Of a DNA stretch of 64,000 bases, positions 1-64,000 are shown in pieces. This stretch comes from Favolaschia claudopus. Its lineage: Eukaryota > Basidiomycota > Agaricomycetes > Agaricales > Mycenaceae. A model generated the notes under the pieces. It made no database searches, had not been told where the DNA came from, and saw only the letters and a program-made list of their open reading frames with translations. Location of the stretch: contig JAWWNJ010000029.1 of assembly GCA_037176885.1 (NCBI GenBank), positions 868,001 to 932,000 on the forward strand, read 5' to 3'. The stretch's first letter is position 1; each line of letters begins with the position of its first letter. The position numbers and the translations under genes are program-made.

Positions 1-1
1 T

Positions 2-766
2 AACTACTGGGACCTTCGGACCGTTTATCCCAGTATACCGACAACGAAGCTAACGACATTGGAACTGCATGGCACCCCTCCCGCTTGGCTAGGACCTCTG
101 TTTTACGCCAATCTGCAGACCCTCAGCTTGAACACCATGTCGAAAACGTTGGACTGGCCAGCGTTCAGAACCGCGCTAGCGTCGATTGTCGAGTTAAAAT
201 CTCTGACCCTTTGCAACGTACGATGCACCCCACACGCGGACGCTAAATTTCTGGCACTGCGATCCTTGCGAGAGTTCTATTTCCTGTTCTCCCTCACCGA
301 CCACATCGCCCTCATCAGGCTCATCCACATGCCAAAACTCAGCACGCTCACCCTCCGTGGGAGTACACATGCTCCGTGGTCAACAGTGTGTGCGGCCCTC
401 GAACCCTTGAAGACCAGAGCTCGGGAAATCAGATTATCCGCCACGTCATACAGTCGTACCATTGCAAGTTTCCTGGCCGGTGCATCGAGTTTGCGATGCC
501 TCAACCTCACGGCATGCAGCGCTTCTTTCACCCGGGCTTTAGTGCATGCTGTCTGTGAAGAGCAGAAACTTCTCAGCATCGAAAAGTGGCTGTTTCCGTC
601 CCACAGTTCGGAGCAGGACGTGCGTACAGCTCTGCGCGTCACGCAAGGCGATTCGGTGGTATTCTGCGTATGGGATGCGCCAGGTCCTTTTCGCTGGGTG
701 CGATGGCAGCAGGCTGAGGATGGTTTCGACTTTCAGTTGGTTGTGGACCCGCTTAACAAGGACTAG
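2..766 (+). CDS. F-box/LRR-type protein, 3' part (5' end outside window)
   Basis: The frame is open from base 2, so the gene enters from the left and only its C-terminal ~250 residues are present. The protein has irregular leucine-rich repeats (short LxxLxL stretches such as LQTLSLN, LKSLTLCN, LSTLTLRG, LRCLNLTAC), as in the C-terminal halves of Agaricomycete F-box/LRR proteins, which usually act as substrate receptors of SCF ubiquitin ligases. No F-box is visible because the N-terminus is missing. The stop lies about 70 bases from the stop of the convergent Helitron gene. It could be a host gene beside the Helitron or a fragment carried by it. Confidence 0.55.
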   Translation, partial: NYWDLRTVYPSIPTTKLTTLELHGTPPAWLGPLFYANLQTLSLNTMSKTLDWPAFRTALASIVELKSLTLCNVRCTPHADAKFLALRSLREFYFLFSLTDHIALIRLIHMPKLSTLTLRGSTHAPWSTVCAALEPLKTRAREIRLSATSYSRTIASFLAGASSLRCLNLTACSASFTRALVHAVCEEQKLLSIEKWLFPSHSSEQDVRTALRVTQGDSVVFCVWDAPGPFRWVRWQQAEDGFDFQLVVDPLNKD

Positions 767-836
767 ACATTGCACCTGTAAATAATACAGATGCTAAAAT
801 AAAACACACGCTGTGTCTGAGGCCAACGGCGGTGAC

Positions 837-3800
837 CTAGTACTTCTCAAACTCGTCCGTTTCCATCTGACCATCGCCGTTGCGTTGCTCCCAAGCCTTT
901 GTTGTTGCTGTGTCCAGTTCTTCAAGCCGCTGAAACTCCGCTCGAAATTCTTCGCCTAATCGGTTTGTCATGGTAGTCGGTTTGAAGGGCCGCAATACAG
1001 CAAACGATTGCAGAGATGTTGCGCGAGAGAGCATAACGTATACACTTTGAAGAGAAAAACACCCGTTTAGATCTAAAATAGCTTTCTTTAAACTTCGTCC
1101 CTGCGACTTGTAGTCCGTGTAAGCGTACGACGGAAGAAGAGGTAGCTGAACTCGAGAAATAGAGAATTGTTGCCCCGTGTCCGAAACGTACTTGAAAGAC
1201 ACACTTTCCGGCACTAAGCAAACTGTTGACGAGGTTTCGATTTCTCCTTGTTTCCGTTTCAACTCGATGTTGACGCAATCGGCATACCTTCTACCTCGTT
1301 CGTCGACGGAATAGTATATTTTCTTCAAAATTCCCTCCGCCCCGTTCACCACGCCAACCGACAGCGCAATGTTTTCCATCACCATCACCTTCATCCCCAC
1401 CGCGAGAGGCAGTCGTCCAATCGAATCCTTTGTCAAGCTGCTGTGAATCATCCACGCACGCTTCTTTAACTCCTCGTTGAGAGGTTTCGATTTGTGCGAG
1501 TCCCTGGAGTAGTAGTCGTGAACTGCAGTGCGATGGTCGTTCCCGTGTTGCTGGGTCAACTCACGATTTAACAGGTCTCGAACGACCTTTGTAGAACAAA
1601 CAATCGGGGCGTCCGCAAAACCGCGCTGTTCCTCAGGCGTAAGAAACAACATCTGACGAGTCTTCACTGTGTCGTAGTCCGACCGTTGGTAATTTTGTCC
1701 ATCTCCCCGCTGTGATTTGGTCATCGGCGAGCGTCCGTCCCAAGCTTCCCCAAGTCTTACCCGAGACAGTAAATTGATGTAGCGAGGATCGTTCGCAGCT
1801 CGGAAATTTTTTCTCAATATAACAACCTTCGTGAATTCTCGCCACAGCCACGCACCATACAACGCTTCAACGCCGGCGCATGTTTCACGCGTCTGAGCGG
1901 ACACAGACCGTACCAGTTGATGAGCGAACAGTGACCGCGCTCGAACAGGTCGCAGCTGACCCATGTCGCCCAAGACGACGACGTTAACTCGACCGAACAT
2001 ATTGTCCGTACCCTTTGTCTCCATCGCTTTCCCTTCGTTCAGACGTGCACTAATCTGCGCGAATAAATCCGCCGAGACCATAGATATTTCATCGATGATA
2101 AGGTAACGCACGTCATGCCACAGAGCCGCCAAATCTGGGGTTTTAGAACCGACTGGTTCGTCCTTTTTTTTGGGCAAGAATGTGAGGGCGTGAATCGTGT
2201 ACCCGTCGATTAAGACTGCTGCACAACCCGTGGGGGCACTGAGCATCATGGAATGGGACACTCCACACCGTCGAAAGAACTGCACCAATGCCTTAATTAC
2301 ATGACTTTTGCCGGCTCCCCCAACGCCCGCCACATACAGCAACAGCTGCTGTTCCGATCCAGATATAAAGTGTTCTGCCACTATGCGCACTGCCCTCTCT
2401 TGTTCGTCGTTGCCCCGAATGTTCATCTCCGTGAGAACATCTTCGAGGCACTTTTCGACCGTGTCCTCATTCAAATCGTGATTTCGCTCGAAGATGGTGT
2501 CTGATATGAATTGCAACTTCGAAACAGAGGTCGCTGCGTCGGCAGGTTGAGTGTCCTGCGTTCTCTTGAAGCGTTTCGCTGGTTTTTCCGGACCTATCGG
2601 ATCCGCAGCGGGCCTCTTGTTCTTACCCAGTAACTTCAACGAGTCCCACTCTTTTTTAAAACGGGCACGCTCATCATCTGTTGTAAGTACCACATTTGCA
2701 CAGTCACTGATTGTCTCTGTAGGTTTCCCGCGCGCCTTCCACAGCGAAAGCCCTGCAAGTACACGAAGAATGTCTTGTTCAGCCTCCGGTGTCCGATTGA
2801 TTGCAGCACCCGACTCGTCCTCAGGTTCAACGTCTTCCTCGTCCAAACTACCGTCCAGTGCCGCGTCTCTTTCCATTGCAGTCCACAAACTTTCCGTGTC
2901 AGGTGGCGCAGTGTCCCGACCAGGAAGGAGTGGCCTCGCCTTCCCTTGCTTTCGCAGCACTTCGTGTGAATCCTTTGCGTCCTTGCACTCGTTTTCCACG
3001 TTCATGTTCTTCATAGTTCGCAGTTCTGCAGGTCCGAACGAGCATTTGTCGAAAGCAGTCTGCCATGTCTCGTCTGCGTCTTTCAAGTCGGTCAACGACC
3101 GCCATGGCTTGAACAAGATGAGCATAGCCCTACACCATCGTTCGCGCTCGCCTGCCCCACGATCCGGTCTAGGAATTTTGTCGCCGAGTAGTACGTTGAC
3201 GACGGGTATAGTACGTACGCGACTGAGGTGAGTGGCGTGTTGGCTATGACTAGATAGATACTGTCCGCGAGCTTCTGCTTTGCGGCCTCTAATTTTTCCA
3301 GCTCCTTCGGGCCGCTCCGTCCTATCCGCGCGGCGGTCCTCACTGGTTTGCGAAATTTTCATGACATTCTCCTCGTGATCCCACAGAGACATAGAAAAAA
3401 AGGGTTCTTCTGAACTGCGTTTTGGGTAGTCCTCTATGGCAGACGCTAAGGAGACGTAGTTATCATTGACAATGACGGTGATCTGCTCCGACCCTGCAGC
3501 GGCCTCCGTTTCTTCGTCTTCTTCCTCGCCGCCAGTCAGTTCAACGGGATTAACAACAGTGGTGCCCATTGCATCCTTCTCGAGCTTAGAAATAAACCGA
3601 TCATATTCACCCCATCGAAGAACTTTGAAAGTATGGCTGGTGTAGCAATCTCCGCCCCCTACAAGATAGCTCATCACCTGTTGGTGCGACATTTCTTGCT
3701 TAGACATTAGTGACATGATTGTTTTCGTGAAAAGACTGCGGTTCACTTCGGAACGGATGTGGCTGGCGGAGAACTGTGGGTCGAACTTTTCATTATTCCG

Positions 3801-5109
3801 CTTAATCGCGTATTCTAGTGCGGACAGTCCGACATGAGTAGACAGAGTGCCTTTCGTGATGTAGTCTGTAATGTAATAAACCAGTGCTTTCGCCGCTTCG
3901 CCTGAGCCTATGTACTTGATATCCATGTTACACCTGAGCAAGAATATTACAAGGTCGTTGTAATTGTTGATACGAGGATGCAGTCTTTTCAACACAATGG
4001 ATTCCGTTTCTGGATCCAGTTTAGTCAGCGGGTTCGTCTTCCCATCTACTCTCATTCGACAGCTTTCATCAGTCCTGGGCTCACCGTTCTTAAGATGTTT
4101 CCAGCACGTCTCCGTGTGATCGTGCCAGTTAGATAGAATAACAAGATCCTCCACGGTTTCTCGAAAATGCTTTGCGAACTCTTCGTCTCCCATGTCCTTC
4201 ACGTTTGGCCCTTTTGTTAGCCGCGGATCGGGTTTCTCTTCAAGAATGTTAGGTGCTTTCAACGGGCCGTCGGGTTCTTCGACGACCTCGGTTGTGCTCG
4301 GAAGCTGGCACCGTATGATCGATTCTAACCAAGAGAATACCCGACTCTGAAAAGCAGGAGACTCTTTCATTTTGTCTCTTAATTCCTGTGGAGAAGGGTT
4401 TCCTTCAATCCAGACGAGCATGTGACAGTGGAGAGTGCCTCTGCCCTGTGCCTCTACCATTCCATAATACCCGCTGCAACGACCGAACAGTCCTGTTTCT
4501 CTTGTGGTCACGGACGAGTTGTACTTCAATACGATCCGAACAAAGGCTTGAATGACTTGGTCAAAAAACTGTGCAGCCGTAGCTGGATTCTGAGCCACAA
4601 ACATTTTTCTGGCCGTCGCAGTCATTGACGCCCAATCTTCGGGAAGTACCCCTCCCATCGCCCCGAGAAGTGGATCACAGATATCGGCTGGATTGATCGT
4701 CAAAACAACGCGGGGGTTGACATCTTTTTCATCATGGCTCTGATTTCATTCCTGCGACACTGTTTATAACCCGAACTTCCTTTCAAGTCTTTAGCCATAA
4801 CTTTCAGCCTGTTGAGTGTTCTGATCGCCTTTTTTTCGTCGTTGTTGGAAGGCTTGGCGTTAGGGTCGATATCCCATTTCTTCATCAAGTCCGAGAGCAA
4901 AGGAGCCATTTGCTCCACATCCCTCACAATTGAAGACTGCAGGGACGCGTTGGTGCGGAAGGCTACGTGTTTGTTGACCTCTGCCTTTTGAATAATATTC
5001 CAACACACATAAGCGAAAACGGGATCGCGTTGGAACGACCGATCACTCTGCAACAGGAGGTTGCGCACTTGTCGCTCGAACGTGATGTGTTGCAGCTCCG
5101 TCCTGTTAG
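837..5109 (-). pseudogene. Helitron Rep-helicase, C-terminal part (HUH Rep + PIF1 helicase), frameshifted
   Basis: After the insertion point the protein resumes and then breaks at an A-run (4724-4729): a 123-codon frame ends at 4700 and a 1288-codon frame continues to 837. The long part holds the Rep two-His motif (LHCHMLVW), the Rep tyrosine region (YYITDYITKG), a PIF1 Walker A (GVGGAGKS), a Walker B (LIIDEISM) and the C-terminal helicase motif YVMLSRATS. It would nick, unwind and copy the element strand in the nucleus. With a one-base frameshift and a 12.9-kb insertion this copy cannot make a full protein. The frameshift could also be a sequencing error in a homopolymer. Confidence 0.9.
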
Positions 5110-5117
5110 GTTCGTGG
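5110..5117. repeat. 8-bp target-site duplication, left copy
   Basis: GTTCGTGG lies directly outside the left terminal inverted repeat and again directly outside the right one at 17976. An 8-bp duplication is what is known for Zisupton-type members of the KDZ superfamily. One more matching G at the edge makes a 9-bp reading possible. Confidence 0.9.
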
Positions 5118-5781
5118 CACCTGTATTACCCACCACAATACTGAAAGTACAGCAGATAAACATTTCTCATCATAGGCTGCAAGTCCAGAGGCGTGGCCTG
5201 CCACCATTTTGGTGCCATACCTGCCATGGAGGGGCTGCCACGGCGGTGTCCTGGGGTGCTTTTGGTAGCCACACCTGCCATATATAGTAACTGTAGTCAC
5301 ATTTAGGGTTGTATTCATCCACCTCTGCCACCATATTGTTTTGGACGCAAAAAATGTGCCATTCCTGCCACAATACTGTTTTGTAGTGAAATTTCGGCTT
5401 GAATGCGTCCACCTCTGCCACCATATTTTTGTGGGGTAGAAAGTGGTGCCATTCCTGCCACGTATTTGTTTTGTAGTGGAATATGGGGCTGAAGCCATCC
5501 ACCTCTGCCACGGAAACATTTTTAGGGTGGATGGGGGGCTTCAGTGTGCCATCCCTGCCACGTAAGTGGAAGTGGGTGGCGACCCTCAGAAAACCCTCCT
5601 GCCACTGTTGCCACTTCCTAAAAAGGAAGGTATGGGCCTTGCTCTGAGGTGTCCTGTGCCATCCCTGCCACACAACTCAGAGTGGGTGGCGACCCTCAGA
5701 AGACCCTCCTGCCACCGTTGCCACTTCCTAAAAAGGAAGGTGTGGGCCTTGCTCTGAGGTGTCCCGTGCCACCCCTGCCAC
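5118..5781. repeat. Left terminal inverted repeat of element 1
   Basis: It is the reverse complement of 17312-17975 with no gap. Translations of both arms are identical in several frames, so the arms are probably identical at the base level. The outer ~400 bases carry paired TGCCAC/TGCCAT words about every 60 bases, and the inner part begins a 110-bp tandem repeat. The ORFs in it are by-products of the repeated motif, not genes. Confidence 0.95.
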
Positions 5782-6010
5782 ACAATTCAGAGTGGGTGGT
5801 GACCCTCACAAGACCGTTCTGCCACCGTTGCCACTTCCTAAAAAGGAAGGTGTGGGCCTTGCTCAGAGGTGTCCCGTGCCATCTCTGCCACACAATTCAG
5901 AGTGGGTGGTGACCTTCGCAAGAGCCTCCTGCCACCGTTGCCACCTCATTTTTAGGAAGGTCTGGGCCTTCCTCAGAGGTGTCCTGTGCCATCCCTGCCA
6001 CACAATTCAA
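5571..6010. repeat. Four tandem 110-bp subterminal repeats
   Basis: Units start at 5571, 5681, 5791 and 5901 (AGTGGGTGGCGACC-like). Each holds TGCCACYGTTGCCAC, a palindrome CTTCCTAAAAAGGAAG and TGCCAYCCCTGCCAC; the fourth unit is diverged at the palindrome. Subterminal arrays of short words are typical transposase-binding regions in large DNA transposons. That role is inferred. Confidence 0.85.
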
Positions 6011-6065
6011 AGTGGGGGTGGCACCCAAGTTAACGATGCCATCCCTGCCATAGTTACTTTTCATA

Positions 6066-9000
6066 CTATTCTACTTCCTTATCCTCATTAGAGATAAGAG
6101 CTGTAATCCCGTCGATTATTGCTGCGATCCCCTCCCCCTCCACCTCCTCGACCTCGTCCTCCCCATCACTGTCATCCTCCCATTCTTCTCCCCCCCTCTC
6201 GACGTCCTCCACGGTCATCTCCTGGTCCGCAACCTCGGGCGGCGCAGGCGCCGGTGTGAGACGAGTGCAGGGCAGAAGGCTCCCTGTAAAGCCCTCTCCC
6301 AAGTCCTTTGCCATCTGGTTCAGGCGGTCGACGTGCGCGTCGTCAAACCTTGCTCGCTGCCACCGATACCTGCTGATAAAGAACGCCAGCACCGCGTCGG
6401 AAGCACTGACCTCCGCCTCCTTCTTCAAAAGAAACTCCCTCTCATCCCTCATCCACGTTATCAACCGCTTGATCTCCACATTCAGTCGAACTATCTCCTC
6501 CTTTGCCCGCTTGAGCTTGAAGTAACGGTCAAGAAGAACACGGGCAGCCGGGGTAGCCCATGCTCTCGCCTCAACGTGCCGTTCCACATCACGGATGATG
6601 TCAAACTCTGCCAGAAATCCCAGATCGACAACCTCCGACCAGTTGAGGTGCCGCCGAGGAGGGTCCATGGCGTCAGCCGCAGTGTTATAGCGCGTGATTG
6701 CATTTTGAATCGCCTTGGACCGGACTTGCAGGGCCTTCGCAATGTGAGTCCGGAGTTTGTAAGCTGCCACGGTTGCCACCAACTCAATAAAAAACAGAGG
6801 AACACATTTAATGCTTACCAAGTCCACGCTCTCCAACTTTAGCAAACTCGAAGATACGTTGGAGTACCAATTTCTCGAGGAGGTCAACCGCACGGCGGTA
6901 GCGGCGGTTCGCAACAAGCTCTGCTGCTGCTTCCCACTCTGGACAACCCTGGGTCCACGACTCCTCAATGTTGAGTCGGCGTTCTGTTTGTTGCACCAGC
7001 TTCAAGGCCTTGTCGTAGTTCTCGCGTGCATGTCGCTTAGCAACCCCATTGAAGGTAGAGTCCTCTACAAAGACCTCTTCAAACCGCTCACTATTGAGTG
7101 GCAAAGATGGATGGCATGGCAGGGGTGGCACGGTTCCGAAAAAACCCTTAGAGTCTACACCATAACAAAACAGCAGAGGTCACTCACAGCCTGGCATCAA
7201 GGTTAACGAGCTGCTGGTAGTACTCCATCTGCTCTGTCTCTTCCTCTGGCTCTTGGGCTAAGGATTGAAGGTACTCCTTTTCCTCTTGCAGCCTCCCCTC
7301 AACCATCGCAGGCGTCAGTCCTGCGTCACGGATCACCTGCATTACCGCAGACTCCGTCGCCAAGATCTCCAACGCTTGCTTGTAATTGTTGACCAAAAAT
7401 GTGCCTGGACAACTCTAAGTACTTGAAGCTCGTCAAGTTTAGCACTCACTGAGATTAGCGTAGCTTTCGTAGGTATCGAGGTGAGCCAAGTATGTGCGAA
7501 AGGCTCGCCTTCTGTGCATTACTGAGGCATACCGAGTGCACCTCGCCAGTCCGTTGGTTTGTGCGAATTTCCGTTCACAGCCCTCCAAGTCCTCCAGCCC
7601 CAAGCCCTCGACATAAGTGGAGAGGTGGTCCAGCTGGCATTTACGATTATGAGCGTGACCGTGGAAAGCCCCCACCAGCATCGTCAACCCATTCTCCTCC
7701 GCAAGAGGGCCCAGTGGAGAATTCCGGATAGTTTTCTTGATCTCGCACCCACAATCATAGCCGCCGCCGATCTTCTTCTTCCTCGGGAACTTCGTAATAA
7801 TTTCGTGGGTAATGGCCAGGGGATACTTGGCCCTAGCAAAGCGTCAGCGTGTTCCAAACTGCCACCATTGCCACCCCTGCCACCACTTACAACTCGCCAC
7901 TCTTCACCATGTCAGCGCCTTTGAAAGTGAACCCATGCCGGCAGAGTGCCAGAAAGATACCCGTCTCGTCAAACACCCCCCAACTTTTGGCCGTGTAGTC
8001 TTCCGACATATTCTTCCATCGCTCTTTGCACTCACTCTCGCCTGGTGGCAACTCTGAAACTGGAATTCGCTGCCACCTCGTTAGCTGCAGCTGCCACGAC
8101 TGCCACGGCTGCCACGTACTCGTGCTTTCATCTCCTCCGCAACCCTCTCTTTCGTCCACCTATCCACCTCCTCACGGGTCAAAAAATAGTCTCCACCTGC
8201 GGTGGCCGCTCGAGGATCGGCCCGCTCCCTAGTCCCACGGATAGCAACCCCGTCTTGGTCAAACTGCCCTGCGGCCTTCTTAGCAACCCGCCGCGCTGAA
8301 TTGTTGCCATCCTCGGTGAAGAACATTGAAAAGCGCATATCTGGCTCCCCCTCCAAATCATAGGTGCACGTCGGGCAGCAGTTCTGCATCCGCCAGTCCG
8401 GGGAGCCCCGGCCGAGCGCTTGCTTCACCCTCATCTCCACCACGTCCAGAATCTCATGGTACAGGTCCAAGCACACAGTAAAGCCGTGCGTGCTTGACGG
8501 TTTGAACATGCGCTGGTCAAGGTCGGCCAGGGATCTAACCCAGGCTTGGATTCCGAGTTGAGGGCAGCGAAGTTGTACAAGGCGGTACATTTCCAAAGCT
8601 CGAATTGTTACTGCCGTTTTGGGGCGCGACGGACTCGAGGGGATCAAGCCCTGAGACACAATCGAGGTTACCAGGTGGTCGTCATCAGCATACCAGGCTA
8701 CATTGGCTTCATAATGACCTGAACACGTTGTGTGAGAGAGGCGTGGCAGGCGTGGCAGCCGCACTGTGGCACCCGTGGCAGCTGCCAAAGGGGAAACAAG
8801 ACCACTCACTGAAGAGGTCCAACACCTGTAGCCTATGATATCCCTTCACCTCTCTCTCAGGATCCACCTGCGGCGGCCCCTCCAACAAATTCTCATGGTG
8901 GGACTCCAACACCATGTAGGCCTCCACCATATCCGGCATCTTCGCTCGGAAAGCAAGAACGAGCTTTTTAATACGGTCTGTGCGGTCCCTTTTGTCGGTT

Positions 9001-9471
9001 CCCTTTCTGTAAGGAAGCATTGCAGACATCAACAGAGAGAGAAAGGGACCACAAGACTGGGAAAACCTTTTTTTAGCACGAAAGGCTTCCCTTATTGCTG
9101 ACTCCAGGTCATGTAGCTCACCACCGACGTTGCTGATTGGAGCAGGTTGATGACCCTCTGCCATATCCTCCCAGTCCTGTACGTTGTCCTCCACCTCCAC
9201 GGGCAGGTCGTCAGGGATGTCGCGTCGTCGGCTGCTCTCCGCAGCCTCTTCTAAACAGAGGTTAAGGTCATTGTGCTTGGAGCGCAAAGGCACATTGCAA
9301 CGCACCATGAGCCCGCGCTGCATTGATGGCTTCTACAGCCTCCCGTGCTGCCCTTTTATCCGCTGCAGTGAGTGTTTGTAACCTCCCATCACCGCGCCCC
9401 TCCCTCACAGGCCGCTGGAAGACTGCCTTGTGCGATTTGTGAGATTGTCGTCTACGGCCCTCCTTGGGCAT
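6066..9471 (-). CDS. KDZ transposase, CxC1 type (element 1)
   Basis: DDE-class transposase in seven exons: 9471-8810, 8718-8120, 8069-7891, 7832-7450, 7404-7188, 7090-6819, 6763-6066. From the ATG at 9323 the exons sum to 954 codons in phase. Visible in order: a CPTC cysteine cluster; DGNNSARR with the likely first catalytic Asp; KSWGVFDETGIFLALCRHG; GYDCGC with the second Asp; HGHAHNRKCQ; GLEDLEGCER with the likely catalytic Glu; and a C-terminal helical region with an acidic tail. Family members normally begin further upstream. The matching residues are present up to 9471, but in another frame from about 9312, so a one-base frameshift is suspected. Several introns end in GTGGCAG, part of the element-wide motif. 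Confidence 0.9.
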
Positions 9472-9685
9472 GAGATGGTGCCAGCAAACAGGTCGTACGG
9501 CATGCCGGAACCCGGCCAATTTCACAATTGGAGCTGCCACCACTGCCATCAGCATTGCGGCAGCAGGACTTGGTAAATTTTGAGGTCTGCCACCATTGCC
9601 ACAGAATATAGCTGGCTTTTTTGAGGCTGCCACATCTGCCACGACATACAACCTGATATCGGAGTAGAAAACAGCATACATAATA

Positions 9686-10584
9686 CTACTTTGAGACCCA
9701 TTGGCTGGTGTCTGAGTCCCAGCCAAACCCCTCAGGCTGCTCAAACACATCAATCTCCCGGGCCTTGCCCTTTCCGCCACTACTGCCACCATTGCCACCG
9801 GGGACAGAACGCCGAAGACGCAAAGCTCGGAGTGCGTTCTCCAGAGCTGGAATGAGGGCCTCCGCCTCTTCTTCGTCCTCCGAAGGCGATGCAGCCTCAA
9901 GACTTTGCAGCGCCTGCCGCACTGCAACCAAAGCCCTTGCCTCCGGAATCGAGCTCCCACGGGCGATATGGGAGGCGACCAGGAGGTCATCCGCAGGGGT
10001 AAGGAGTGTACCCATCCGGGCAAAGTCCTCAGTCGCCTCCCGGTAGCTGTCGCGCACTTCTCCGCTCCCCTGCACAACAAAACGCCCCTTGGGGCTTGAG
10101 ACCCGCGGCGCGAGCCTCGGACCCGTGATTTTGGGCTTGCGGGGGTTGGGTGGAGGGGTCGAAGGGCGAGAGGAAGGAGGGCTGCTGCTGGGCGTTGAGG
10201 GGCGGGAGGAAGGAGGGCTGTCGCTGAAGGCAGGGTGGTCGTGCTCCCCCGCCTCGCAGCAACGATTCCAGGTCGAGACCGCCTGCGACCACGTATACAT
10301 CCGGGATGCCCACGGACCCTTGTATTGCCTTGAGGCTTGCTCAGCGCTGGCCCTAGTATACATATCAGTTAAAGACGGCTCTCAATGAACGAAAATAAAA
10401 CACAAAAGACGACGAGGATGGGAAAGGGTACACAAAAAAGGGACTCAAGAACGCACCACGACGAATAAGCTCCCCTGAGCGCTCCTGCCTCTGGACAGGT
10501 GATCAGGTAAATCACCTGCGCGGTGTCGAACGTCACCCCGTCTTCAAAATGGAGGGGAATTCTGCAGTGTCGCGCATTCGGCAT
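9686..10584 (-). CDS. Small cargo protein, possible RNase H1 N-terminal-like domain (element 1)
   Basis: Two exons: ATG at 10584, an intron running from GTGCGT to TACTAG (ending near 10356), then an exon to the stop at 9686. Spliced, the N-terminal ~75 residues contain YLIT..GAYSSW..A..QYKGPW followed by MYTWSQAV and GEHDHP. This pattern (hydrophobic strand, G-x-Y-x-S-W, then a Y-T-x-x-x-A-V turn) resembles the RNase H1 N-terminal / caulimovirus-viroplasmin fold, which binds RNA:DNA hybrids or dsRNA in known members. A Ser/Pro-rich linker and a helical acidic stretch follow. Function unknown; the domain call is tentative. It lies just upstream of the transposase on the same strand. Confidence 0.55.
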
Positions 10585-10742
10585 GGTGGAGAGAAAGCGA
10601 GGTCACACCGACACGTGGCATCACATGTGACTGTACAGTCACACCTGCCACCTTTGCCACGGCGAACATTCCCAAAATCTTGGGTTATTAAGGCCGTGCC
10701 ACCGCTGCCACCCAACAAAAATCAGACGAAAATGCATTCATT

Positions 10743-11190
10743 CTATCTACGACCCGGTGTTGAGCCCCTCAACCGCCTTCGCCAAGTCCCATTCAATAAT
10801 ACGGCGCCGCCGTTCCTTCCGCGCCTTCCCACCCTCTCATCTAAGTCCTTGATAGTTTTTTCGAGACGCATGCCCCGCTTCCCTGCTGCAAGCTGGTCTC
10901 GGCACCGCTCGTGATAGATTTTCTGCGCTGCCTTGGCTTTGGCACGATAGCTGCTGGCCCCCTCCGCTGTGCTTAACTGACGTTCTCGGTAGCTATGTGC
11001 AATGTTAGATACAAATTCCATCAAAATTGTGGACGCTGCACTTAGCTGCCCGTATCCGACTCTTTTCAGCTAGTTTCGCCTTGTTCCTACGCGGGGTGAG
11101 TTACTATCTATCCTAATAGTCTACAGCCACGTACTTTTCGCGGTAGCGGGAGCATGCCAGCCGTCTGACCTCAGCAGACTGTGATGGCAT
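10743..11190 (-). CDS. Basic YREKN-type protein (element 1)
   Basis: Start ATG at 11190 with two short introns (GTACGT..CGTAG, then GTGCAG..CATAG). The spliced ~120-residue protein runs RYREKNKAKLAEKSRIR, AANYRERQ, SYRAKAKAAQKIYHERCRD and KRGMRLE, a long basic helix with repeated Y-R-x-K/A blocks. Such proteins are common and functionally uncharacterised in Agaricomycetes; the charge pattern suggests nucleic-acid binding. Elements 2 and 3 carry basic proteins with a related RMRR helix at 43595-44143 and 63500-63990, so it looks like shared cargo. Exon choice rests on frame and splice signals only. Confidence 0.6.
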
Positions 11191-11760
11191 GAGGGTCCTG
11201 GCTGTCCTCGCAAGCTGATTTTTGGAGCTCAAGGGCTGCTATACAGGTCGTAGAAGCACTCCCTGTAGACTCTTGAGCAAATGAGTTGAAGTAGTTGGTG
11301 GGTGGAGACAAGTGGTTGGTGGTCGAAGTCAAGATGGTGGGGTATGCACAGACAAATAAGCCACAAATCAGGAAATCTGGGCACCGTCAACTCACTCCGA
11401 CTCCCTCTATCTAAATCCACAAAAATATTCAGGAGGCATTCTTAGATACAGGTCTCGGCATACCCTGAGTTTCAAAGCCCAAAACATTTTTTGAGCATTT
11501 TTTCCGATTTTCCTTGGGTGGAGTGATGGGCTGAGTACGCGACCCCTCGGGCTGAGTACGCGATCCTCATTTGCTTTCGTCTCGAGTCACACTGTGGCAT
11601 GTGTGGCAAACTGCAAAAATTGGGCAACAAATCTCGTGGCAGGGGTGGCATTTCATTCAAGCGACGCAGTTACAAGATGTAGGTACAAGACGTAGATGCA
11701 GGGGGCTACCAAATACAAGAGGGGAGTACAAAATGTGAATAAATCTTAATAAAAGTCAGT
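11191..11760. other. Non-coding spacer in element 1
   Basis: No convincing gene. It contains a short direct repeat (GGGCTGAGTACGCGA near 11528 and 11549) and two paired GTGGCA words near 11595 and 11637. The long minus-strand frames have no coding character. Confidence 0.5.
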
Positions 11761-13250
11761 TTAATTGCGAATCGCGGCCTTCAATTCAGCGATTGTCGAA
11801 AACATGCCTGCACCCTCCATTGCTCGCTTCAGCCCGAGCTCACGTTCCTCCTCCACCTCAGCTGGAGTGAGGCTAGCGAAGTAAGCAGTCTCCGACTTGA
11901 ATCCCCGCTCCACATACCGAAACAGTCCGCCCGCTGTGTATTGGGTGAACGAATAACGGGTTTCAGGAGACTCTACGGAGATGTTGGAGTGGTAGATGGC
12001 AGCGCTAGGGACGAGGATGGTGGAGCCCGGCGGGAACTCAAGAATAAGCTTACAATCCCATAAAATGAGATGCCCGCCCTTCGTGAAGTCGAAATGACCC
12101 AGCGCCGTGATCACACACCAGCCGAAAGGGACGTTGTTAAAGTCACGGTGGCCCAAGCTCCAGGTGTGGGGGCCGAGGTTGAAGGTGCATGCCGACCAGA
12201 TGCTGTTGAGGAAGGGGCGTTGCATGTTGGGGTAATGCGCGTAGAAGCAGGACATGTAGTCCACATAGAAATCGAAGACGTTGGGCGCCCAGGTGGCAAA
12301 CAAGCTGGTCGCAAAGCCTGCAAGGGAGATGAAGGCGGCGTTGGTGATGAGGGCGAGGAAGACGGCGGCGTTGATGACGCCGTTGGTTACATCCATAGGG
12401 CCCTCGCGTCCGTTGCCGTGTGACTGCCCCCCCGTCAAAGTAACGAATTTGCCGCGGCGGTGTTGCTCTGAACCAGCGGGGATGGACATTTGATCACGCG
12501 CCTTCTCGAGGGCGGCAACGGCGGGGTCATGGACTTTGGAGATGAAGGTAGGGTCCTTGGGGGTGCTGCCGTGCACTGCGAAGATCTTCCCCTCGCTGTC
12601 AACGACGGGGCGGGACTCGCCACTAAGGATCAATCAGTCAAAGTGAGTGAGAAGGAGTAATTGAATCCACGCATGGAGGAGGCGCCTTCACCAGTGTGAA
12701 GTCCTTGCGCTTTGCCCCGGGCCCAAAGAAGTCCTCCAGTCGATGTAGGTCCGGCTCTTTCTTCCCCTGTACACCAACCCAGCCAGTCGCGGCAATGCGA
12801 GCTTTCATGATGTGAAATTTGGTTATAATGGGCTTTTTGAGGCCGGGGAGGACCTGGTGGCGGCGGGGAGGGGAGCGAGGGTCTGCCAGAGCATCGCGCA
12901 CTGCATTGGCAGCAGCCCTCTTCTGGTGACGCTCGCGTCTGGACCCTTGTTTGTTGTGTGAAGCGGTGGTGGCAAGCGTGGCAGTGGCAGGCGTGGCAAG
13001 TGTGGCGGTGGCTTTGGGAAGGGATTGGTTTGGTGGCTGGAGGTCGTCGTTGTCAGGTGAGGAGAGGTCTTCGTGTCGTTCTTGAACAGCAGCAGCTGCT
13101 GCAACGGCGTCGACGATCGTGAACTCGGGGGCAGGAATTCGCCCCCACTCCGAAAAACTCTGTCCCGAGCGGGTCTGTCGGGCGTAAGGGGCGAGAAGCT
13201 ACGAGAGAGGGACTGCACTTACAGTCCGAAAGGTCAGCGTATCAATGGCA
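11761..13250 (-). CDS. TET/JBP-family 2OG-Fe(II) dioxygenase, iron ligands intact (element 1)
   Basis: The main exon (12624-11761) holds the full double-stranded beta-helix. Iron ligands are visible: His and Asp in GHRDFNN (codons at 12150-12148 and 12144-12142) and the distal His in AIYHSN (11991-11989). The 2-oxoglutarate-binding Arg is in ETRYSFTQY (11958-11956). GGQSHGN upstream and TAGGLFRY downstream are typical of Agaricomycete TET/JBP proteins, which oxidise 5-methylcytosine or thymine in DNA. A first exon in the frame of GLKKPIITKFHIMKAR reaches back to about 13.2 kb through a low-complexity stretch in which the TGCCAC motif is translated as Ala-Thr repeats. The exact start is not resolved. 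Confidence 0.85.
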
Positions 13251-13680
13251 GAGAAAACACCTTTTCATGGCAGTCAGCAAAGTGGCAGTGGCACGGGTGG
13301 CAAAAGAGAGAAAAACTAAGAAAAAAAACGCGCAGCGCGACACGGTTCCCTGGCAGGGGTACCACTGCCGTTCCAGCGCAAAAACTCCGTAAGAAACGCG
13401 TCCCACTGCGGTTCCCGTGCGAGGGTACCAGCAGAGGAGACGCGCTCTGATAGAGAAGGTAAAAAAGAGGGAGAGAAGAAGCAAAGGGATCAAAATATAG
13501 GGTAGGAGTGAAGCTCACCTGTGAGCTTCACCATGGCTTGACGAGACGGGTAGGCAGAGGAGGAGGAGGGAGAGGAGGGAGAGGAAAAGACAAAGACGCG
13601 TTTGTTTGGGTGACGGCTGAGTGTGACTGTCACATCAAACGGACTTAGACAATTTTGCTCGTCTGCCACCACATCCACCC
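13251..13680. promoter_or_regulatory. Divergent intergenic region between the dioxygenase and the charged protein gene
   Basis: About 430 bases separate the oppositely directed genes. It contains clustered GTGGCA words at 13268-13300 and an imperfect direct repeat around 13345-13430 (GCGACACGGTTCCCTGGCAGGGGTACC against a related later copy). It probably holds both promoters. No defined TATA box was assigned. Confidence 0.45.
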
Positions 13681-16600
13681 ATGCCTCCACGCCGCAGTGT
13701 ACGCTCCAAGCCACGCTCCAAGCCGAAATCGACCCCTCGCCCTCCGTCTACGCGCACAACGCGCTCCTCTGGACCCGTCGTCGCCCCCGGTGGACCCAGC
13801 CGCGTCCCCAGCCCGGAGGACAGCTCCGACGACGACGACGACAATGAGGACGGCGCCTCTGCCACCACTTCCGCCCCTGCCACTGAGCCCATTCCCATCG
13901 TCGAGCTCGCTGTTCCCCCCGACCCATCTACCTACGCAAGCGGCCCCCCCAAAAAAATCAAGAAGAAGGCAGCCCCGTCCTCGAAGGCGCCTACGTCGTC
14001 CTCGAGGCCTCAGCTCTCCCCTCCTCCGCCTGTAGAGACGCTGCGAGAGCCAGACGGCACTCCCGAGCCCTCCAAGAAACGCCCACTGCCCAAGCCGCTG
14101 CCCAAAGCTGGCAATCCTCCTGCTGCGCCCGAGGACGCTCCTCCTGTGCCGTCTGATGAAACCGCTCCTCCTCCTGCACCGTCCGACAAAAACACCCCTC
14201 CTCCTACAACACCCACGGCTCCTGCTTCCCGTGCTGGCTCCGAAGCCCCCGGCACACCCGCTGTTCCTTCATCCCCGTCGCAGCCTCCTCCTGCAACACC
14301 CACCGCTCCTGCTTCCCGTGCTGGCTCCGAAGCCCCCGGCACACCCGCTGTTCCTTCATCCCCGTCGCAGAAATCTGCTCCCAGCACACCCCGTCGTGCT
14401 GCCGCCCCTGCCACCGACAACTCGCCCTTCCTTTCCCCCGACTCTACACGTAGGACCAACGAGGTCTTGGGGCGCAGCGACGAGGATTTTGGGGAGTTGG
14501 TGGGCCACGGCAACGATGGCGATAACGACAACGCCTTCCTGAATGGCCCGCTTCCGCCGCGCGCTCCCCGCTCTATCACTATCAGCGAGGAGGAGTTGAC
14601 ACGCAACATCTACGCGTCGGTCGCGCTGGATGCGGCGAGGGTGGCGAGGATGGAGGCGTGGGACTCGCATCATCGTCGGCTCGCCCGCGTAGCTCAGTTT
14701 AGGGCGGCGTTCAAGGCAGCAGCACAATGGCCGGTTGGAGTGGAAGACAGGGAGAAGGAACGGGAGGACAAAGGGAAGGGGAAGGCCAAAGAGGGGAGGG
14801 AGCAGAAACGGCGTGACCCGCGCGCGGCGTCTGTGGAGGAGGTGGAGGACGAGTACGACGTGGCATGGCGTGAGAGAACGGCGAACTCAAATGCGAACTC
14901 AGACGCCGAGGAGGAGGAGTCCTTGACTGGGGCAGAGGGCAAGAAGAAGCGGAGTGGGTTGCGCGCCGAAGCCCGTGAATGGTACGCGGCGTTTGAGGAG
15001 AAGGTCGACGAGGTGGCGGAGAAGCTTGGGGTTTCGAAGAAGGTTGCACGAGCGTATCTGAGCGGGGCGAGCGAGAGGGCGAAGAAAGACAAGAGGGGGT
15101 ACAATGAGAGGACGGCAAAGGTGTGGTGGCATTTAAAGGAGTACAACAAAAGTATGTGCCACGTCTTTTACGTCCGTTTCCTTTCCTGTGCTGACACTAC
15201 CTTAAGACCCCGCCAATGACACCAAGATCGGCATGAGTGAGGCTCACAGAATGTATTCCCACCGCGAGTTCGACAACGTGTCGCGAGAATGGACTGCTGC
15301 CGACCTCGAGCAGCTTCGAGCAGATTACCTGGCGACGCATCAAGAGAAGGAGATTGAACCCCTTTCAGGCACGGCGGCTGCGAGGGACGCAGCTAAGATT
15401 GCGCGGTGGTTTCAAGACGAGGTAAGTTTGGTGGCAGTCGTGGCAGTATCACCCGTGGCAGCTGGAACTGACACATCATTCTGTAGCTCGTGCTGCTGGA
15501 GCGCCGCACGGGTGCGCGAGGCTTCGTTGTCATCGCTCCGAGTTCAGTGAGCTCAACAATCCGCGTCCACACCCTCGGCTCCGAAAACAGCATGCGCTTC
15601 TTCCCTGAGCAGCTGCGGAAGGAGGCGCATGTCTTCGGCAACCAGTTCTCGGTCTGGGCCTGCGCCGACGCCGCCAAGGAAGAAGCCTCGGAGCCTGAGG
15701 AGCGCGTGAAGCCCGAGGGGGCGACGGAGCTCAGGAAGGAGGTTTCAAACGAGTTGACTCGGCAACTCAGTGAGTGTCCCAGTTTCTGTTGGTTACGTTT
15801 CCTTTTCAACGTTTCTGTACCAGGCGAGATCACTGGCTTCCAGTACACCTCAATGCCATACTCGACCTTCAAGGCTTCAGTCAGCGCTGCGCGTGGCATC
15901 AATATCCGGGGGTGGCCTGATGAGGTCCAGTGGGGAACTCCCTCCAACTTCAGCGGCCCCGCTACTCAGCAAGTAGGGCGTATCTGGGACCTGCTGTTTA
16001 GCGGCGTGATCCAGTTCTATCACATGAAGAAGGATGAGTGGGACGACATCAAGGCTGAGGTGGCAGAGGAGAAGAAAGAGAAGAAGGCGGCGAAGAAGTT
16101 GGCAAAGAAGGAGGGGAAGGGGGAGGAGAAGAAGACGAAGGGGGGGAAGAAGGCAGCGGGAAAGAAGAAGAAGCAGGAGGAGGAGGAGGACGAAGAGGAG
16201 GAGGAGGAGGAGGAGGAGCCAAAAAAGAAGAAGAAGAAGCAGGCGAGGTTTAAAGAGGTGGAGGAGGAAGAACCGGAGGCAGAGTCGACTCCCGAGCCCC
16301 CTAGCCCCAAGCCGAAGGGAAAAGGCAAGGGGAAGGGCCGGGCCAAGGGGGGTAAAGAGGCAGAGGAGGAGGAGGAGACCCGTCGTTCCACCAGAGGGCA
16401 GAAGCGCAAGCGGGTGCCTGAAGCCCCAGCGACGGATGACAGGGAGGATGAAGTTGCGGATGAGAGCGACGAAGCACCCCCCAAGAAGTCAAAGACCTCA
16501 GCTGCCACCCGTGCCACCGCCGCCCCCGTCAACAAGTCGAAGTCCAGCTCGTCTGCCACGTCTGCCACCGCCGCCCCCGTGAAAAAGTCCAAGTCCAGCT

Positions 16601-17097
16601 CTGCCACGCCTGCCACCGAGCCCAAGAAGAGAAAAGCGCCGACCAAGCCGTTGGAGGATGAGGGGGAGCGGGCTACGAAGCGGCAGAGGGTGGAGGTCGT
16701 CATCAAGAAGCCGGCATTCAAGCACCGGCGGAAGGAGTTCCCCAGCAACTCCGTGGTTGGTGATACCAGCAGCGAGCAAGAGGATGGTGGCAATGGTGGC
16801 AAGGGCGGCGGAAACAGTGACGGGGGCAGTACGAGCGGCCCCGTGGCTTCAGGTTCAGGGTCCGGGGGAGGGGATGGCGGTGTGGTGGTGAAGAGCCGCA
16901 AGGACATGACCCCAATGGAGAAGCAGGATGGGAACAAGAAGATGGCGGAGGAATCCAAGGCTAGGGATGCAGCGAGAAGGGCCAAAGCTGGCAGCTCCAA
17001 GGCCCCCGCCGTCGCCAAAACCCCCCGCAAAAGCCTTGCCGAGATCGATCGTGCCGGCTCGGAGGAGTACGAGGACTCCGACTCCTCCTCCGATTAG
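13681..17097 (+). CDS. Large charged GWP-motif cargo protein (element 1)
   Basis: Four exons, 13681-15151, 15207-15421, 15487-15769 and 15824-17097, give 1081 codons in phase. The first ~300 residues are Pro/Ser/Thr-rich with a 29-residue duplicated block (ATPTAPASRAGSEAPGTPAV). A conserved centre follows (EAREWYAAFEEKVDEVAEKLGV, VWWHLKEYN, EAHRMYSHREFD, a YTSMPYSTFKASV segment and RGWPDEVQW), then a very acidic/basic tail with poly-Glu, poly-Lys and Ala-Thr runs. I recognise the centre as a family common in Agaricomycete genomes without known function. Nuclear location is likely from the basic clusters. The gene faces away from the other four cargo genes. Confidence 0.8.
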
Positions 17098-17311
17098 AAG
17101 ACCTTCCTCCTGCTCGTTGTCTGCTGCTCCCCGCCCCTGCCTCGCCTTTTTGCTTGCTTTGAGAATCGTCTCGAGGCCGGGGGGTTTTTTTTAACTGAAT
17201 TACATATATGCTGTATCACTAGTACTACTGACGCGTGCGCAAACGGCGCGAAATAAAAAAAATATCTTGCTGTTTTGAAATAATGTTAGAGGTCAAAATA
17301 AAAAAGAGTCC
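17098..17311. other. 3' flank of the cargo gene, inside element 1
   Basis: AT-rich stretch between the last cargo gene and the right inverted repeat. AATAAA-like words near 17250 and 17298 may serve 3' end formation. No gene seen. Confidence 0.4.
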
Positions 17312-17975
17312 GTGGCAGGGGTGGCACGGGACACCTCAGAGCAAGGCCCACACCTTCCTTTTTAGGAAGTGGCAACGGTGGCAGGAGGGTCTTCTGAGGG
17401 TCGCCACCCACTCTGAGTTGTGTGGCAGGGATGGCACAGGACACCTCAGAGCAAGGCCCATACCTTCCTTTTTAGGAAGTGGCAACAGTGGCAGGAGGGT
17501 TTTCTGAGGGTCGCCACCCACTTCCACTTACGTGGCAGGGATGGCACACTGAAGCCCCCCATCCACCCTAAAAATGTTTCCGTGGCAGAGGTGGATGGCT
17601 TCAGCCCCATATTCCACTACAAAACAAATACGTGGCAGGAATGGCACCACTTTCTACCCCACAAAAATATGGTGGCAGAGGTGGACGCATTCAAGCCGAA
17701 ATTTCACTACAAAACAGTATTGTGGCAGGAATGGCACATTTTTTGCGTCCAAAACAATATGGTGGCAGAGGTGGATGAATACAACCCTAAATGTGACTAC
17801 AGTTACTATATATGGCAGGTGTGGCTACCAAAAGCACCCCAGGACACCGCCGTGGCAGCCCCTCCATGGCAGGTATGGCACCAAAATGGTGGCAGGCCAC
17901 GCCTCTGGACTTGCAGCCTATGATGAGAAATGTTTATCTGCTGTACTTTCAGTATTGTGGTGGGTAATACAGGTG
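17312..17975. repeat. Right terminal inverted repeat of element 1
   Basis: Mirror image of 5118-5781. It holds a little under two copies of the 110-bp unit, against four at the left end. Similarity stops exactly after a GTGGCAGGGGTGGCA word at its inner edge. Confidence 0.95.
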
Positions 17976-17983
17976 GTTCGTGG
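17976..17983. repeat. 8-bp target-site duplication, right copy
   Basis: This is the second copy of GTTCGTGG, at the right edge of the nested element. Keeping one copy rebuilds an unbroken reading frame through the Helitron gene. Confidence 0.9.
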
Positions 17984-20680
17984 AACCCCCCAATGCCCCA
18001 AGGATCCAGTCCTGGGAATGCGAAAGTCAGCAACCCTGGATCTCGGTCGGAAATAAAAGTCGAGCCGGTTTGCATTTTGATAAAGTTTTTTTTGTCTAAA
18101 CACCAGGCAACGGCTGCCGCCTTCATCCCCCGATGATCTTTAGGCGTGTTTTCGCCTACAGTAAAACCAACCGCCTCTAACACAAGCGTTCCGTCGTCCG
18201 GCATGACATCCAGTTTTGCCGATGCCACGTTTTGGTCACCACGGTCAGCATACGAAGTATCCGTAGATCCAGCATTCTCGTCTAAACAGCAAATTTCGAT
18301 GGCTATAGGTACCGCGGCATCGACGTTTTCCGGAAATAAACTGTCCAGGTTTTCCTGACTGAACGAAACTCCCGCGTTTTGATAGTAGGTGTTGTTTTCG
18401 AGCACAAACTTTAGCATAGTCTCCACACGGGTTTTAGAAACTAAAACAGGATTGAGAGTCTTAATATTTTCGCGAGTCGGGGCCGTTTTTGGGCCGATGA
18501 ACAACGCACACATGGCTTCCTTAATGTCGTCCGCGGGAGGTGGAAGTAACTCACGGACTGTGGCAACGTCCTGCGGAAATATGGCGACATTTCCCTGCAC
18601 GTAGCCTTGCGAGACGGCTCGTCGTTTATCTGTGCCTTTATAATCCGATTTTTGACTAATCAAATGGGTTATGCGACTGCAACGAGATCTTGAGACTAGC
18701 TGTAGATCATATAGAGATGCCTGCTCAAATGCGCTGCGAACATCCCTCGGCAACTCTGCGCGCGCGTAGTATTGAAAATTGGCCAGGGAGTCGAGAGGCT
18801 GAACGTTCTTCTTTAAGGCCGAACGGCACGTTTTGCACATGTCGATAACGTCCTTTTTGTCCCTGTTGCGCATGCCTGCAGGACACAAAATCTCACCGTC
18901 GTAGGCGTCGAGGTTGTAAGTGGTGGGTAGTGTTTCACTTGGTAAGCAGGGATTCTGTAATAGTCGAAGGTTATATTCCAGAGGGTTTTCCGCAGTGAGT
19001 AAGGTTTTTACTGTGAGTCTGCCGCAAATCGCGCAGGGAGATGGAATCCATTTGGCCGGTTGCATTTCGTCTTGCCATGCTTCCACAATGTGCCGCTTTT
19101 CGTTGTCAGTACACATCTGAGGAAAAGACTGCCGCTGGCCCTCTTCGTTCACCGTGTCGATGTCGTCTCGCTGAGCATCGGCTTTAGCGACGCGTGCGGA
19201 AGCCAACTTTTGTTTCCGAACACGCTCCTTGTCTCTGATACCATTAAGAGAAAGTACTTCCGCCACCCCTGGTCTGTCTTTTTTCCTGTAAGAGAACAGC
19301 ATGGCAGATGAAAAGCCGTGGCATTCGGGCGTGCACGCGTGCCCGACTATTAACTCTTGTAAAGCCGATTTCGTACGCTGTTCAATACTCAGATCGTGAG
19401 CCGTGGCTAGCTCAATCAAATCTTTTCTCGCGAGGTGCGCATAGTGCGCTAGGAAGGCGGCCACATCTTGCGTATGAACCGCGAGATACTTGTGCGCAAG
19501 GTCTGCTAAGTGCAGTTTTGCGAAATTGTGGCGTGTGATCAGCTGGTGATAGTCAAAGCTCTTATTCAGCTTGTAAGTACTAACAAAATTGACAGAGTCT
19601 TCAGCATCGACGTGAGGCTGGTTCTTGAGCAGCACGGGCAAGGGGGCAAGATCGTCCATAGATTGCAGAGTCGTCACCGTATCGGGCACCTCGGCAGGAA
19701 GAGCCCGTACCGGAAATGGGCCAGTACGGGGATCGACGATACGAGAGAATATGAGTTGAGACCTCTCACATGGTTTGCCGGCGCATCGGTGCGCCATCAG
19801 CGCCGCGATTATGTTCGGTTTTCGGTTCATGTGAGGCTGACCGTGTTGTTCCGCGATTAAACACAGCTGTTGCATGTTTAGGTAAGAAAACCCAGAGATA
19901 AACGACGACACGTCGTCGCCAGCGCACAAGATGTGCTTCTCTGCGTCGAAACCCTCAAATTTGTCGTCAGGAAGGCAGCAACGGTTAAAGTCAAAGTACG
20001 TGTTCAAAGTCCAGGAGCGGACCCAGCCCGCGCCAGCAACCCCGTACTCGTTGTCATACTGCACAGACAACATTGGAGGACGCGGTAAAGAAACTTTGGG
20101 GAGTGGGGGAGGAGTCTGTGGCCGCCTTCGATTCCTCAGCAACCGGCGAAACAGTAATTGTCTCTTTTTACCGGAACAGATGGGCGCACAGTCGTGAGAA
20201 AGCAGGTATGCACGACTGGATTCTTTACTTGTGTGAAGCCACCCATGCACCTCAGCCAGGTTGTTAATATCCGAGTGCGTCAGAAAGCGATATGTCTCGA
20301 CGAAGAGAGAGATGTCAGTGCATTCAACTGCCACATAGCTGCACGGCGCAGATACATCGGCGCGAAGCCCAGCAAACTCATAACAAAGCATCAGCTGGTC
20401 CATTGAAAGAATGGATGGGCCGACAACTGTATTGAAGCACTCGCGTTGCACATCAGACTGAACATTGAACGTTGAACCGGCTCGAAAGCCATGCCCCACT
20501 CCGGCAGCAACGGGCGTGCGACGAGGAGACTGGGGACCACTGCCGGTCATCTCCCCTGAATATTCGTCGTCAGAGTCCGTGTCCACTGAACGATGTCAGA
20601 CACAAGGCAAAGCATAGCATATATTACCCACTAGGGATGAACAGAGGGCTAGAAGATCGTGTAGGTTGAGATGGAGACAT
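17976..20680 (-). pseudogene. Helitron Rep-helicase, N-terminal part
   Basis: The gene starts at an ATG at 20680. A 49-base first exon (20680-20632) is followed by a 46-base intron and a long exon from 20585. The join makes an AUG codon across the splice. The ~900 residues seen match the N-terminal region of fungal Helitron proteins. A CAICGRL cysteine motif is followed by NLDAYDGEILCPAG and a second CxxC (CKTCRSAL), a likely zinc-binding module, and then DPWGIGGFHE just before the insertion. Reading on from here runs into the KDZ inverted repeat and ends at 17806, giving a chimeric tail that is not biological. The exon structure is otherwise clean. Confidence 0.88.
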
Positions 20681-20933
20681 TCTCGTGAATGGTGATAGCA
20701 AGCAGAGCTCATAAGGGGTACTGTCTGCTCAAAGCTCTCTACTGACGGATCAATATATCACAAATCCCCGGATCTCGCAATTTGACATGCCGAACAACCC
20801 ATCATAAATCAAGCCATCATAAATCATCACAAATTATAATACATCCCCCCAAGTTGTTCCAAGTAGGTGTAAATGCTCCGCGTACTACTACATTGTCTGG
20901 AACTTTAACACAGGAATATATGTACCCTGCTTT

Positions 20934-21561
20934 TTAGCGTGAAGCTTGTCGTGCACAAATCTACCATGCATTGAGAAGTGAAGACAAATAAAGCGAAGAC
21001 ACCCACTGATTCGTTATACCAACCGCCCACGCGTCGAGTGACTCTGGCAAACTTTGCAGCATGCCCGTCGCCGGATCGATAGGAAAGGCAAGCACGTTTC
21101 CGTGCCACGTCAAGGCTTCCGAGCTGCCTTCATTTAACGCTTTGTTGAAGCTCATGCATGGAGGATGCCCTTCACAACATTCCTGATCGACATGAAGTAT
21201 AGCCAAAGGCGGACCGGCTCCCGTTTGCCAGTTATCAGGAGCGAAGATGGCCATGTCAATTGGCATCCCATCAACGTCTGGCACAAGGCCGAAGCAGTAC
21301 TGAAAGGCGATCCCGGCCGCTCCGATGCTTTTTTCCACATGGGCCGGTACAGACATCACAGTCCAGTCGGCCTGCCCGGTAGGAAACATGATGCCCCTGC
21401 GAGTTTCCTTGCTAGACTGCACGAAGAAAAGATGATCGTCCGATTAAAGGTTGTTCCAAAAGAGCTGACCTGTGCCGAAAAGAACTTTTTCACGTCTTCG
21501 AGGCGCTCGGCGTTCATCGCAGGAAATGTCATCACTGGCAACAGAGACAGAGTGTTCATTC
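20934..21561 (-). CDS. Basidiomycete orphan with W-x-G-N segment, copy 1
   Basis: Three exons: ATG at 21561, an intron GTCAGC..GTGCAG, a long exon with EALTWHGNVLAFPID, then an intron GTGGGT..GGTAG and a short last exon to 20934. Protein about 180 residues, no signal peptide or membrane segment. The aromatic-x-G-N-hydrophobic segment near the C-terminus recurs in the genes at 31855 and 35156, and more weakly at 21671, which suggests one family. Function unknown. Confidence 0.55.
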
Positions 21562-21670
21562 GACTGCATCGTCTTATATACCGTGGCCCTTCATTTATCA
21601 TAAATCACATTCGACGAAACGGTCTGAGTTTGGTTCCGACACCCCATCCGCCTCACACCCGGGTACTGTA

Positions 21671-22359
21671 CTAAGACTTTGTAATCAATCTCTCAAAGTT
21701 TCTAGCAGATGACACCTCTGAGGGACTCTGTCCGGATCTGAAATAGTACCACAACAATTTGGCCACCTCCAGCTTCGTCATCCCGGCGTTATATATCGTT
21801 CCTTCCGGGGCGTTCTTGACTAGGATTAAAGGGCCGTAAACGGGGACGCCGAAGATGCATGTCGCTAAGCGATTACATGTAACATCGTCCGGGGCTCGAG
21901 AGCTGAACGCCTCGAAATACCATTGGATAGTGTTGGGATTGCTCTCATACAGAGTTCCGTGGAAATGAGGCTTGCATGCCAGTCAGGTGAACCATCCGAG
22001 AGGACCAAGTGTTGTAACACACCGATTGATCACCTATGAAACTACTGAGCGCCTCTGGTCCCTGCAAAGTTTGAAGACCTGGGACGTGATGAATCTTCAA
22101 CGAAGATTGGACGGCGTCTCTGCTTTGCGGTTCTACAGAAACCGGCTGAACGACAACGACGTTTCTCGCCAAATTTCGCAGACGTCGCAATCGCTGCAAG
22201 ACTAAGTATTAACATTGCGATGCTAGTACTGCGTACTTTTTCGCTCAAACGCCAGCTAGGTGTTTTGGCTGCGGCCTGCATGCGAAGCGCCGGCAATGTG
22301 GACGACGAATGCCCGTCCAGCCAGTCAACAACTTCAGAGTCCGACACGTCCTGGTCCAT
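21671..22359 (-). CDS. Basidiomycete orphan, copy 2 of the same loose family
   Basis: Start ATG at 22359. Introns GTACGC..TTGCAG and GTGTGT..GCAAG join three exons in phase. The N-terminus is acidic (DQDVSDSEVVDWLDG) and the middle basic (RLRRLRNLARN). The C-terminal part, reading PHFHGTLYESN to CIFGVPVYGPLILVKNAPEG and ending at 21671, has the same strand-like G-x-(L/V)-hydrophobic segment as the neighbours. Function unknown. It lies about 100 bases from the 5' end of copy 1, on the same strand. Confidence 0.55.
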
Positions 22360-22607
22360 GATGATAATAGAAGTCGAGAGGTCGAGGAAAGCAGAATGTC
22401 TCACAAGGTCAGGTATTTAACACCGACGGATATGGTCTCAGACCCATGACAGTAATGATATTCAGAAGAGAGGAACAAGCTCAGATAGACATAAATCAGG
22501 TATCCACGTATACAGCTATTACATTAAGCCGACTCAGATTTCGAAGTCTGCGACTTCGGGGGCGGCAGAGAACGGCTCTGAGATTTCATCAGGAGGGAGT
22601 GCGAACC

Positions 22608-24130
22608 TCAAAGAAAAAGAGGCCTACCGGTAGCGTCCTTGATCTTGTAAATGGCTTGAAGGTCATAGAAAGTCTGCCAGCGATCCATTGCCCTGCGCTT
22701 GCCTTTGTCGTCTTTCTGCCCTTCGTCTTTCTGGGCATATCGCCCAACACGAACCTCCATGACGACAAAGTCCCTGATCTTCAGCTGCGCGAGCGGAAGC
22801 GGCTGGAGGAGAGCCTTGTCACGAAGGGTCTTGCGAGCGTTGTACACGGCCTTGAACTCTTGAATAGACGCCGGGGTGCTCTTGGTTGCGCGGGTGGTCA
22901 TCCAGCGAGACGCCTTGACCTGAGAGGGACCGAAGCCTTCGACGACTTTGGCTAACGACACGTCAGAGTTGGCTGGGCATAACGAAAAAATACTTACAAG
23001 AGTTGTTTGGCATACAAAGCTCATTGAGCTGCGCCTTGCAGTAGTCCGCCGCTTGCTCCGCCATGGGCGCCACACTTACAGCGGGTCGGGATGTAGGATA
23101 TCCTTCGCCGTCAACCCACCACTGACCCGCGAGTTCTCCCGGGATCCAAAGAGTGATAGGTGTGGAAGTACCTTCGACGCACAGCGTGTTGGAGGTGTCG
23201 TTGAACGCAGTGGGCAGACCCCAAGCACACTTCGCTGGGGTGTGAGTGATATCAAAGGTATTGTTCTTGACATCGATCCAGTGTAGCAGGACTTTCAGGC
23301 GCCTGCGAATGATCAGCACAGTTAGAGGCGTGATAAGAAAAGCACAGACGTCAACTCGGCGACGGACCACGACGCTACTCGAGTGGTTAAAACCCCGGCT
23401 TGAGCCAGCTCCTGCAAGATCGAAACCTAGAGACGGTGAGGAGCGGCTGTTTAAGCAGGAAAAGTTACTTGCCTTTGCGGCGATGTCGTCCGCTGAGGTA
23501 ACACAAGTGCCCTCCGCAGGCGCGACACGGGCGTTGTCCGCGGGGAGACCTACCGCCCGGCGAGCGTCAGGCAAGGTAGTAGCCCCGACCGCATTCGCGC
23601 GGACGGCCGAGAGAATGGCGCTACAGAGGTTGAGCAGTGCAAGTAACTTCAATACCCAAACTCACTTCAGTGTAGGAAGGGCAGCACCAGCGACAGCCCC
23701 GGGCTCGACACCGAGTTTGTTAAGCCATTTAACAGCGTCGACCTGAATCCATTAGCCGAAAATATTACGCCAATTTTAAAGAAAAAAGGGTCACCTCCGT
23801 CAAAGCAGGAGCCCCGACCGCGTTCCCGTCCTGCGCAGCGTTGACGACCCCAGCTTCGGAGCGGTTGACTGGCTGATCGGCGTTGCCAGTGTTGGTAGCA
23901 GGGGAGGGGCCTGAGGCGTTGGATCCGCCGGGTGCAGACCCACCGTCCACAGTCGGAGGAGCGTTATTGTTGTCGCCACCGACAGCGGCAGCGGCGGGAG
24001 GGTCGACGTTGCCGTCGGCACTGGGTGAAATTCAGCTAGATGGGCGGCATTCTGTTGCGATAACTCACCGAGTGCGTTTGGCAGCAGTGCCCGGGGTTTC
24101 CGTTTCGGTGCGAGGGTGCTTGGGAGCCAT
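22608..24130 (-). CDS. Multi-exon orphan protein with conserved C-terminus
   Basis: Start ATG at 24130 (MAPKHPRTETETPG). Several short introns follow; two clear ones begin GTGAGT near 24069 and 23668. The N-terminal third is Gly/Ala/Asn-rich and disordered. Middle exons hold VKWLNKLGVEPG, KVLLHWIDVKNNTFDI and WWVDGEGYPTSRPAV. The last exon (about 22968-22608) reads VVEGFGPSQVKASRW, then KTLRDKALLQPLPL and IRDFVVMEVRVGRYA, then a charged loop and FYDLQAIYKIKDA, a block seen in many Agaricomycete proteins of unknown role. Internal exon borders between 23.3 and 23.65 kb are uncertain. Confidence 0.6.
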
Positions 24131-24571
24131 TGATGTGTTTATGGATGGGAAGTTGGTAGGGATATGAGGAGAATCGATTGTGCGTCCCTCCACAACACCT
24201 TTGACTTATATGCGATTCTTCAGTCCCGCTTCATAGATCAGGCGTGAGGAGTTCAGGGCCGTAGTCGTATTCACGTTCAGGAGGAGCCGCTATTCACTTG
24301 GCACGGCGTCGCAGTATGGAAAACAAGATCCAGCACTTAGTCAAGTTTCGTGCCATTCTCTGCTACAAACGTTACTGTCATTCTGAGGAAGACCACGGGT
24401 TTAGTACAGACTCCCTGCACACATTTTGAGCGCGCCGTTCTTCAGCCTGCACTTATTGTAAAGGAGCTAGGAGTGGCCAGGCACCCAAGAACATAAAGGA
24501 GTTCACCGGAAGCCCTGAAGCACTTAGTATGAAAAGGACAGGCATGGGCGAAGAACCTTCGACGAATCGCA
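24131..24571. other. Spacer
   Basis: No gene, repeat or element end recognised. Confidence 0.4.
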
Positions 24572-25687
24572 ACATGCCCTCTTCGCACATCGAAGGTGAG
24601 TCGACCTGGTTGCTTCTTTCTTCTTCTGGCGATGAGATTGACGACCTGCAAAGCTCTGGATCACACTTGGGTTGCTGCTGGCTGGCCTACAGCGTTTCAG
24701 TTCTTTAACGCGATCGACATACCTATCGACGAAGATGCTCTGGCGCTTCACAGCGTTGTTCCTAGGACTTTGCCCGGTCTTCTGGCTTAGGCCTACGTTG
24801 GCAGAAACCGCTCTACTACCGATCACACCAGAAGCTGGTACTTGCTCTACAGGTCGCCGCCAGTCTACCCCAACAGCCCCTCCAGCCTCGTCTGTCCCGT
24901 TGGAATCCGCGTCCAAGGCTTTGTCGAATACTGCAACTTGAAAGCTCTCGGCGATTATCCCAAGTCAGTGCCTCCTTATACCGTCCTTATGCTGGCTCAT
25001 TGTAATATCAGTAAACGCCCTGAAGCGACCCTTCAGCACATGGTCCTCAGTGGAGGGAAGGATCATGCCGCCACGTTTCGCCAGTATAAGCAGGGCGTCG
25101 AAGGAGTCGTCGACTACGTATACCGCATGCTCGACGTCGACACCCCTCCGTCTCGTACCGACAACGACACGCTGTTTATCGGTCGCCGCGTGTTTTCCAA
25201 AGTAGGTCCATTGTCTTATGCTGGCCTATAACTGACAAAGCATTGCAGGTTACACCCGGGAACAGGAGAAAGCCTAGCGTGCTCGAAGCCGGCGACGACC
25301 CCAGGGACCTCTGCAAGGCGATCGACCGCGACTGGCGTGTTTTGTCGAAGCTGAGCGTCGGACAGCTCGTAGAAGACGAAGTGGATCCTTCGGTTCAGTT
25401 CAGGGCGCCTTGCGAACCTCGCACCGTCACCCAAGGCGACTTTGTCGACGTCTGCATCGGGTTCGATATAGTCGAAAAACGAGGGAAGAATCGCGAAACT
25501 TCAGTTCAGGTCCACCTCAGAATGGAACACGTCTTACTTTTGGCTGCCGCCGCAGACATCGTCCAGGTATTTTGTTCCTCACTGCGACGCTCATTAGTTG
25601 AATCAATTATAGGACGCCGGGAAGGAAGACGACGATGAAGAAGACGAAATTATTCATGGCCCAGGCACTATATTCTAACGCTAGTCG
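24572..25687 (+). CDS. Orphan protein with acidic C-terminus
   Basis: Two introns are clear (25201-25247, GTAGGT..TTGCAG; 25567-25612, GTATTT..TATAG). They join SWYLLYRSPPVYPNS to VTPGNRRKPSVLEAG and finally to DAGKEDDDEEDEII and a stop near 25687. The body (VLMLAHCNISKRPEATLQHM, YKQGVEGVVDYVYRML, QVHLRMEHVLLLAAAAD) looks globular, with a short acidic tail. The 5' end is uncertain: an ATG at 24572 opens a plausible first exon but the join to 24830 is not resolved. No family recognised. Confidence 0.5.
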
Positions 25688-25717
25688 GTCGTTGGTTCGT
25701 GGAATGCACTTATCATA

Positions 25718-25812
25718 TTCACTGCACATACATACACGAGGTGGCGGTCTACGATTTTTTACTCTCGACTCTTTTCACTGCACATACACACATGAGGTGG
25801 CGGTCTACGGTT
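25718..25812. repeat. Direct repeat around GAGGTGGCGGTCTACG
   Basis: CACTGCACATACAYACAYGA followed by GAGGTGGCGGTCTACG occurs twice, about 58 bases apart, in an otherwise gene-free stretch. Role unknown. Confidence 0.7.
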
Positions 25813-25989
25813 TTAACTATCTACTTTTTATACATCCATGTACGAGTAATAGCTGCACGTATATACACGACCTATGAAGCGGCCTATAACTTTCACTCTT
25901 GAGGGAGATCGTCCAGCACAGTCAACATGGTCGTTCGGAGGAAGGAGGAAAGGCCATCATTGTTGGCATCTGCGGAATGATGGCTTCAG

Positions 25990-26046
25990 TTCGGCTTGCA
26001 AGGGCACGGACAATCGGTCCGCGCGTCCGTGCCCTTGCAAGCCGAA
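25990..26046. repeat. Perfect 22-bp inverted repeat with 13-base loop
   Basis: Left arm 25990-26011, right arm 26025-26046, with no mismatches; the core is CTTGCAAGGGCACGGAC and its complement. As RNA or single-stranded DNA it would form a very stable hairpin. It is not a tRNA and has no CTRR sequence at Helitron spacing on either side. See findings. Confidence 0.85.
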
Positions 26047-26215
26047 GTTCGGACATCAACGACGCGCTTCCTTCAGCACGTGCCTCCTCTTCTGTCTCTC
26101 GAGCCGCCATGCATCGTCCGTCAATAGTGACTCTGCGCCCAACTAGCCACTGTGGGTGTTCAACTACTCGGAAAACATGAATGAGATACTCGAAAGCCTT
26201 GAATCTGGAAGCATT

Positions 26216-26513
26216 TTTGAGCGAGCAAACTGGTGCATAGTCACGTAAGTGCGCGCGTCCTCGCGAATCGCGTCCGCGCGCTCGCGCGCGCTTGTAAGTA
26301 CGCGCGTAAGAACGTAAATTGAATACATTGAATGCTAATATATACTTTAATCCTCGTATCTGTAAGCGTGTTTGAGCGAGCAAACGGGTGCATATTCACG
26401 TAAGCGTGCGCGTCCTCGCAAATTGCGTCGGCGCGCTCGCGCGCGCTTGTAAGTACGCGCGTAAGAACGTAAGTTGAATACATTGAATGCTAATATACAC
26501 CTTAATCCTCGTC
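26216..26513. repeat. 155-bp tandem direct repeat, CpG-rich
   Basis: Two copies begin TTTGAGCGAGCAAAC at 26216 and 26371 with few differences. Each holds a block of alternating GC (around CGCGCGCTCGCGCGCGC) and ends AATCCTCGT. The second copy runs into the 3' end of the minus-strand gene at 26502. Confidence 0.85.
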
Positions 26514-27138
26514 CGCCTCGCCTTCGCCGTAAACATCTGCTTTTACGCCGCGATACATGCCTTCGAACTCCACAACGCTCAGCACATATGGAACGCGCGC
26601 TCGGTGGTCCTGCTGTCTAATATCGAAGAGCACGGTAGCAAACAAGAGGGCTCCAGTAGGCGGTTCTTTTCCACACGCTAACTTGATCTCGTCGGCCACT
26701 TTTCCAATTGAGCAACGACTATGAAGTCAAGCAAATTGATTAGCTTACCATCAACCGCATCCCAGCCGTGCTGCTTGACAGCTTGCGCCAAGGTCAGCAA
26801 TTGTTTGTCGTACTCCAAGGTAATCCGCCGCTCGATGACCCTGACCTCGCCCCATTCCGGTCTTTTAAGCACGATCATGCCTTCCTGCTGTGACAATGTC
26901 GGCAGCCGGAAATGCGCGCGAGCGCTGCACGTACCAAGCGGTCGACCATCCCGAACACTGTGAAATGAATCGGCTCCAAGACATTTGTCCCCTTCGAGGA
27001 CCCAACACGAATCTGTGCGTTCAAAGACGCCCCTTTCTTGACCCATTCCCACTGTTTGTACGCCTTGAACGAATGTTCGCGTGCATGATAAAATTCCAAG
27101 AAGCCTTTCAAGACGTGAGAACGCAGTTCAGCGGACAT
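26502..27138 (-). CDS. Orphan ~185-residue protein
   Basis: Start ATG at 27138. Two short introns (GTACGTGCAGC..GTCACAG and GTAAGCTAATC..GAAAAG) join MSAELRSHVLKGFLEFYHA to QEGMIVLKRPEWGEVRVIER to VADEIKLACGKEPPTGALLF in one phase. The protein has a predicted alpha/beta look and an acidic tail (GEGEADED). No known domain recognised. Its last exon overlaps the end of the 155-bp repeat. Confidence 0.55.
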
Positions 27139-27332
27139 GGTGGTGGTAAGGGCTCGCTCCCGGTGTCTCACCCCTGTATTACTGTCTGGCCTCAGGTCGG
27201 AGTCGGTCTCCTGTCTTCAGAGCTTGGTTTGAGCTTCTCCGTTCGCACTGATTCCGCCACATACACACCTCATGGAATATACACCTAGACCTCCACATAT
27301 CTTTCGTGAGCGTTTTGCGATTACACTGACGA

Positions 27333-28678
27333 TTGTCGCTCAATGTTGCAGGCCCTTGGGACATCTGGTGTTCCTGGAAGGACGCCGTGTATATGCTAAC
27401 TGAAAGTAGTATTGAGGTGTACCCGCCCGCCATACTGCGTAATATGGATGCCAAGGACTTGCTTAACTGCTGCATGGCGTCTGCAGAGTTGCACCACAAG
27501 GTTATGGCTTACTTGGAAACTGTTGACGACGAGCAGCGTCAGTCCCTTTGTTGTCCTTTTACTGTATCGGCTTATCCGTTCTAGAACTATATCAGTCTAG
27601 CATTGCGCCGCTCAATAGTTGGTGAAATCATACAGTTCCGAGCCAAGCTGACTTTTCGAAGACGCTGTCGCAACAATCCAGGACCTTCCTGTAGACATTG
27701 GTACAGATATTTTCCAACGCCTGACCTTCGACGACCAGATGGCCATAGCGTTAACGTCTGCAAGTTTCATGTCCCTCATGAGCAGTAATCTGTTCACCGC
27801 ATGCGAAGCATTGACATCTTCGTTTGGGTTGAGCTTCAAGGGCGTGAGGATGATGCAGACTGCCACAGGAACAGCAATTGCTGGTTCCTCTACAGTCTCC
27901 CTCATGCGACTCAGCGGGTTTACTCCTGGCGATATCGATTTTTACGCGCCCGCCGAACGCGGCCGCTTTGTCGTGTCATTCATGGAACGCTTTGGGTCCG
28001 TAGCGTGTTCATATCTTACCGTTACGTGCACTCAACATCAACGCGTACAGCTATTCTGTGACCAACAAAGACACGCAGTACTTCACCGTTCGGGGTATTA
28101 AACAAATTTGGATCTTGCACAACGCGGCAAAGCAGATGATCAACGTCATCGAGTGCAGGTCGGCAAATCCAATCCACACCATCGTTACTTTTCATTCTAC
28201 TGCGGTCATGAGTGCCCTGCTTCCGGGCGGCCTCTGGCACGCGTATCCTTCCCTGACCCTTTCCCAATTCAACATGACCACGCGTGATCGATTTCCGTTT
28301 CCGAAGAGCCTCGCAAAAGAACAAAAGACTTGGGGCATCTTGCGCAAGTATCGGGATCGGGGGTTTATGTGGTGCTTCGGCGGCTTGCCCGATCCCCACG
28401 TTTGCGGTAGGGACAAGAACTGCCCAGCAACTTTACGACTGTCGGACGACAGTGAATGCATGTTTCTGCGTCTCCCTGCGTGGAAGTTCACCATGCAGGA
28501 GCTAGTTCAGCCTCGCACCTGTTGGACTTTGCTAGGCGAGGGGTGCAAGATGGGCGTGCTTAACACCGTGGGCGGCGTACAGACTGTCGGCGCCGAAAAT
28601 GACACAGGTATATTCTCGCTGTGTCTAACAAGTCCGTCTCACGCTTTGAACAAGGTCGCAGCTGGAGGAACCGAATGA
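27333..28678 (+). CDS. F-box plus nucleotidyltransferase-like protein, copy 1
   Basis: An F-box is readable from about 27687 (LPVDIGTDIFQRLTFDDQ). It is followed by GSSTVSLMRLSGFTPGDIDFYAP, a Gly-Ser plus D-x-D arrangement like the core of nucleotidyltransferase-fold proteins. A 55-base intron (27966-28020, GTCCGT..GTACAG) leads to an exon with VTNKDTQYFTVRGIKQ, TIVTFHSTAVMSAL and a C-x(5)-CP cluster, to the stop at 28678. I know this architecture as an expanded Agaricomycete family without proven activity. The 5' part (27333-27600, MDAKDLLNCCMASAELHH) may be a first exon or a neighbour; the join is unclear. Confidence 0.6.
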
Positions 28679-28841
28679 AAGCCCTGATGAGAGGCGACAG
28701 GCCAGGGAACGCGGCGTGAAAGTAGCATCGTCGTGTTGGAGCGTGTAAATACGATACATCTTTATCGGCAACGATTGCTCACCCCATTATCTTATGTATT
28801 TTAATCTATCTCTGCATATCTGTAAAACGTGCCTCCCCATC

Positions 28842-30257
28842 TCATTCGAGCGATCGACAAAGCGAGGTTACATGAAATGATAGGGCCCACCCGTGCCATC
28901 TACTGCCTATTGGAAAAACAACGTGCACAACGTCTGGAGCCGTGTGCGTATTTGGAGTCGTCAACGCATATTCACCCGACCAAGTAACACCGCCATGCAC
29001 ATCCGGACCAATAATGACAACACGCATCGGTGAGGCTGAACGGCTGATGCAAACATCGTCCCCGCTGTAAAACGGATGGACAGTGCTTCTCAAGGGGCCT
29101 AAAAGCTCTGGTTCGAGGGACACTTTGGCTGCGTCTGGACCAACGCGGACGAGGATACGCTTTTTCAAGTCAAATGCAGTAAGGGATCGACCTGGAACCT
29201 CGACATATCCAGAGCAACCAGCGGCCGCCAACTGCTTGGAGGTTGTCTGTGACTTCGTGCGTTTTAAAATCACAACGTCCAGCCGCTTGCCAGCCAAATT
29301 TGGTTGACATAACCACTGCCCCCCTTCATCCAGCGGTGCTGCATTAAGCAAAAAAGGCGTACAAATGAGCTGCGGGGCAAAATAGAGTGGCAAGTCTTGT
29401 TGTCCGTGAACTTGTATGTCTTGTCCTTCTGGATGAATGTCGCTATCGTTTTCGGTGACACTCGGTCGCGGCGACTCTCCAGGAGAGGTGCATTGCACGA
29501 CAGGGTGAGTGGTTGACGACGAGGTCGCCTCCGAGGCAAGTGTCGGAGTGTATGCAATTCCACTGCAAACTTCGACTTCCATTGCATCGCTGAGTTCCGC
29601 TGCCCCTCCGCTCGTTATAACTCCCACAGGGGAATCGAATTGGGCCGCAGCGAGTTCGTTGCTTCCAACAGCGACAGGCTCTTCCTCGTTTATCAGGTCG
29701 GCTTCGTTCGCCTCCGAGCCAAGTGTCGGAGTGTATGCACTGCCAACTTCGACTTCCATTGCTTCGCTGGGTTCCGCTCCTCCTCCGCTCGTTATCACTC
29801 TCGCAGGCGAAGCGTTGCTGAACATGAAGTCGTCTTCGGCGGCCCTAGCGGCTGGCTGCCCTTCTTGGGCCGCACCGGGTTCGTTGCTCCCAACAGCAAC
29901 GGGCTCTTCCTCGTCTATCAGGTCGGCTCCGTTCGTAGTTTGTCCGGTGACGACCACACCGACGACAGCATCCTCACTGCTGAGCAAGGCGTCTTCTCCT
30001 CCTCCGTATTCCGCGTCCAAGTCCACACACGGATCTGGAGTGGATAAAGACAGGGGTTCTACCTCCGCATCAGAGTACGAATACTCCGTCAGAGGAGAGG
30101 AAAACGCCACCGTGTTAATACTCGACCCCGCCACTGTCGACTGGACGACATCCTGCTGCAGCCACGACACTTTCACATACGGGGTCTGGTTGCCGTCGCT
30201 GCAGAGTGTTCCCAAGGGCTGCCCATCCGTCAAGCCGTACAGAGTACCTCTTTCCAC
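28842..30257 (-). CDS. KOW-family C-terminal protein with internal repeats
   Basis: A 471-residue frame. The N-terminal half is acidic and repetitive: a 60-75-residue unit with EEEPVAVGSNE, VITSGG, AMEVEV and YTPTL occurs twice. The C-terminal half (GGQWLCQPNLAGKRLDVVI, MRVVIIGPDVHGGVTWSGEYA) matches the end of the KOW-repeat protein at 52589-55020 (GEWICVPGVSHKRLDIVV, VVVVGADVTGDFTRRGCY). It is therefore a shortened relative without the KOW repeats, or the 3' part of a longer gene. KOW proteins bind RNA or transcription complexes (Spt5, ribosomal L24/L26); the function of this group is unknown. Confidence 0.6.
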   Translation of the reverse strand: MERGTLYGLTDGQPLGTLCSDGNQTPYVKVSWLQQDVVQSTVAGSSINTVAFSSPLTEYSYSDAEVEPLSLSTPDPCVDLDAEYGGGEDALLSSEDAVVGVVVTGQTTNGADLIDEEEPVAVGSNEPGAAQEGQPAARAAEDDFMFSNASPARVITSGGGAEPSEAMEVEVGSAYTPTLGSEANEADLINEEEPVAVGSNELAAAQFDSPVGVITSGGAAELSDAMEVEVCSGIAYTPTLASEATSSSTTHPVVQCTSPGESPRPSVTENDSDIHPEGQDIQVHGQQDLPLYFAPQLICTPFLLNAAPLDEGGQWLCQPNLAGKRLDVVILKRTKSQTTSKQLAAAGCSGYVEVPGRSLTAFDLKKRILVRVGPDAAKVSLEPELLGPLRSTVHPFYSGDDVCISRSASPMRVVIIGPDVHGGVTWSGEYALTTPNTHTAPDVVHVVFPIGSRWHGWALSFHVTSLCRSLE

Positions 30258-30327
30258 GCTTCTGTTTAACTTTAGGTTTTCTAACGGGGCTACACAAGGC
30301 AGAGGTTTGTGTCAGATAAGTCTGCGT

Positions 30328-31377
30328 TTAAAAACCCAATGGCCCCTTACAATACGCTGTTTCCTCGTCTTGCATCATGTAGCTCGCAGACGGCATAGAG
30401 ATGTTTTCTGTCGATGGACTCCAACGCGCGGACTTGTCGATCCATTTCTGTGCGGCTTTATGCCATGCCGCCTTAAAAGCCGAGTAAAGCTGAAAGCTGA
30501 CCGCAACAACTTCGTCGTGTCGCATACAGAGTTGGACGAAGGCGTTCAGAGCTTCCGTGATTGACTTGTAGAGCAGCCAGCAAGCGCCGTCGGCGCTGCA
30601 CATACACACGGGCCGCGCTCGATGGCTGAACGTCTGCAGCTGATTTGAAAACCAAACGTCCCATTCCATGCTGTGGCTCGTTAATTTCATGATGTTGGAC
30701 GGAAGTTCGGTGGGTAGAGGCACCATTAGCGCACAGGTGAACATATTGACGTGGGGGTTTGTAGTCTCGCTGACGTGATACGGCTGAGCGCGTTGGGGAA
30801 GGAGGTCGGCTGTGGGTATGGCCATATGGCCGAGTGACCCTTTCGCTGGTTGTTTTTTAAAATACATCCAGCGAGAGGCTAACACCGCATGGCCTGTATC
30901 AACGTTGATGAATGGAAATTGGGGAACGGGTACGCCAAAGGTGCCCGTGTCGATCACCCCCGCGTACATGTCCGTCCAGCGATCATTGAAATGTAATTGC
31001 CGCCGATTTTCTCGATCCCACAATGTGTTGGAGGCTGGAATTTTGTGACATGCTTTTCGTTCGATCCAGCACAGCGTATCCAGACAAGTGGTAAGTTCAA
31101 ATTTCGCCCAGGCGCCTTTGGCCGTGACTGGAGTTATTGGTGGCGGTTCGACCCAAGAAGCGCAGGAGTCACCGACGTGACGAAATACAAGAGGTACGGT
31201 GCCATATTGATTTTTTGCGTAGGTCGAAGGCAGTGGCGGGCAACCTATGTCAATCGCGTCGAACCGGAATGCAAACAGCTCGGTGCTGTGATCATTGTTT
31301 GCAATAGTGGAAGACGACGAAGGGCAGTCATCATGAGCCGGCGACGACATAACGAGATCGTTAAGAGTACGGGTCAA
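30328..31377 (-). CDS. 349-residue orphan protein
   Basis: One long open frame with balanced composition, several Trp/Tyr-rich segments (AWAKFELTTCLDTLCWIERKA, SRWMYFKKQPAKG, SMEWDVWFSNQLQTF, RARPVCMCSADGACWLLYK) and no signal peptide or membrane segment. It lies upstream of the KOW-family gene on the same strand, about 70 bases away. No family recognised. An A-rich upstream region with CATCACAAA-like words may be its promoter or an element end. Confidence 0.55.
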   Translation of the reverse strand: MTRTLNDLVMSSPAHDDCPSSSSTIANNDHSTELFAFRFDAIDIGCPPLPSTYAKNQYGTVPLVFRHVGDSCASWVEPPPITPVTAKGAWAKFELTTCLDTLCWIERKACHKIPASNTLWDRENRRQLHFNDRWTDMYAGVIDTGTFGVPVPQFPFINVDTGHAVLASRWMYFKKQPAKGSLGHMAIPTADLLPQRAQPYHVSETTNPHVNMFTCALMVPLPTELPSNIMKLTSHSMEWDVWFSNQLQTFSHRARPVCMCSADGACWLLYKSITEALNAFVQLCMRHDEVVAVSFQLYSAFKAAWHKAAQKWIDKSARWSPSTENISMPSASYMMQDEETAYCKGPLGF

Positions 31378-31854
31378 ACCATCACAAACATCACGCCAAA
31401 CATCAAAACATCAAATAATCAAAGCCTCCCAAAGCAAACACGTCGAACAAAGCATCACAAAATTTAAATCAATACATCACAAACGTCGGCGAGCATCTCC
31501 GAAGCCATTCCGCATCACAAAATCATAAATTGACACCGCATCAAAGGATCATAAACCAATTCTGTTCCTATCCGTTGGATGCGGTCCGAGCTCCGTGGCG
31601 GATACATGAGTACGCGGTACCCCTCGCGCGCCCTTGCCTTATTATTATTGTTATTAGAACTATGAGATGTTTGCAGTGTTCATTTCAAACCCCACGTAAC
31701 CTCCGAGTTAATGAGTGGCGGATATATCAATATGAGATCTTTCACATTTCCCGTTCTCACACAGGATCTGCTATATAGGGACCACCTTTGAGACAATATC
31801 CGTACTTAAATTGAGGGGTGACGTCTTACACTTCCTCAGCCAGTCTTCTTACAA
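31378..31854. repeat. Array of CATCA(C/T)AAA-like words
   Basis: ATCACAAAC, ATCACGCCAAAC, ATCAAAAC, ATCAAATAATC, ATCACAAAATTT, ATCACAAAC, ATCACAAAATC and ATCATAAAC follow within about 180 bases (31378-31560). A shorter stretch of the same type lies upstream of the Helitron gene (20750-20845). No gene seen up to 31854. Confidence 0.5.
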
Positions 31855-32554
31855 ATGCCTATCCCACTTACCACCACTTCGAAATTGAGCGAGACTGTGC
31901 AGTTGATGGAAATGTTGTTTGTGAGTGTGATGATTGTGGTAGCAAACCCAAGCTAACAACTATTAGGACCGCTCTCCGAGGTTGAGCGGTATTCTGATGG
32001 CCACAGGACTCGAAGAGCCTGTGTCCATACGCATCCCATGGATTACCAACTCGCTTCAAGGCTTATGGTTTCGGCCGTGGTTTGGGGTGGTTCGCGAGAC
32101 GGTCGAAATGGCGGCAGAGATGGCGGTCGTAACCCCCCGTCAGGCGCCGTCGAATGACGCGGACTTGGGAATCGCGATAATTCACATTAATCAACGCAAC
32201 GACGCTCATCATCCCGCAAACCGCTGCATCAAAACTTCCTTTGGGGAGGATGAGGGCGACTGGTTTGGCAATATTATCCTGCTGGAAGTAAATATGCGCA
32301 CCAACGGGATTAGATCCCTCTGTCAGAATCATGGCGAGGTAGCAGCGGAATGCCTCATGCGGTTCGTGTTACACACCTCTTTTAACTTCTCCTCACGACT
32401 GCGTGCAGTTTTCTTGCTGATTACCGCAAAGCAAAGCGAGATGGTTTGGACGTCCGCACCGCCGTCGGAGGAATCCTGCATGCGATTTAATGTTCTTGCG
32501 ATTAGTCCGCATACGGATAAACACTATGCAAATGTCGTTTATAATTACATGTAA
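31855..32554 (+). CDS. Basidiomycete orphan with W-x-G-N segment, copy 3
   Basis: Start ATG at 31855. A first exon MPIPLTTTSKLSETVQLMEM ends at GTGAGT (31921), and the intron ends CTATTAG before DRSPRLSGILMA. The second exon continues to 32554. The DWFGNIILLEV segment resembles TWHGNVLAF (copy 1) and PWRGNVLIF (copy 4). Upstream is a His/Asn-rich turn (NQRNDAHHPANR). Function unknown. Confidence 0.55.
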
Positions 32555-32711
32555 CGCTTATGAAGCAATCCTATATACACCTTTGCGGACGAAACAATGG
32601 CTTGCCACCGCCTCTACAAAGTACATCTGCAATTGCCTGCCTTACATACATGCGCCTTCTTCGCTCTGTACCGCAAGCATCAGTGATTGCGAAGACATAG
32701 TCGGGATAGGC

Positions 32712-33390
32712 TTACTCTTGCCAGGAAGAACTGGCCGAGTACTTGCGTTTAGTCTTACCGCCTGTGGTAGATCCCAACGACGGAATAAATTCTGTTGATG
32801 AGCCTTCCTTGTGTGCTGAGAGGACTTCCTCCGATGCAGTCTGAGAGCCGTCCGGAATATGAGCAGGCGAATGTCCCGCAGACATTGAGGACAGGGTGCA
32901 CGACGACGACGTAGACGACTTGTTCTCTGATGAGCCTTCCTTGTGTGCTGAGAGGACTTCCTCCGATGCAGTCTGACAGCCGTCCGGAATATGAGCAGGC
33001 GAATGTCCCGCAGACATTGAGGACAGGGTGCACGACGACGACGTAGACGACTTGTTCTCGTCCAGCTTGTCCCAGTCGATGTTGTCGTCGCCCTGAAAAG
33101 TCGCCCACAAGTCATCCTCGCTCAACGCTTTGACAATCGATTCAAACTTCATAAATGTAACTTCTTTCGCCGAAATCTTATATCGCTGTGGGACGTTAGA
33201 TGCTGCTCGCGTCTGGTCTGGATGCATACCGTGCAATTTTCCAGTGGGAAATGGCGCCTGCTAAGACTCGCTGAGGCAAGGATGAACCCGGCCACCGTCG
33301 AAAGCTTCTCTTCTCCACAGTCCTGATACTGTAACTCAATCCACTGATCGCCGTCGACGTCGGAGAAGCACATTTCTTTCTTGCCGGCCT
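32712..33390 (-). CDS. Orphan protein with a duplicated 44-residue block
   Basis: ATG near 33372 (MCFSDVDGDQWIELQYQDC). A 46-base intron (GTATGC..CCACAG) joins ENCT to RYKISAKEVTFMKF. The C-terminal half has two tandem copies of a 44-residue Ser/Thr-rich block containing CTLSSMSAGHSPAHIPDG, then a basic tail. The block copies differ by very few bases, so the duplication is recent. Function unknown. Confidence 0.5.
32797..33060. repeat. 132-bp tandem duplication inside a coding region
   Basis: AGCCTTCCTTGTGTGCTGAG recurs 132 bases apart (32801, 32933). Both copies are almost identical and keep the reading frame (44 codons). Confidence 0.9.
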
Positions 33391-33431
33391 AATGCAGGTC
33401 AATCTGGAATCACTCGCATCGTAGAATTAAC

Positions 33432-33877
33432 ATGCCTCGCCGCACCCACTGCTGGCATCCCATTCGACAACGGCTGTCAAAGCACTCAATTGGTCTCGAA
33501 ACAGCTTTCGGACAGCGACGCCGTTGACGCTGCAGCATACTCGAAGACTGTCGACCTCGTCCTTGTCACATTGTAAGTACGGAGCAAAAACACATCGGTG
33601 AACGTACTGTGCTCTTGCCAGCCTCCCCTATGACCAAGAACAGAAACGGGGTCCCATCCAGACGCTTGAACTCGGTGTCCTCCCCTGCAACGTCGCAGGC
33701 CGGCAAAAAGTCGAGGCCCACGATACTTGTAGCAAGCACTGCTTGTGTGGTGGTACGGAGGTGTTCAGCTACAGATTCCGGAGAAGGAAATTTGAGGGTC
33801 GTTGAAGTGAGTACATCTTGCACATGCATGGTCGTGGTAGGAAGACAAACAGCGACAGGGGTCGGAGTGTGAAACAA
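33432..33877 (-). CDS. Small orphan protein
   Basis: A first exon (VQDVLTSTTLKFPSPESVAEH, LDGTPFLFLVIGEAGKST) ends at GTACGT near 33586. After a ~45-base intron a second exon reads DEVDSLRVCCSVNGVAVRKL to a stop at 33432. About 130 residues if the start is in this exon. No domain recognised. Confidence 0.4.
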
Positions 33878-33941
33878 GTGACAATGAGCTGACCATATCT
33901 TATGGGTTTACAGGGTATCGACTGGGTAGCAAACAGTGTGC

Positions 33942-34979
33942 TTACTTCCTAGCAGGGGAGCACGCCGGATTAATACAAACAGTAGCTATCTTCCAAGTGA
34001 ACTGAGAACGACCGAAGGCCGTCAACAGACGGTCTTCTTGCTCAAAGTCGCCGTCGACGCCTCCCCAACCCCAATGCCCGACGCCTTCCAAGCCTTGCGC
34101 AGCGCGGATTAGTCCCGGGCATAACCATCCGCAAGCACCTGGCCAGTTACTGGTGTCTGCGTAAACCTTGACAATGCCCGGGAAAGGGCTGGGGCACCAA
34201 ATATCTGCAAGCGGTACTCATAAGCGGCGCTAAACTTGTTAAAAAGCCCTTACTTTTGTACATGTTATGGCTGCGGTTGGGCCACCCGACAATTGAAACT
34301 TGACGGCTCGTCGCCACGACGTTGGGGCAGATTAGAGACCGGCCGGAGATGGCGTTCCATTGGTAGGGATGGGGAGCTGAAAACCACAACTCCCACAGGT
34401 GGGGTCGATTCGAGAAAGTGATGGTCACTAATTTGTCCTGTGTTTGATCAGTACTGTGTGCAATGCAGTGAAAACGAAATATACCAGCGATGTGTTGTTG
34501 CGAAAGGTGACATATCTGAACCCAACGCGGGCGTACTCTTCTCCACATTCACCCTCATACACCACAGTGAAGTCCAGCACATACTGCATGGCATGCATCC
34601 AGCGAAAGTATTTGTCGAAGGTTGCGATGACGTTCATGTTGTCCGGGACGGGCGGATTCGATGGCATCGAGAGTGCCGCGAGGGGCACAGACCCCACGAC
34701 AAGGCTCTTCCATATGTCGAGGTAGTGAAAGAACTTATCCCTAAGCTCCGCGCTGGAGAAGAATGGTAGTGTGTACTTGTGTACGCGAGACCTGAGAAAC
34801 TGGTGGACGTCGCGGTTGGCAAGGCGGCTCGCCCTTCTAAGCTGGGCCAGTTGGCGTATGTTTAACAGCCCTAGTATGAGCTGATACACATCGTCCGTTT
34901 GGAACACGGTGTTCGCAGCTGAAGGAGGCAGGGGCTTCGCTAACGCTGCTTTGGAGCGGGTGAACGGGGGCATAGTGAA
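33942..34979 (-). CDS. F-box plus nucleotidyltransferase-like protein, copy 2
   Basis: N-terminus MPPFTRSKAAL, then an F-box-like stretch (DDVYQLILGLLNIRQLAQLR), then SLVVGSVPLAALSMPSNPPVPDNMNV. The Gly-Ser stays, but the D-x-D of copy 1 (GDIDFY) reads DNMNV here. Later exons carry the same layout as copy 1, including DTSNWPGACGWLCPGLIR with C-x(3,5)-CP-like cysteines, to a stop at 33942. Two introns are inferred near 34430 and 34220. The missing aspartate suggests this copy is catalytically inactive, if the family is enzymatic. Confidence 0.55.
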
Positions 34980-35155
34980 AGGTCTGTGCAATGTATAGAC
35001 GTGAACTCGTAATATAAGGGACTAGGACACAGATAGGGAAACAACTAATTGGATCGTGAATCGGTCCCTGGCTCCGGATCCGTCATTTCTTCAAAGATCG
35101 CTCTCGGCTGACCAAGGCGGCCGTCACGGATGAGCCTGGAAAGCGTTAGCTAGGT

Positions 35156-35754
35156 TCATACCCAACAGAAAAAAGCTTGCCGCTGCAGAATGACTTCGAC
35201 GAGAGCTGCATCGCTTTCAGCGATGTTGATTATTGGGTTCCCTTTGGATTTTCCGCACTTGAAAATAAGCACATTTCCCCGCCACGGCACGGAGCGCTCG
35301 AGAAGCATTGAGGTCACCAGACAGTTCACCGGTAGAGCGCCGGTTTCTGTCGCAGTCTGGTCGTCGACGAGAAAATAGAAGCCGTGTTCCAAGCGCATGG
35401 CTTGGTCGAACGGAAAGGTGTGAACGTAATAGGAGTCTGACTCCAAGTCGCAGGTTGCAGTACCCATTCTACGGGCATTGTCCATCCACAGTGAGGTGTC
35501 CAGATGCGCAAGGTTATACGCCTGCTTTAAACCATGCAGCACTCCGACCTTTGCCCATACACGTTGATTGATTTCGTTCCCGTCCGGATACAAGAAAGCG
35601 GATTTGAGAGCGGGATAAGGCTAGCTCCTTGAGGTGAACGAGACAGCTGAAAAGCAAGCAGACGTACGGGATTGCGACTTTCAATGTAAGCGCGGACGAC
35701 CTTGACAGACTCCCAACTGGTAGGCGGTATTTGGGCGACCTGCGGTGCAGCCAT
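35156..35754 (-). CDS. Basidiomycete orphan with W-x-G-N segment, copy 4
   Basis: ATG at 35754. The first exon ends ESRNP at GTACGT. The intron ends GAGCTAG, and the second exon (PYPALKSAFLYPDGNEINQ) runs to 35156. SVPWRGNVLIFKCGKSKGN near the C-terminus defines the family resemblance to the genes at 20934 and 31855. About 180 residues. It sits next to the left edge of element 2. Confidence 0.6.
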
Positions 35755-35891
35755 GAGAGGCAAGAAGAAAGCTTAGGAGGAAACCGAAGATCGGTGTCCC
35801 TATTCGATTGGTCTCAGATGCTCAAACCAGCACGGGTGAAAATGGGGTGTTTGATTTTTCACAGCTAGAAGTAGGGTAAAGCCTTTACATA

Positions 35892-35936
35892 TGGACTTAG
35901 CCACTGGACTTAGTTGTCTTTTGGAGTGGGTGTACC
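35892..35936. repeat. Candidate left TIR of element 2
   Basis: Starts TGGACTTAGCCAC, with TGGACTTAG repeated 13 bases later, then TTGTCTTTTGGA. Its inverted partner is at 52467-52511. Confidence 0.6.
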
Positions 35937-36110
35937 CAGGCCCCTACCAGCACAAACTGCCCAGTAGTCTACTACAGTCTGTGCCACTGAGAACCTCTTT
36001 TAAATACGCTAGCCAGACCACAGCCTGGGTTTTTGTGATTCGCAGTGATGTTTTGTAGTCTATATATGGTAATAAAAAAAAAACGTGTTTTCGCTGTATA
36101 TTCGACAATT

Positions 36111-39100
36111 CTAAGAAAAAACATCTGCCTCTTCTACTTCTACCTCCCTAGCCCCCTCTACTCCCTCTGCACTCGTGTCCGCCTCCCAATTCCGACCAAA
36201 CACCTCATCTTCTCGCATCGCTGCCCTCACCGCGCTGGAAGCAGAGCCATCCCAAATCACCTTGAACCGTCTTGAGATATCTCTTGCTGATGCCGCTTGC
36301 CGGGATGCATATGACCGCAGACCAGCCTTGATATCCTCACCAACTGGTCTATCCACCGCCGCTCGTTTCTCCCACCACAGGGCCTTCCAGGAAAGGAAAC
36401 GCAAAACGCGCCGCATTTCTTCGCGTAGGTGCTGGACCTCCTCAACCCATCGGTCGCGCCGCGCCTTCGCCCTGGACCATTCAATACGGACAGCTGCGGC
36501 ATGCATCAGCTAATGCGTTAAAAATCGGCATCCATGGCGTACCTTCACGCAATTCCTCTCCCTCGTCGTCCGCGGGCCCTCCACCGCTCGTCCAGATCCA
36601 GGACATTTCCTCCCGCGAATGCCCCGCCCGTGCCAACCTCCTCGTACGTTTTGCCTCCCTTGAACTGCGTCCCACATTGCTGAGCTTTCGTCTAGCTGCC
36701 GCGTCGTTGTCTTGCTCATCGTCCACTCGTACATCCTGCGCTCGTAACTCTTTCCATTCACTGCAACCATCGACGCCAACCAGCTGGATCAAGGCCTCGC
36801 GGGAACAGCGATACTTCCGCGCTGCCTCGTCCAAATTAGCCTGCACCCTCGCCCCGAGTGACGCTGCGCGCGTTCCAGCCCTCTGGCCCACATTCTCTTC
36901 CCTCCACTCCCACAGATGCCGACGAGACAGCAAGCAGCGCCGTAATTTCACAACCAAATCCCCCATCTGACCTTCACGTAGTCGAGCCTCCTTGCGAACC
37001 AGCTCCCCTGCACATGCCGCCCTCCGTGCCGCTGACAACCCCGAGGGCATGTAGATCTTGATATCCTCTGCCTCCGGGGGAGCCAACTCAGCGTCGCGAG
37101 CCTCCTCGTCCTCTTCCAGTTGTTCTGCAGCAGATGGCATATAAACCAGCTGAAGGCGGCGGAATTTCGATAGTTTGATGAAGAAGCTGCGTCGGAGCTG
37201 GGCGACACGCTCCGTTTGGTCTCCGACAAGGAGGGCACGCCCCTTCAACTCTTTGCGGATACGGATTCTGATAGAATGGTTAGTACTACTTTAGCGAGGG
37301 AAATATCAGTTAAGGGTACGCACTGAAGGTTTTCTAACTGCAACCCCATGACGAGAAATGAGCTCGTGCTCGTCCCATGGAGTCTTCCTCCCCCGGCCTT
37401 CACTTCGTCCAATTCTTCCTGGGCAAGCTGCCGGCGTATCGAGGTTTCTGATGCAGCTACATCCCAATACGTCAATCCTTGTATACGGCTCGGCAATATA
37501 GGATATTGCACATACCTCTGGTTCCCTCCTTTGTTTCATAGGGATTTGTCTCATCTGGATCGGCCTTCCATGCGTCAATAATCGCCTGCCATTCGGTTCG
37601 CAACTCCGGCTCCAAAGTGCTGTCGACTTGTTTGAAGGCTTCAATTTGTCGGTCGCGCTCGTCAATAGCAACTACGAGCTTTCTTGGCAGTGTTGTACCT
37701 GTGCGTGTATCAGCGAAGTTAAGATTCCATTTCAAGAAACTCCATCTTTACCGTGTGCCATATTCTTCTCAAAGTTTTCATGGTCGACTTTGTCCTCAAT
37801 TGCGTCTTCTCGCGCACCTCGCCCCATCACTCTCGATGCCCATGCAATGGCAATCAAGCGCGACCAAAATCTCTCGATTCCCTCTCCATCCGTCCGTCCC
37901 ATCCCGTCCAAGAACGTCAAGGAGTTCTGTACTCGACACTTCTCTTCGTGGGCGGCTGCATGCCATACCGGTAGGCCAAACAGCACCGTAATCGTCGACA
38001 TATCGAGTCGGAGTCGCTCAGGCATCGTCTCCATGCGTTTCAAGAACTTGACCTTCCATTGACATACGACATCGTAAGATATCGCCAAGATGAGGGCGGC
38101 AATCCCCAGGACTGCAGCGAGTACTATATAGTCCATGTTAGAGTACCTGTAGTAGAATTATGAGTTATAGAATACGAATGCTTATCTCTCTTCACACTTA
38201 CCTCTCCCCTTTCTGCAAATCACCCAAACCCTGAGGTCGTACAAGCTCGTGCCGGGCGCAGACGACGCCACCGATGCCAGAGGATCGAAGGCCTGTCGTC
38301 ATCTTGGTATTCTTCTGTAGTAAGGCTTGGAACGCAATGCAAGTCGACACCTAATTCTTTTCAGTTCCAGCAAGAGTATATTATCACGAAACTTACATCT
38401 TCTTCGTCCACGCACGTCCTCAAAAACTCTTTATACGGTCCTTCTTCCTGCATGTATCCCCAACCCGAAGCTAACGGGGGATCGTCACGCTCATTGGCTC
38501 GCAATCGATGCCTCATGCGGAAATTCGCATCGACGGCGAGAATTAGTATAAACAAGAACCTGATGAATGGTAAGTTCAGCAAATCAGTTTCCAGAAGGTC
38601 GTACTTACTGAAATTCCGGCGATACGTCTCGCCAGTTGTTCGGCAAGTTGATTGTGTCGTGCGGGCACGCCCAGCACAGGACCGCACATTCACCATTCTT
38701 TGTCCCTGCCACGCCTCGCTCATCGTGAGCTCGGCCGGCACGCTTCAGGCGCTTCAAACATGCCCATTGTCGACACATCAATCCGAACGCCTTGTAGCGA
38801 TCCTGCCAGAGCATTAACGACCGCACAAGAAGCACAACAAACACGAGAACTTACAGGTATGGAGTGGATTCGTGTTGCATCGGACTTTCTCTCCATGGTG
38901 CCGATAAAGTCTTGAACGTTCACGTTGGCGACAACGTTGAGCAGTCGATATGTCTCCAAAGTCGCGAATGTAGCGCACGTAGCCGGGTCAATTGTAGTCG
39001 CTGGATACCATCGGTTGCGCAACAGCTGCTGCAAGTTGTTTGCGTCGTCGGAGGCGTCGCACGCGCAGTATCGGTAATCGATGGTGTGAATGGATGGAAA

Positions 39101-39857
39101 GTCCATCACAACCATTTGGCGAACTTTGCTGGCGGGATGCGGGCATGGGAACCCGCCATGACCTAGCTGGTACACGCTACCGAGCGTGCACAGTGTCACC
39201 CGCGCCCAATAACGCCCATTCCACTCCTGAGATCATGGCGTTCATCAACACGTCAAGCGGAGAGCAATCAGCGACGTACCTTCAGAACATGGAACGGAGT
39301 AAGCTGGTGGTTTTCCACCGCGCATCTCAAGCAAGTCAAGAATGTCCCGCAATGGGTGCAGGTGAAACGCCGTGCTTTAGAGTCGAAGCTTGTCTTGCAA
39401 GTTGCACAACGCTCGGAAGCGGTCTCTGCAGCCTCGTGTCGGAGTAGCTCGTCCAAAAAGAGAGACATATGAGGCCGCCAGAGCTTCATGGGTTCATCCT
39501 ACCACCCTTTAGCACAAGAATGGCCCTCACTTGTATTTCCGTACTCACCGAGCTCTCGTAGCGCTTTCGCTTCTCACCTGCGGCCCCCTCCCCCTCACCG
39601 TTGTCCACATCAAAGAGTATATCGTCCCCCTCCCGCAGCGGAACCCAGTTACGCAACGGATCTTCTAACTCAACAGGGAGTAATCTTCGTTTCTTGCTTT
39701 GCACATTCACGACATTTTTGAAAACTCGTCGCCTATCTTGAGAATAAGAGATATTCGTGTCGGATGAGACGTCGGAATTGCGCTGCTCGTATTGTACAAA
39801 GTTGTCGCCACGGCGCCAGCGCTGCCTGCCCTCAGGACTAGAGAAAGGGGAGCTCAT
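36111..39857 (-). CDS. KDZ transposase, CxC2 type (element 2)
   Basis: Multi-exon gene from ATG 39857 (first exon to 39549) to the stop at 36111. In order: a basic N-terminus; MKLWRPHMSLFLDELLR and the CxC2 cluster CATC..CTHCG..CLRC; WNGRYW; QLGHGGFPCPHP; RWYPATTIDPATCATF; CWACPHDTINLP; AVDANFRMRHR with the likely first catalytic Asp; SYDVVCQW with the second; HAAAHEEKC; GRTDGEGIERFWSRL with the likely Glu; and a long helical C-terminus (MSWIWTSGG, then VEWSRAKARRDRW). No stop or frameshift seen, so probably active. It cuts and joins the element's DNA ends in the nucleus. A very similar gene is at 55625-59365. Confidence 0.9.
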
Positions 39858-40149
39858 GTTAGCGAGCCGTTGAGAGAGAGCCTAATCATATTTACCCTGA
39901 TCCCCATTACCCAACAAGTTACTGTAACCCAAGCCCAGCCCAAGCCCAAGCCCCAGCAAGTCCAGCAGACAGCGACGAAACAGATTTAGAGTAGAAAAAC
40001 AGAGCAAAATTTGACCCCAAGTCCGAATTCACACGCTTCCGAAAATGGGAGAGGAACGAGAAACTTTCGACAAGTATTTCACTAGCATCCACACAGCGCT
40101 GACACTAGATATCTACGCTGCGGAAAAATACGACCGCAATACATGTAAC

Positions 40150-41385
40150 TCAATTCAGCGGAAGGACAACACTTTTCTCTCTCATCACCATAACAGTGCC
40201 CTCGGCGGATTGGAAGGCGTATGTTTGACTGGTGTCCCACTCGTGGTGCAATCCGTCCACGCAGCCGCAGCGGACGTCTCTCCAACCCAACACACACATG
40301 AGCTAAGAGGATCGTCAGCAACATAATAGACGAAACTCAAGAGCAACCTACCCGCAACGCATGTTTACCGTCATCTATGTCCACCGGCTCTTCCCACTCC
40401 CCAACCGTCTCGCTGCCGTGTCTGATGTATGGTGGAACGTAGTCAAAGAGTTCGAGGGCAGTGGCACTACAAACATAGGTATGAGTGATTGCATACAGAG
40501 TTAAGAAATTTACGGACCTGGACCATGCGTTCCACGCCTGTGCGGTGGCGGCTCGCACGTCTTGAGCATCAGCAGCGTCAACGACACCCATTACAGCTTC
40601 GTTGGTGTCGGCGGCGCCAGCTTGGGGTTTAGTGGCATCACTCTCTCCATCGTCAGCGACAGCGCACTCTGCCCCCGACCAGAAAAGCATTCTTGGCTTG
40701 TCGAAGGAGGCGGCGTCGTCACTGGTGTCGTCGCTGGTGTCGTCCCCTGCGGAATCGTCTTCCCAGACGTCGTCGAACCTTAGGTAACGAGTTGAGCAGA
40801 TTCCAGAGAAAACAAGACCTACAAGCAATCACTCACTGTTGTGAACGAGCCAACTCCTCCCGTGCCTCGTTCGCGTCGGCATGCTTGTCGGAGAAAATGC
40901 GGCAACCCAGAGCGTACATATGGAGAATGTGAGCTTTGACTTCGGCGTTCGAGCCAGCCTCGGGTGATTCCGGATGGCCAGACTCCAAGAAGCGTTGGCG
41001 CAAAGTGCGGAATATATGGTTTTTTTGATTTCTGTGAAGAGGAGCAAGTGTAAGTATGTATCATAAGTAGGAAAAATGAGAGACGACCCACTTGGGTAGA
41101 CCTCCGATCGCTGTGCTGGTCGTCATGTCGAAGAAGAGCGCCTTCTTGAGGTCATCGTCTGCAACCTCTAGTGAGAAGGCGCCGGCTTATACTGAAGGGA
41201 TGAAACCTACGCGGGTAAGCGTTGAACGGCGACGAGTCGCGAGGAGCAAACGGGAGCAAGTCTTCAAAGCCAGACGACGATTCTGTGGAGGTGGAGTGTG
41301 GAACAGAGGCTTCAGATCCAGAGAATTCCGTGGTGGTGGCCGAGGGAGGAGCCTCCGAGTCGGAGGATTCTGTAGTGGTGGACAT
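40150..41385 (-). CDS. CGCVDG-motif cargo protein (element 2)
   Basis: Exon 1 from ATG 41385 is Ser/Thr-rich and acidic. Later exons read EVADDDLKKALFFDMTTS and RQRFLESGHPESPEAG, then an Asp-rich block (DDVWEDDSAGDDTSDD) and ETVGEWEEPVDIDDG. After an intron beginning GTAGGT near 40337 comes the last exon with RCGCVDGLHHEWDTSQTYAF and GTVMVM, to the stop at 40150. The C-terminal module (CGCVDG.H....T.TYAF...GTV.V......LN) matches the gene at 59779-61093 closely, which confirms the exon choice. Function unknown; it is divergent from the dioxygenase-like gene and sits upstream of the transposase. Confidence 0.65.
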
Positions 41386-41686
41386 TGAGGGGGTGCGGAC
41401 GGGTAGCTGGCAATTCCACGAGATGGCGCAAGCATTTGAAAGGCGTTTATAGCCAACGGAAACGAGCCGGCTCAGTTTAGTTTGCTTGTGGCGTCTGGCA
41501 GGTCGATTTGCGTATAACTCCGGAAAGGGCGAGAGATCCGGATGCTGCGAGCAAAAGAATTAAGCGCGGGTACCGAGTGATCGTCCCGGACACACCCAGA
41601 CTCCTGGTTTTTGAGACCGTTACCCCACTATCCGACTTGTAAAAAAACCAAGCTCACCTCACACTCTCCAATCGTCTTCGCCCATA

Positions 41687-43225
41687 ATGCAGTCTCCCGT
41701 CGTCAAAGCCAAACCGCTCCCCCATTTCTACACGTCGGGCTTCAGCTCCATCTGGGGAAAGGAGGACACCAAACTGCCGTTCCATTTCGAGGAACGACTA
41801 CAAGAGACTCTAGCTCTGCACGACCCTTCTCTGCCCTTCCCTGGGGAGCCTTTTCCAACGACACTCTACCAAGCACCTGTGTCCGCCGACCACCTGGAGT
41901 TCGACCCGCTTGACCCGCAAGGCAAAGCAGTTCTGGTCCTCACCAGTTCGCGCGAGAAGGAGAGGGAGAAAGCACGTCAAGCGGCGCTGCGCGACCGCAG
42001 GTACCGAACGCTGCAGAGCGCCGTGCTCGGCCTACGGCTGCAAGGGATCAGCCGGTTGTTCACCTCGCGGGCTGTACTCCGAGTGCGCGCGGAAGACGGA
42101 CTTGACCCGGCAGTCACCATCGAAGACCGCCTCTACGACCTGGAGGAAGTACTCGGAGAGGAGTCGAAATTCGGTTTCACCGGTATAGATTGTTGGGGAA
42201 GGTATCGGTTTTCGCTTCGTTAGTTTTTGTTTGCTGAGGCTCGTCAGGGGCGTGAGGGTCGTTGCGTCCGAGAAACGCGTTGCTACGCTTCTAGCAGGCA
42301 ATTCAGGCTATGTCGACTGGGCGAAGAAGATTCTCGCACCTGTCAATGCAGACTTGCTCGAGGAGGCTGCTAAGGTGGAGGGTCGTTCGCCACAGAACGC
42401 GAAACTTGAGTTGACCTCCGGTGTTGGCGCGCGCTTGAATTTGCCCAAGGTTTGTGGCGATTTCTCCACCGGATAACGCGCTCATCGCACGACCAGGTCG
42501 AAACACCGCGTGCATCCAGCCGAGTACTTGACGCGCTATCGATGGGCGCCTTGTTGTCCACGGTTCCCATGAAGCGCATGCTTTCGTATGGTAACAGTAA
42601 GTGTTGGCGGCCGTTAATCATCTGCAAGGCTAAAATCAATAAAGGTGTGCTTGAAACCTACTGCAAGGAGACCTACGACGCTCTCAAGTCCCAGAAAGAC
42701 AAGATGCTGGCAGACAAGCCCGAGGCTCTCTACCCTTGCGAAACCAGCGTTTACTCCGCCATCACCATCAACCTAAACGACCCGCGCGTCTCTTTCGACA
42801 TACTTCAGCGCATCGATCCAGCCGTCTGGTGCATCCTGACCGCTGCCGGCGACTACAATCCCGACCTCGGCGGTCAGCTCATCCTCTGGGACGTGGGCCG
42901 GGTCGTCCGCTTCCCTGCTGGGACCTGTGCGCTCATCCCTGCGGCGCTGGTGCGCTTCTCCTTCGTCAAAGTCCGCCCCGACGAGAGGCAGCATACAATT
43001 TTGCAGTGGGCGGGGGTTGGGATTCGCAGATACTTCGAAAATGGATCTCGGGAGGACGGCGAGTTTGCGATGGAAGCGAGTGCTGATGAATATAGAGCGC
43101 GGGAGAAAAAGCGGCGGGCGATGCATGCTGATGCGTTGAGAACATTCCCACTTGTCAAGGATGTGCCGGAGGGCTGGATGCACTTTGACTATCGTGGCGA
43201 GAATCCACCGCCTAGCTCAGAGTAG
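41687..43225 (+). CDS. TET/JBP-fold protein lacking its iron ligands (element 2)
   Basis: Exons 41687-42201, 42248-42449, 42497-42590 and 42645-43225 give 464 codons exactly, and three intron positions match the relative in element 3. An N-terminal region (RVVASEKRVATLLAG) is followed by PCETSVYSAITINL and a beta-helix fold (ILTAAGDYNPDLGGQLILWD, VVRFPAGT). Where the intact enzyme in element 1 has HRD, this protein has D-x-L; where that has YHSN it has RFSF. All three iron ligands are therefore gone, although the Arg of DERQH remains. A pseudo-dioxygenase or DNA-binding role is inferred. The frame is open throughout. Confidence 0.85.
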
Positions 43226-43594
43226 GAGGCACCGCGTAGCTCGAGGTGGGGTGGTGGTTTTTGAGTACCGCAGCGTCGTATGTGTACCGCGTAGCTCAGA
43301 TTGAAAAATAGTTCTTGGGCGGCGAGCATTTGCCATTAAGTACCACGGCGACCAAGCACCATGGGGGCGTAAATTAGAGATTAGAATCCAAGTAGTGTAT
43401 CTCCCGAGTGTGAAACGCCCAAGAGAGTTAGCGAAGAAGAGAGAAAGAAGGAGAGTGCACTAGGTCCAAGTGCTGAACCTTTGTGCGACGAGAGTCATCG
43501 TCAAGTCACGATGTCACTTATGTCACAATATGTCCTGCAGGGCGAAAATATAACAATTAATTGTAATGGCGACTACATTATGGAGCGCGTTCGA
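43226..43594. other. Spacer between the dioxygenase-like and RMRR genes
   Basis: Contains three short repeats of ACCGCGTAGCTC(A/G)AG(A/G) (43231-43300). No gene. Confidence 0.45.
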
Positions 43595-44143
43595 CTACAG
43601 GAAATATTGGCGGCCACCGGAGACCCAAAGGTAAGGCGTCGAGAGGTATGGGCCGTGTCCATCCGCAAAACTAATGTTCGCTGACTCCACCTCCGACTCG
43701 TCTTCAGCTTCGTAACCATCGTGCTTGTGGGTGGTGGGTATAGCGCGCGGTGGGTAGACTGTAGTTGCCGTCGGACGCGTGGCCCGGGTGATGGGGGGCA
43801 CTTCCAAGACTCTGGATATTTTCTTTTCAGTGAGGGTGGATTTTCGAGCCTGTGCGCGTCTGGAGCTTTCCTGTCGAGGAGAATTGCTATTGATCAGGTA
43901 GAAAGGGACGTACAGTCGACAAATACGCTGCTGTTCGCGTGTACGGCGGGCATTCTCCTGCCGAATTGCTTCAGGCGCGTTCCTGAGTTGGTCGCGTTTT
44001 CTTCCGTGCAGTGTCAGTCAGGAAATGTATAAGGAAAGGGGAATAGCTACATACCGACGCATGCGAAGCTTCGCTCGCTCGTTGATAGCGGTCTGGTTGC
44101 TGACGACCAGTGAGGCGGAATTGGAAGGGAAATTCACTGCCAT
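43595..44143 (-). CDS. Basic RMRR-type protein (element 2)
   Basis: Exon 1 (MAVNFPSNSASLVVSNQ, then INERAKLRMRR) ends at GTATGT near 44054. Exon 2 gives KRDQLRNAPEAIRQENARRTREQQRICR. After GTACGT..CAATAG, exon 3 runs NSPRQESSRRAQARKSTLTEKK to the stop at 43595. The basic helix resembles bZIP-like or YREKN-type proteins and matches the element 3 gene (INEKARNRMRR, RREAIRQAP). Nucleic-acid binding is likely from charge only. Confidence 0.6.
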
Positions 44144-44950
44144 ACTGACCGTTTTCTGTATTCCCAGTTAGCGTCTGCGTTCCGGGTCCGCGGGTCGCAA
44201 TTCCCGCGTTTTGCCATGAAAAAGAGGAGGAGCAACGAAGGAGATGAGTGTAGAGGGGAAGGAAGGGGTGGCAGTGTTGGGATAAGCGAGCGTCGGGATT
44301 GCGTCCTCAATAGTTGACGCTTCGCAGCTGCTTCTCGACTCCAAACTGGCGGGATGGATTATAATTAGCTATATGATTGTTTATCCAGAATCACAGTCGA
44401 GAACCTGCAATATCAAGAACGAAATTGCGAAGTGAGTGTTCGTGATAGCACGAATTTCTACCACAGCGATAGAGAGCGTTTGCGTGGAAGTATAGCGTTA
44501 AGGAAAGTCGGGAGACGACGGGTGGGATTGATACAATAAGAATATGAAGAGATTGAGGGAGGTCAAAGATGTTGAGGTTCAAGAAATGAGTTTAGACGGA
44601 TGAGGCACAAGTCCATAGTGGGATTAATGAGTAGAGTGAGGGTGTTCGTGATTTGGGTCCCTGATTTTCGACAATCTTCCGTCTAATCTGTGGATCGCTG
44701 TAAACCGAGTGCATTCCATGGAGTGTTGAGCAAGTCGATACCAGATCGTCGTAGTCGTCGTCGCCGTCAGTGCTCAGCATCGTGTGTGACCATTTTTGTC
44801 ACTCTCAAATCGATGTGTACGCTTGCAAGATCTCAACAAAACATTATGGATAGCGCAGGATATTCATTGTAACGGCGGGCATATAATACATAATACTCAA
44901 GTGAAAATTGCACCGTACATATCGACAAAAAATGCTAGAGTAAGTCCAAT
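44144..44950. other. Spacer, no gene recognised
   Basis: About 800 bases between the RMRR gene and the next cargo gene. Short minus-strand frames lack splice support and conserved residues. No repeats noticed. Confidence 0.45.
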
Positions 44951-46016
44951 TCAAGCGAGAGACCGTACACGACCGTCAGCGAGCTTCCGATTGAACCACG
45001 CCTGAGCTAGCTCCCTCGTCTCAAACCCTGGCGCGCTGTGATTGGTCAAACCAACAGTGTTGAGGGCGGCCTCGACCCAAGAACGATAAATACCAGGCGT
45101 GATGCCGCGAATCACAGCATACCAGCGGCCAGATGCACCTGCACCCAATGGATTGTTGATGTAGCTGGAGGGAAGGGGTAGAGGAATGGGGTTGCCTCCT
45201 GGTGGCGTGGTGGAGTCGGAGGTCCAACCACGTTCTCTGGCGAAGTCGAGGGCTCGCTGGGCGGCGGCAAAATTGGGAAACGAGCAGAAAACGGCGTCAT
45301 CGTCCCCAGTAACCTCGTCTTTGACGTCGTCGAAATCGGCGTAGATGCCGACATTGCGTCCATAGAAAATGACGTGAGATTTACGGCGGTCCCGTACGAG
45401 GGGGGACTGCTGCGCGGATGGGGAGGGGGCGGGAGAAGCGATATGGGGATGTGTCGATGGAGGGGTAGGGGTTGAAGGGAGACTGGGCTGCGATGCCGAT
45501 GCAGTCACAGACGACTCCGATGAGGGAGCGATGCTGGTATTTGGAGATGGAGGCGGCGAATCTTGAGATACATTCGTCGGTTAGTCAGAGGTTGGAGAGG
45601 CACAATTAGCATACATACCAGTGATCACGAGCTGCGGGAAGAGCGAGACATAGAGCTCGAGCTCTCTAGCGCTTTCCTTTTTCTTTTCCTGCTCGTCTTC
45701 ATCGTCATCCGTCTGATCGCCGCCGGATGAGGTCTGAACTGGCTCGTTGTCGTCGATGGTCTCTTCTGCGGCGCGGGGGTGTTGTAGGGCGTCGTAAACA
45801 CGGAGCAGCTTGGCAATGACAGGCGGAAGGCGACTGATGAGGACCTCGACACCGAGGATGCGAAGTAGTTGGTCGGTTTCCTCGTCAGTCAGTGGGGAGA
45901 GTAGATCGGCGAGCTCCTTGAACGAGAGATGCTGTTTTCCCTGCACGCTGTAGACGGCATGTGCGTCGGCGGCTTGGAAGAGGACTGCGATTTGCTGGAC
46001 AGAGCGTTGGGGCATG
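44951..46016 (-). CDS. Protein with two RNase H1 N-terminal (viroplasmin-like) domains (element 2)
   Basis: ATG at 46016 (MPQRSVQQIAVLFQAADAHA). Exon 1 is helical with an acidic Asp/Glu stretch and ends at GTATGT. Exon 2 holds a Pro/Ser linker and two copies of the small domain: SHVIFYGRNVGIYADFDDV and GRWYAVIRGITPGIYRSW with FETRELAQAWFNRKL. G-x-Y-x-x-(W/F) and the late F-x-x-x-x-x-A-x-x(W/F) are hallmarks of the RNase H1 N-terminal hybrid-binding domain. No RNase H catalytic domain follows. A role in binding RNA:DNA hybrids or dsRNA is inferred. The family name comes from a plant virus protein, but nothing viral is implied here. Confidence 0.7.
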
Positions 46017-46544
46017 GTTGGGGAGAAAGGGAGAGGGAGATGCCGAAATCCGATAGCGGATGGATCAATATGAACCGGGGGTGAGCTGGGTTGCAGGAAA
46101 ATGAGCCGGGAAGTTGCGGGAGGTGTGAAAGACCGATAGAGACGGTAAACGAAGGCCGAAAAAACGCGGGCTGGTGATTGCCACGGAACCAGCCACAACT
46201 CTGGTTCCGCGGCATGAGAATATTGAGAGATATCTGTATGATTGAGGAGTCCTGACGCTTCTATCGGGGACAGTATCCAGGAGGCTGCAAAGCAACCATT
46301 GATTTGCACTGCTTCGGGGAGAAATGGCCGGAGGAAGAAGTGGTGCGCTGGCGAGCAATGTGGCTACATGCGAACTGGATGGGTAGTTGCGCCAGTGAGC
46401 GAGCGACGCGGCTGCATGCAAAATACTATTTGGCTGCGCCCGCGATGGACGCTGCTAGATGCACTTATTTGAAGGGCGGGAGGGTTTAGTTGGAAAATGG
46501 CCGTCGAAGCGATGAATTGTTCTTGGGCATCGTACGATGTCGGT

Positions 46545-47045
46545 GATATGTGGCCGTCGAAGGAATTTGGGAACGGGGAAAGCGGGTGACCTGGCTACAT
46601 GCAGGCAAAATGATTTGCATGGCCCAGGCTACATGCAGGAAGATGATTTGATTGGACAATCTGTGGGGCCGGTTGACCGGACGAAGAGGAAGCGATGTCG
46701 TCGGTGGACATCGGAAAAGATTTGGGAACGGGGAAAGCGGGTGACCTGGCTACATGCAGGCAAAATGATTTGCATGGCCCAGGCTATGTGCAGGAAAATG
46801 ATTTGATTGGAGGATCTGTGGGACCGGTTGACCGGACGAAGAGGAAGCGATGTCGAAATTGGATCGTCTGTGGATATCGGAAAAGAATTTGGGGAAGCGG
46901 GTGACATGGCTATATGCAGGGAAATGATTTGCATGGCCCAGGCTATGTGCAAGAAAGTGATTTGATTGGACGATCTGTGGGCCTGCCGGTCGCACCGGAC
47001 GAAGAGGAAGCGATGTCGCGTCGGTGGACGTCGGAATTGGAGGAC
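46545..47045. repeat. Three tandem ~155-167-bp minisatellite units
   Basis: Units begin near 46566, 46721 and 46888 (TTTGGGAACGGGGAAAGCGGGTGAC-like, the third shortened). Each holds GGCTACATGCAGG twice or a variant, TTTGCATGGCCCAGGCTA and GGACGAAGAGGAAGCGATG. Non-coding; ORFs across it merely follow the repeat. It separates the two RNase H1 N-like genes. Confidence 0.8.
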
Positions 47046-47444
47046 GGGGGTATCAGTGAATGTGCTGTTTTTGGATTAATGATTCATCGCTACTTTTCGC
47101 TCGCGGGTTTGATTAGGTTGAGAAAGACCGGGACTTAGACGCAGATTCAAGTTGCTCCAGGACTTGGTTGGGGCATGAAGGGAAAGCAGAAAGCAAATGT
47201 ATTTTTTTTCCAACGGGGGGTGTGCGAGGCGGAATAAACAGCGCAGTGATGCGACTGTTCAGTGTATTTAAAAAAAGAGGGGGAGGAGGGAAGGAGGAGG
47301 AGAGAAGCGGTACGAGAAGCAACGAGCAAAGTAAAGCGGAGATTTTTGAGCGCCGTACGACGACGCAGAGGCAGGCACAGCTAGTTAGAAGAAAAAAATT
47401 GAGAAAGACAGAAATGACAGAGGTAGTGAAAGATACTAACCAGC

Positions 47445-48098
47445 TCAAAGAATTTGGACACCGCCCCAGGTGAGCGCGGAGTTGAAGGCGTAAAGCGCAT
47501 CCTCCTGCCTTTCATACGCCTTGCGAGCGCAATGAGGGACCCCGCTGATGGCCCATTCGCAGAGAGCGCTGAGGAAAACGAAGGTCAGGATTGGCTGCGA
47601 GGAGAGGAAGGATACATACTATTGATCCACTACGCCGACGAAGCGACCGCGAAAGATCGCGTACCATTCGGGGGCCACGGTCGCCTCCTCGACGGGTGCG
47701 AGGGCCTCCTCAGGGATGTGGGAGTAAACTTCGTTGGCGCGATACGGAGCTTCGGAGCGGAGCAAGGCGTTGAGGGCGCGGGGCAGCCCAGCTCCGGGGG
47801 TCTTGACGACGGCCTCCTTGGGGGCTTCCTTGGGGGCTTCCTTGGAGGCCTCTTTGTCTTTCTTGGCGGGGACGGGGGCGGGAGAGGCAGCCGTAGCCGC
47901 AGGAGCAGTAAACTGGGGTTGGGGAGCAAGGAGCACGGGGTAGGCGCCGGCAGCAGGAAGCATCACTGGAGGCGCCAAGTGTCAGACAACATGATTGTAG
48001 GCAAGGCAGAGGAGAAAGAAAAACTCACTAGCAGTGGGCTGAATGCCGACGAGAACGTAGGAGGCTGCGGGAGCGGCAAAGACGGGGGCGGCAAACAT
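47445..48098 (-). CDS. Small protein with one RNase H1 N-terminal-like domain (element 2)
   Basis: Three exons: MFAAPVFAAPAASYVLVGIQ from ATG 48098; a middle exon with a Lys/Glu/Ala repeat (KEAPKEAPKEA) ending EWYAIFRGRFVGVVDQ; and, after GTATGT..CCTCAG, a last exon YALCEWAISGVPHCARKAY..DALYAFNSALTWGG to the stop at 47445. The joined part fits the pattern WY.(F)xG...G(V/I)xx....A...V.GVP.A..K.y...EdAL..F of the viroplasmin/RNase H1 N fold. About 185 residues. It is the second gene of this domain type in element 2, same strand as the first. Confidence 0.65.
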
Positions 48099-48437
48099 TG
48101 CGAATTGGAGGGAGTCTTTGGAGGACGAGGTAAATGGGGGAGGAGAGGTCGACAGAAGGGGAGGTAGAGTACGTGAAGGTGTTTTATAGGCGGAGATCTG
48201 CGTTTGGCTCGATCTGGTAAAGCAAATCTAGATGGACTGGCTCGCGAGTGGGTGATGGCGCTGATGGATTGGGACGACCAGTTTCTTCTTAAAGTTACTA
48301 CTACCGTTCGGCACTCGCCCCCGAAAATTTCATCTGTACCGCCCAAATTGTGAAGACGCTCGGTAGGTTTGACGCATTGGCCTCAAAACGTGCAGAGGCA
48401 GCCGCTGATCTGGACTCAGCCTTGGTTTTTTGTCAAA

Positions 48438-51400
48438 ATGGCTAAGGGACGCGCCTCGAAACGGTCTGGGACACGGAAAAGAACTTGGACGCGCAAAGAA
48501 AAGAAGGACCGGCGAAATCTCAAGCTGTGGGCGGAAGGTGCGAGGGAGGATATTCTTCGACCACATCTTCCTGCCTACGCGGATGCGTTGGAGCGGGGCT
48601 GGCGGGCGGAGCGGGATTATGTGCGCGAAGTCTGTAATGAATTCCATGCCCGGATTTCTTGGAGGTTGGCCGACGACGAGGAGCCAGAGCTACCGTTGCC
48701 TGAGTACGATGCTCTGGCTCCCCGCGAGATCGAGGAATTGAGTGAAGACGAGGTGGAGGCGAAGCGGACGCGAATTGAGGAGATGAACGCGGTAAGCTCG
48801 ACGGACTTTGATGTTGCGCGTGACTGATCAACTCTGATTCGCTGCTCTATTTCTCTCCTTATTCTCTCCTTATTCACCATATCTAACTATTCATCGTCTC
48901 TCGTTGGTCTGGATATCTTGTTCACGGTCTGCCATCTGCCGTTTGTCTGGGACTCTGGGTTTCTTCTTGACTTTGCTTGCTATTTCCGTGGTCCGACTTA
49001 GCGAATCAATCGCTGGCTCAAATATCGTGCTCGCAAGATGCGACGTCCTTCGATGCGCGGCGACAGCATGAAAGATCCTTGGGCGCTTTACCTCGCGAAA
49101 CTCTCGGGCGTCAATGCTCCTCCGAAAGCTCGTCAAGCATTCCAGCAATTCATGCGGGAATGCTATGACACGGATATTAAACCTGTGGTTGATGCTCGGT
49201 GGAACGCGTCTTGTGTGGCTGGCGACGGAGTGACGCTCAAAACTACCAAGGGTCCAGATGCTCCCTTCCGCGCAGCCGTTGCGCGCGAACTATTCAAGGA
49301 GCTGTCTGACGAGGCGCAGAAGAGCTTTGGGCAACGTGCGAAAGACGAGGCAAAATCAGAGCGCGAGGAATACACTGCTAAGATGAAAGCGCCCGTATCG
49401 AAGGCGCCAGTGGACAAACAGAAGTAAGTTTCACTCTTATTTACTTTGACGATGCGGCCTGAAGCTTTATCCATTAGATGTATTGATAATCTTGGCACGT
49501 TTATGACGGAAGTAATGCGTGGCGTTCATGAACGCACTGGCCTATCTGGCTTCGCTGTTTTTGGCGGCCCTGTCCCGAATTGCGACGGAGAGCTTCGAAC
49601 GGTGACGTGAGTCATGAATATTCTCTCATTTTTCAGACGGCTAACACCACTATAGTGTTTCGTATGGCCGCAGCCACGCCCCAGATTCTACCTTGTTCCC
49701 CGACTGGGCGAAACCTCGGTTCAACAAGGAGGTGCTGGATTTTATGAAGGAATGGTTGCCGCTTGCGTATAGTGAGTCCTCGCGCACAAGTGGTGGGTAG
49801 ATATGACTGACCTTGTGATGCTATCAATAGCGCCAGCAGAATGTGCCGAAACAGCGTTGTCGAACGAACCACTCTCCGATGTCTTGATGAACGCTAAATA
49901 TCAGTTCGACGTCAGAAAGGTGGTGAGGCGAGGTCTAGGCCTGGACGTCTCGGACTCGGAGTCGGACTCGGACTCAGAGTCCAACTCCGAGTCTGGTTCT
50001 GATTCGGACTCTGATTCTGAGGAGTCCGACTCTGACTCGTCGTCGTCGTCGTCCACATCTGATTCAAGCGAGGCAAGTTCCGACTCAGACGAGGACGAGG
50101 GAGGATCTAGGGGGAGGAAGGAGAAACGGGCGAGAAGGGAGCGTAAGAAAGCGCGTGCCAAGGCAAGCGCGGCTGCAAAGAAGGAGGCGAAGCGGAGGGC
50201 GAAGGAGAAGGGGAAGAAGGGGAAGGGGAAGGAGAAAGCGAACGGGAAGGGGAAGGAGAAGGAGAGCCAAGAGAAAGAGAAGCGCAGCAAGGATGGGAAT
50301 GGGTCGAAGGAGAAGACTGATGAGCAGGGGAAGAAGAAAGCGGACGGGAAGGAGAAGAAGAAAGCGGACGCGAAGGGGAAGGAGAAAGCGGACGTGAAGG
50401 GGAAGGAGAAAGCGAACGGGAAGGGGAAGGAGAAAGCGAACGGGAAGGGGAAGGGGAAGGAGAAAGCGGATGGGAATGGATCGGCTGCGAGAAAGAGAAA
50501 GGGAGACGATGCGGGTGACGACGAGCGGAGGAAGAAGAAAGCCAAAGGTGCGGATGGCGCCTCTGGCGGTGCATCCAGCGGTAAGTGCTCAACGATTCGC
50601 TTTCAAGACCTCACTAACGCTGTTGCCTGTACAGGGGGGTCAAACAGAACGGCAGGTGCGTCGGGGAATCCCTCTGGCGGTGCATCCAGCGGTAAGTGCT
50701 CAACGATTCGCTTTCAAGCCCTTACTAACGCTGTTGTCTGTACAGGGGGGTCAAACAGAACGGCAGGTGCGTCGGGGAACCCATCGCAAGACGAACCGCC
50801 CCCTGCACCTCCTGCAAATCCCTCGCAGGATCCGCCGCTGCCGCCGCCGCGTCCGCCCCCAACTCCACCCCATCGGTCTCCTTCCCCAGAACCACCTCCG
50901 CCCCCTCCCATAACACCACCGCCTGCGTGTCCACCTGACGCGCCATCGTGGTTCGTCAACATGTACAAGGAGATTTCGTACAACAAGACCTCAACTAAGT
51001 CGCTTGGCGACGACTTTCACTCCTTACTGGATGCTTTGTGCCAGCTGGAGAAGGCGTACGGATGGGCTCAAGGGTCGGGCTTGAAGAATTTCACCACGCC
51101 TTCGCGACCGCCCCAAGTCGCCTCGTGGATATCGTCTGGGCGAGGTACACGAAAGGGTACGATGTCGGGAGGTGTTGGGCCCTCGATTTCAAATGTCGAC
51201 GCTTTTGCAGAGTCGTGGTGGGACTGGTGGACGAGCATGCAGCCGGCTTGGCGCACGCGTAACGCTGGAAACGAAGAATGGTTTGAACGCGGAGCGTACC
51301 CCGACTTCGAGAAGTCCACTTGGGAAACCTTTCGATGCCCTGGGCAGAACGGAATGATGTGTTTGGTCGCGTGTCTATTGTGGTGGGGAACGAAATTGCA

Positions 51401-51512
51401 CAGCAAGGGGCGCGAAGTCAGCGAGTCATGGGTCGAGGCGGCGAAAGATTTACAGTGGGTGATTTTGGGGTTGACTGAGGCAGAGAAGAAGGCGGGGTCG
51501 TCGAAGACTTGA
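48438..51512 (+). CDS. Large charged cargo protein (element 2)
   Basis: Multi-exon gene from ATG 48438. Exon 1 (48438-48791, 118 codons) ends EEMNA, and exon 2 from 49002 continues RINRWLKYRARKM. Exon 2 ends at 49423 and exon 3 starts at 49478. Two more short introns lie near 49610 and 49775. Conserved pieces: PWALYLAKLSGVNAPPKARQAFQQFMRE, GFAVFGGPVPNCDGELRTVTV, SHAPDSTLFPDW. Then come a Ser/Asp tract, a Lys/Gly/Glu tract, a duplicated intron-exon unit, a Pro-rich linker and a C-terminal domain SWWDWWTSMQPAWR..CPGQNGMMCLVACLLWW. I know this as an Agaricomycete family of unknown function. It occupies the same right-end plus-strand place as the charged gene of element 1 but is a different family. 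Confidence 0.75.
50560..50779. repeat. 111-bp tandem duplication containing an intron
   Basis: Copies start at 50560 and 50671. Each includes GTAAGT..CACTAACGC..TGTACAG (54 bases, 50581-50634 and 50692-50745). Both introns lack stop codons and are a multiple of three. Confidence 0.9.
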
Positions 51513-52466
51513 TGCGTGCTCACACGGACATATGTAGAATATCGTATTGCTTTGCTAGTTGCTTTCGCTAGTGATTTTGCTAGTTGCTTTGGTATTTCTG
51601 CGCTAGACTGGGAGCTTTCTACCTCTTGTGAAATGTGAAGTTGACTTGATTGAGTTGGGGCGGCGAATTGACTTGGGATAAAAAACTTCTATGAACCTGA
51701 CTTGTAAATAAAGATGTTTGGAAATTGGCGTGGTAGATTGACTTGTGAATACAAAATTTCAACCAATCTGAATCTTGGAATCTGAAGTCAAACAAAATTC
51801 GGTAAGTAAATTAAGTAGAATAATGTTCGAGTGAGGCAAACTTGAGATGGAGGGCACAGCCACAAATGTAACGCGTGTCACATCCCCTCGTCGCTCCACT
51901 TGGACTTGGAATTTTTGTCTACATTCATCAATGGAGAATTGGACGAAGGTCAATTATTCGAGCATTATTTCAACGGAGCATTGACACTGACACAAATTAA
52001 GATGAAGTTGAATTGGAGACTATAGTCAGTAGTACATAAATTAGGATTATTGCTGACATGACAAAATCATTTTTGCAAAAAACCGACCCCCCCCCGCAAC
52101 AAAGCTGAAAAAGTCACAATTAGAAGCATCACTAGACCAATAAAATGCAAATGAACCGGTGATGGCCGCTGAGTGCATAGCCACCATTTCCATCAGAAAA
52201 TCTTTGACAGTGTATTCGCAACTTGAACACTCGTTATAGAAGAACCTAGATGCTATATCAGGAATGGGACTTAGAGCTGAAAATGTAAAAACAGATCATG
52301 TGCGGGCCAGCAAAGATTCTGGCTAGATCCAAGAAAAGAGGCAATGAAGGCTTCAGCATTGAATAAAGTCAGGAGCGTGGCTACATTCAGTCCAAAAAGG
52401 CTTCCTATGCCAAGGCAGAAGAACTGTGTGTGGGAAGTCTTACTTTGTGGAGCTAGCCAGGCCTCG
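51513..52466. other. AT-rich 3' flank and right end of element 2
   Basis: No gene recognised. CTAGTTGCTTT is repeated near 51555-51590. The candidate right inverted repeat begins at 52467. Confidence 0.45.
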
Positions 52467-52511
52467 GGTGCAGCCAATCCAAAAGACAACTAAGTCCACT
52501 GGCTAAGTCCA
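52467..52511. repeat. Candidate right TIR of element 2
   Basis: Inverted copy of 35892-35936, ending CCACTGGCTAAGTCCA. Followed after one base by TACAT, as at the left. Confidence 0.6.
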
Positions 52512-52588
52512 GTACATTTAGTCTTTATATTACATCTAGGGCTCTGATTTTTTTTGTATGTGAATATATTGGCAGTTCCAGCGTACAA

Positions 52589-55020
52589 CTATTTGAGATT
52601 AAAAATATCGAACACTCCGTGCGGAGCCGCAATGCGTACATTTTCGGAAAGGCACAGACTTGAAAAGTGGAAGACACTGTATTTATCCAAAGTGAACCTC
52701 ACCGCAACAGTGTTGGGACCACTACAATGCGTAACGAAAGGATCCGTTTCACCGTAGCAACCCCGGCGAGTGAAATCTCCAGTCACGTCCGCACCAACCA
52801 CGACGACTCGTTGCACCATCTCAGCCAATGTGCGGCCGTCCAAACCGATGCGGCACGGGCGTAAATATCTGCGGTCAATAGGGTGTTTTGTGCCTCCGAC
52901 CGTCAACCCATATACGTCTATTTTGTCTGCTTTGCGAGGTCGGGAAAATACTTTGCTTGTGTCTCGAGCAGGAACGTCGCCGTCCAGCAACAAGTAACCA
53001 CGTCGACCCTCCATTTCACGAACTTTAGCTGACAACGCGGGTTCGTCGGCGACTCCCCGGACGACAATGTCGAGGCGTTTGTGAGAGACCCCAGGAACGC
53101 AAATCCATTCGCCAGTCGTTTCACCTGAGCTTGGTTTGAGTCAAGAACAATCCAAATGACGACAATTTACCTTCCAGTTGTGGAGGTACTTCAAAAGGCG
53201 GAGACGACGGGGACGGGCAGGGCGTACAGGGACGGGGAGGAGGCGACTGGGGGGGGAAGGCAGCGAACTTCAGCTCGGGCGTTACCAGATGCTGGTGCCC
53301 CCGGAGAACCTCGTGCGGCATCGCCCGCGTGTTCAACAGCGGGACCATTGTCCTGAGTGGAAGTTTTAAAAAAACAGACAACCATATAAAGATTGGTGGA
53401 ACACCCACCAGTGATGTGCGACGTTTTCTATGGGGACATCCTGGACGACATCCGGCCCCCCCGTTCGGCGTAGGGTGAGAAGCAAGCCTTCGTGATCGTT
53501 GTCGGCTTGAACGAGGGCATCGCGACCCTGAATTTTAATGTTGTTGAGCCTTGAGTCGTTCACTGAAATGGCTGGATAGTAAGCCTGAGCGTAGCTTCGC
53601 AACTTCTGTGTCCACTCGTCTTCTACCGATCGTAAGCGCAACTCCCGAGCTCTGCTATTGTACACCCCCACGACCGTTCCTCTGAACCCCTTCAAGGAAC
53701 CCTTTGCCACATACGTCACGTTTAAACCAATGTAGTGTCGAGCTACGTCCGGGTGAAGCAGCTCTACATCTTCCTCTGCCATCAGCGTATGTGCAACGCC
53801 CGCTGTGTGAGGCGGAGCGAAAGTCGTTGAATATGGCACCCTTTCTTCAATGGAATCGGGAAGCAGCAACGAACTGGTCTTTCGGACACTGGCGGGTACT
53901 CCGAAAGTGACGATGTCGCCCGCGTGGTTGAAATCTACGTCGCATGCCCGAACCCAGAACTGCGCATAATCAGCGTCGGGGATGAAGAAAATTGAGAAAT
54001 CAAACACACCAGACGACCGTCTTGCCATTGTTTCGAAGGACGCTTTAGTTCAAGCCTGTTCAGCTGACCGCAAGATGAGATGCTGGGAGACAAGAGAGTG
54101 ATCAAACAATTAACACATACGTCGAACAACTCGACCAGACCGCGACCAGAGTCAACGGTCATCACAGACCCGCTCCTTCCCTGGTGCGCCCCACACCGCA
54201 CACGTACAAAATCTCCTTCCTGCCACACACGAGATAGTTGATCTACGGTGCAGGGATCGTACACCGCTCCGTTCACGTTCTTGAACAGGACGACCTCGGT
54301 TTTGGCGTCAAGGGCATGGACGCGGCCTTCCACGCCCTCAACATATCCTTCGACGAAGCGTATGCGGTCGCCCACTTGAAGAACGTATGAAAAATCCAAA
54401 AGGTGCCGCCGCAAGTCGCGCATTTCTGGAAAAATACCGTCCGCTGCGATGTTGGGGTCGTAACACCCGTTGTACGCAGGGAGCACTCTTGCTGTGTGCT
54501 GGCTTGCAGAACCGGCGTCTGAGACATGGATTCCAGCTAGATACCCACTCTGCCCTCTGTAGCGACCGGTCACTACTACGACGCGATCTCCGGGTCTGAG
54601 CGGTGGTCCCCGCGCGCTTCCAACCAAGCGTCTGAGTTCCACATGATGACTGCGAGCAAACGGAACGAATTCTTCGTGCGACGCTATTTGTAGAAGCGCT
54701 TGGTGGGGATAGATCTTCAAGGCCTGACAATCTTCCAACGTGGGGGGCTTGACCAGCTGGACAGTATGTCGGGGCTTAGACAGGTGAAAGATCGGGGGCT
54801 TTCTCCCAGGCAAAAAAATGGCGTTCGTGTTAATCACGAATGCAAGACGACCTTTGAATTTGCCCCATCCTACGCGCACCCACTGCCCCTTCTTCAACGC
54901 GTGCTTAGCTTCTGTGGCCGGAAGCTCCAACCAAAACGGCAAAGTAGACCGCTTGGGAGGAGGATGGTTTGCGGCTCTGTACGCGGCTAACGCGCGGGCA
55001 TTGTGATGGTTGAGGTCCAT
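52589..55020 (-). CDS. KOW-repeat protein (Spt5-like repeats)
   Basis: Starts at ATG 55020. The N-terminal exon carries at least four KOW-type strands: KKGQWVRVGWGKFKGRLAFV, RPGDRVVVVTGRYRGQSGYL, QVGDRIRFVEGYVEGVEGRV and QEGDFVRVRCGAHQGRSGSV. After an intron near 54110, the next exon (ending near 53410) adds AKGSLKGFRGTVVGVY. A Pro-rich exon and then EWICVPG..HKRLDIVV and MVQRVVVVGADVTGDFTRRG finish it near 52589. KOW modules bind nucleic acid or polymerase in Spt5, but no NGN domain is seen. The C-terminus is shared with the gene at 28842-30257. Expanded in Agaricomycetes, function unknown. Confidence 0.75.
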
Positions 55021-55624
55021 TTTTGGGGGAGGGGGAGGTTCGGGAAAGGTGACGACGCGAGTAATGCGCTCTGTCCTTACTACTCTGAAGTTGGCGAAAT
55101 CTGTAAAATGCCTTCCATTGGGTGTCCGTGCGTTCGCAAGAGAAACAAAGGAAACACACCAGCTTTCTCGAGCAATTTTTTGGCCTCCGGGTCATCCCTC
55201 GCAGCCCTTTCTCTCAGTTGCGATTCCAGCTCGGCCTGAAACCGCCTATCTGCAAGTAGCGTGTCAACAGTAGAAGTACAAATTAGACTGTCTGCCAGGC
55301 TGTAGCCTAAATGTAGAATGTTTATTTGCGTGGAGCCAGCCACCCACCAAGCAGGGGTAAAACATACAGCATTTTGACTTATCACCAGGTCCTAGCCACC
55401 TCCAGGCACCGCCTAACCTTCCCCTACATGTCCCACGGCATCAATTTCGGCGAACACTGCGCATCACTGGATGTAGAGGATCAAAAACAGGAATCAACTG
55501 CCATAGAAGCCAAGAAGTGACACTTGACAGCCCTCCTCATTTGGAACAACTCCGCCATGCAGCCACAAAAGGAAATTTTATAACAGAGACGCAAATTCCG
55601 ATATTAATGTAACCAATTTTGTAT
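55021..55624. other. Spacer, probable left end of element 3
   Basis: No gene recognised. By analogy with elements 1 and 2, the left terminal repeat of element 3 should lie here, but its partner would be beyond the window, so it cannot be found. Confidence 0.4.
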
Positions 55625-58600
55625 TTACTCTGCCTCAATCATTTCTACGATCTCCCGGTCCTCCGCAATTGCCGCGCGCACAGCCTGCGACGCTGATGTG
55701 TCCCAAGCGCTCCTGAAGCGCCGAGCAATTTGGCGGGTCATTGCAGCCTGCCGAGCTGCATAAGCTTGGACTCCTTCCCGGACATCCTCCCTCACCTCCC
55801 GCCCAGACACCGCCCGCTCCTCCCACCAGCCCGCGCGCCACGCCAGGAAGCGCAGCACCCTGCGCATTTCCTCCCGCAACAACTGCACCTCCTCAACCCA
55901 CCTGTCCCTCCTCGCCTTCGCTTTGGACCACTCTACCCTCACAGCTGTATCACAATGTGAGTATGTATCCATAGAATCTCAAATGCAACAGCGCTCACCA
56001 TCCCTTAACTCCTCCTCATCCCCTCCCGGCCCTCCGCCGCTCGTCCAGATCCATGACATCTTGTGCTTTTTCTTGGTCTTCCCCTTCTCCTTCGACCTCT
56101 TCCCTGCTGCCTTGGATATCCGACGCTCGCGCGTTTGCGAACCAACATTCCCCAATCTCTGCCGAGCGGCCGTGTCGTCCTCCAATTCTTCCTCAATACG
56201 CAGGTCGTCAGCCCGTAATTCTCTCCAATCGCACTCCCCCAGCCCCACCAGCCCTACCAGTGCGTCCCGGGAACGTTTGTACCCCTTCGCAATCCACTCG
56301 ATTCGTTCCTCCACTCGCTTAACCAATGTTGCAGCGCGCGTAGTCCCTCGTTGACCCACTGCCCCTTCTCGCCAATCCACCAAATGGCGTTTCGCTAATA
56401 ATGACCGTCGCAGCTTTGCCACGGAATCCGCCAGCACTCCTCGGCGCAGACGCGCCTCCCTCTCACGCAACTTCTCCGCGCACACCTCCCTTCTCCTCGC
56501 CGGCAATTCCGAGGGCAGATAAATCCTCACGCCCTCTGCCAGCGGAGGCGGCAAATCAGGATTTCTGGTCTCTTCGTCTTCCAATAGCTGCTCCCCAGCG
56601 CCAGGCATGTAAACCCCTTGCACCTTGCGGAACCGCGCCAGCTTGACGAAAAACGACCGACGGAGCTGGGCCACGCGTTCACTCTGGTCCCCGACCAGCA
56701 GTGGCCGCCCTTTCAGCTCTCGGCGTATCCGCAGCCTTCGCATTCCGTCAGTCCTTCTCGCTGCACAAAACAGACAAAATAGCACTCACTGATCCGTCTC
56801 CAACTGCAGCCCCGCCACGAGAAATGTGCTCATGCTTGTGGCGTGCAGCCTCTCTTCCCCAGCCCCAGCCGAAGCCTCGTCCAACTCCTCCTGCGCGAGC
56901 TGCACCCGAATCGCAGCAGCTGAATATTCTACTTCCATACCACTGTCAACTCCATCCCCAACGCCCGCGGAATTCACGAACCTTTGGATTCCTCTGCTGG
57001 TGCATATGGATTTTTCGATGTCCTATCCCGCTGCCAACAGTCGATCACACTTTGCCACTCCTCTCGTGTCTCCTCCTCCAGTGTTTCGTCCACTTGCTGG
57101 AAACCCGCGACTTGGCGGTCACGTTCGTCGATGGCGACCACAAGCTTCCGCGGGAGCGTCATACCTGCGAACAGTATCAGTGGACCGCAATACCCGCTCT
57201 ACCCTCGTACTTACCCAAATTTATGTTTTTCTCAAAATTCAGAAAATCGACCTCGTCTTCGATAGCGTCCGCCCTTCCACCCCTTCCTTTCTCCCTCGTC
57301 GCCCAAGCCAAAGGATTCAGCCTCGACCACACGCGCTCGACGCCCTCACCATCAGTTCTCCCCACCCCAACCGTGTACGACAAAGAATTCTGTACTTGGC
57401 ACGTCCGCTCATGCGCTGCGGCGTGCCAGACGGGCAGCGCGAACAGTACGGTGATGCTCGCCAAGTCGAGACGCAATTTCTCGGGCATCTCCTTCAAGCG
57501 TAGGGGAAACTTAATGCGCCATTGGCAGGCGATATCGTAAGATATCGCCAGGTACATCGCTGTTATCCCCAGCACCGAAGAGAGCAGTATATAGTCCATA
57601 TTCGCGTATCTAGCCCAACAGTCAGTCGCCATCCCTTGTAATCCAGCGCTGCTACTCACCTTTCACCCTTCTGAAGATCCCCCAGCCCTTGAGGGCGAAC
57701 TACTTCATGCCGAGCGCAAACTACGCCCCCGACGCCCGAACATCGCAGGCCGGTCGTGACCCGAGTGTCCTTCTGTAACAACGCCTGGAAAGCGACGCAC
57801 GTACTAATCTGTAAGTCTCATTTCGTCAGCCCATCTGCCGCTGCGCCTACCAAAATCATAACCCAAACATAGACTAACTCACGTCTTCCTCACCCACATA
57901 TCCTCATAGGTGCTCGCGATATTTCTTCTCCTCCACCATATAACCCCATCCCGACCCCAACGGCGGGTCATCCTTCTCGTTATGCCGCAAACGATTTCTC
58001 AGACGGAAGTTTGCGTCCATCGCCACGATTAAGATAAACAGGAATCTGCAAGTACGTCAGAAAGGCTAGGAGCATTTTGAGAACCCACTCACTGAAATTC
58101 GGGCGAGACTTCGCGCCAACCCTCCGGCAGATTAATCCCGTCGTGCGGGCAGGCCCAACAGAGCAACGCACACTCCCCTGCCTTCGTACCCTCCACTCCG
58201 CGCTCGTCGTGTCCTCGACCTGCCCGCATCAGACGCTGCAGAAACGCAAATTGGCGGGAAATCAATCCAAATGACTTGTAACAGTCCTGTACACCGGTCG
58301 TCAGCGGCCACCATGGAACAGACGTCGCTCCGCACTCACCGGTACAGAATGCAGACCTGCAGCGTCACTACTCCGCTCCACCGTTTTAATGAAATCGTGA
58401 ACGGTCAAATTCCCTACAACGTTGAGCAAACGGAAAATCTTCAAGGTGGCGATGGTAGCGCAGGTGGCTGGATCCACCGTTGTCGCGGGATACCAGCCGT
58501 TCCGCAAAAGCTGCTGCAGATTGTTTGCGTGGTCGGAGACATCGCAGCCGCAGTATCTGTACTTGATGGTGAAGATGTTTGGGAAGTGCAATACCACCAT

Positions 58601-59365
58601 CTCGCGCGGGTGGGAGGCGGGACGCGGGCAGCGAAATCCCCCGTGTCCCAACTGGTAAACACAACCTAAGGATGCCAGCGATGATTTTACCCAAAACCTT
58701 CCGTTCCAGCGCTGAAGTCCTCAAACCGTCAGCCGCAGTACAACGTAGTCAGCAAGGGGAAGCGTACACACCTCCACTGAATGCAATGGCATTAGCTCGT
58801 GCCTGGAAACCACACAGGCCCTGCATTGAACGAAATCTCCACATTCATCGCAGCGCACTGGAGCCTCCCCCGCATCCAGCGCTGAGGAGCAGCACGAACA
58901 TTCAGCCGCTGACTTTCCGCCGAGACCCTCCCTCCGCAGCAGCTCGTCCAGAAACAAACCGCTCAGTGGTCGCCACACCTTCATGGGATCATCCTACCCA
59001 TCTCTTGTCAATCCTATCTCCCCACCCAATAAACAATCACGTACCGAGCTGTCGTATCTTTTTCTCTTCTCCCCTGCGGCACCGTCCTCCTCCCCCTCTC
59101 CTGATTCCCCGTCCAAATCCAAGCCGTTAAGGCCCTCACGCAGGGGGACCCAATCGCCAAACGCATCTTCAAGCTCAGACGGATGCAGCTTCCGTCGTTT
59201 TGTCTGCACGTTGACGCTGACCCGGTGCCCACGCCGACCGTCTTTCGATGGTGTGAACTCGGTGTCGTAGGTCGTGTCGTTGGCGTGAGATTCAAATTCC
59301 ACAAAGGAGTCGACACGGTCGAACCGTCTGCCTGGCCGAGCGGGCGAGACGTTGAGGGTATCCAT
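55625..59365 (-). pseudogene. KDZ transposase, CxC2 type, with one in-frame stop (element 3)
   Basis: Same exon plan as the element 2 transposase. MKVWRPLSGLFLDELLR with CSCC..CDECG..CRAC is the CxC2 cluster. It is followed by RWYPATTVDP-type residues (GWYPATTVDPATCATI), CWACPHDGINLP, AMDANFRLRNR, SYDIACQW and GRTDGEGVERVWSRL (likely D, D and E), then MSWIWTSGG and VEWSKAKARRDRW. At 57904-57906 (minus strand) a TGA interrupts KKYREHL/GYVGEED where the element 2 protein has an Arg-containing stretch. CGA to TGA is the simplest change. The rest is open. A frame-preserving intron around the stop was considered, but the flanking residues are conserved. Confidence 0.85.
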
Positions 59366-59778
59366 TGCAGTCGTATAGTACTTCCAGTAGCAGTCTTAGT
59401 AGCGGAAACCAGACGCTGGTGCGTTCGCAAGCCAAAGCCAATCGAAGTAAGAGCAAGCTGAAAATACGAACGGGGAAAGCCGCGCTGCCGGCAGCCCAAA
59501 GAGGATGATTTCTAGCCATAGCCAAAGCCAGCCAGCCAGCCATCGTCGACGCACACAGCGGTTCCAGCTGGTTCCAGCACTTCCAAAAGACGAGGAGGAA
59601 AAAGCGTGTATTTGATAACGTAACAATCAAGTGTGTGGGAAAACGAACTTCTTCCCGCCACGCATATCCTCTGAACCCTACCCTACGAATATCACCACAA
59701 CGACGACGAAGAAACTACCACCAAGACAAACGACTACCCAATGTACTCTTCCCCCCCAACCCTCAACATGTTAACCGC

Positions 59779-61093
59779 TCAGTTGAGCGCGACCACCATG
59801 GTCCTAAACTTCTTCACCACCACCGTCCCGTCCAACGCCTCGAAAGCAAAGGTCTTACGGGTACGCAAACACAAGTGCTTACCGTCAACACACCCACACT
59901 CTACGTAACTCGCGCCGCCGATGTTCACGAGCTATCCAAACGCGTCAGTCGACAACCTGGAGCACCACCCTCAAACTTACCTGCACTCGGTGGGTCGCAG
60001 GAGCGGCCGCGGCCTTACCCTTACCAGCGGCGGCTTTCTCCTCCCCAGCAGCAGCGCAACCCACCTTCTGCGAAGGATACTCCACGTCTACCATGCGTTC
60101 TCCCAAATCCAGATCAGCGACGGGGCTGGGCGGAACGGATTGGAGACTGGGGATGGGGCTACGATCGGGCGAGAAGAGGCTGTCATCATCCTCGTCCTCA
60201 TCCTCGACCGCCGCAAGCAGGGAGGCCGGGACGAACTGGAAGAACGTGTTGTCGATGTTCCTGCGGGTCTCGCGTAAGCACAGTTTTCTTCTCAGGAAAG
60301 AGTAATGGCTCATACCCTCTGACAGCACTCATCGCGAAGGCCTTGCCGGTCTTGATTTCCTCAGCGGCGTCCTCCGCGAGGTCTTTGGCAATGGCCTTGT
60401 CCGCAACGACCCCAGCATCCGTGGAGGTATGCGCCGTCTGCTCCGGACGCGTGCCGTCCCAGATGATTATGTCTTGAAGCTTGAGGCCTTCGTCCCCGGG
60501 GGTCCAGTCGTCGTCAGAGTCCGTGTGGCTGGAGCGGCAGGTAAGTTACGAGTCGCATTCTCTCCCCAAATGAACTTACTAATCCCATTCCTTTTCTTGC
60601 TGCTCAGCGCGATAGAGGGCGACCGCGTGGGCATTTTTGAGGTACTGACAAGAGATATCGTACGAGGCACCGGATCTGGCGTGGACCTCCTCGTCGTCCT
60701 CCGCGTTGGCGCGCTCGGGATGTTCTTGCTCGAGGTGGCGGCGACGCCAGCCTCTGACCAAACGGTCCTTTTGCACCCTGCATCCGCAACGATGTGAGCG
60801 TCACCGCAGTCGGCGTTAGAAGCAGCGAGAGATGACATACGGAGGAAGGAGGGAGAGTACAGAGGTCACGTCGACCTGGTAACTCAAGGCCCTTTTAATG
60901 TCATCTGTCGGCGAGGCGGATAGTCAGCGAGAGGTGGACCGCAGGCGAAGAGCGTCTTACCGGCGTCGCCCATGACGGTGTCGGCACCCTGGTTTTGGTC
61001 GGGGTTGGTGGCGGCCGACGCAGGGGTCGAAGGTGGACCGTTGTTCACCGTGGCGGAGACGGCGCTCGCGGGAGTGTCGATTGCAGAGTTCAT
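59779..61093 (-). CDS. CGCVDG-motif cargo protein (element 3)
   Basis: ATG at 61093 (MNSAIDTPASAVSATVNNG). Internal exons read CRVQKDRLVRGWRRRHLEQEH, then NAHAVALYRAEQQEKEW, IIIWDGTRPEQTAHTSTD and a long acidic exon (VEDEDEDDDSLFSPDRSP) ending at GTAAGT near 59985. The last exon gives VECGCVDGKHLCLRTRKTFAF and GTVVVKKF, to a stop at 59779. RRRHLEQEHPE matches RQRFLESGHPE in element 2, and the C-terminal CGCVDG module matches residue by residue in spacing. Function unknown. Exact borders of the middle exons are approximate. Confidence 0.6.
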
Positions 61094-61532
61094 GATGGTG
61101 TTGGCGGCAAAAGACAGACTGTGAACGTAGAACGGGACAGAGAGCAAGAGGGAATAGAGAGCGAAGAAAGATAAACGACAGAGGCGAGTGACCTGCATTT
61201 CCTCAAATTTTGCAGGAGTCTTATACCGATTTGCAGGACCGAGACAACCCAGCTCGTACCGGCTCGGTTTCGCAACGACCCATGCAAGCGAGCCTTCAGC
61301 TTCTGATATCCCAATTCGGCATATCGTCAGAGCCAGCCGACATTTGGGATCCTCAAACCAATACGCGTGAAAATGGGCTCGATTTGACCTCAAGCCCGAT
61401 CCACCGCCCGATTTACCCGTCCAGCTGGGGCTGCGCTTCGCCTATCTGTTTCCCTCTCTCTGACTTAAGCACCTACGCCTCCAGACGACCTCCCATTTCC
61501 CCCCCCTCCCCTCCATACTCCCTTCAGCAGTT
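61094..61532. promoter_or_regulatory. Divergent promoter region of element 3
   Basis: About 440 bases between the CGCVDG gene (-) and the dioxygenase-like gene (+). Element 2 has the same divergent arrangement (41386-41686). The stretch is pyrimidine-rich just upstream of the plus-strand start (61480-61530), common in fungal promoters. Confidence 0.5.
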
Positions 61533-63143
61533 ATGTTTCCTCCCATGCCCCGTCGCTCGCTCTCCTACACCCTCGCACGGGTCGCCGAAGTCACCCCTCC
61601 ACCACTGATCCCCCGTTTTCAATTGTCTGGCATCGACCCTCGACTTGCCAGCGAATCGACGCACCTATCTTTCGACCTCGTAGAACGCCTTCACGAGGCC
61701 CTCGCCCTTGACGACCCCTCGCTCCCGTTCACCGGCAACCCCCTCCCCGACGAGCGTTATCTTGCTGGCGAAGTCACCATTGTGCCCCCCGCGTCAGACA
61801 GGCCAGTCCGAGTTGTCGTGCCAGCCCAACAAAAGAGCCACGAACGTGCGCGCATGGCCAGATTACGCAAACAGCGCCACCTTCGCCTGCTCGAAGCCAT
61901 TCTGCAGCTGCGGGTGGAGCGCCTGTCGCCCAGCAACGTCGTGCGCGTCCCTGAGCCCGGGGATTTCGACTTCTCCGTAATTGAAGATCGCGACTACGCC
62001 TTGGGGGAAGTGGTGGGTCCAGACTCACGCTTCCATTTGAGACGAACCCACTGGTCGGGCAAGTACGTCCGCCTTCCCACTATGCCCGTGCCTCTGCCCT
62101 CACTGACTTGTCTTCTTTTTCCTTCCCTCATTTCAGAGACGTACGCGTCATCGCCTCAGAGCGGCGTGCCGTTACCCTTCTTGCTGGTTCCGCTCAAGGC
62201 TACGACTGGTCGTCCGACATCATTAAGCCCGTCACCGCCCAGCTCGACGAGGAGGCCGCTGCGCTTCGGGCTCGCAATGGACCTGACCACCCGCTGGTCA
62301 TGAGCGTCGGAGTCGGCACTTACTTCAATGAGTGCAAGGTACGTTTGAGGCCTCGCGTTGTCTTCGCTCTCTAACGAAAGTCCTTTACTTCAGGCGAGCG
62401 AAACTCCGCTCGTCCCCTTGCCCCGCGAGATAGGAGATCGCGCGCAGGACGCCCTCGCGTCGATGAGCCTGCTGTCAAGCATTCCCATGAAACGCCTCGT
62501 CTCGTTCAGCAATGGTGAGCTCTCTCCCTAGCCGTCGCACGCTTCTATCCTCACTCTCGCCGCAGGTATTTTTGAGACCTACTGCGTGAAGTCTGCCCGT
62601 CTTCTCAAGGCTCAGAAGAGGGAACTGCTTGCGCACGACCCGCAGGCGCACTTCCCCTGCGAGACTAGCGACTTCTCAGCTTTCACTTTCGAGCTGGGTG
62701 GTCCCCACCGCCGCATGAACCACCGCGGTCTCCCATATACTTACGAGCCGGGCAGCTGGATCATCATCACTGCTCTCGGCGACTACGACCCCACATATGG
62801 CGGCATGATCATTTTGTGAGACTTGGGATGGGTACTTCATTTCCCCCCCGGCAACTCAATCCTCCTCCCGGCGTTTATCCGGTATTCTTTCGTCGCTGTT
62901 CGTCCGGGGGAGACCAGATACTCCATGATCCAGTGGGCGGGGTCTGGTATCCGTCGATTCTTTGAGAATGGGAACATGGACGACACCACTTTCGCCGTGT
63001 CGGCGACGGAGGAAGAGCATGCCGCTCGCGAACTCCTTCGTCGCGAGGCTCATCTGGCTGCTATCGGAGCCTTCCCTCGCGCCGCCACCTTGCCCACTGG
63101 CAAAGTCGAGTTCCCATACAACGGTGTAAACCCCTTATACTAG
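61533..63143 (+). pseudogene. TET/JBP-fold protein lacking iron ligands, with one in-frame stop (element 3)
   Basis: Exons 61533-62062, 62137-62338, 62394-62514 and 62566-63143 total 477 codons. Exon 2 is the same 202 bases long as in element 2, and all intron phases match. Shared blocks: RVIASERRAVTLLAG, FETYC, FPCETSDFSAFTFEL, ITALGDYDPTYGG, HFPPGNSILLPA, IQWAGSGIRRFFENG. HxD of the intact enzyme is G-x-P here and YHSN is RYSF, so no iron ligand remains. A TGA at 62817-62819 replaces the conserved Trp of the IL-W-D segment (TGG to TGA). Downstream coding remains intact, so the stop is recent. Confidence 0.85.
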
Positions 63144-63499
63144 ACTCCTTTTACCCTTTCGTTACTTACTGAGACTCGCTTACTTACTGTCTTTTACTCG
63201 GCACAACACCCTTACACCTTACTTTGCGTTCATAGTAATAAACAAAAATTCTAATTGGCAATTGCGCATATCGACGACGGAGAGCAAATACTAAGCAGAG
63301 CAAAGACACTATTGTGTCAACGTATATACAGGCGGGGAAAACGGACCGAGAGTGTTTAGCAGCATAAGTGCGGCGAGACAGATACCATTCCCGCCGCTAT
63401 CTTAATGTCCTCCTCGTTGTGCCCGGGGCGTCCCCGCCCAGACCAGCCCGCTGACGTGTCCTCCTCCGGGTCGTTGGAACGGTCACTGTCAGAGACGGG
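63144..63499. other. 3' flank of the dioxygenase-like gene
   Basis: Contains TTACTTACTGAGACTCGCTTACTTACTG near-repeats (63164-63190) and an AATAAACAAAA stretch (63236) that may mark 3' end formation. The end of the minus-strand RMRR gene may reach into this area (frame ending near 63360). Confidence 0.4.
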
Positions 63500-63990
63500 G
63501 CTTTGACCACTCAGTCGCTGTCTGCAACGGCTAAATGGGTGTTTATCAGGATCGGCGGAATACGGGGGAACGGTGGACGCACGCGCGATACGTTCGCCGG
63601 TAGAGGCGGGCTCTGATGCGATGTATAAGTTGCACGTCGCTAGGAGCCTGGCGGATAGCCTCCCGTCTTCTGCAGAGCGAAATGTTGAGGTGAGGTAGAC
63701 ACTGAGCCTTCAGCACGCACCGACGCATCCGATTCCTCGCTTTCTCGTTGATAATCTCTCGATGGCTTGAACCCACAGTTAGAGTTCTGACAGGGGCGGA
63801 CAACTCAGGAAATCGACTCACCGAGTGCGGTATTGCCACGCGACATCTGCTCGCAGGATCTCCTGCATCTCGTCCTGCATCTCGTCGCAGGGTGGGGGAA
63901 GGTAGTCGGACATGTCGGGTGGCGGAGGGTATTCCGACATGGGGGTTGAGGAGAAGGGATGGGTGGCGGTGCAGTCGGTCTTGAGGTCAA
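63355..63990 (-). CDS. Basic RMRR-type protein (element 3)
   Basis: MSEYPPPPDMSDYLPPPCDE, then MQEILRADVAWQYRTR, ends at GTGAGT near 63824. Next exon: HREIINEKARNRMRR. After GTGCGT..CTGCAG comes RREAIRQAPSDVQLIHRIRARLYRR. A downstream open stretch ends SPVSDSDRSNDPEEDTSAG near 63360 and may be the last exon. INEKARNRMRR aligns with INERAKLRMRR of element 2. The gene occupies the same position relative to the dioxygenase-like gene. The 5' end may lie closer to or beyond the window edge. Confidence 0.5.
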
Positions 63991-64000
63991 AGAATGCGTC

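What the first reader, a model, noticed from the sequence alone, without database searches (positions are those of the whole stretch)
41687..63143. TET/JBP-fold proteins that lost all iron ligands, conserved in two elements
Element 1's enzyme has HRD, distal YHSN and the Arg. The proteins at 41687-43225 and 61533-63143 keep the fold, exon phases and a special C-terminal block (WAG.GIRR(Y/F)FENG), but have D-x-L or G-x-P instead of HxD and RFSF or RYSF instead of YHSN. Because the two are diverged yet share these replacements, this looks like an old, functional pseudoenzyme clade and not decay. Such a protein might bind modified DNA or block demodification.
Basis: partly seen in the sequence, partly recalled or inferred. 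Interest (0 to 1): 0.8.

Follow-up and report, generated by a model that had tools for sequence, protein, structure and literature searches.

The report
Iron-less TET proteins in fungal transposons
A mushroom's jumping genes carry many copies of a protein built like the TET enzymes that oxidise methylated DNA, but no copy read has a complete iron site and selection has still kept the protein, so it probably does a non-enzymatic job for the transposon.

Summary

In its own 264.6-Mb genome (Favolaschia claudopus by its proteins) the family has at least 64 places; I read 55. None of 55 has the full triad; 45 of 55 are open across exon 4; dN/dS is 0.09-0.19 in eight independent pairs. All 31 live-type copies scored keep HxD and His (dN/dS 0.01-0.12). 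Dead and live form separate clades, largely tied to separate KDZ lineages. A second ligand-poor type (38 places, 7 read) goes with a third. So this is a maintained pseudoenzyme lineage of transposons; C itself is a broken copy. DNA binding, or helping the transposon, is inferred only.

The parts
41687..43225 (+). Protein B, iron-less TET/JBP-fold protein, 465 aa, exons 41687-42201, 42248-42449, 42497-42596, 42645-43225; proximal slot S-x-D, distal RFSF, 2OG-Arg position Gln
   Evidence: open frame; dN/dS 0.19 (CI 0.13-0.29) against copy L010 over exon 4
61533..63143 (+). Protein C, same family, exons 61533-62062, 62137-62338, 62394-62514, 62566-63143; proximal slot H-x-G, distal RYSF, 2OG-Arg kept; broken by a stop
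62817..62819 (+). in-frame TGA at the conserved Trp of the LILWD strand of C
   Evidence: Trp in the C6 copy and in 52 of 55 family copies
36207..39824 (-). KDZ-type transposase exons of element 2, divergent from B (CxC2 domain at 38723-39232)
   Evidence: CxC2 E 3.8e-31; colinear with element 3
55658..59329 (-). KDZ transposase exons of element 3, divergent from C (KDZ domain at 57180-57662)
   Evidence: KDZ E 6.3e-35
55265..64000 (.). element 3, transposon of 16.3 kb that runs on beyond the window to position 71585 in window numbering; 7-bp target-site duplication AGCGTGT; second insertion on contig C6 with duplication ACCTGCC
11764..13198 (-). E, TET/JBP-fold enzyme with intact HRD, YHSN and Arg (core ORF 11764-12633; upstream exon by comparison with P0005), used as the live comparator
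5118..17975 (.). element 1 that holds E, bounded by 664-nt perfect inverted repeats (5118-5781 and 17312-17975)

Best explanation
B and C belong to an old, selectively maintained lineage of TET/JBP-fold proteins with an incomplete iron site. They are encoded by one lineage of KDZ DNA transposons and inherited together with its transposase. SHOWN: homology and fold, absence of the full triad in all 55 copies read, separate clade, purifying selection on the family, regular divergent linkage to the transposase, 7-bp target-site duplications for element 3. INFERRED: with no complete iron site the protein does not run the oxygenase reaction; it kept the fold (a basic N-terminal helix by my reading of the sequence, the barrel, usually the 2OG Arg, an aromatic residue in the distal-His slot) and serves its element as a non-catalytic DNA-binding factor, most likely on the element's own methylated ends or promoter. 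The 103 or more live-type matches in the same genome may have made its own catalysis dispensable.
Against: No DNA-binding, expression or iron-binding data. dN/dS is about two to three times that of live copies (0.01-0.12), so constraint is weaker. Both copies of element 3 examined have a broken gene although they are near-identical insertions, so it may be dispensable in cis. Scattered ligand loss also occurs in the live family elsewhere: 10 of 123 database rows have one ligand replaced and 7 have gaps there. The linkage has exceptions: 15 of 64 places unpaired, 2 live-linked KDZ genes among ranks 0-61. The N-terminal part and the proximal loop of the P0001 model are of low confidence, and P0001 is a gene model of a damaged copy (L060). 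B itself was not modelled. L018 has His and Asp and L014 a distal His, so residual metal binding in single copies is not excluded.
Confidence: 0.6

Rival explanations
1. One reading: the dead protein flips and holds a methylated or oxidised base, with the aromatic residue that replaced the distal His stacking on it, and so blocks oxidation and repair or marks the element's DNA.
For: The aromatic Y/F at the distal slot is present in 51 of 55 D1 copies (the exceptions are L014 with His and the broken copies L042, L064, L071) and in 7 of 7 D2 sequences; fold kept.
Against: No structure with DNA; base-pocket residues were not compared with CcTet; the proximal loop is poorly modelled.
Confidence: 0.25
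2. Partner or regulator of live TET or of the KDZ transposase through protein contact, without DNA contact of its own.
For: Regular linkage to one part of the KDZ family; a family C-terminal block; many live-type paralogs in trans. Precedents for inactive partners of DNA-modifying enzymes: DNMT3L and fungal Mta9, named in a figure legend of PMC13297926 (passages only).
Against: No element with both a live and a dead TET in a fixed arrangement was seen: spacing and orientation vary.
Confidence: 0.2
3. Plain decay of transposon passengers that lost function.
For: C is broken by a stop, its near-copy by a frameshift, and 10 of 55 exon-4 copies are broken; single ligand losses occur in the live family too.
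Against: dN/dS 0.09-0.19 between diverged intact copies; near-invariant new residues; single clade.
Confidence: 0.08
4. Still an enzyme with a different metal site (for example His plus Asp plus water) or a metal-free reaction.
For: One ligand residue of three is kept in many copies; 2OG-Arg kept in 48 of 55.
Against: Which ligand is kept differs between subclades, 20 of 55 keep neither proximal one, and the distal His is replaced in nearly all, unlike a re-used site.
Confidence: 0.07

Closest known systems
CcTet of Coprinopsis cinerea (TET/JBP dioxygenase, PDB 7w5p, 8jkk, 7vpn)
   Different: CcTet has His326, Asp328 and the distal His and oxidises 5mC and 6mA; the D1 family lacks the triad, and 12-13% of aligned residues are identical.
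TET+ DNA transposons of fungi, AG/PU/PE types (Kojima 2025, PMC12730594)
   Same: A TET/JBP gene carried by a KDZ transposon with a 7-bp target-site duplication (given there for Kyakuja).
   Different: Those types are described as enzymes (HxD, or HxE in PE). The words Favolaschia and inactive do not occur in the main text, and I saw no iron-less clade in the sections read.
Inactive TET/JBP paralogs of C. cinerea (46 genes, 32 likely active, as cited in Kojima 2025)
   Same: Catalytically doubtful fungal TET/JBP copies are already known.
   Different: Given there only as a count; here a whole lineage lacks the triad and is under purifying selection. The 2014 papers I tried were not held.
2OG-oxygenase-fold proteins with altered triads, such as HxG/A halogenases (recalled, no call)
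   Same: Loss of the acid ligand on a 2OG-oxygenase fold.
   Different: Halogenases keep both His; here the distal His is gone.

Membership tests
TET/JBP fold superfamily (B, C and D1) | barrel fold closest to TET/JBP | tested here: met
TET/JBP dioxygenase (enzyme) | HxD plus distal His iron triad | tested here: not met
   0 of 55 D1 copies have all three; 31 of 31 live-type copies scored do
TET/JBP dioxygenase (enzyme) | 2-oxoglutarate-binding Arg | tested here: inconclusive
   Arg in 48 of 55 D1 copies, including C; Gln in B; binding not testable
TET/JBP dioxygenase (enzyme) | match to Pfam Tet_JBP PF12851 | tested here: not met
   no Pfam family at E up to 1 for B, the N-terminal part of C, or E; of 58 members of A4, 1 matches Tet_JBP at E 0.046 and 9 match 2OG-FeII_Oxy_3, best 0.0036
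TET/JBP dioxygenase (enzyme) | oxidation of a methylated base | not testable with these tools
   needs purified protein
KDZ DNA transposon (elements 2 and 3) | KDZ transposase with CxC domain | tested here: met
   KDZ E 6.3e-35 in a segment of element 3, CxC2 E 3.8e-31 in a segment of element 2; the two are colinear
Kyakuja | 7-bp target-site duplication | tested here: met
   element 3: AGCGTGT in the window copy, ACCTGCC in the C6 copy; element 2 not tested
Kyakuja | CA..TG termini without terminal inverted repeats | tested here: inconclusive
   element 3 starts CAACAG but ends GGGCTC
Kyakuja | place in the KDZ transposase tree | not tested
   no reference transposases were aligned
PE-type TET/JBP of Kojima 2025 | HxE in place of HxD | tested here: not met
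   E has HRD; no D1 copy has HxE at the W-anchored slots

The most novel reading that the evidence does not exclude
A transposon lineage turned a DNA-methylation eraser into a non-catalytic reader or shield: the iron site was replaced by a conserved aromatic slot (YSF), and the protein, made together with its own transposase, recognises methylated or oxidised transposon DNA. A second type (NR-D/E with Y/F at the distal slot) on a neighbouring transposase lineage would have taken the same route.
Probability: 0.3. Interest if true: 0.88.

Novelty: new variant of a known kind. Interest (0 to 1): 0.72.

Why it matters
Transposon-borne TET genes are thought to help elements escape methylation by oxidising 5mC. 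A large lineage that gave up the iron triad yet stays under purifying selection says the protein does something besides catalysis. It offers a natural separation-of-function set for asking what TET-fold proteins do without chemistry, and it warns that counts of fungal TET genes can overstate demethylating capacity. Dead and live types sit in one genome, largely with separate transposase lineages, so the comparison is directly testable.

Tried and rejected
Dual-TET elements: five of six copies of one live subtype lie 7-15 kb from a KDZ gene of the dead-linked ranks, which suggested elements carrying both. Rejected: spacing and orientation differ between copies.

HxG halogenase-like site: considered because C and many relatives read HRG. 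Rejected because the distal His is missing too.

dN/dS of 0.60 for C against its C6 copy is an artefact: the pair differs by 3 substitutions and one indel in 1611 nt, and the frameshift misaligns codons. The 0.80 and 0.54 pairs also involve damaged copies and were not used.

A first reading that the proximal His was conserved (H 45 of 55) came from MAFFT aligning the GGPH His; the Trp-anchored count replaced it. In one search the distal H for L071 comes from a frameshifted stretch (one search reads T).

Of 55 rows, 4 hold an H.[DE] string somewhere in the proximal segment (L013, L018, L021, L059, where L064 gave no letters); only L018 has it at the aligned slot, with Tyr at the distal slot.

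Homologs elsewhere: two protein searches scored only the about 8000 candidates with most shared words and found two further family members, both F. claudopus. By contig and sequence both are gene models of damaged copies (P0001 = L060, P0002 = L042), so databases may under-report the family and absence elsewhere is not shown. No fungal genome other than this one was searched.

Sequence libraries gave no convincing TET match for the family (weak ones are told in Membership tests).
Full report
WHAT IS THERE. The window is fungal and lies at C29:868001-932000 of a 264.6-Mb, 460-contig genome. E is 99% identical (284 of 286 residues) to a Favolaschia claudopus protein, and the contig lengths given for P0005, P0001 and P0002 equal those of contigs C22, C79 and C159, so I take it to be that species' assembly. 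Protein B (41687-43225) and protein C (61533-63143) have four exons each with introns in the same places and phases 2, 0, 1. B is open for 465 codons. C has an in-frame TGA at 62817-62819 in place of the Trp of the LILWD strand. The two are 41% identical over 466 columns and match E (28% and 33%; E-values 3e-23 and 1e-27).

LIGANDS. B exon 4 finds 150 matches in the genome (150 of 252 candidates scored, so a lower bound). I assigned 64 to the dead family (D1), fetched and read 55, and for the other 9 have position and identity only. Anchored on the Trp after the HxD strand, the proximal-His slot is His in 27 of 55 and the acid slot Asp/Glu in 9 of 55; both are present in one (L018), neither in 20, and all three ligands in none. 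B reads S-x-D, C reads H-x-G. The distal column is Tyr 49, Phe 2 (B and L010), His 1 (L014), Ile 1, Thr 1 and gap 1 of 55, the last three in broken copies L042, L071 and L064. So each window protein may keep one ligand residue, but a different one. The 2OG-Arg column is Arg in 48 of 55 (C yes, B Gln). Of the 35 other fetched copies, all of which score higher with E, 31 could be scored and all 31 read H-D-H; four cut or frameshifted ones (L086, L088, L092, L093) were dropped. Against a perfect contrast: among 123 other rows of the database alignment, 106 read H-D-H, 10 have one ligand replaced and 7 have gaps, so single losses do occur in the live family in other species.

CLADE. With ligand columns left out, B, C, P0001 and P0002 form one side of a branch at SH-aLRT 100 among 78 proteins. 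With genome copies, dead and live separate at 100 (89 rows in the tree, 8 left out as too short). In the careful tree (75 rows; broken copies and 6 live rows with alignment slips left out) D1 (38 rows, 100/97), live (30 rows, 96/95) and the second type D2 (7 rows, 100/99) are each one side of a branch. The root is not inferred, and the program warns of long branches meeting.

SELECTION. 45 of 55 D1 copies (38 distinct proteins) are open across exon 4; L019 and L020 among them end eight residues earlier than B. Ten are broken: L035 (= C), L042, L043, L056, L058, L059, L060, L061, L064, L071. An exon-1 match exists in 49 of 50 loci, 47 of them without a stop, and an exon-2 match in 39 of 50, none with a stop. 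The eight independent pairs of intact copies with dN under 0.25 (dS 0.60-1.25) give dN/dS 0.09-0.19, highest upper limit 0.29; B against its nearest copy L010 gives 0.19 (0.13-0.29). Eight live pairs give 0.01-0.12. So the dead family is constrained, more weakly than the live one. Residues conserved at 90% or more in D1 that differ from the live majority include the Tyr and Phe of YSF and the Gly of QWAG. Copy numbers may include haplotype duplicates.

TRANSPOSON CONTEXT. Elements 2 and 3 are colinear; transposase segments are 54-84% identical (41-44% in the two outermost), the TET-like protein 37-43% in matched segments. Pfam finds KDZ in element 3 and CxC2 in element 2. Element 3 starts at 55265 and ends at 71585 in window numbering, with 7-bp duplications AGCGTGT; an insertion on C6, 99.0-99.7% identical in the two outer parts compared, has its own duplication ACCTGCC. 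In the C gene the two copies differ by 3 substitutions and one indel in 1611 nt, and each is broken in its own way. Genome-wide, 49 of 64 D1 places stand divergent from a KDZ gene, 47 at 4.4-5.1 kb; for live-type places it is 18 of 38, 15 of them at 3.3-3.7 kb (129 of the 150 KDZ rows were used, so pairing is undercounted). Ordered as (best E-value to C's KDZ first), ranks 0-61 hold 47 KDZ genes with a D1 partner, 2 with a live one and 13 with none; ranks 62-110 hold 2 with D1; ranks 111-128 hold 17 with a live partner and 1 with none.

A SECOND TYPE. The KDZ genes in between led to D2. Seven sequences read (L104-L110) have no His in the proximal segment (NRD or NRE) and Tyr or Phe (EYTF, EFTI) at the distal slot. 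Thirty-eight places match strongly; 33 of 38 are divergent from a KDZ gene at 6.1-10.4 kb, with ranks 57-107. D1 and D2 share the aromatic distal slot, and by identity to C's KDZ their transposases lie nearer each other than the live ones, which suggests one shared loss; the TET tree does not decide it.

LITERATURE. Kojima 2025 (PMC12730594; abstract, sections 18, 23 and 26 and search passages read) describes TET+ DNA transposons of types AG, PU and PE as enzymes, gives 7-bp duplications for Kyakuja, and cites 46 C. cinerea genes of which 32 are likely active. A 2026 review (PMC13297926, passages only) mentions transposon-encoded TET/JBP as yet to be characterised; the passages on 'inactive' concern other proteins. 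Library searches (otherwise listings only) showed no report of an iron-less TET/JBP clade. The two PNAS papers of 2014 that I looked up by DOI were not held, so prior mention there is not excluded.

CONCLUSION. The finding is real and larger than described: a maintained pseudoenzyme lineage carried by transposons. Function is inferred.

Noticed in passing
L104-L110; 38 places listed: A second ligand-poor TET-like type (D2: NR-D/E, Y/F at the distal slot) linked to a separate KDZ lineage at 6.1-10.4 kb.
   Followed up: partly
G000 genome-wide: Large TET/JBP load in one genome: 38 PF12851 places (22 over cut-off), 103 live-type matches, 64 D1 and 38 D2 places. Some may be haplotype duplicates.
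   Followed up: partly
window 5118-5781 and 17312-17975: 664-nt perfect inverted repeats with tandem 90- and 110-nt subunits bound the element that carries E.
   Followed up: no
window 837-4745 (-): 1302-aa ORF that reads by eye like a Helitron-type Pif1 helicase; not tested.
   Followed up: no
window 26194-26503 and 46565-46981: Tandem repeats of about 155 bp at two places in the window.
   Followed up: no
P0001 (L060) and P0002 (L042): The two database proteins found for this family come from damaged copies whose gene models skip the lesions; no intact copy was among the hits.
   Followed up: yes
L018, L014: Single copies with H-D-D at the proximal slot (L018) or a distal His (L014) inside the dead clade; neither has the triad.
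   Followed up: partly
database proteins, aligned: Scattered single-ligand replacements in live-type proteins of other species: 10 of 123 rows (P0020, P0033, P0057, P0064, P0074, P0094, P0095, P0098, P0099, P0108).
   Followed up: no
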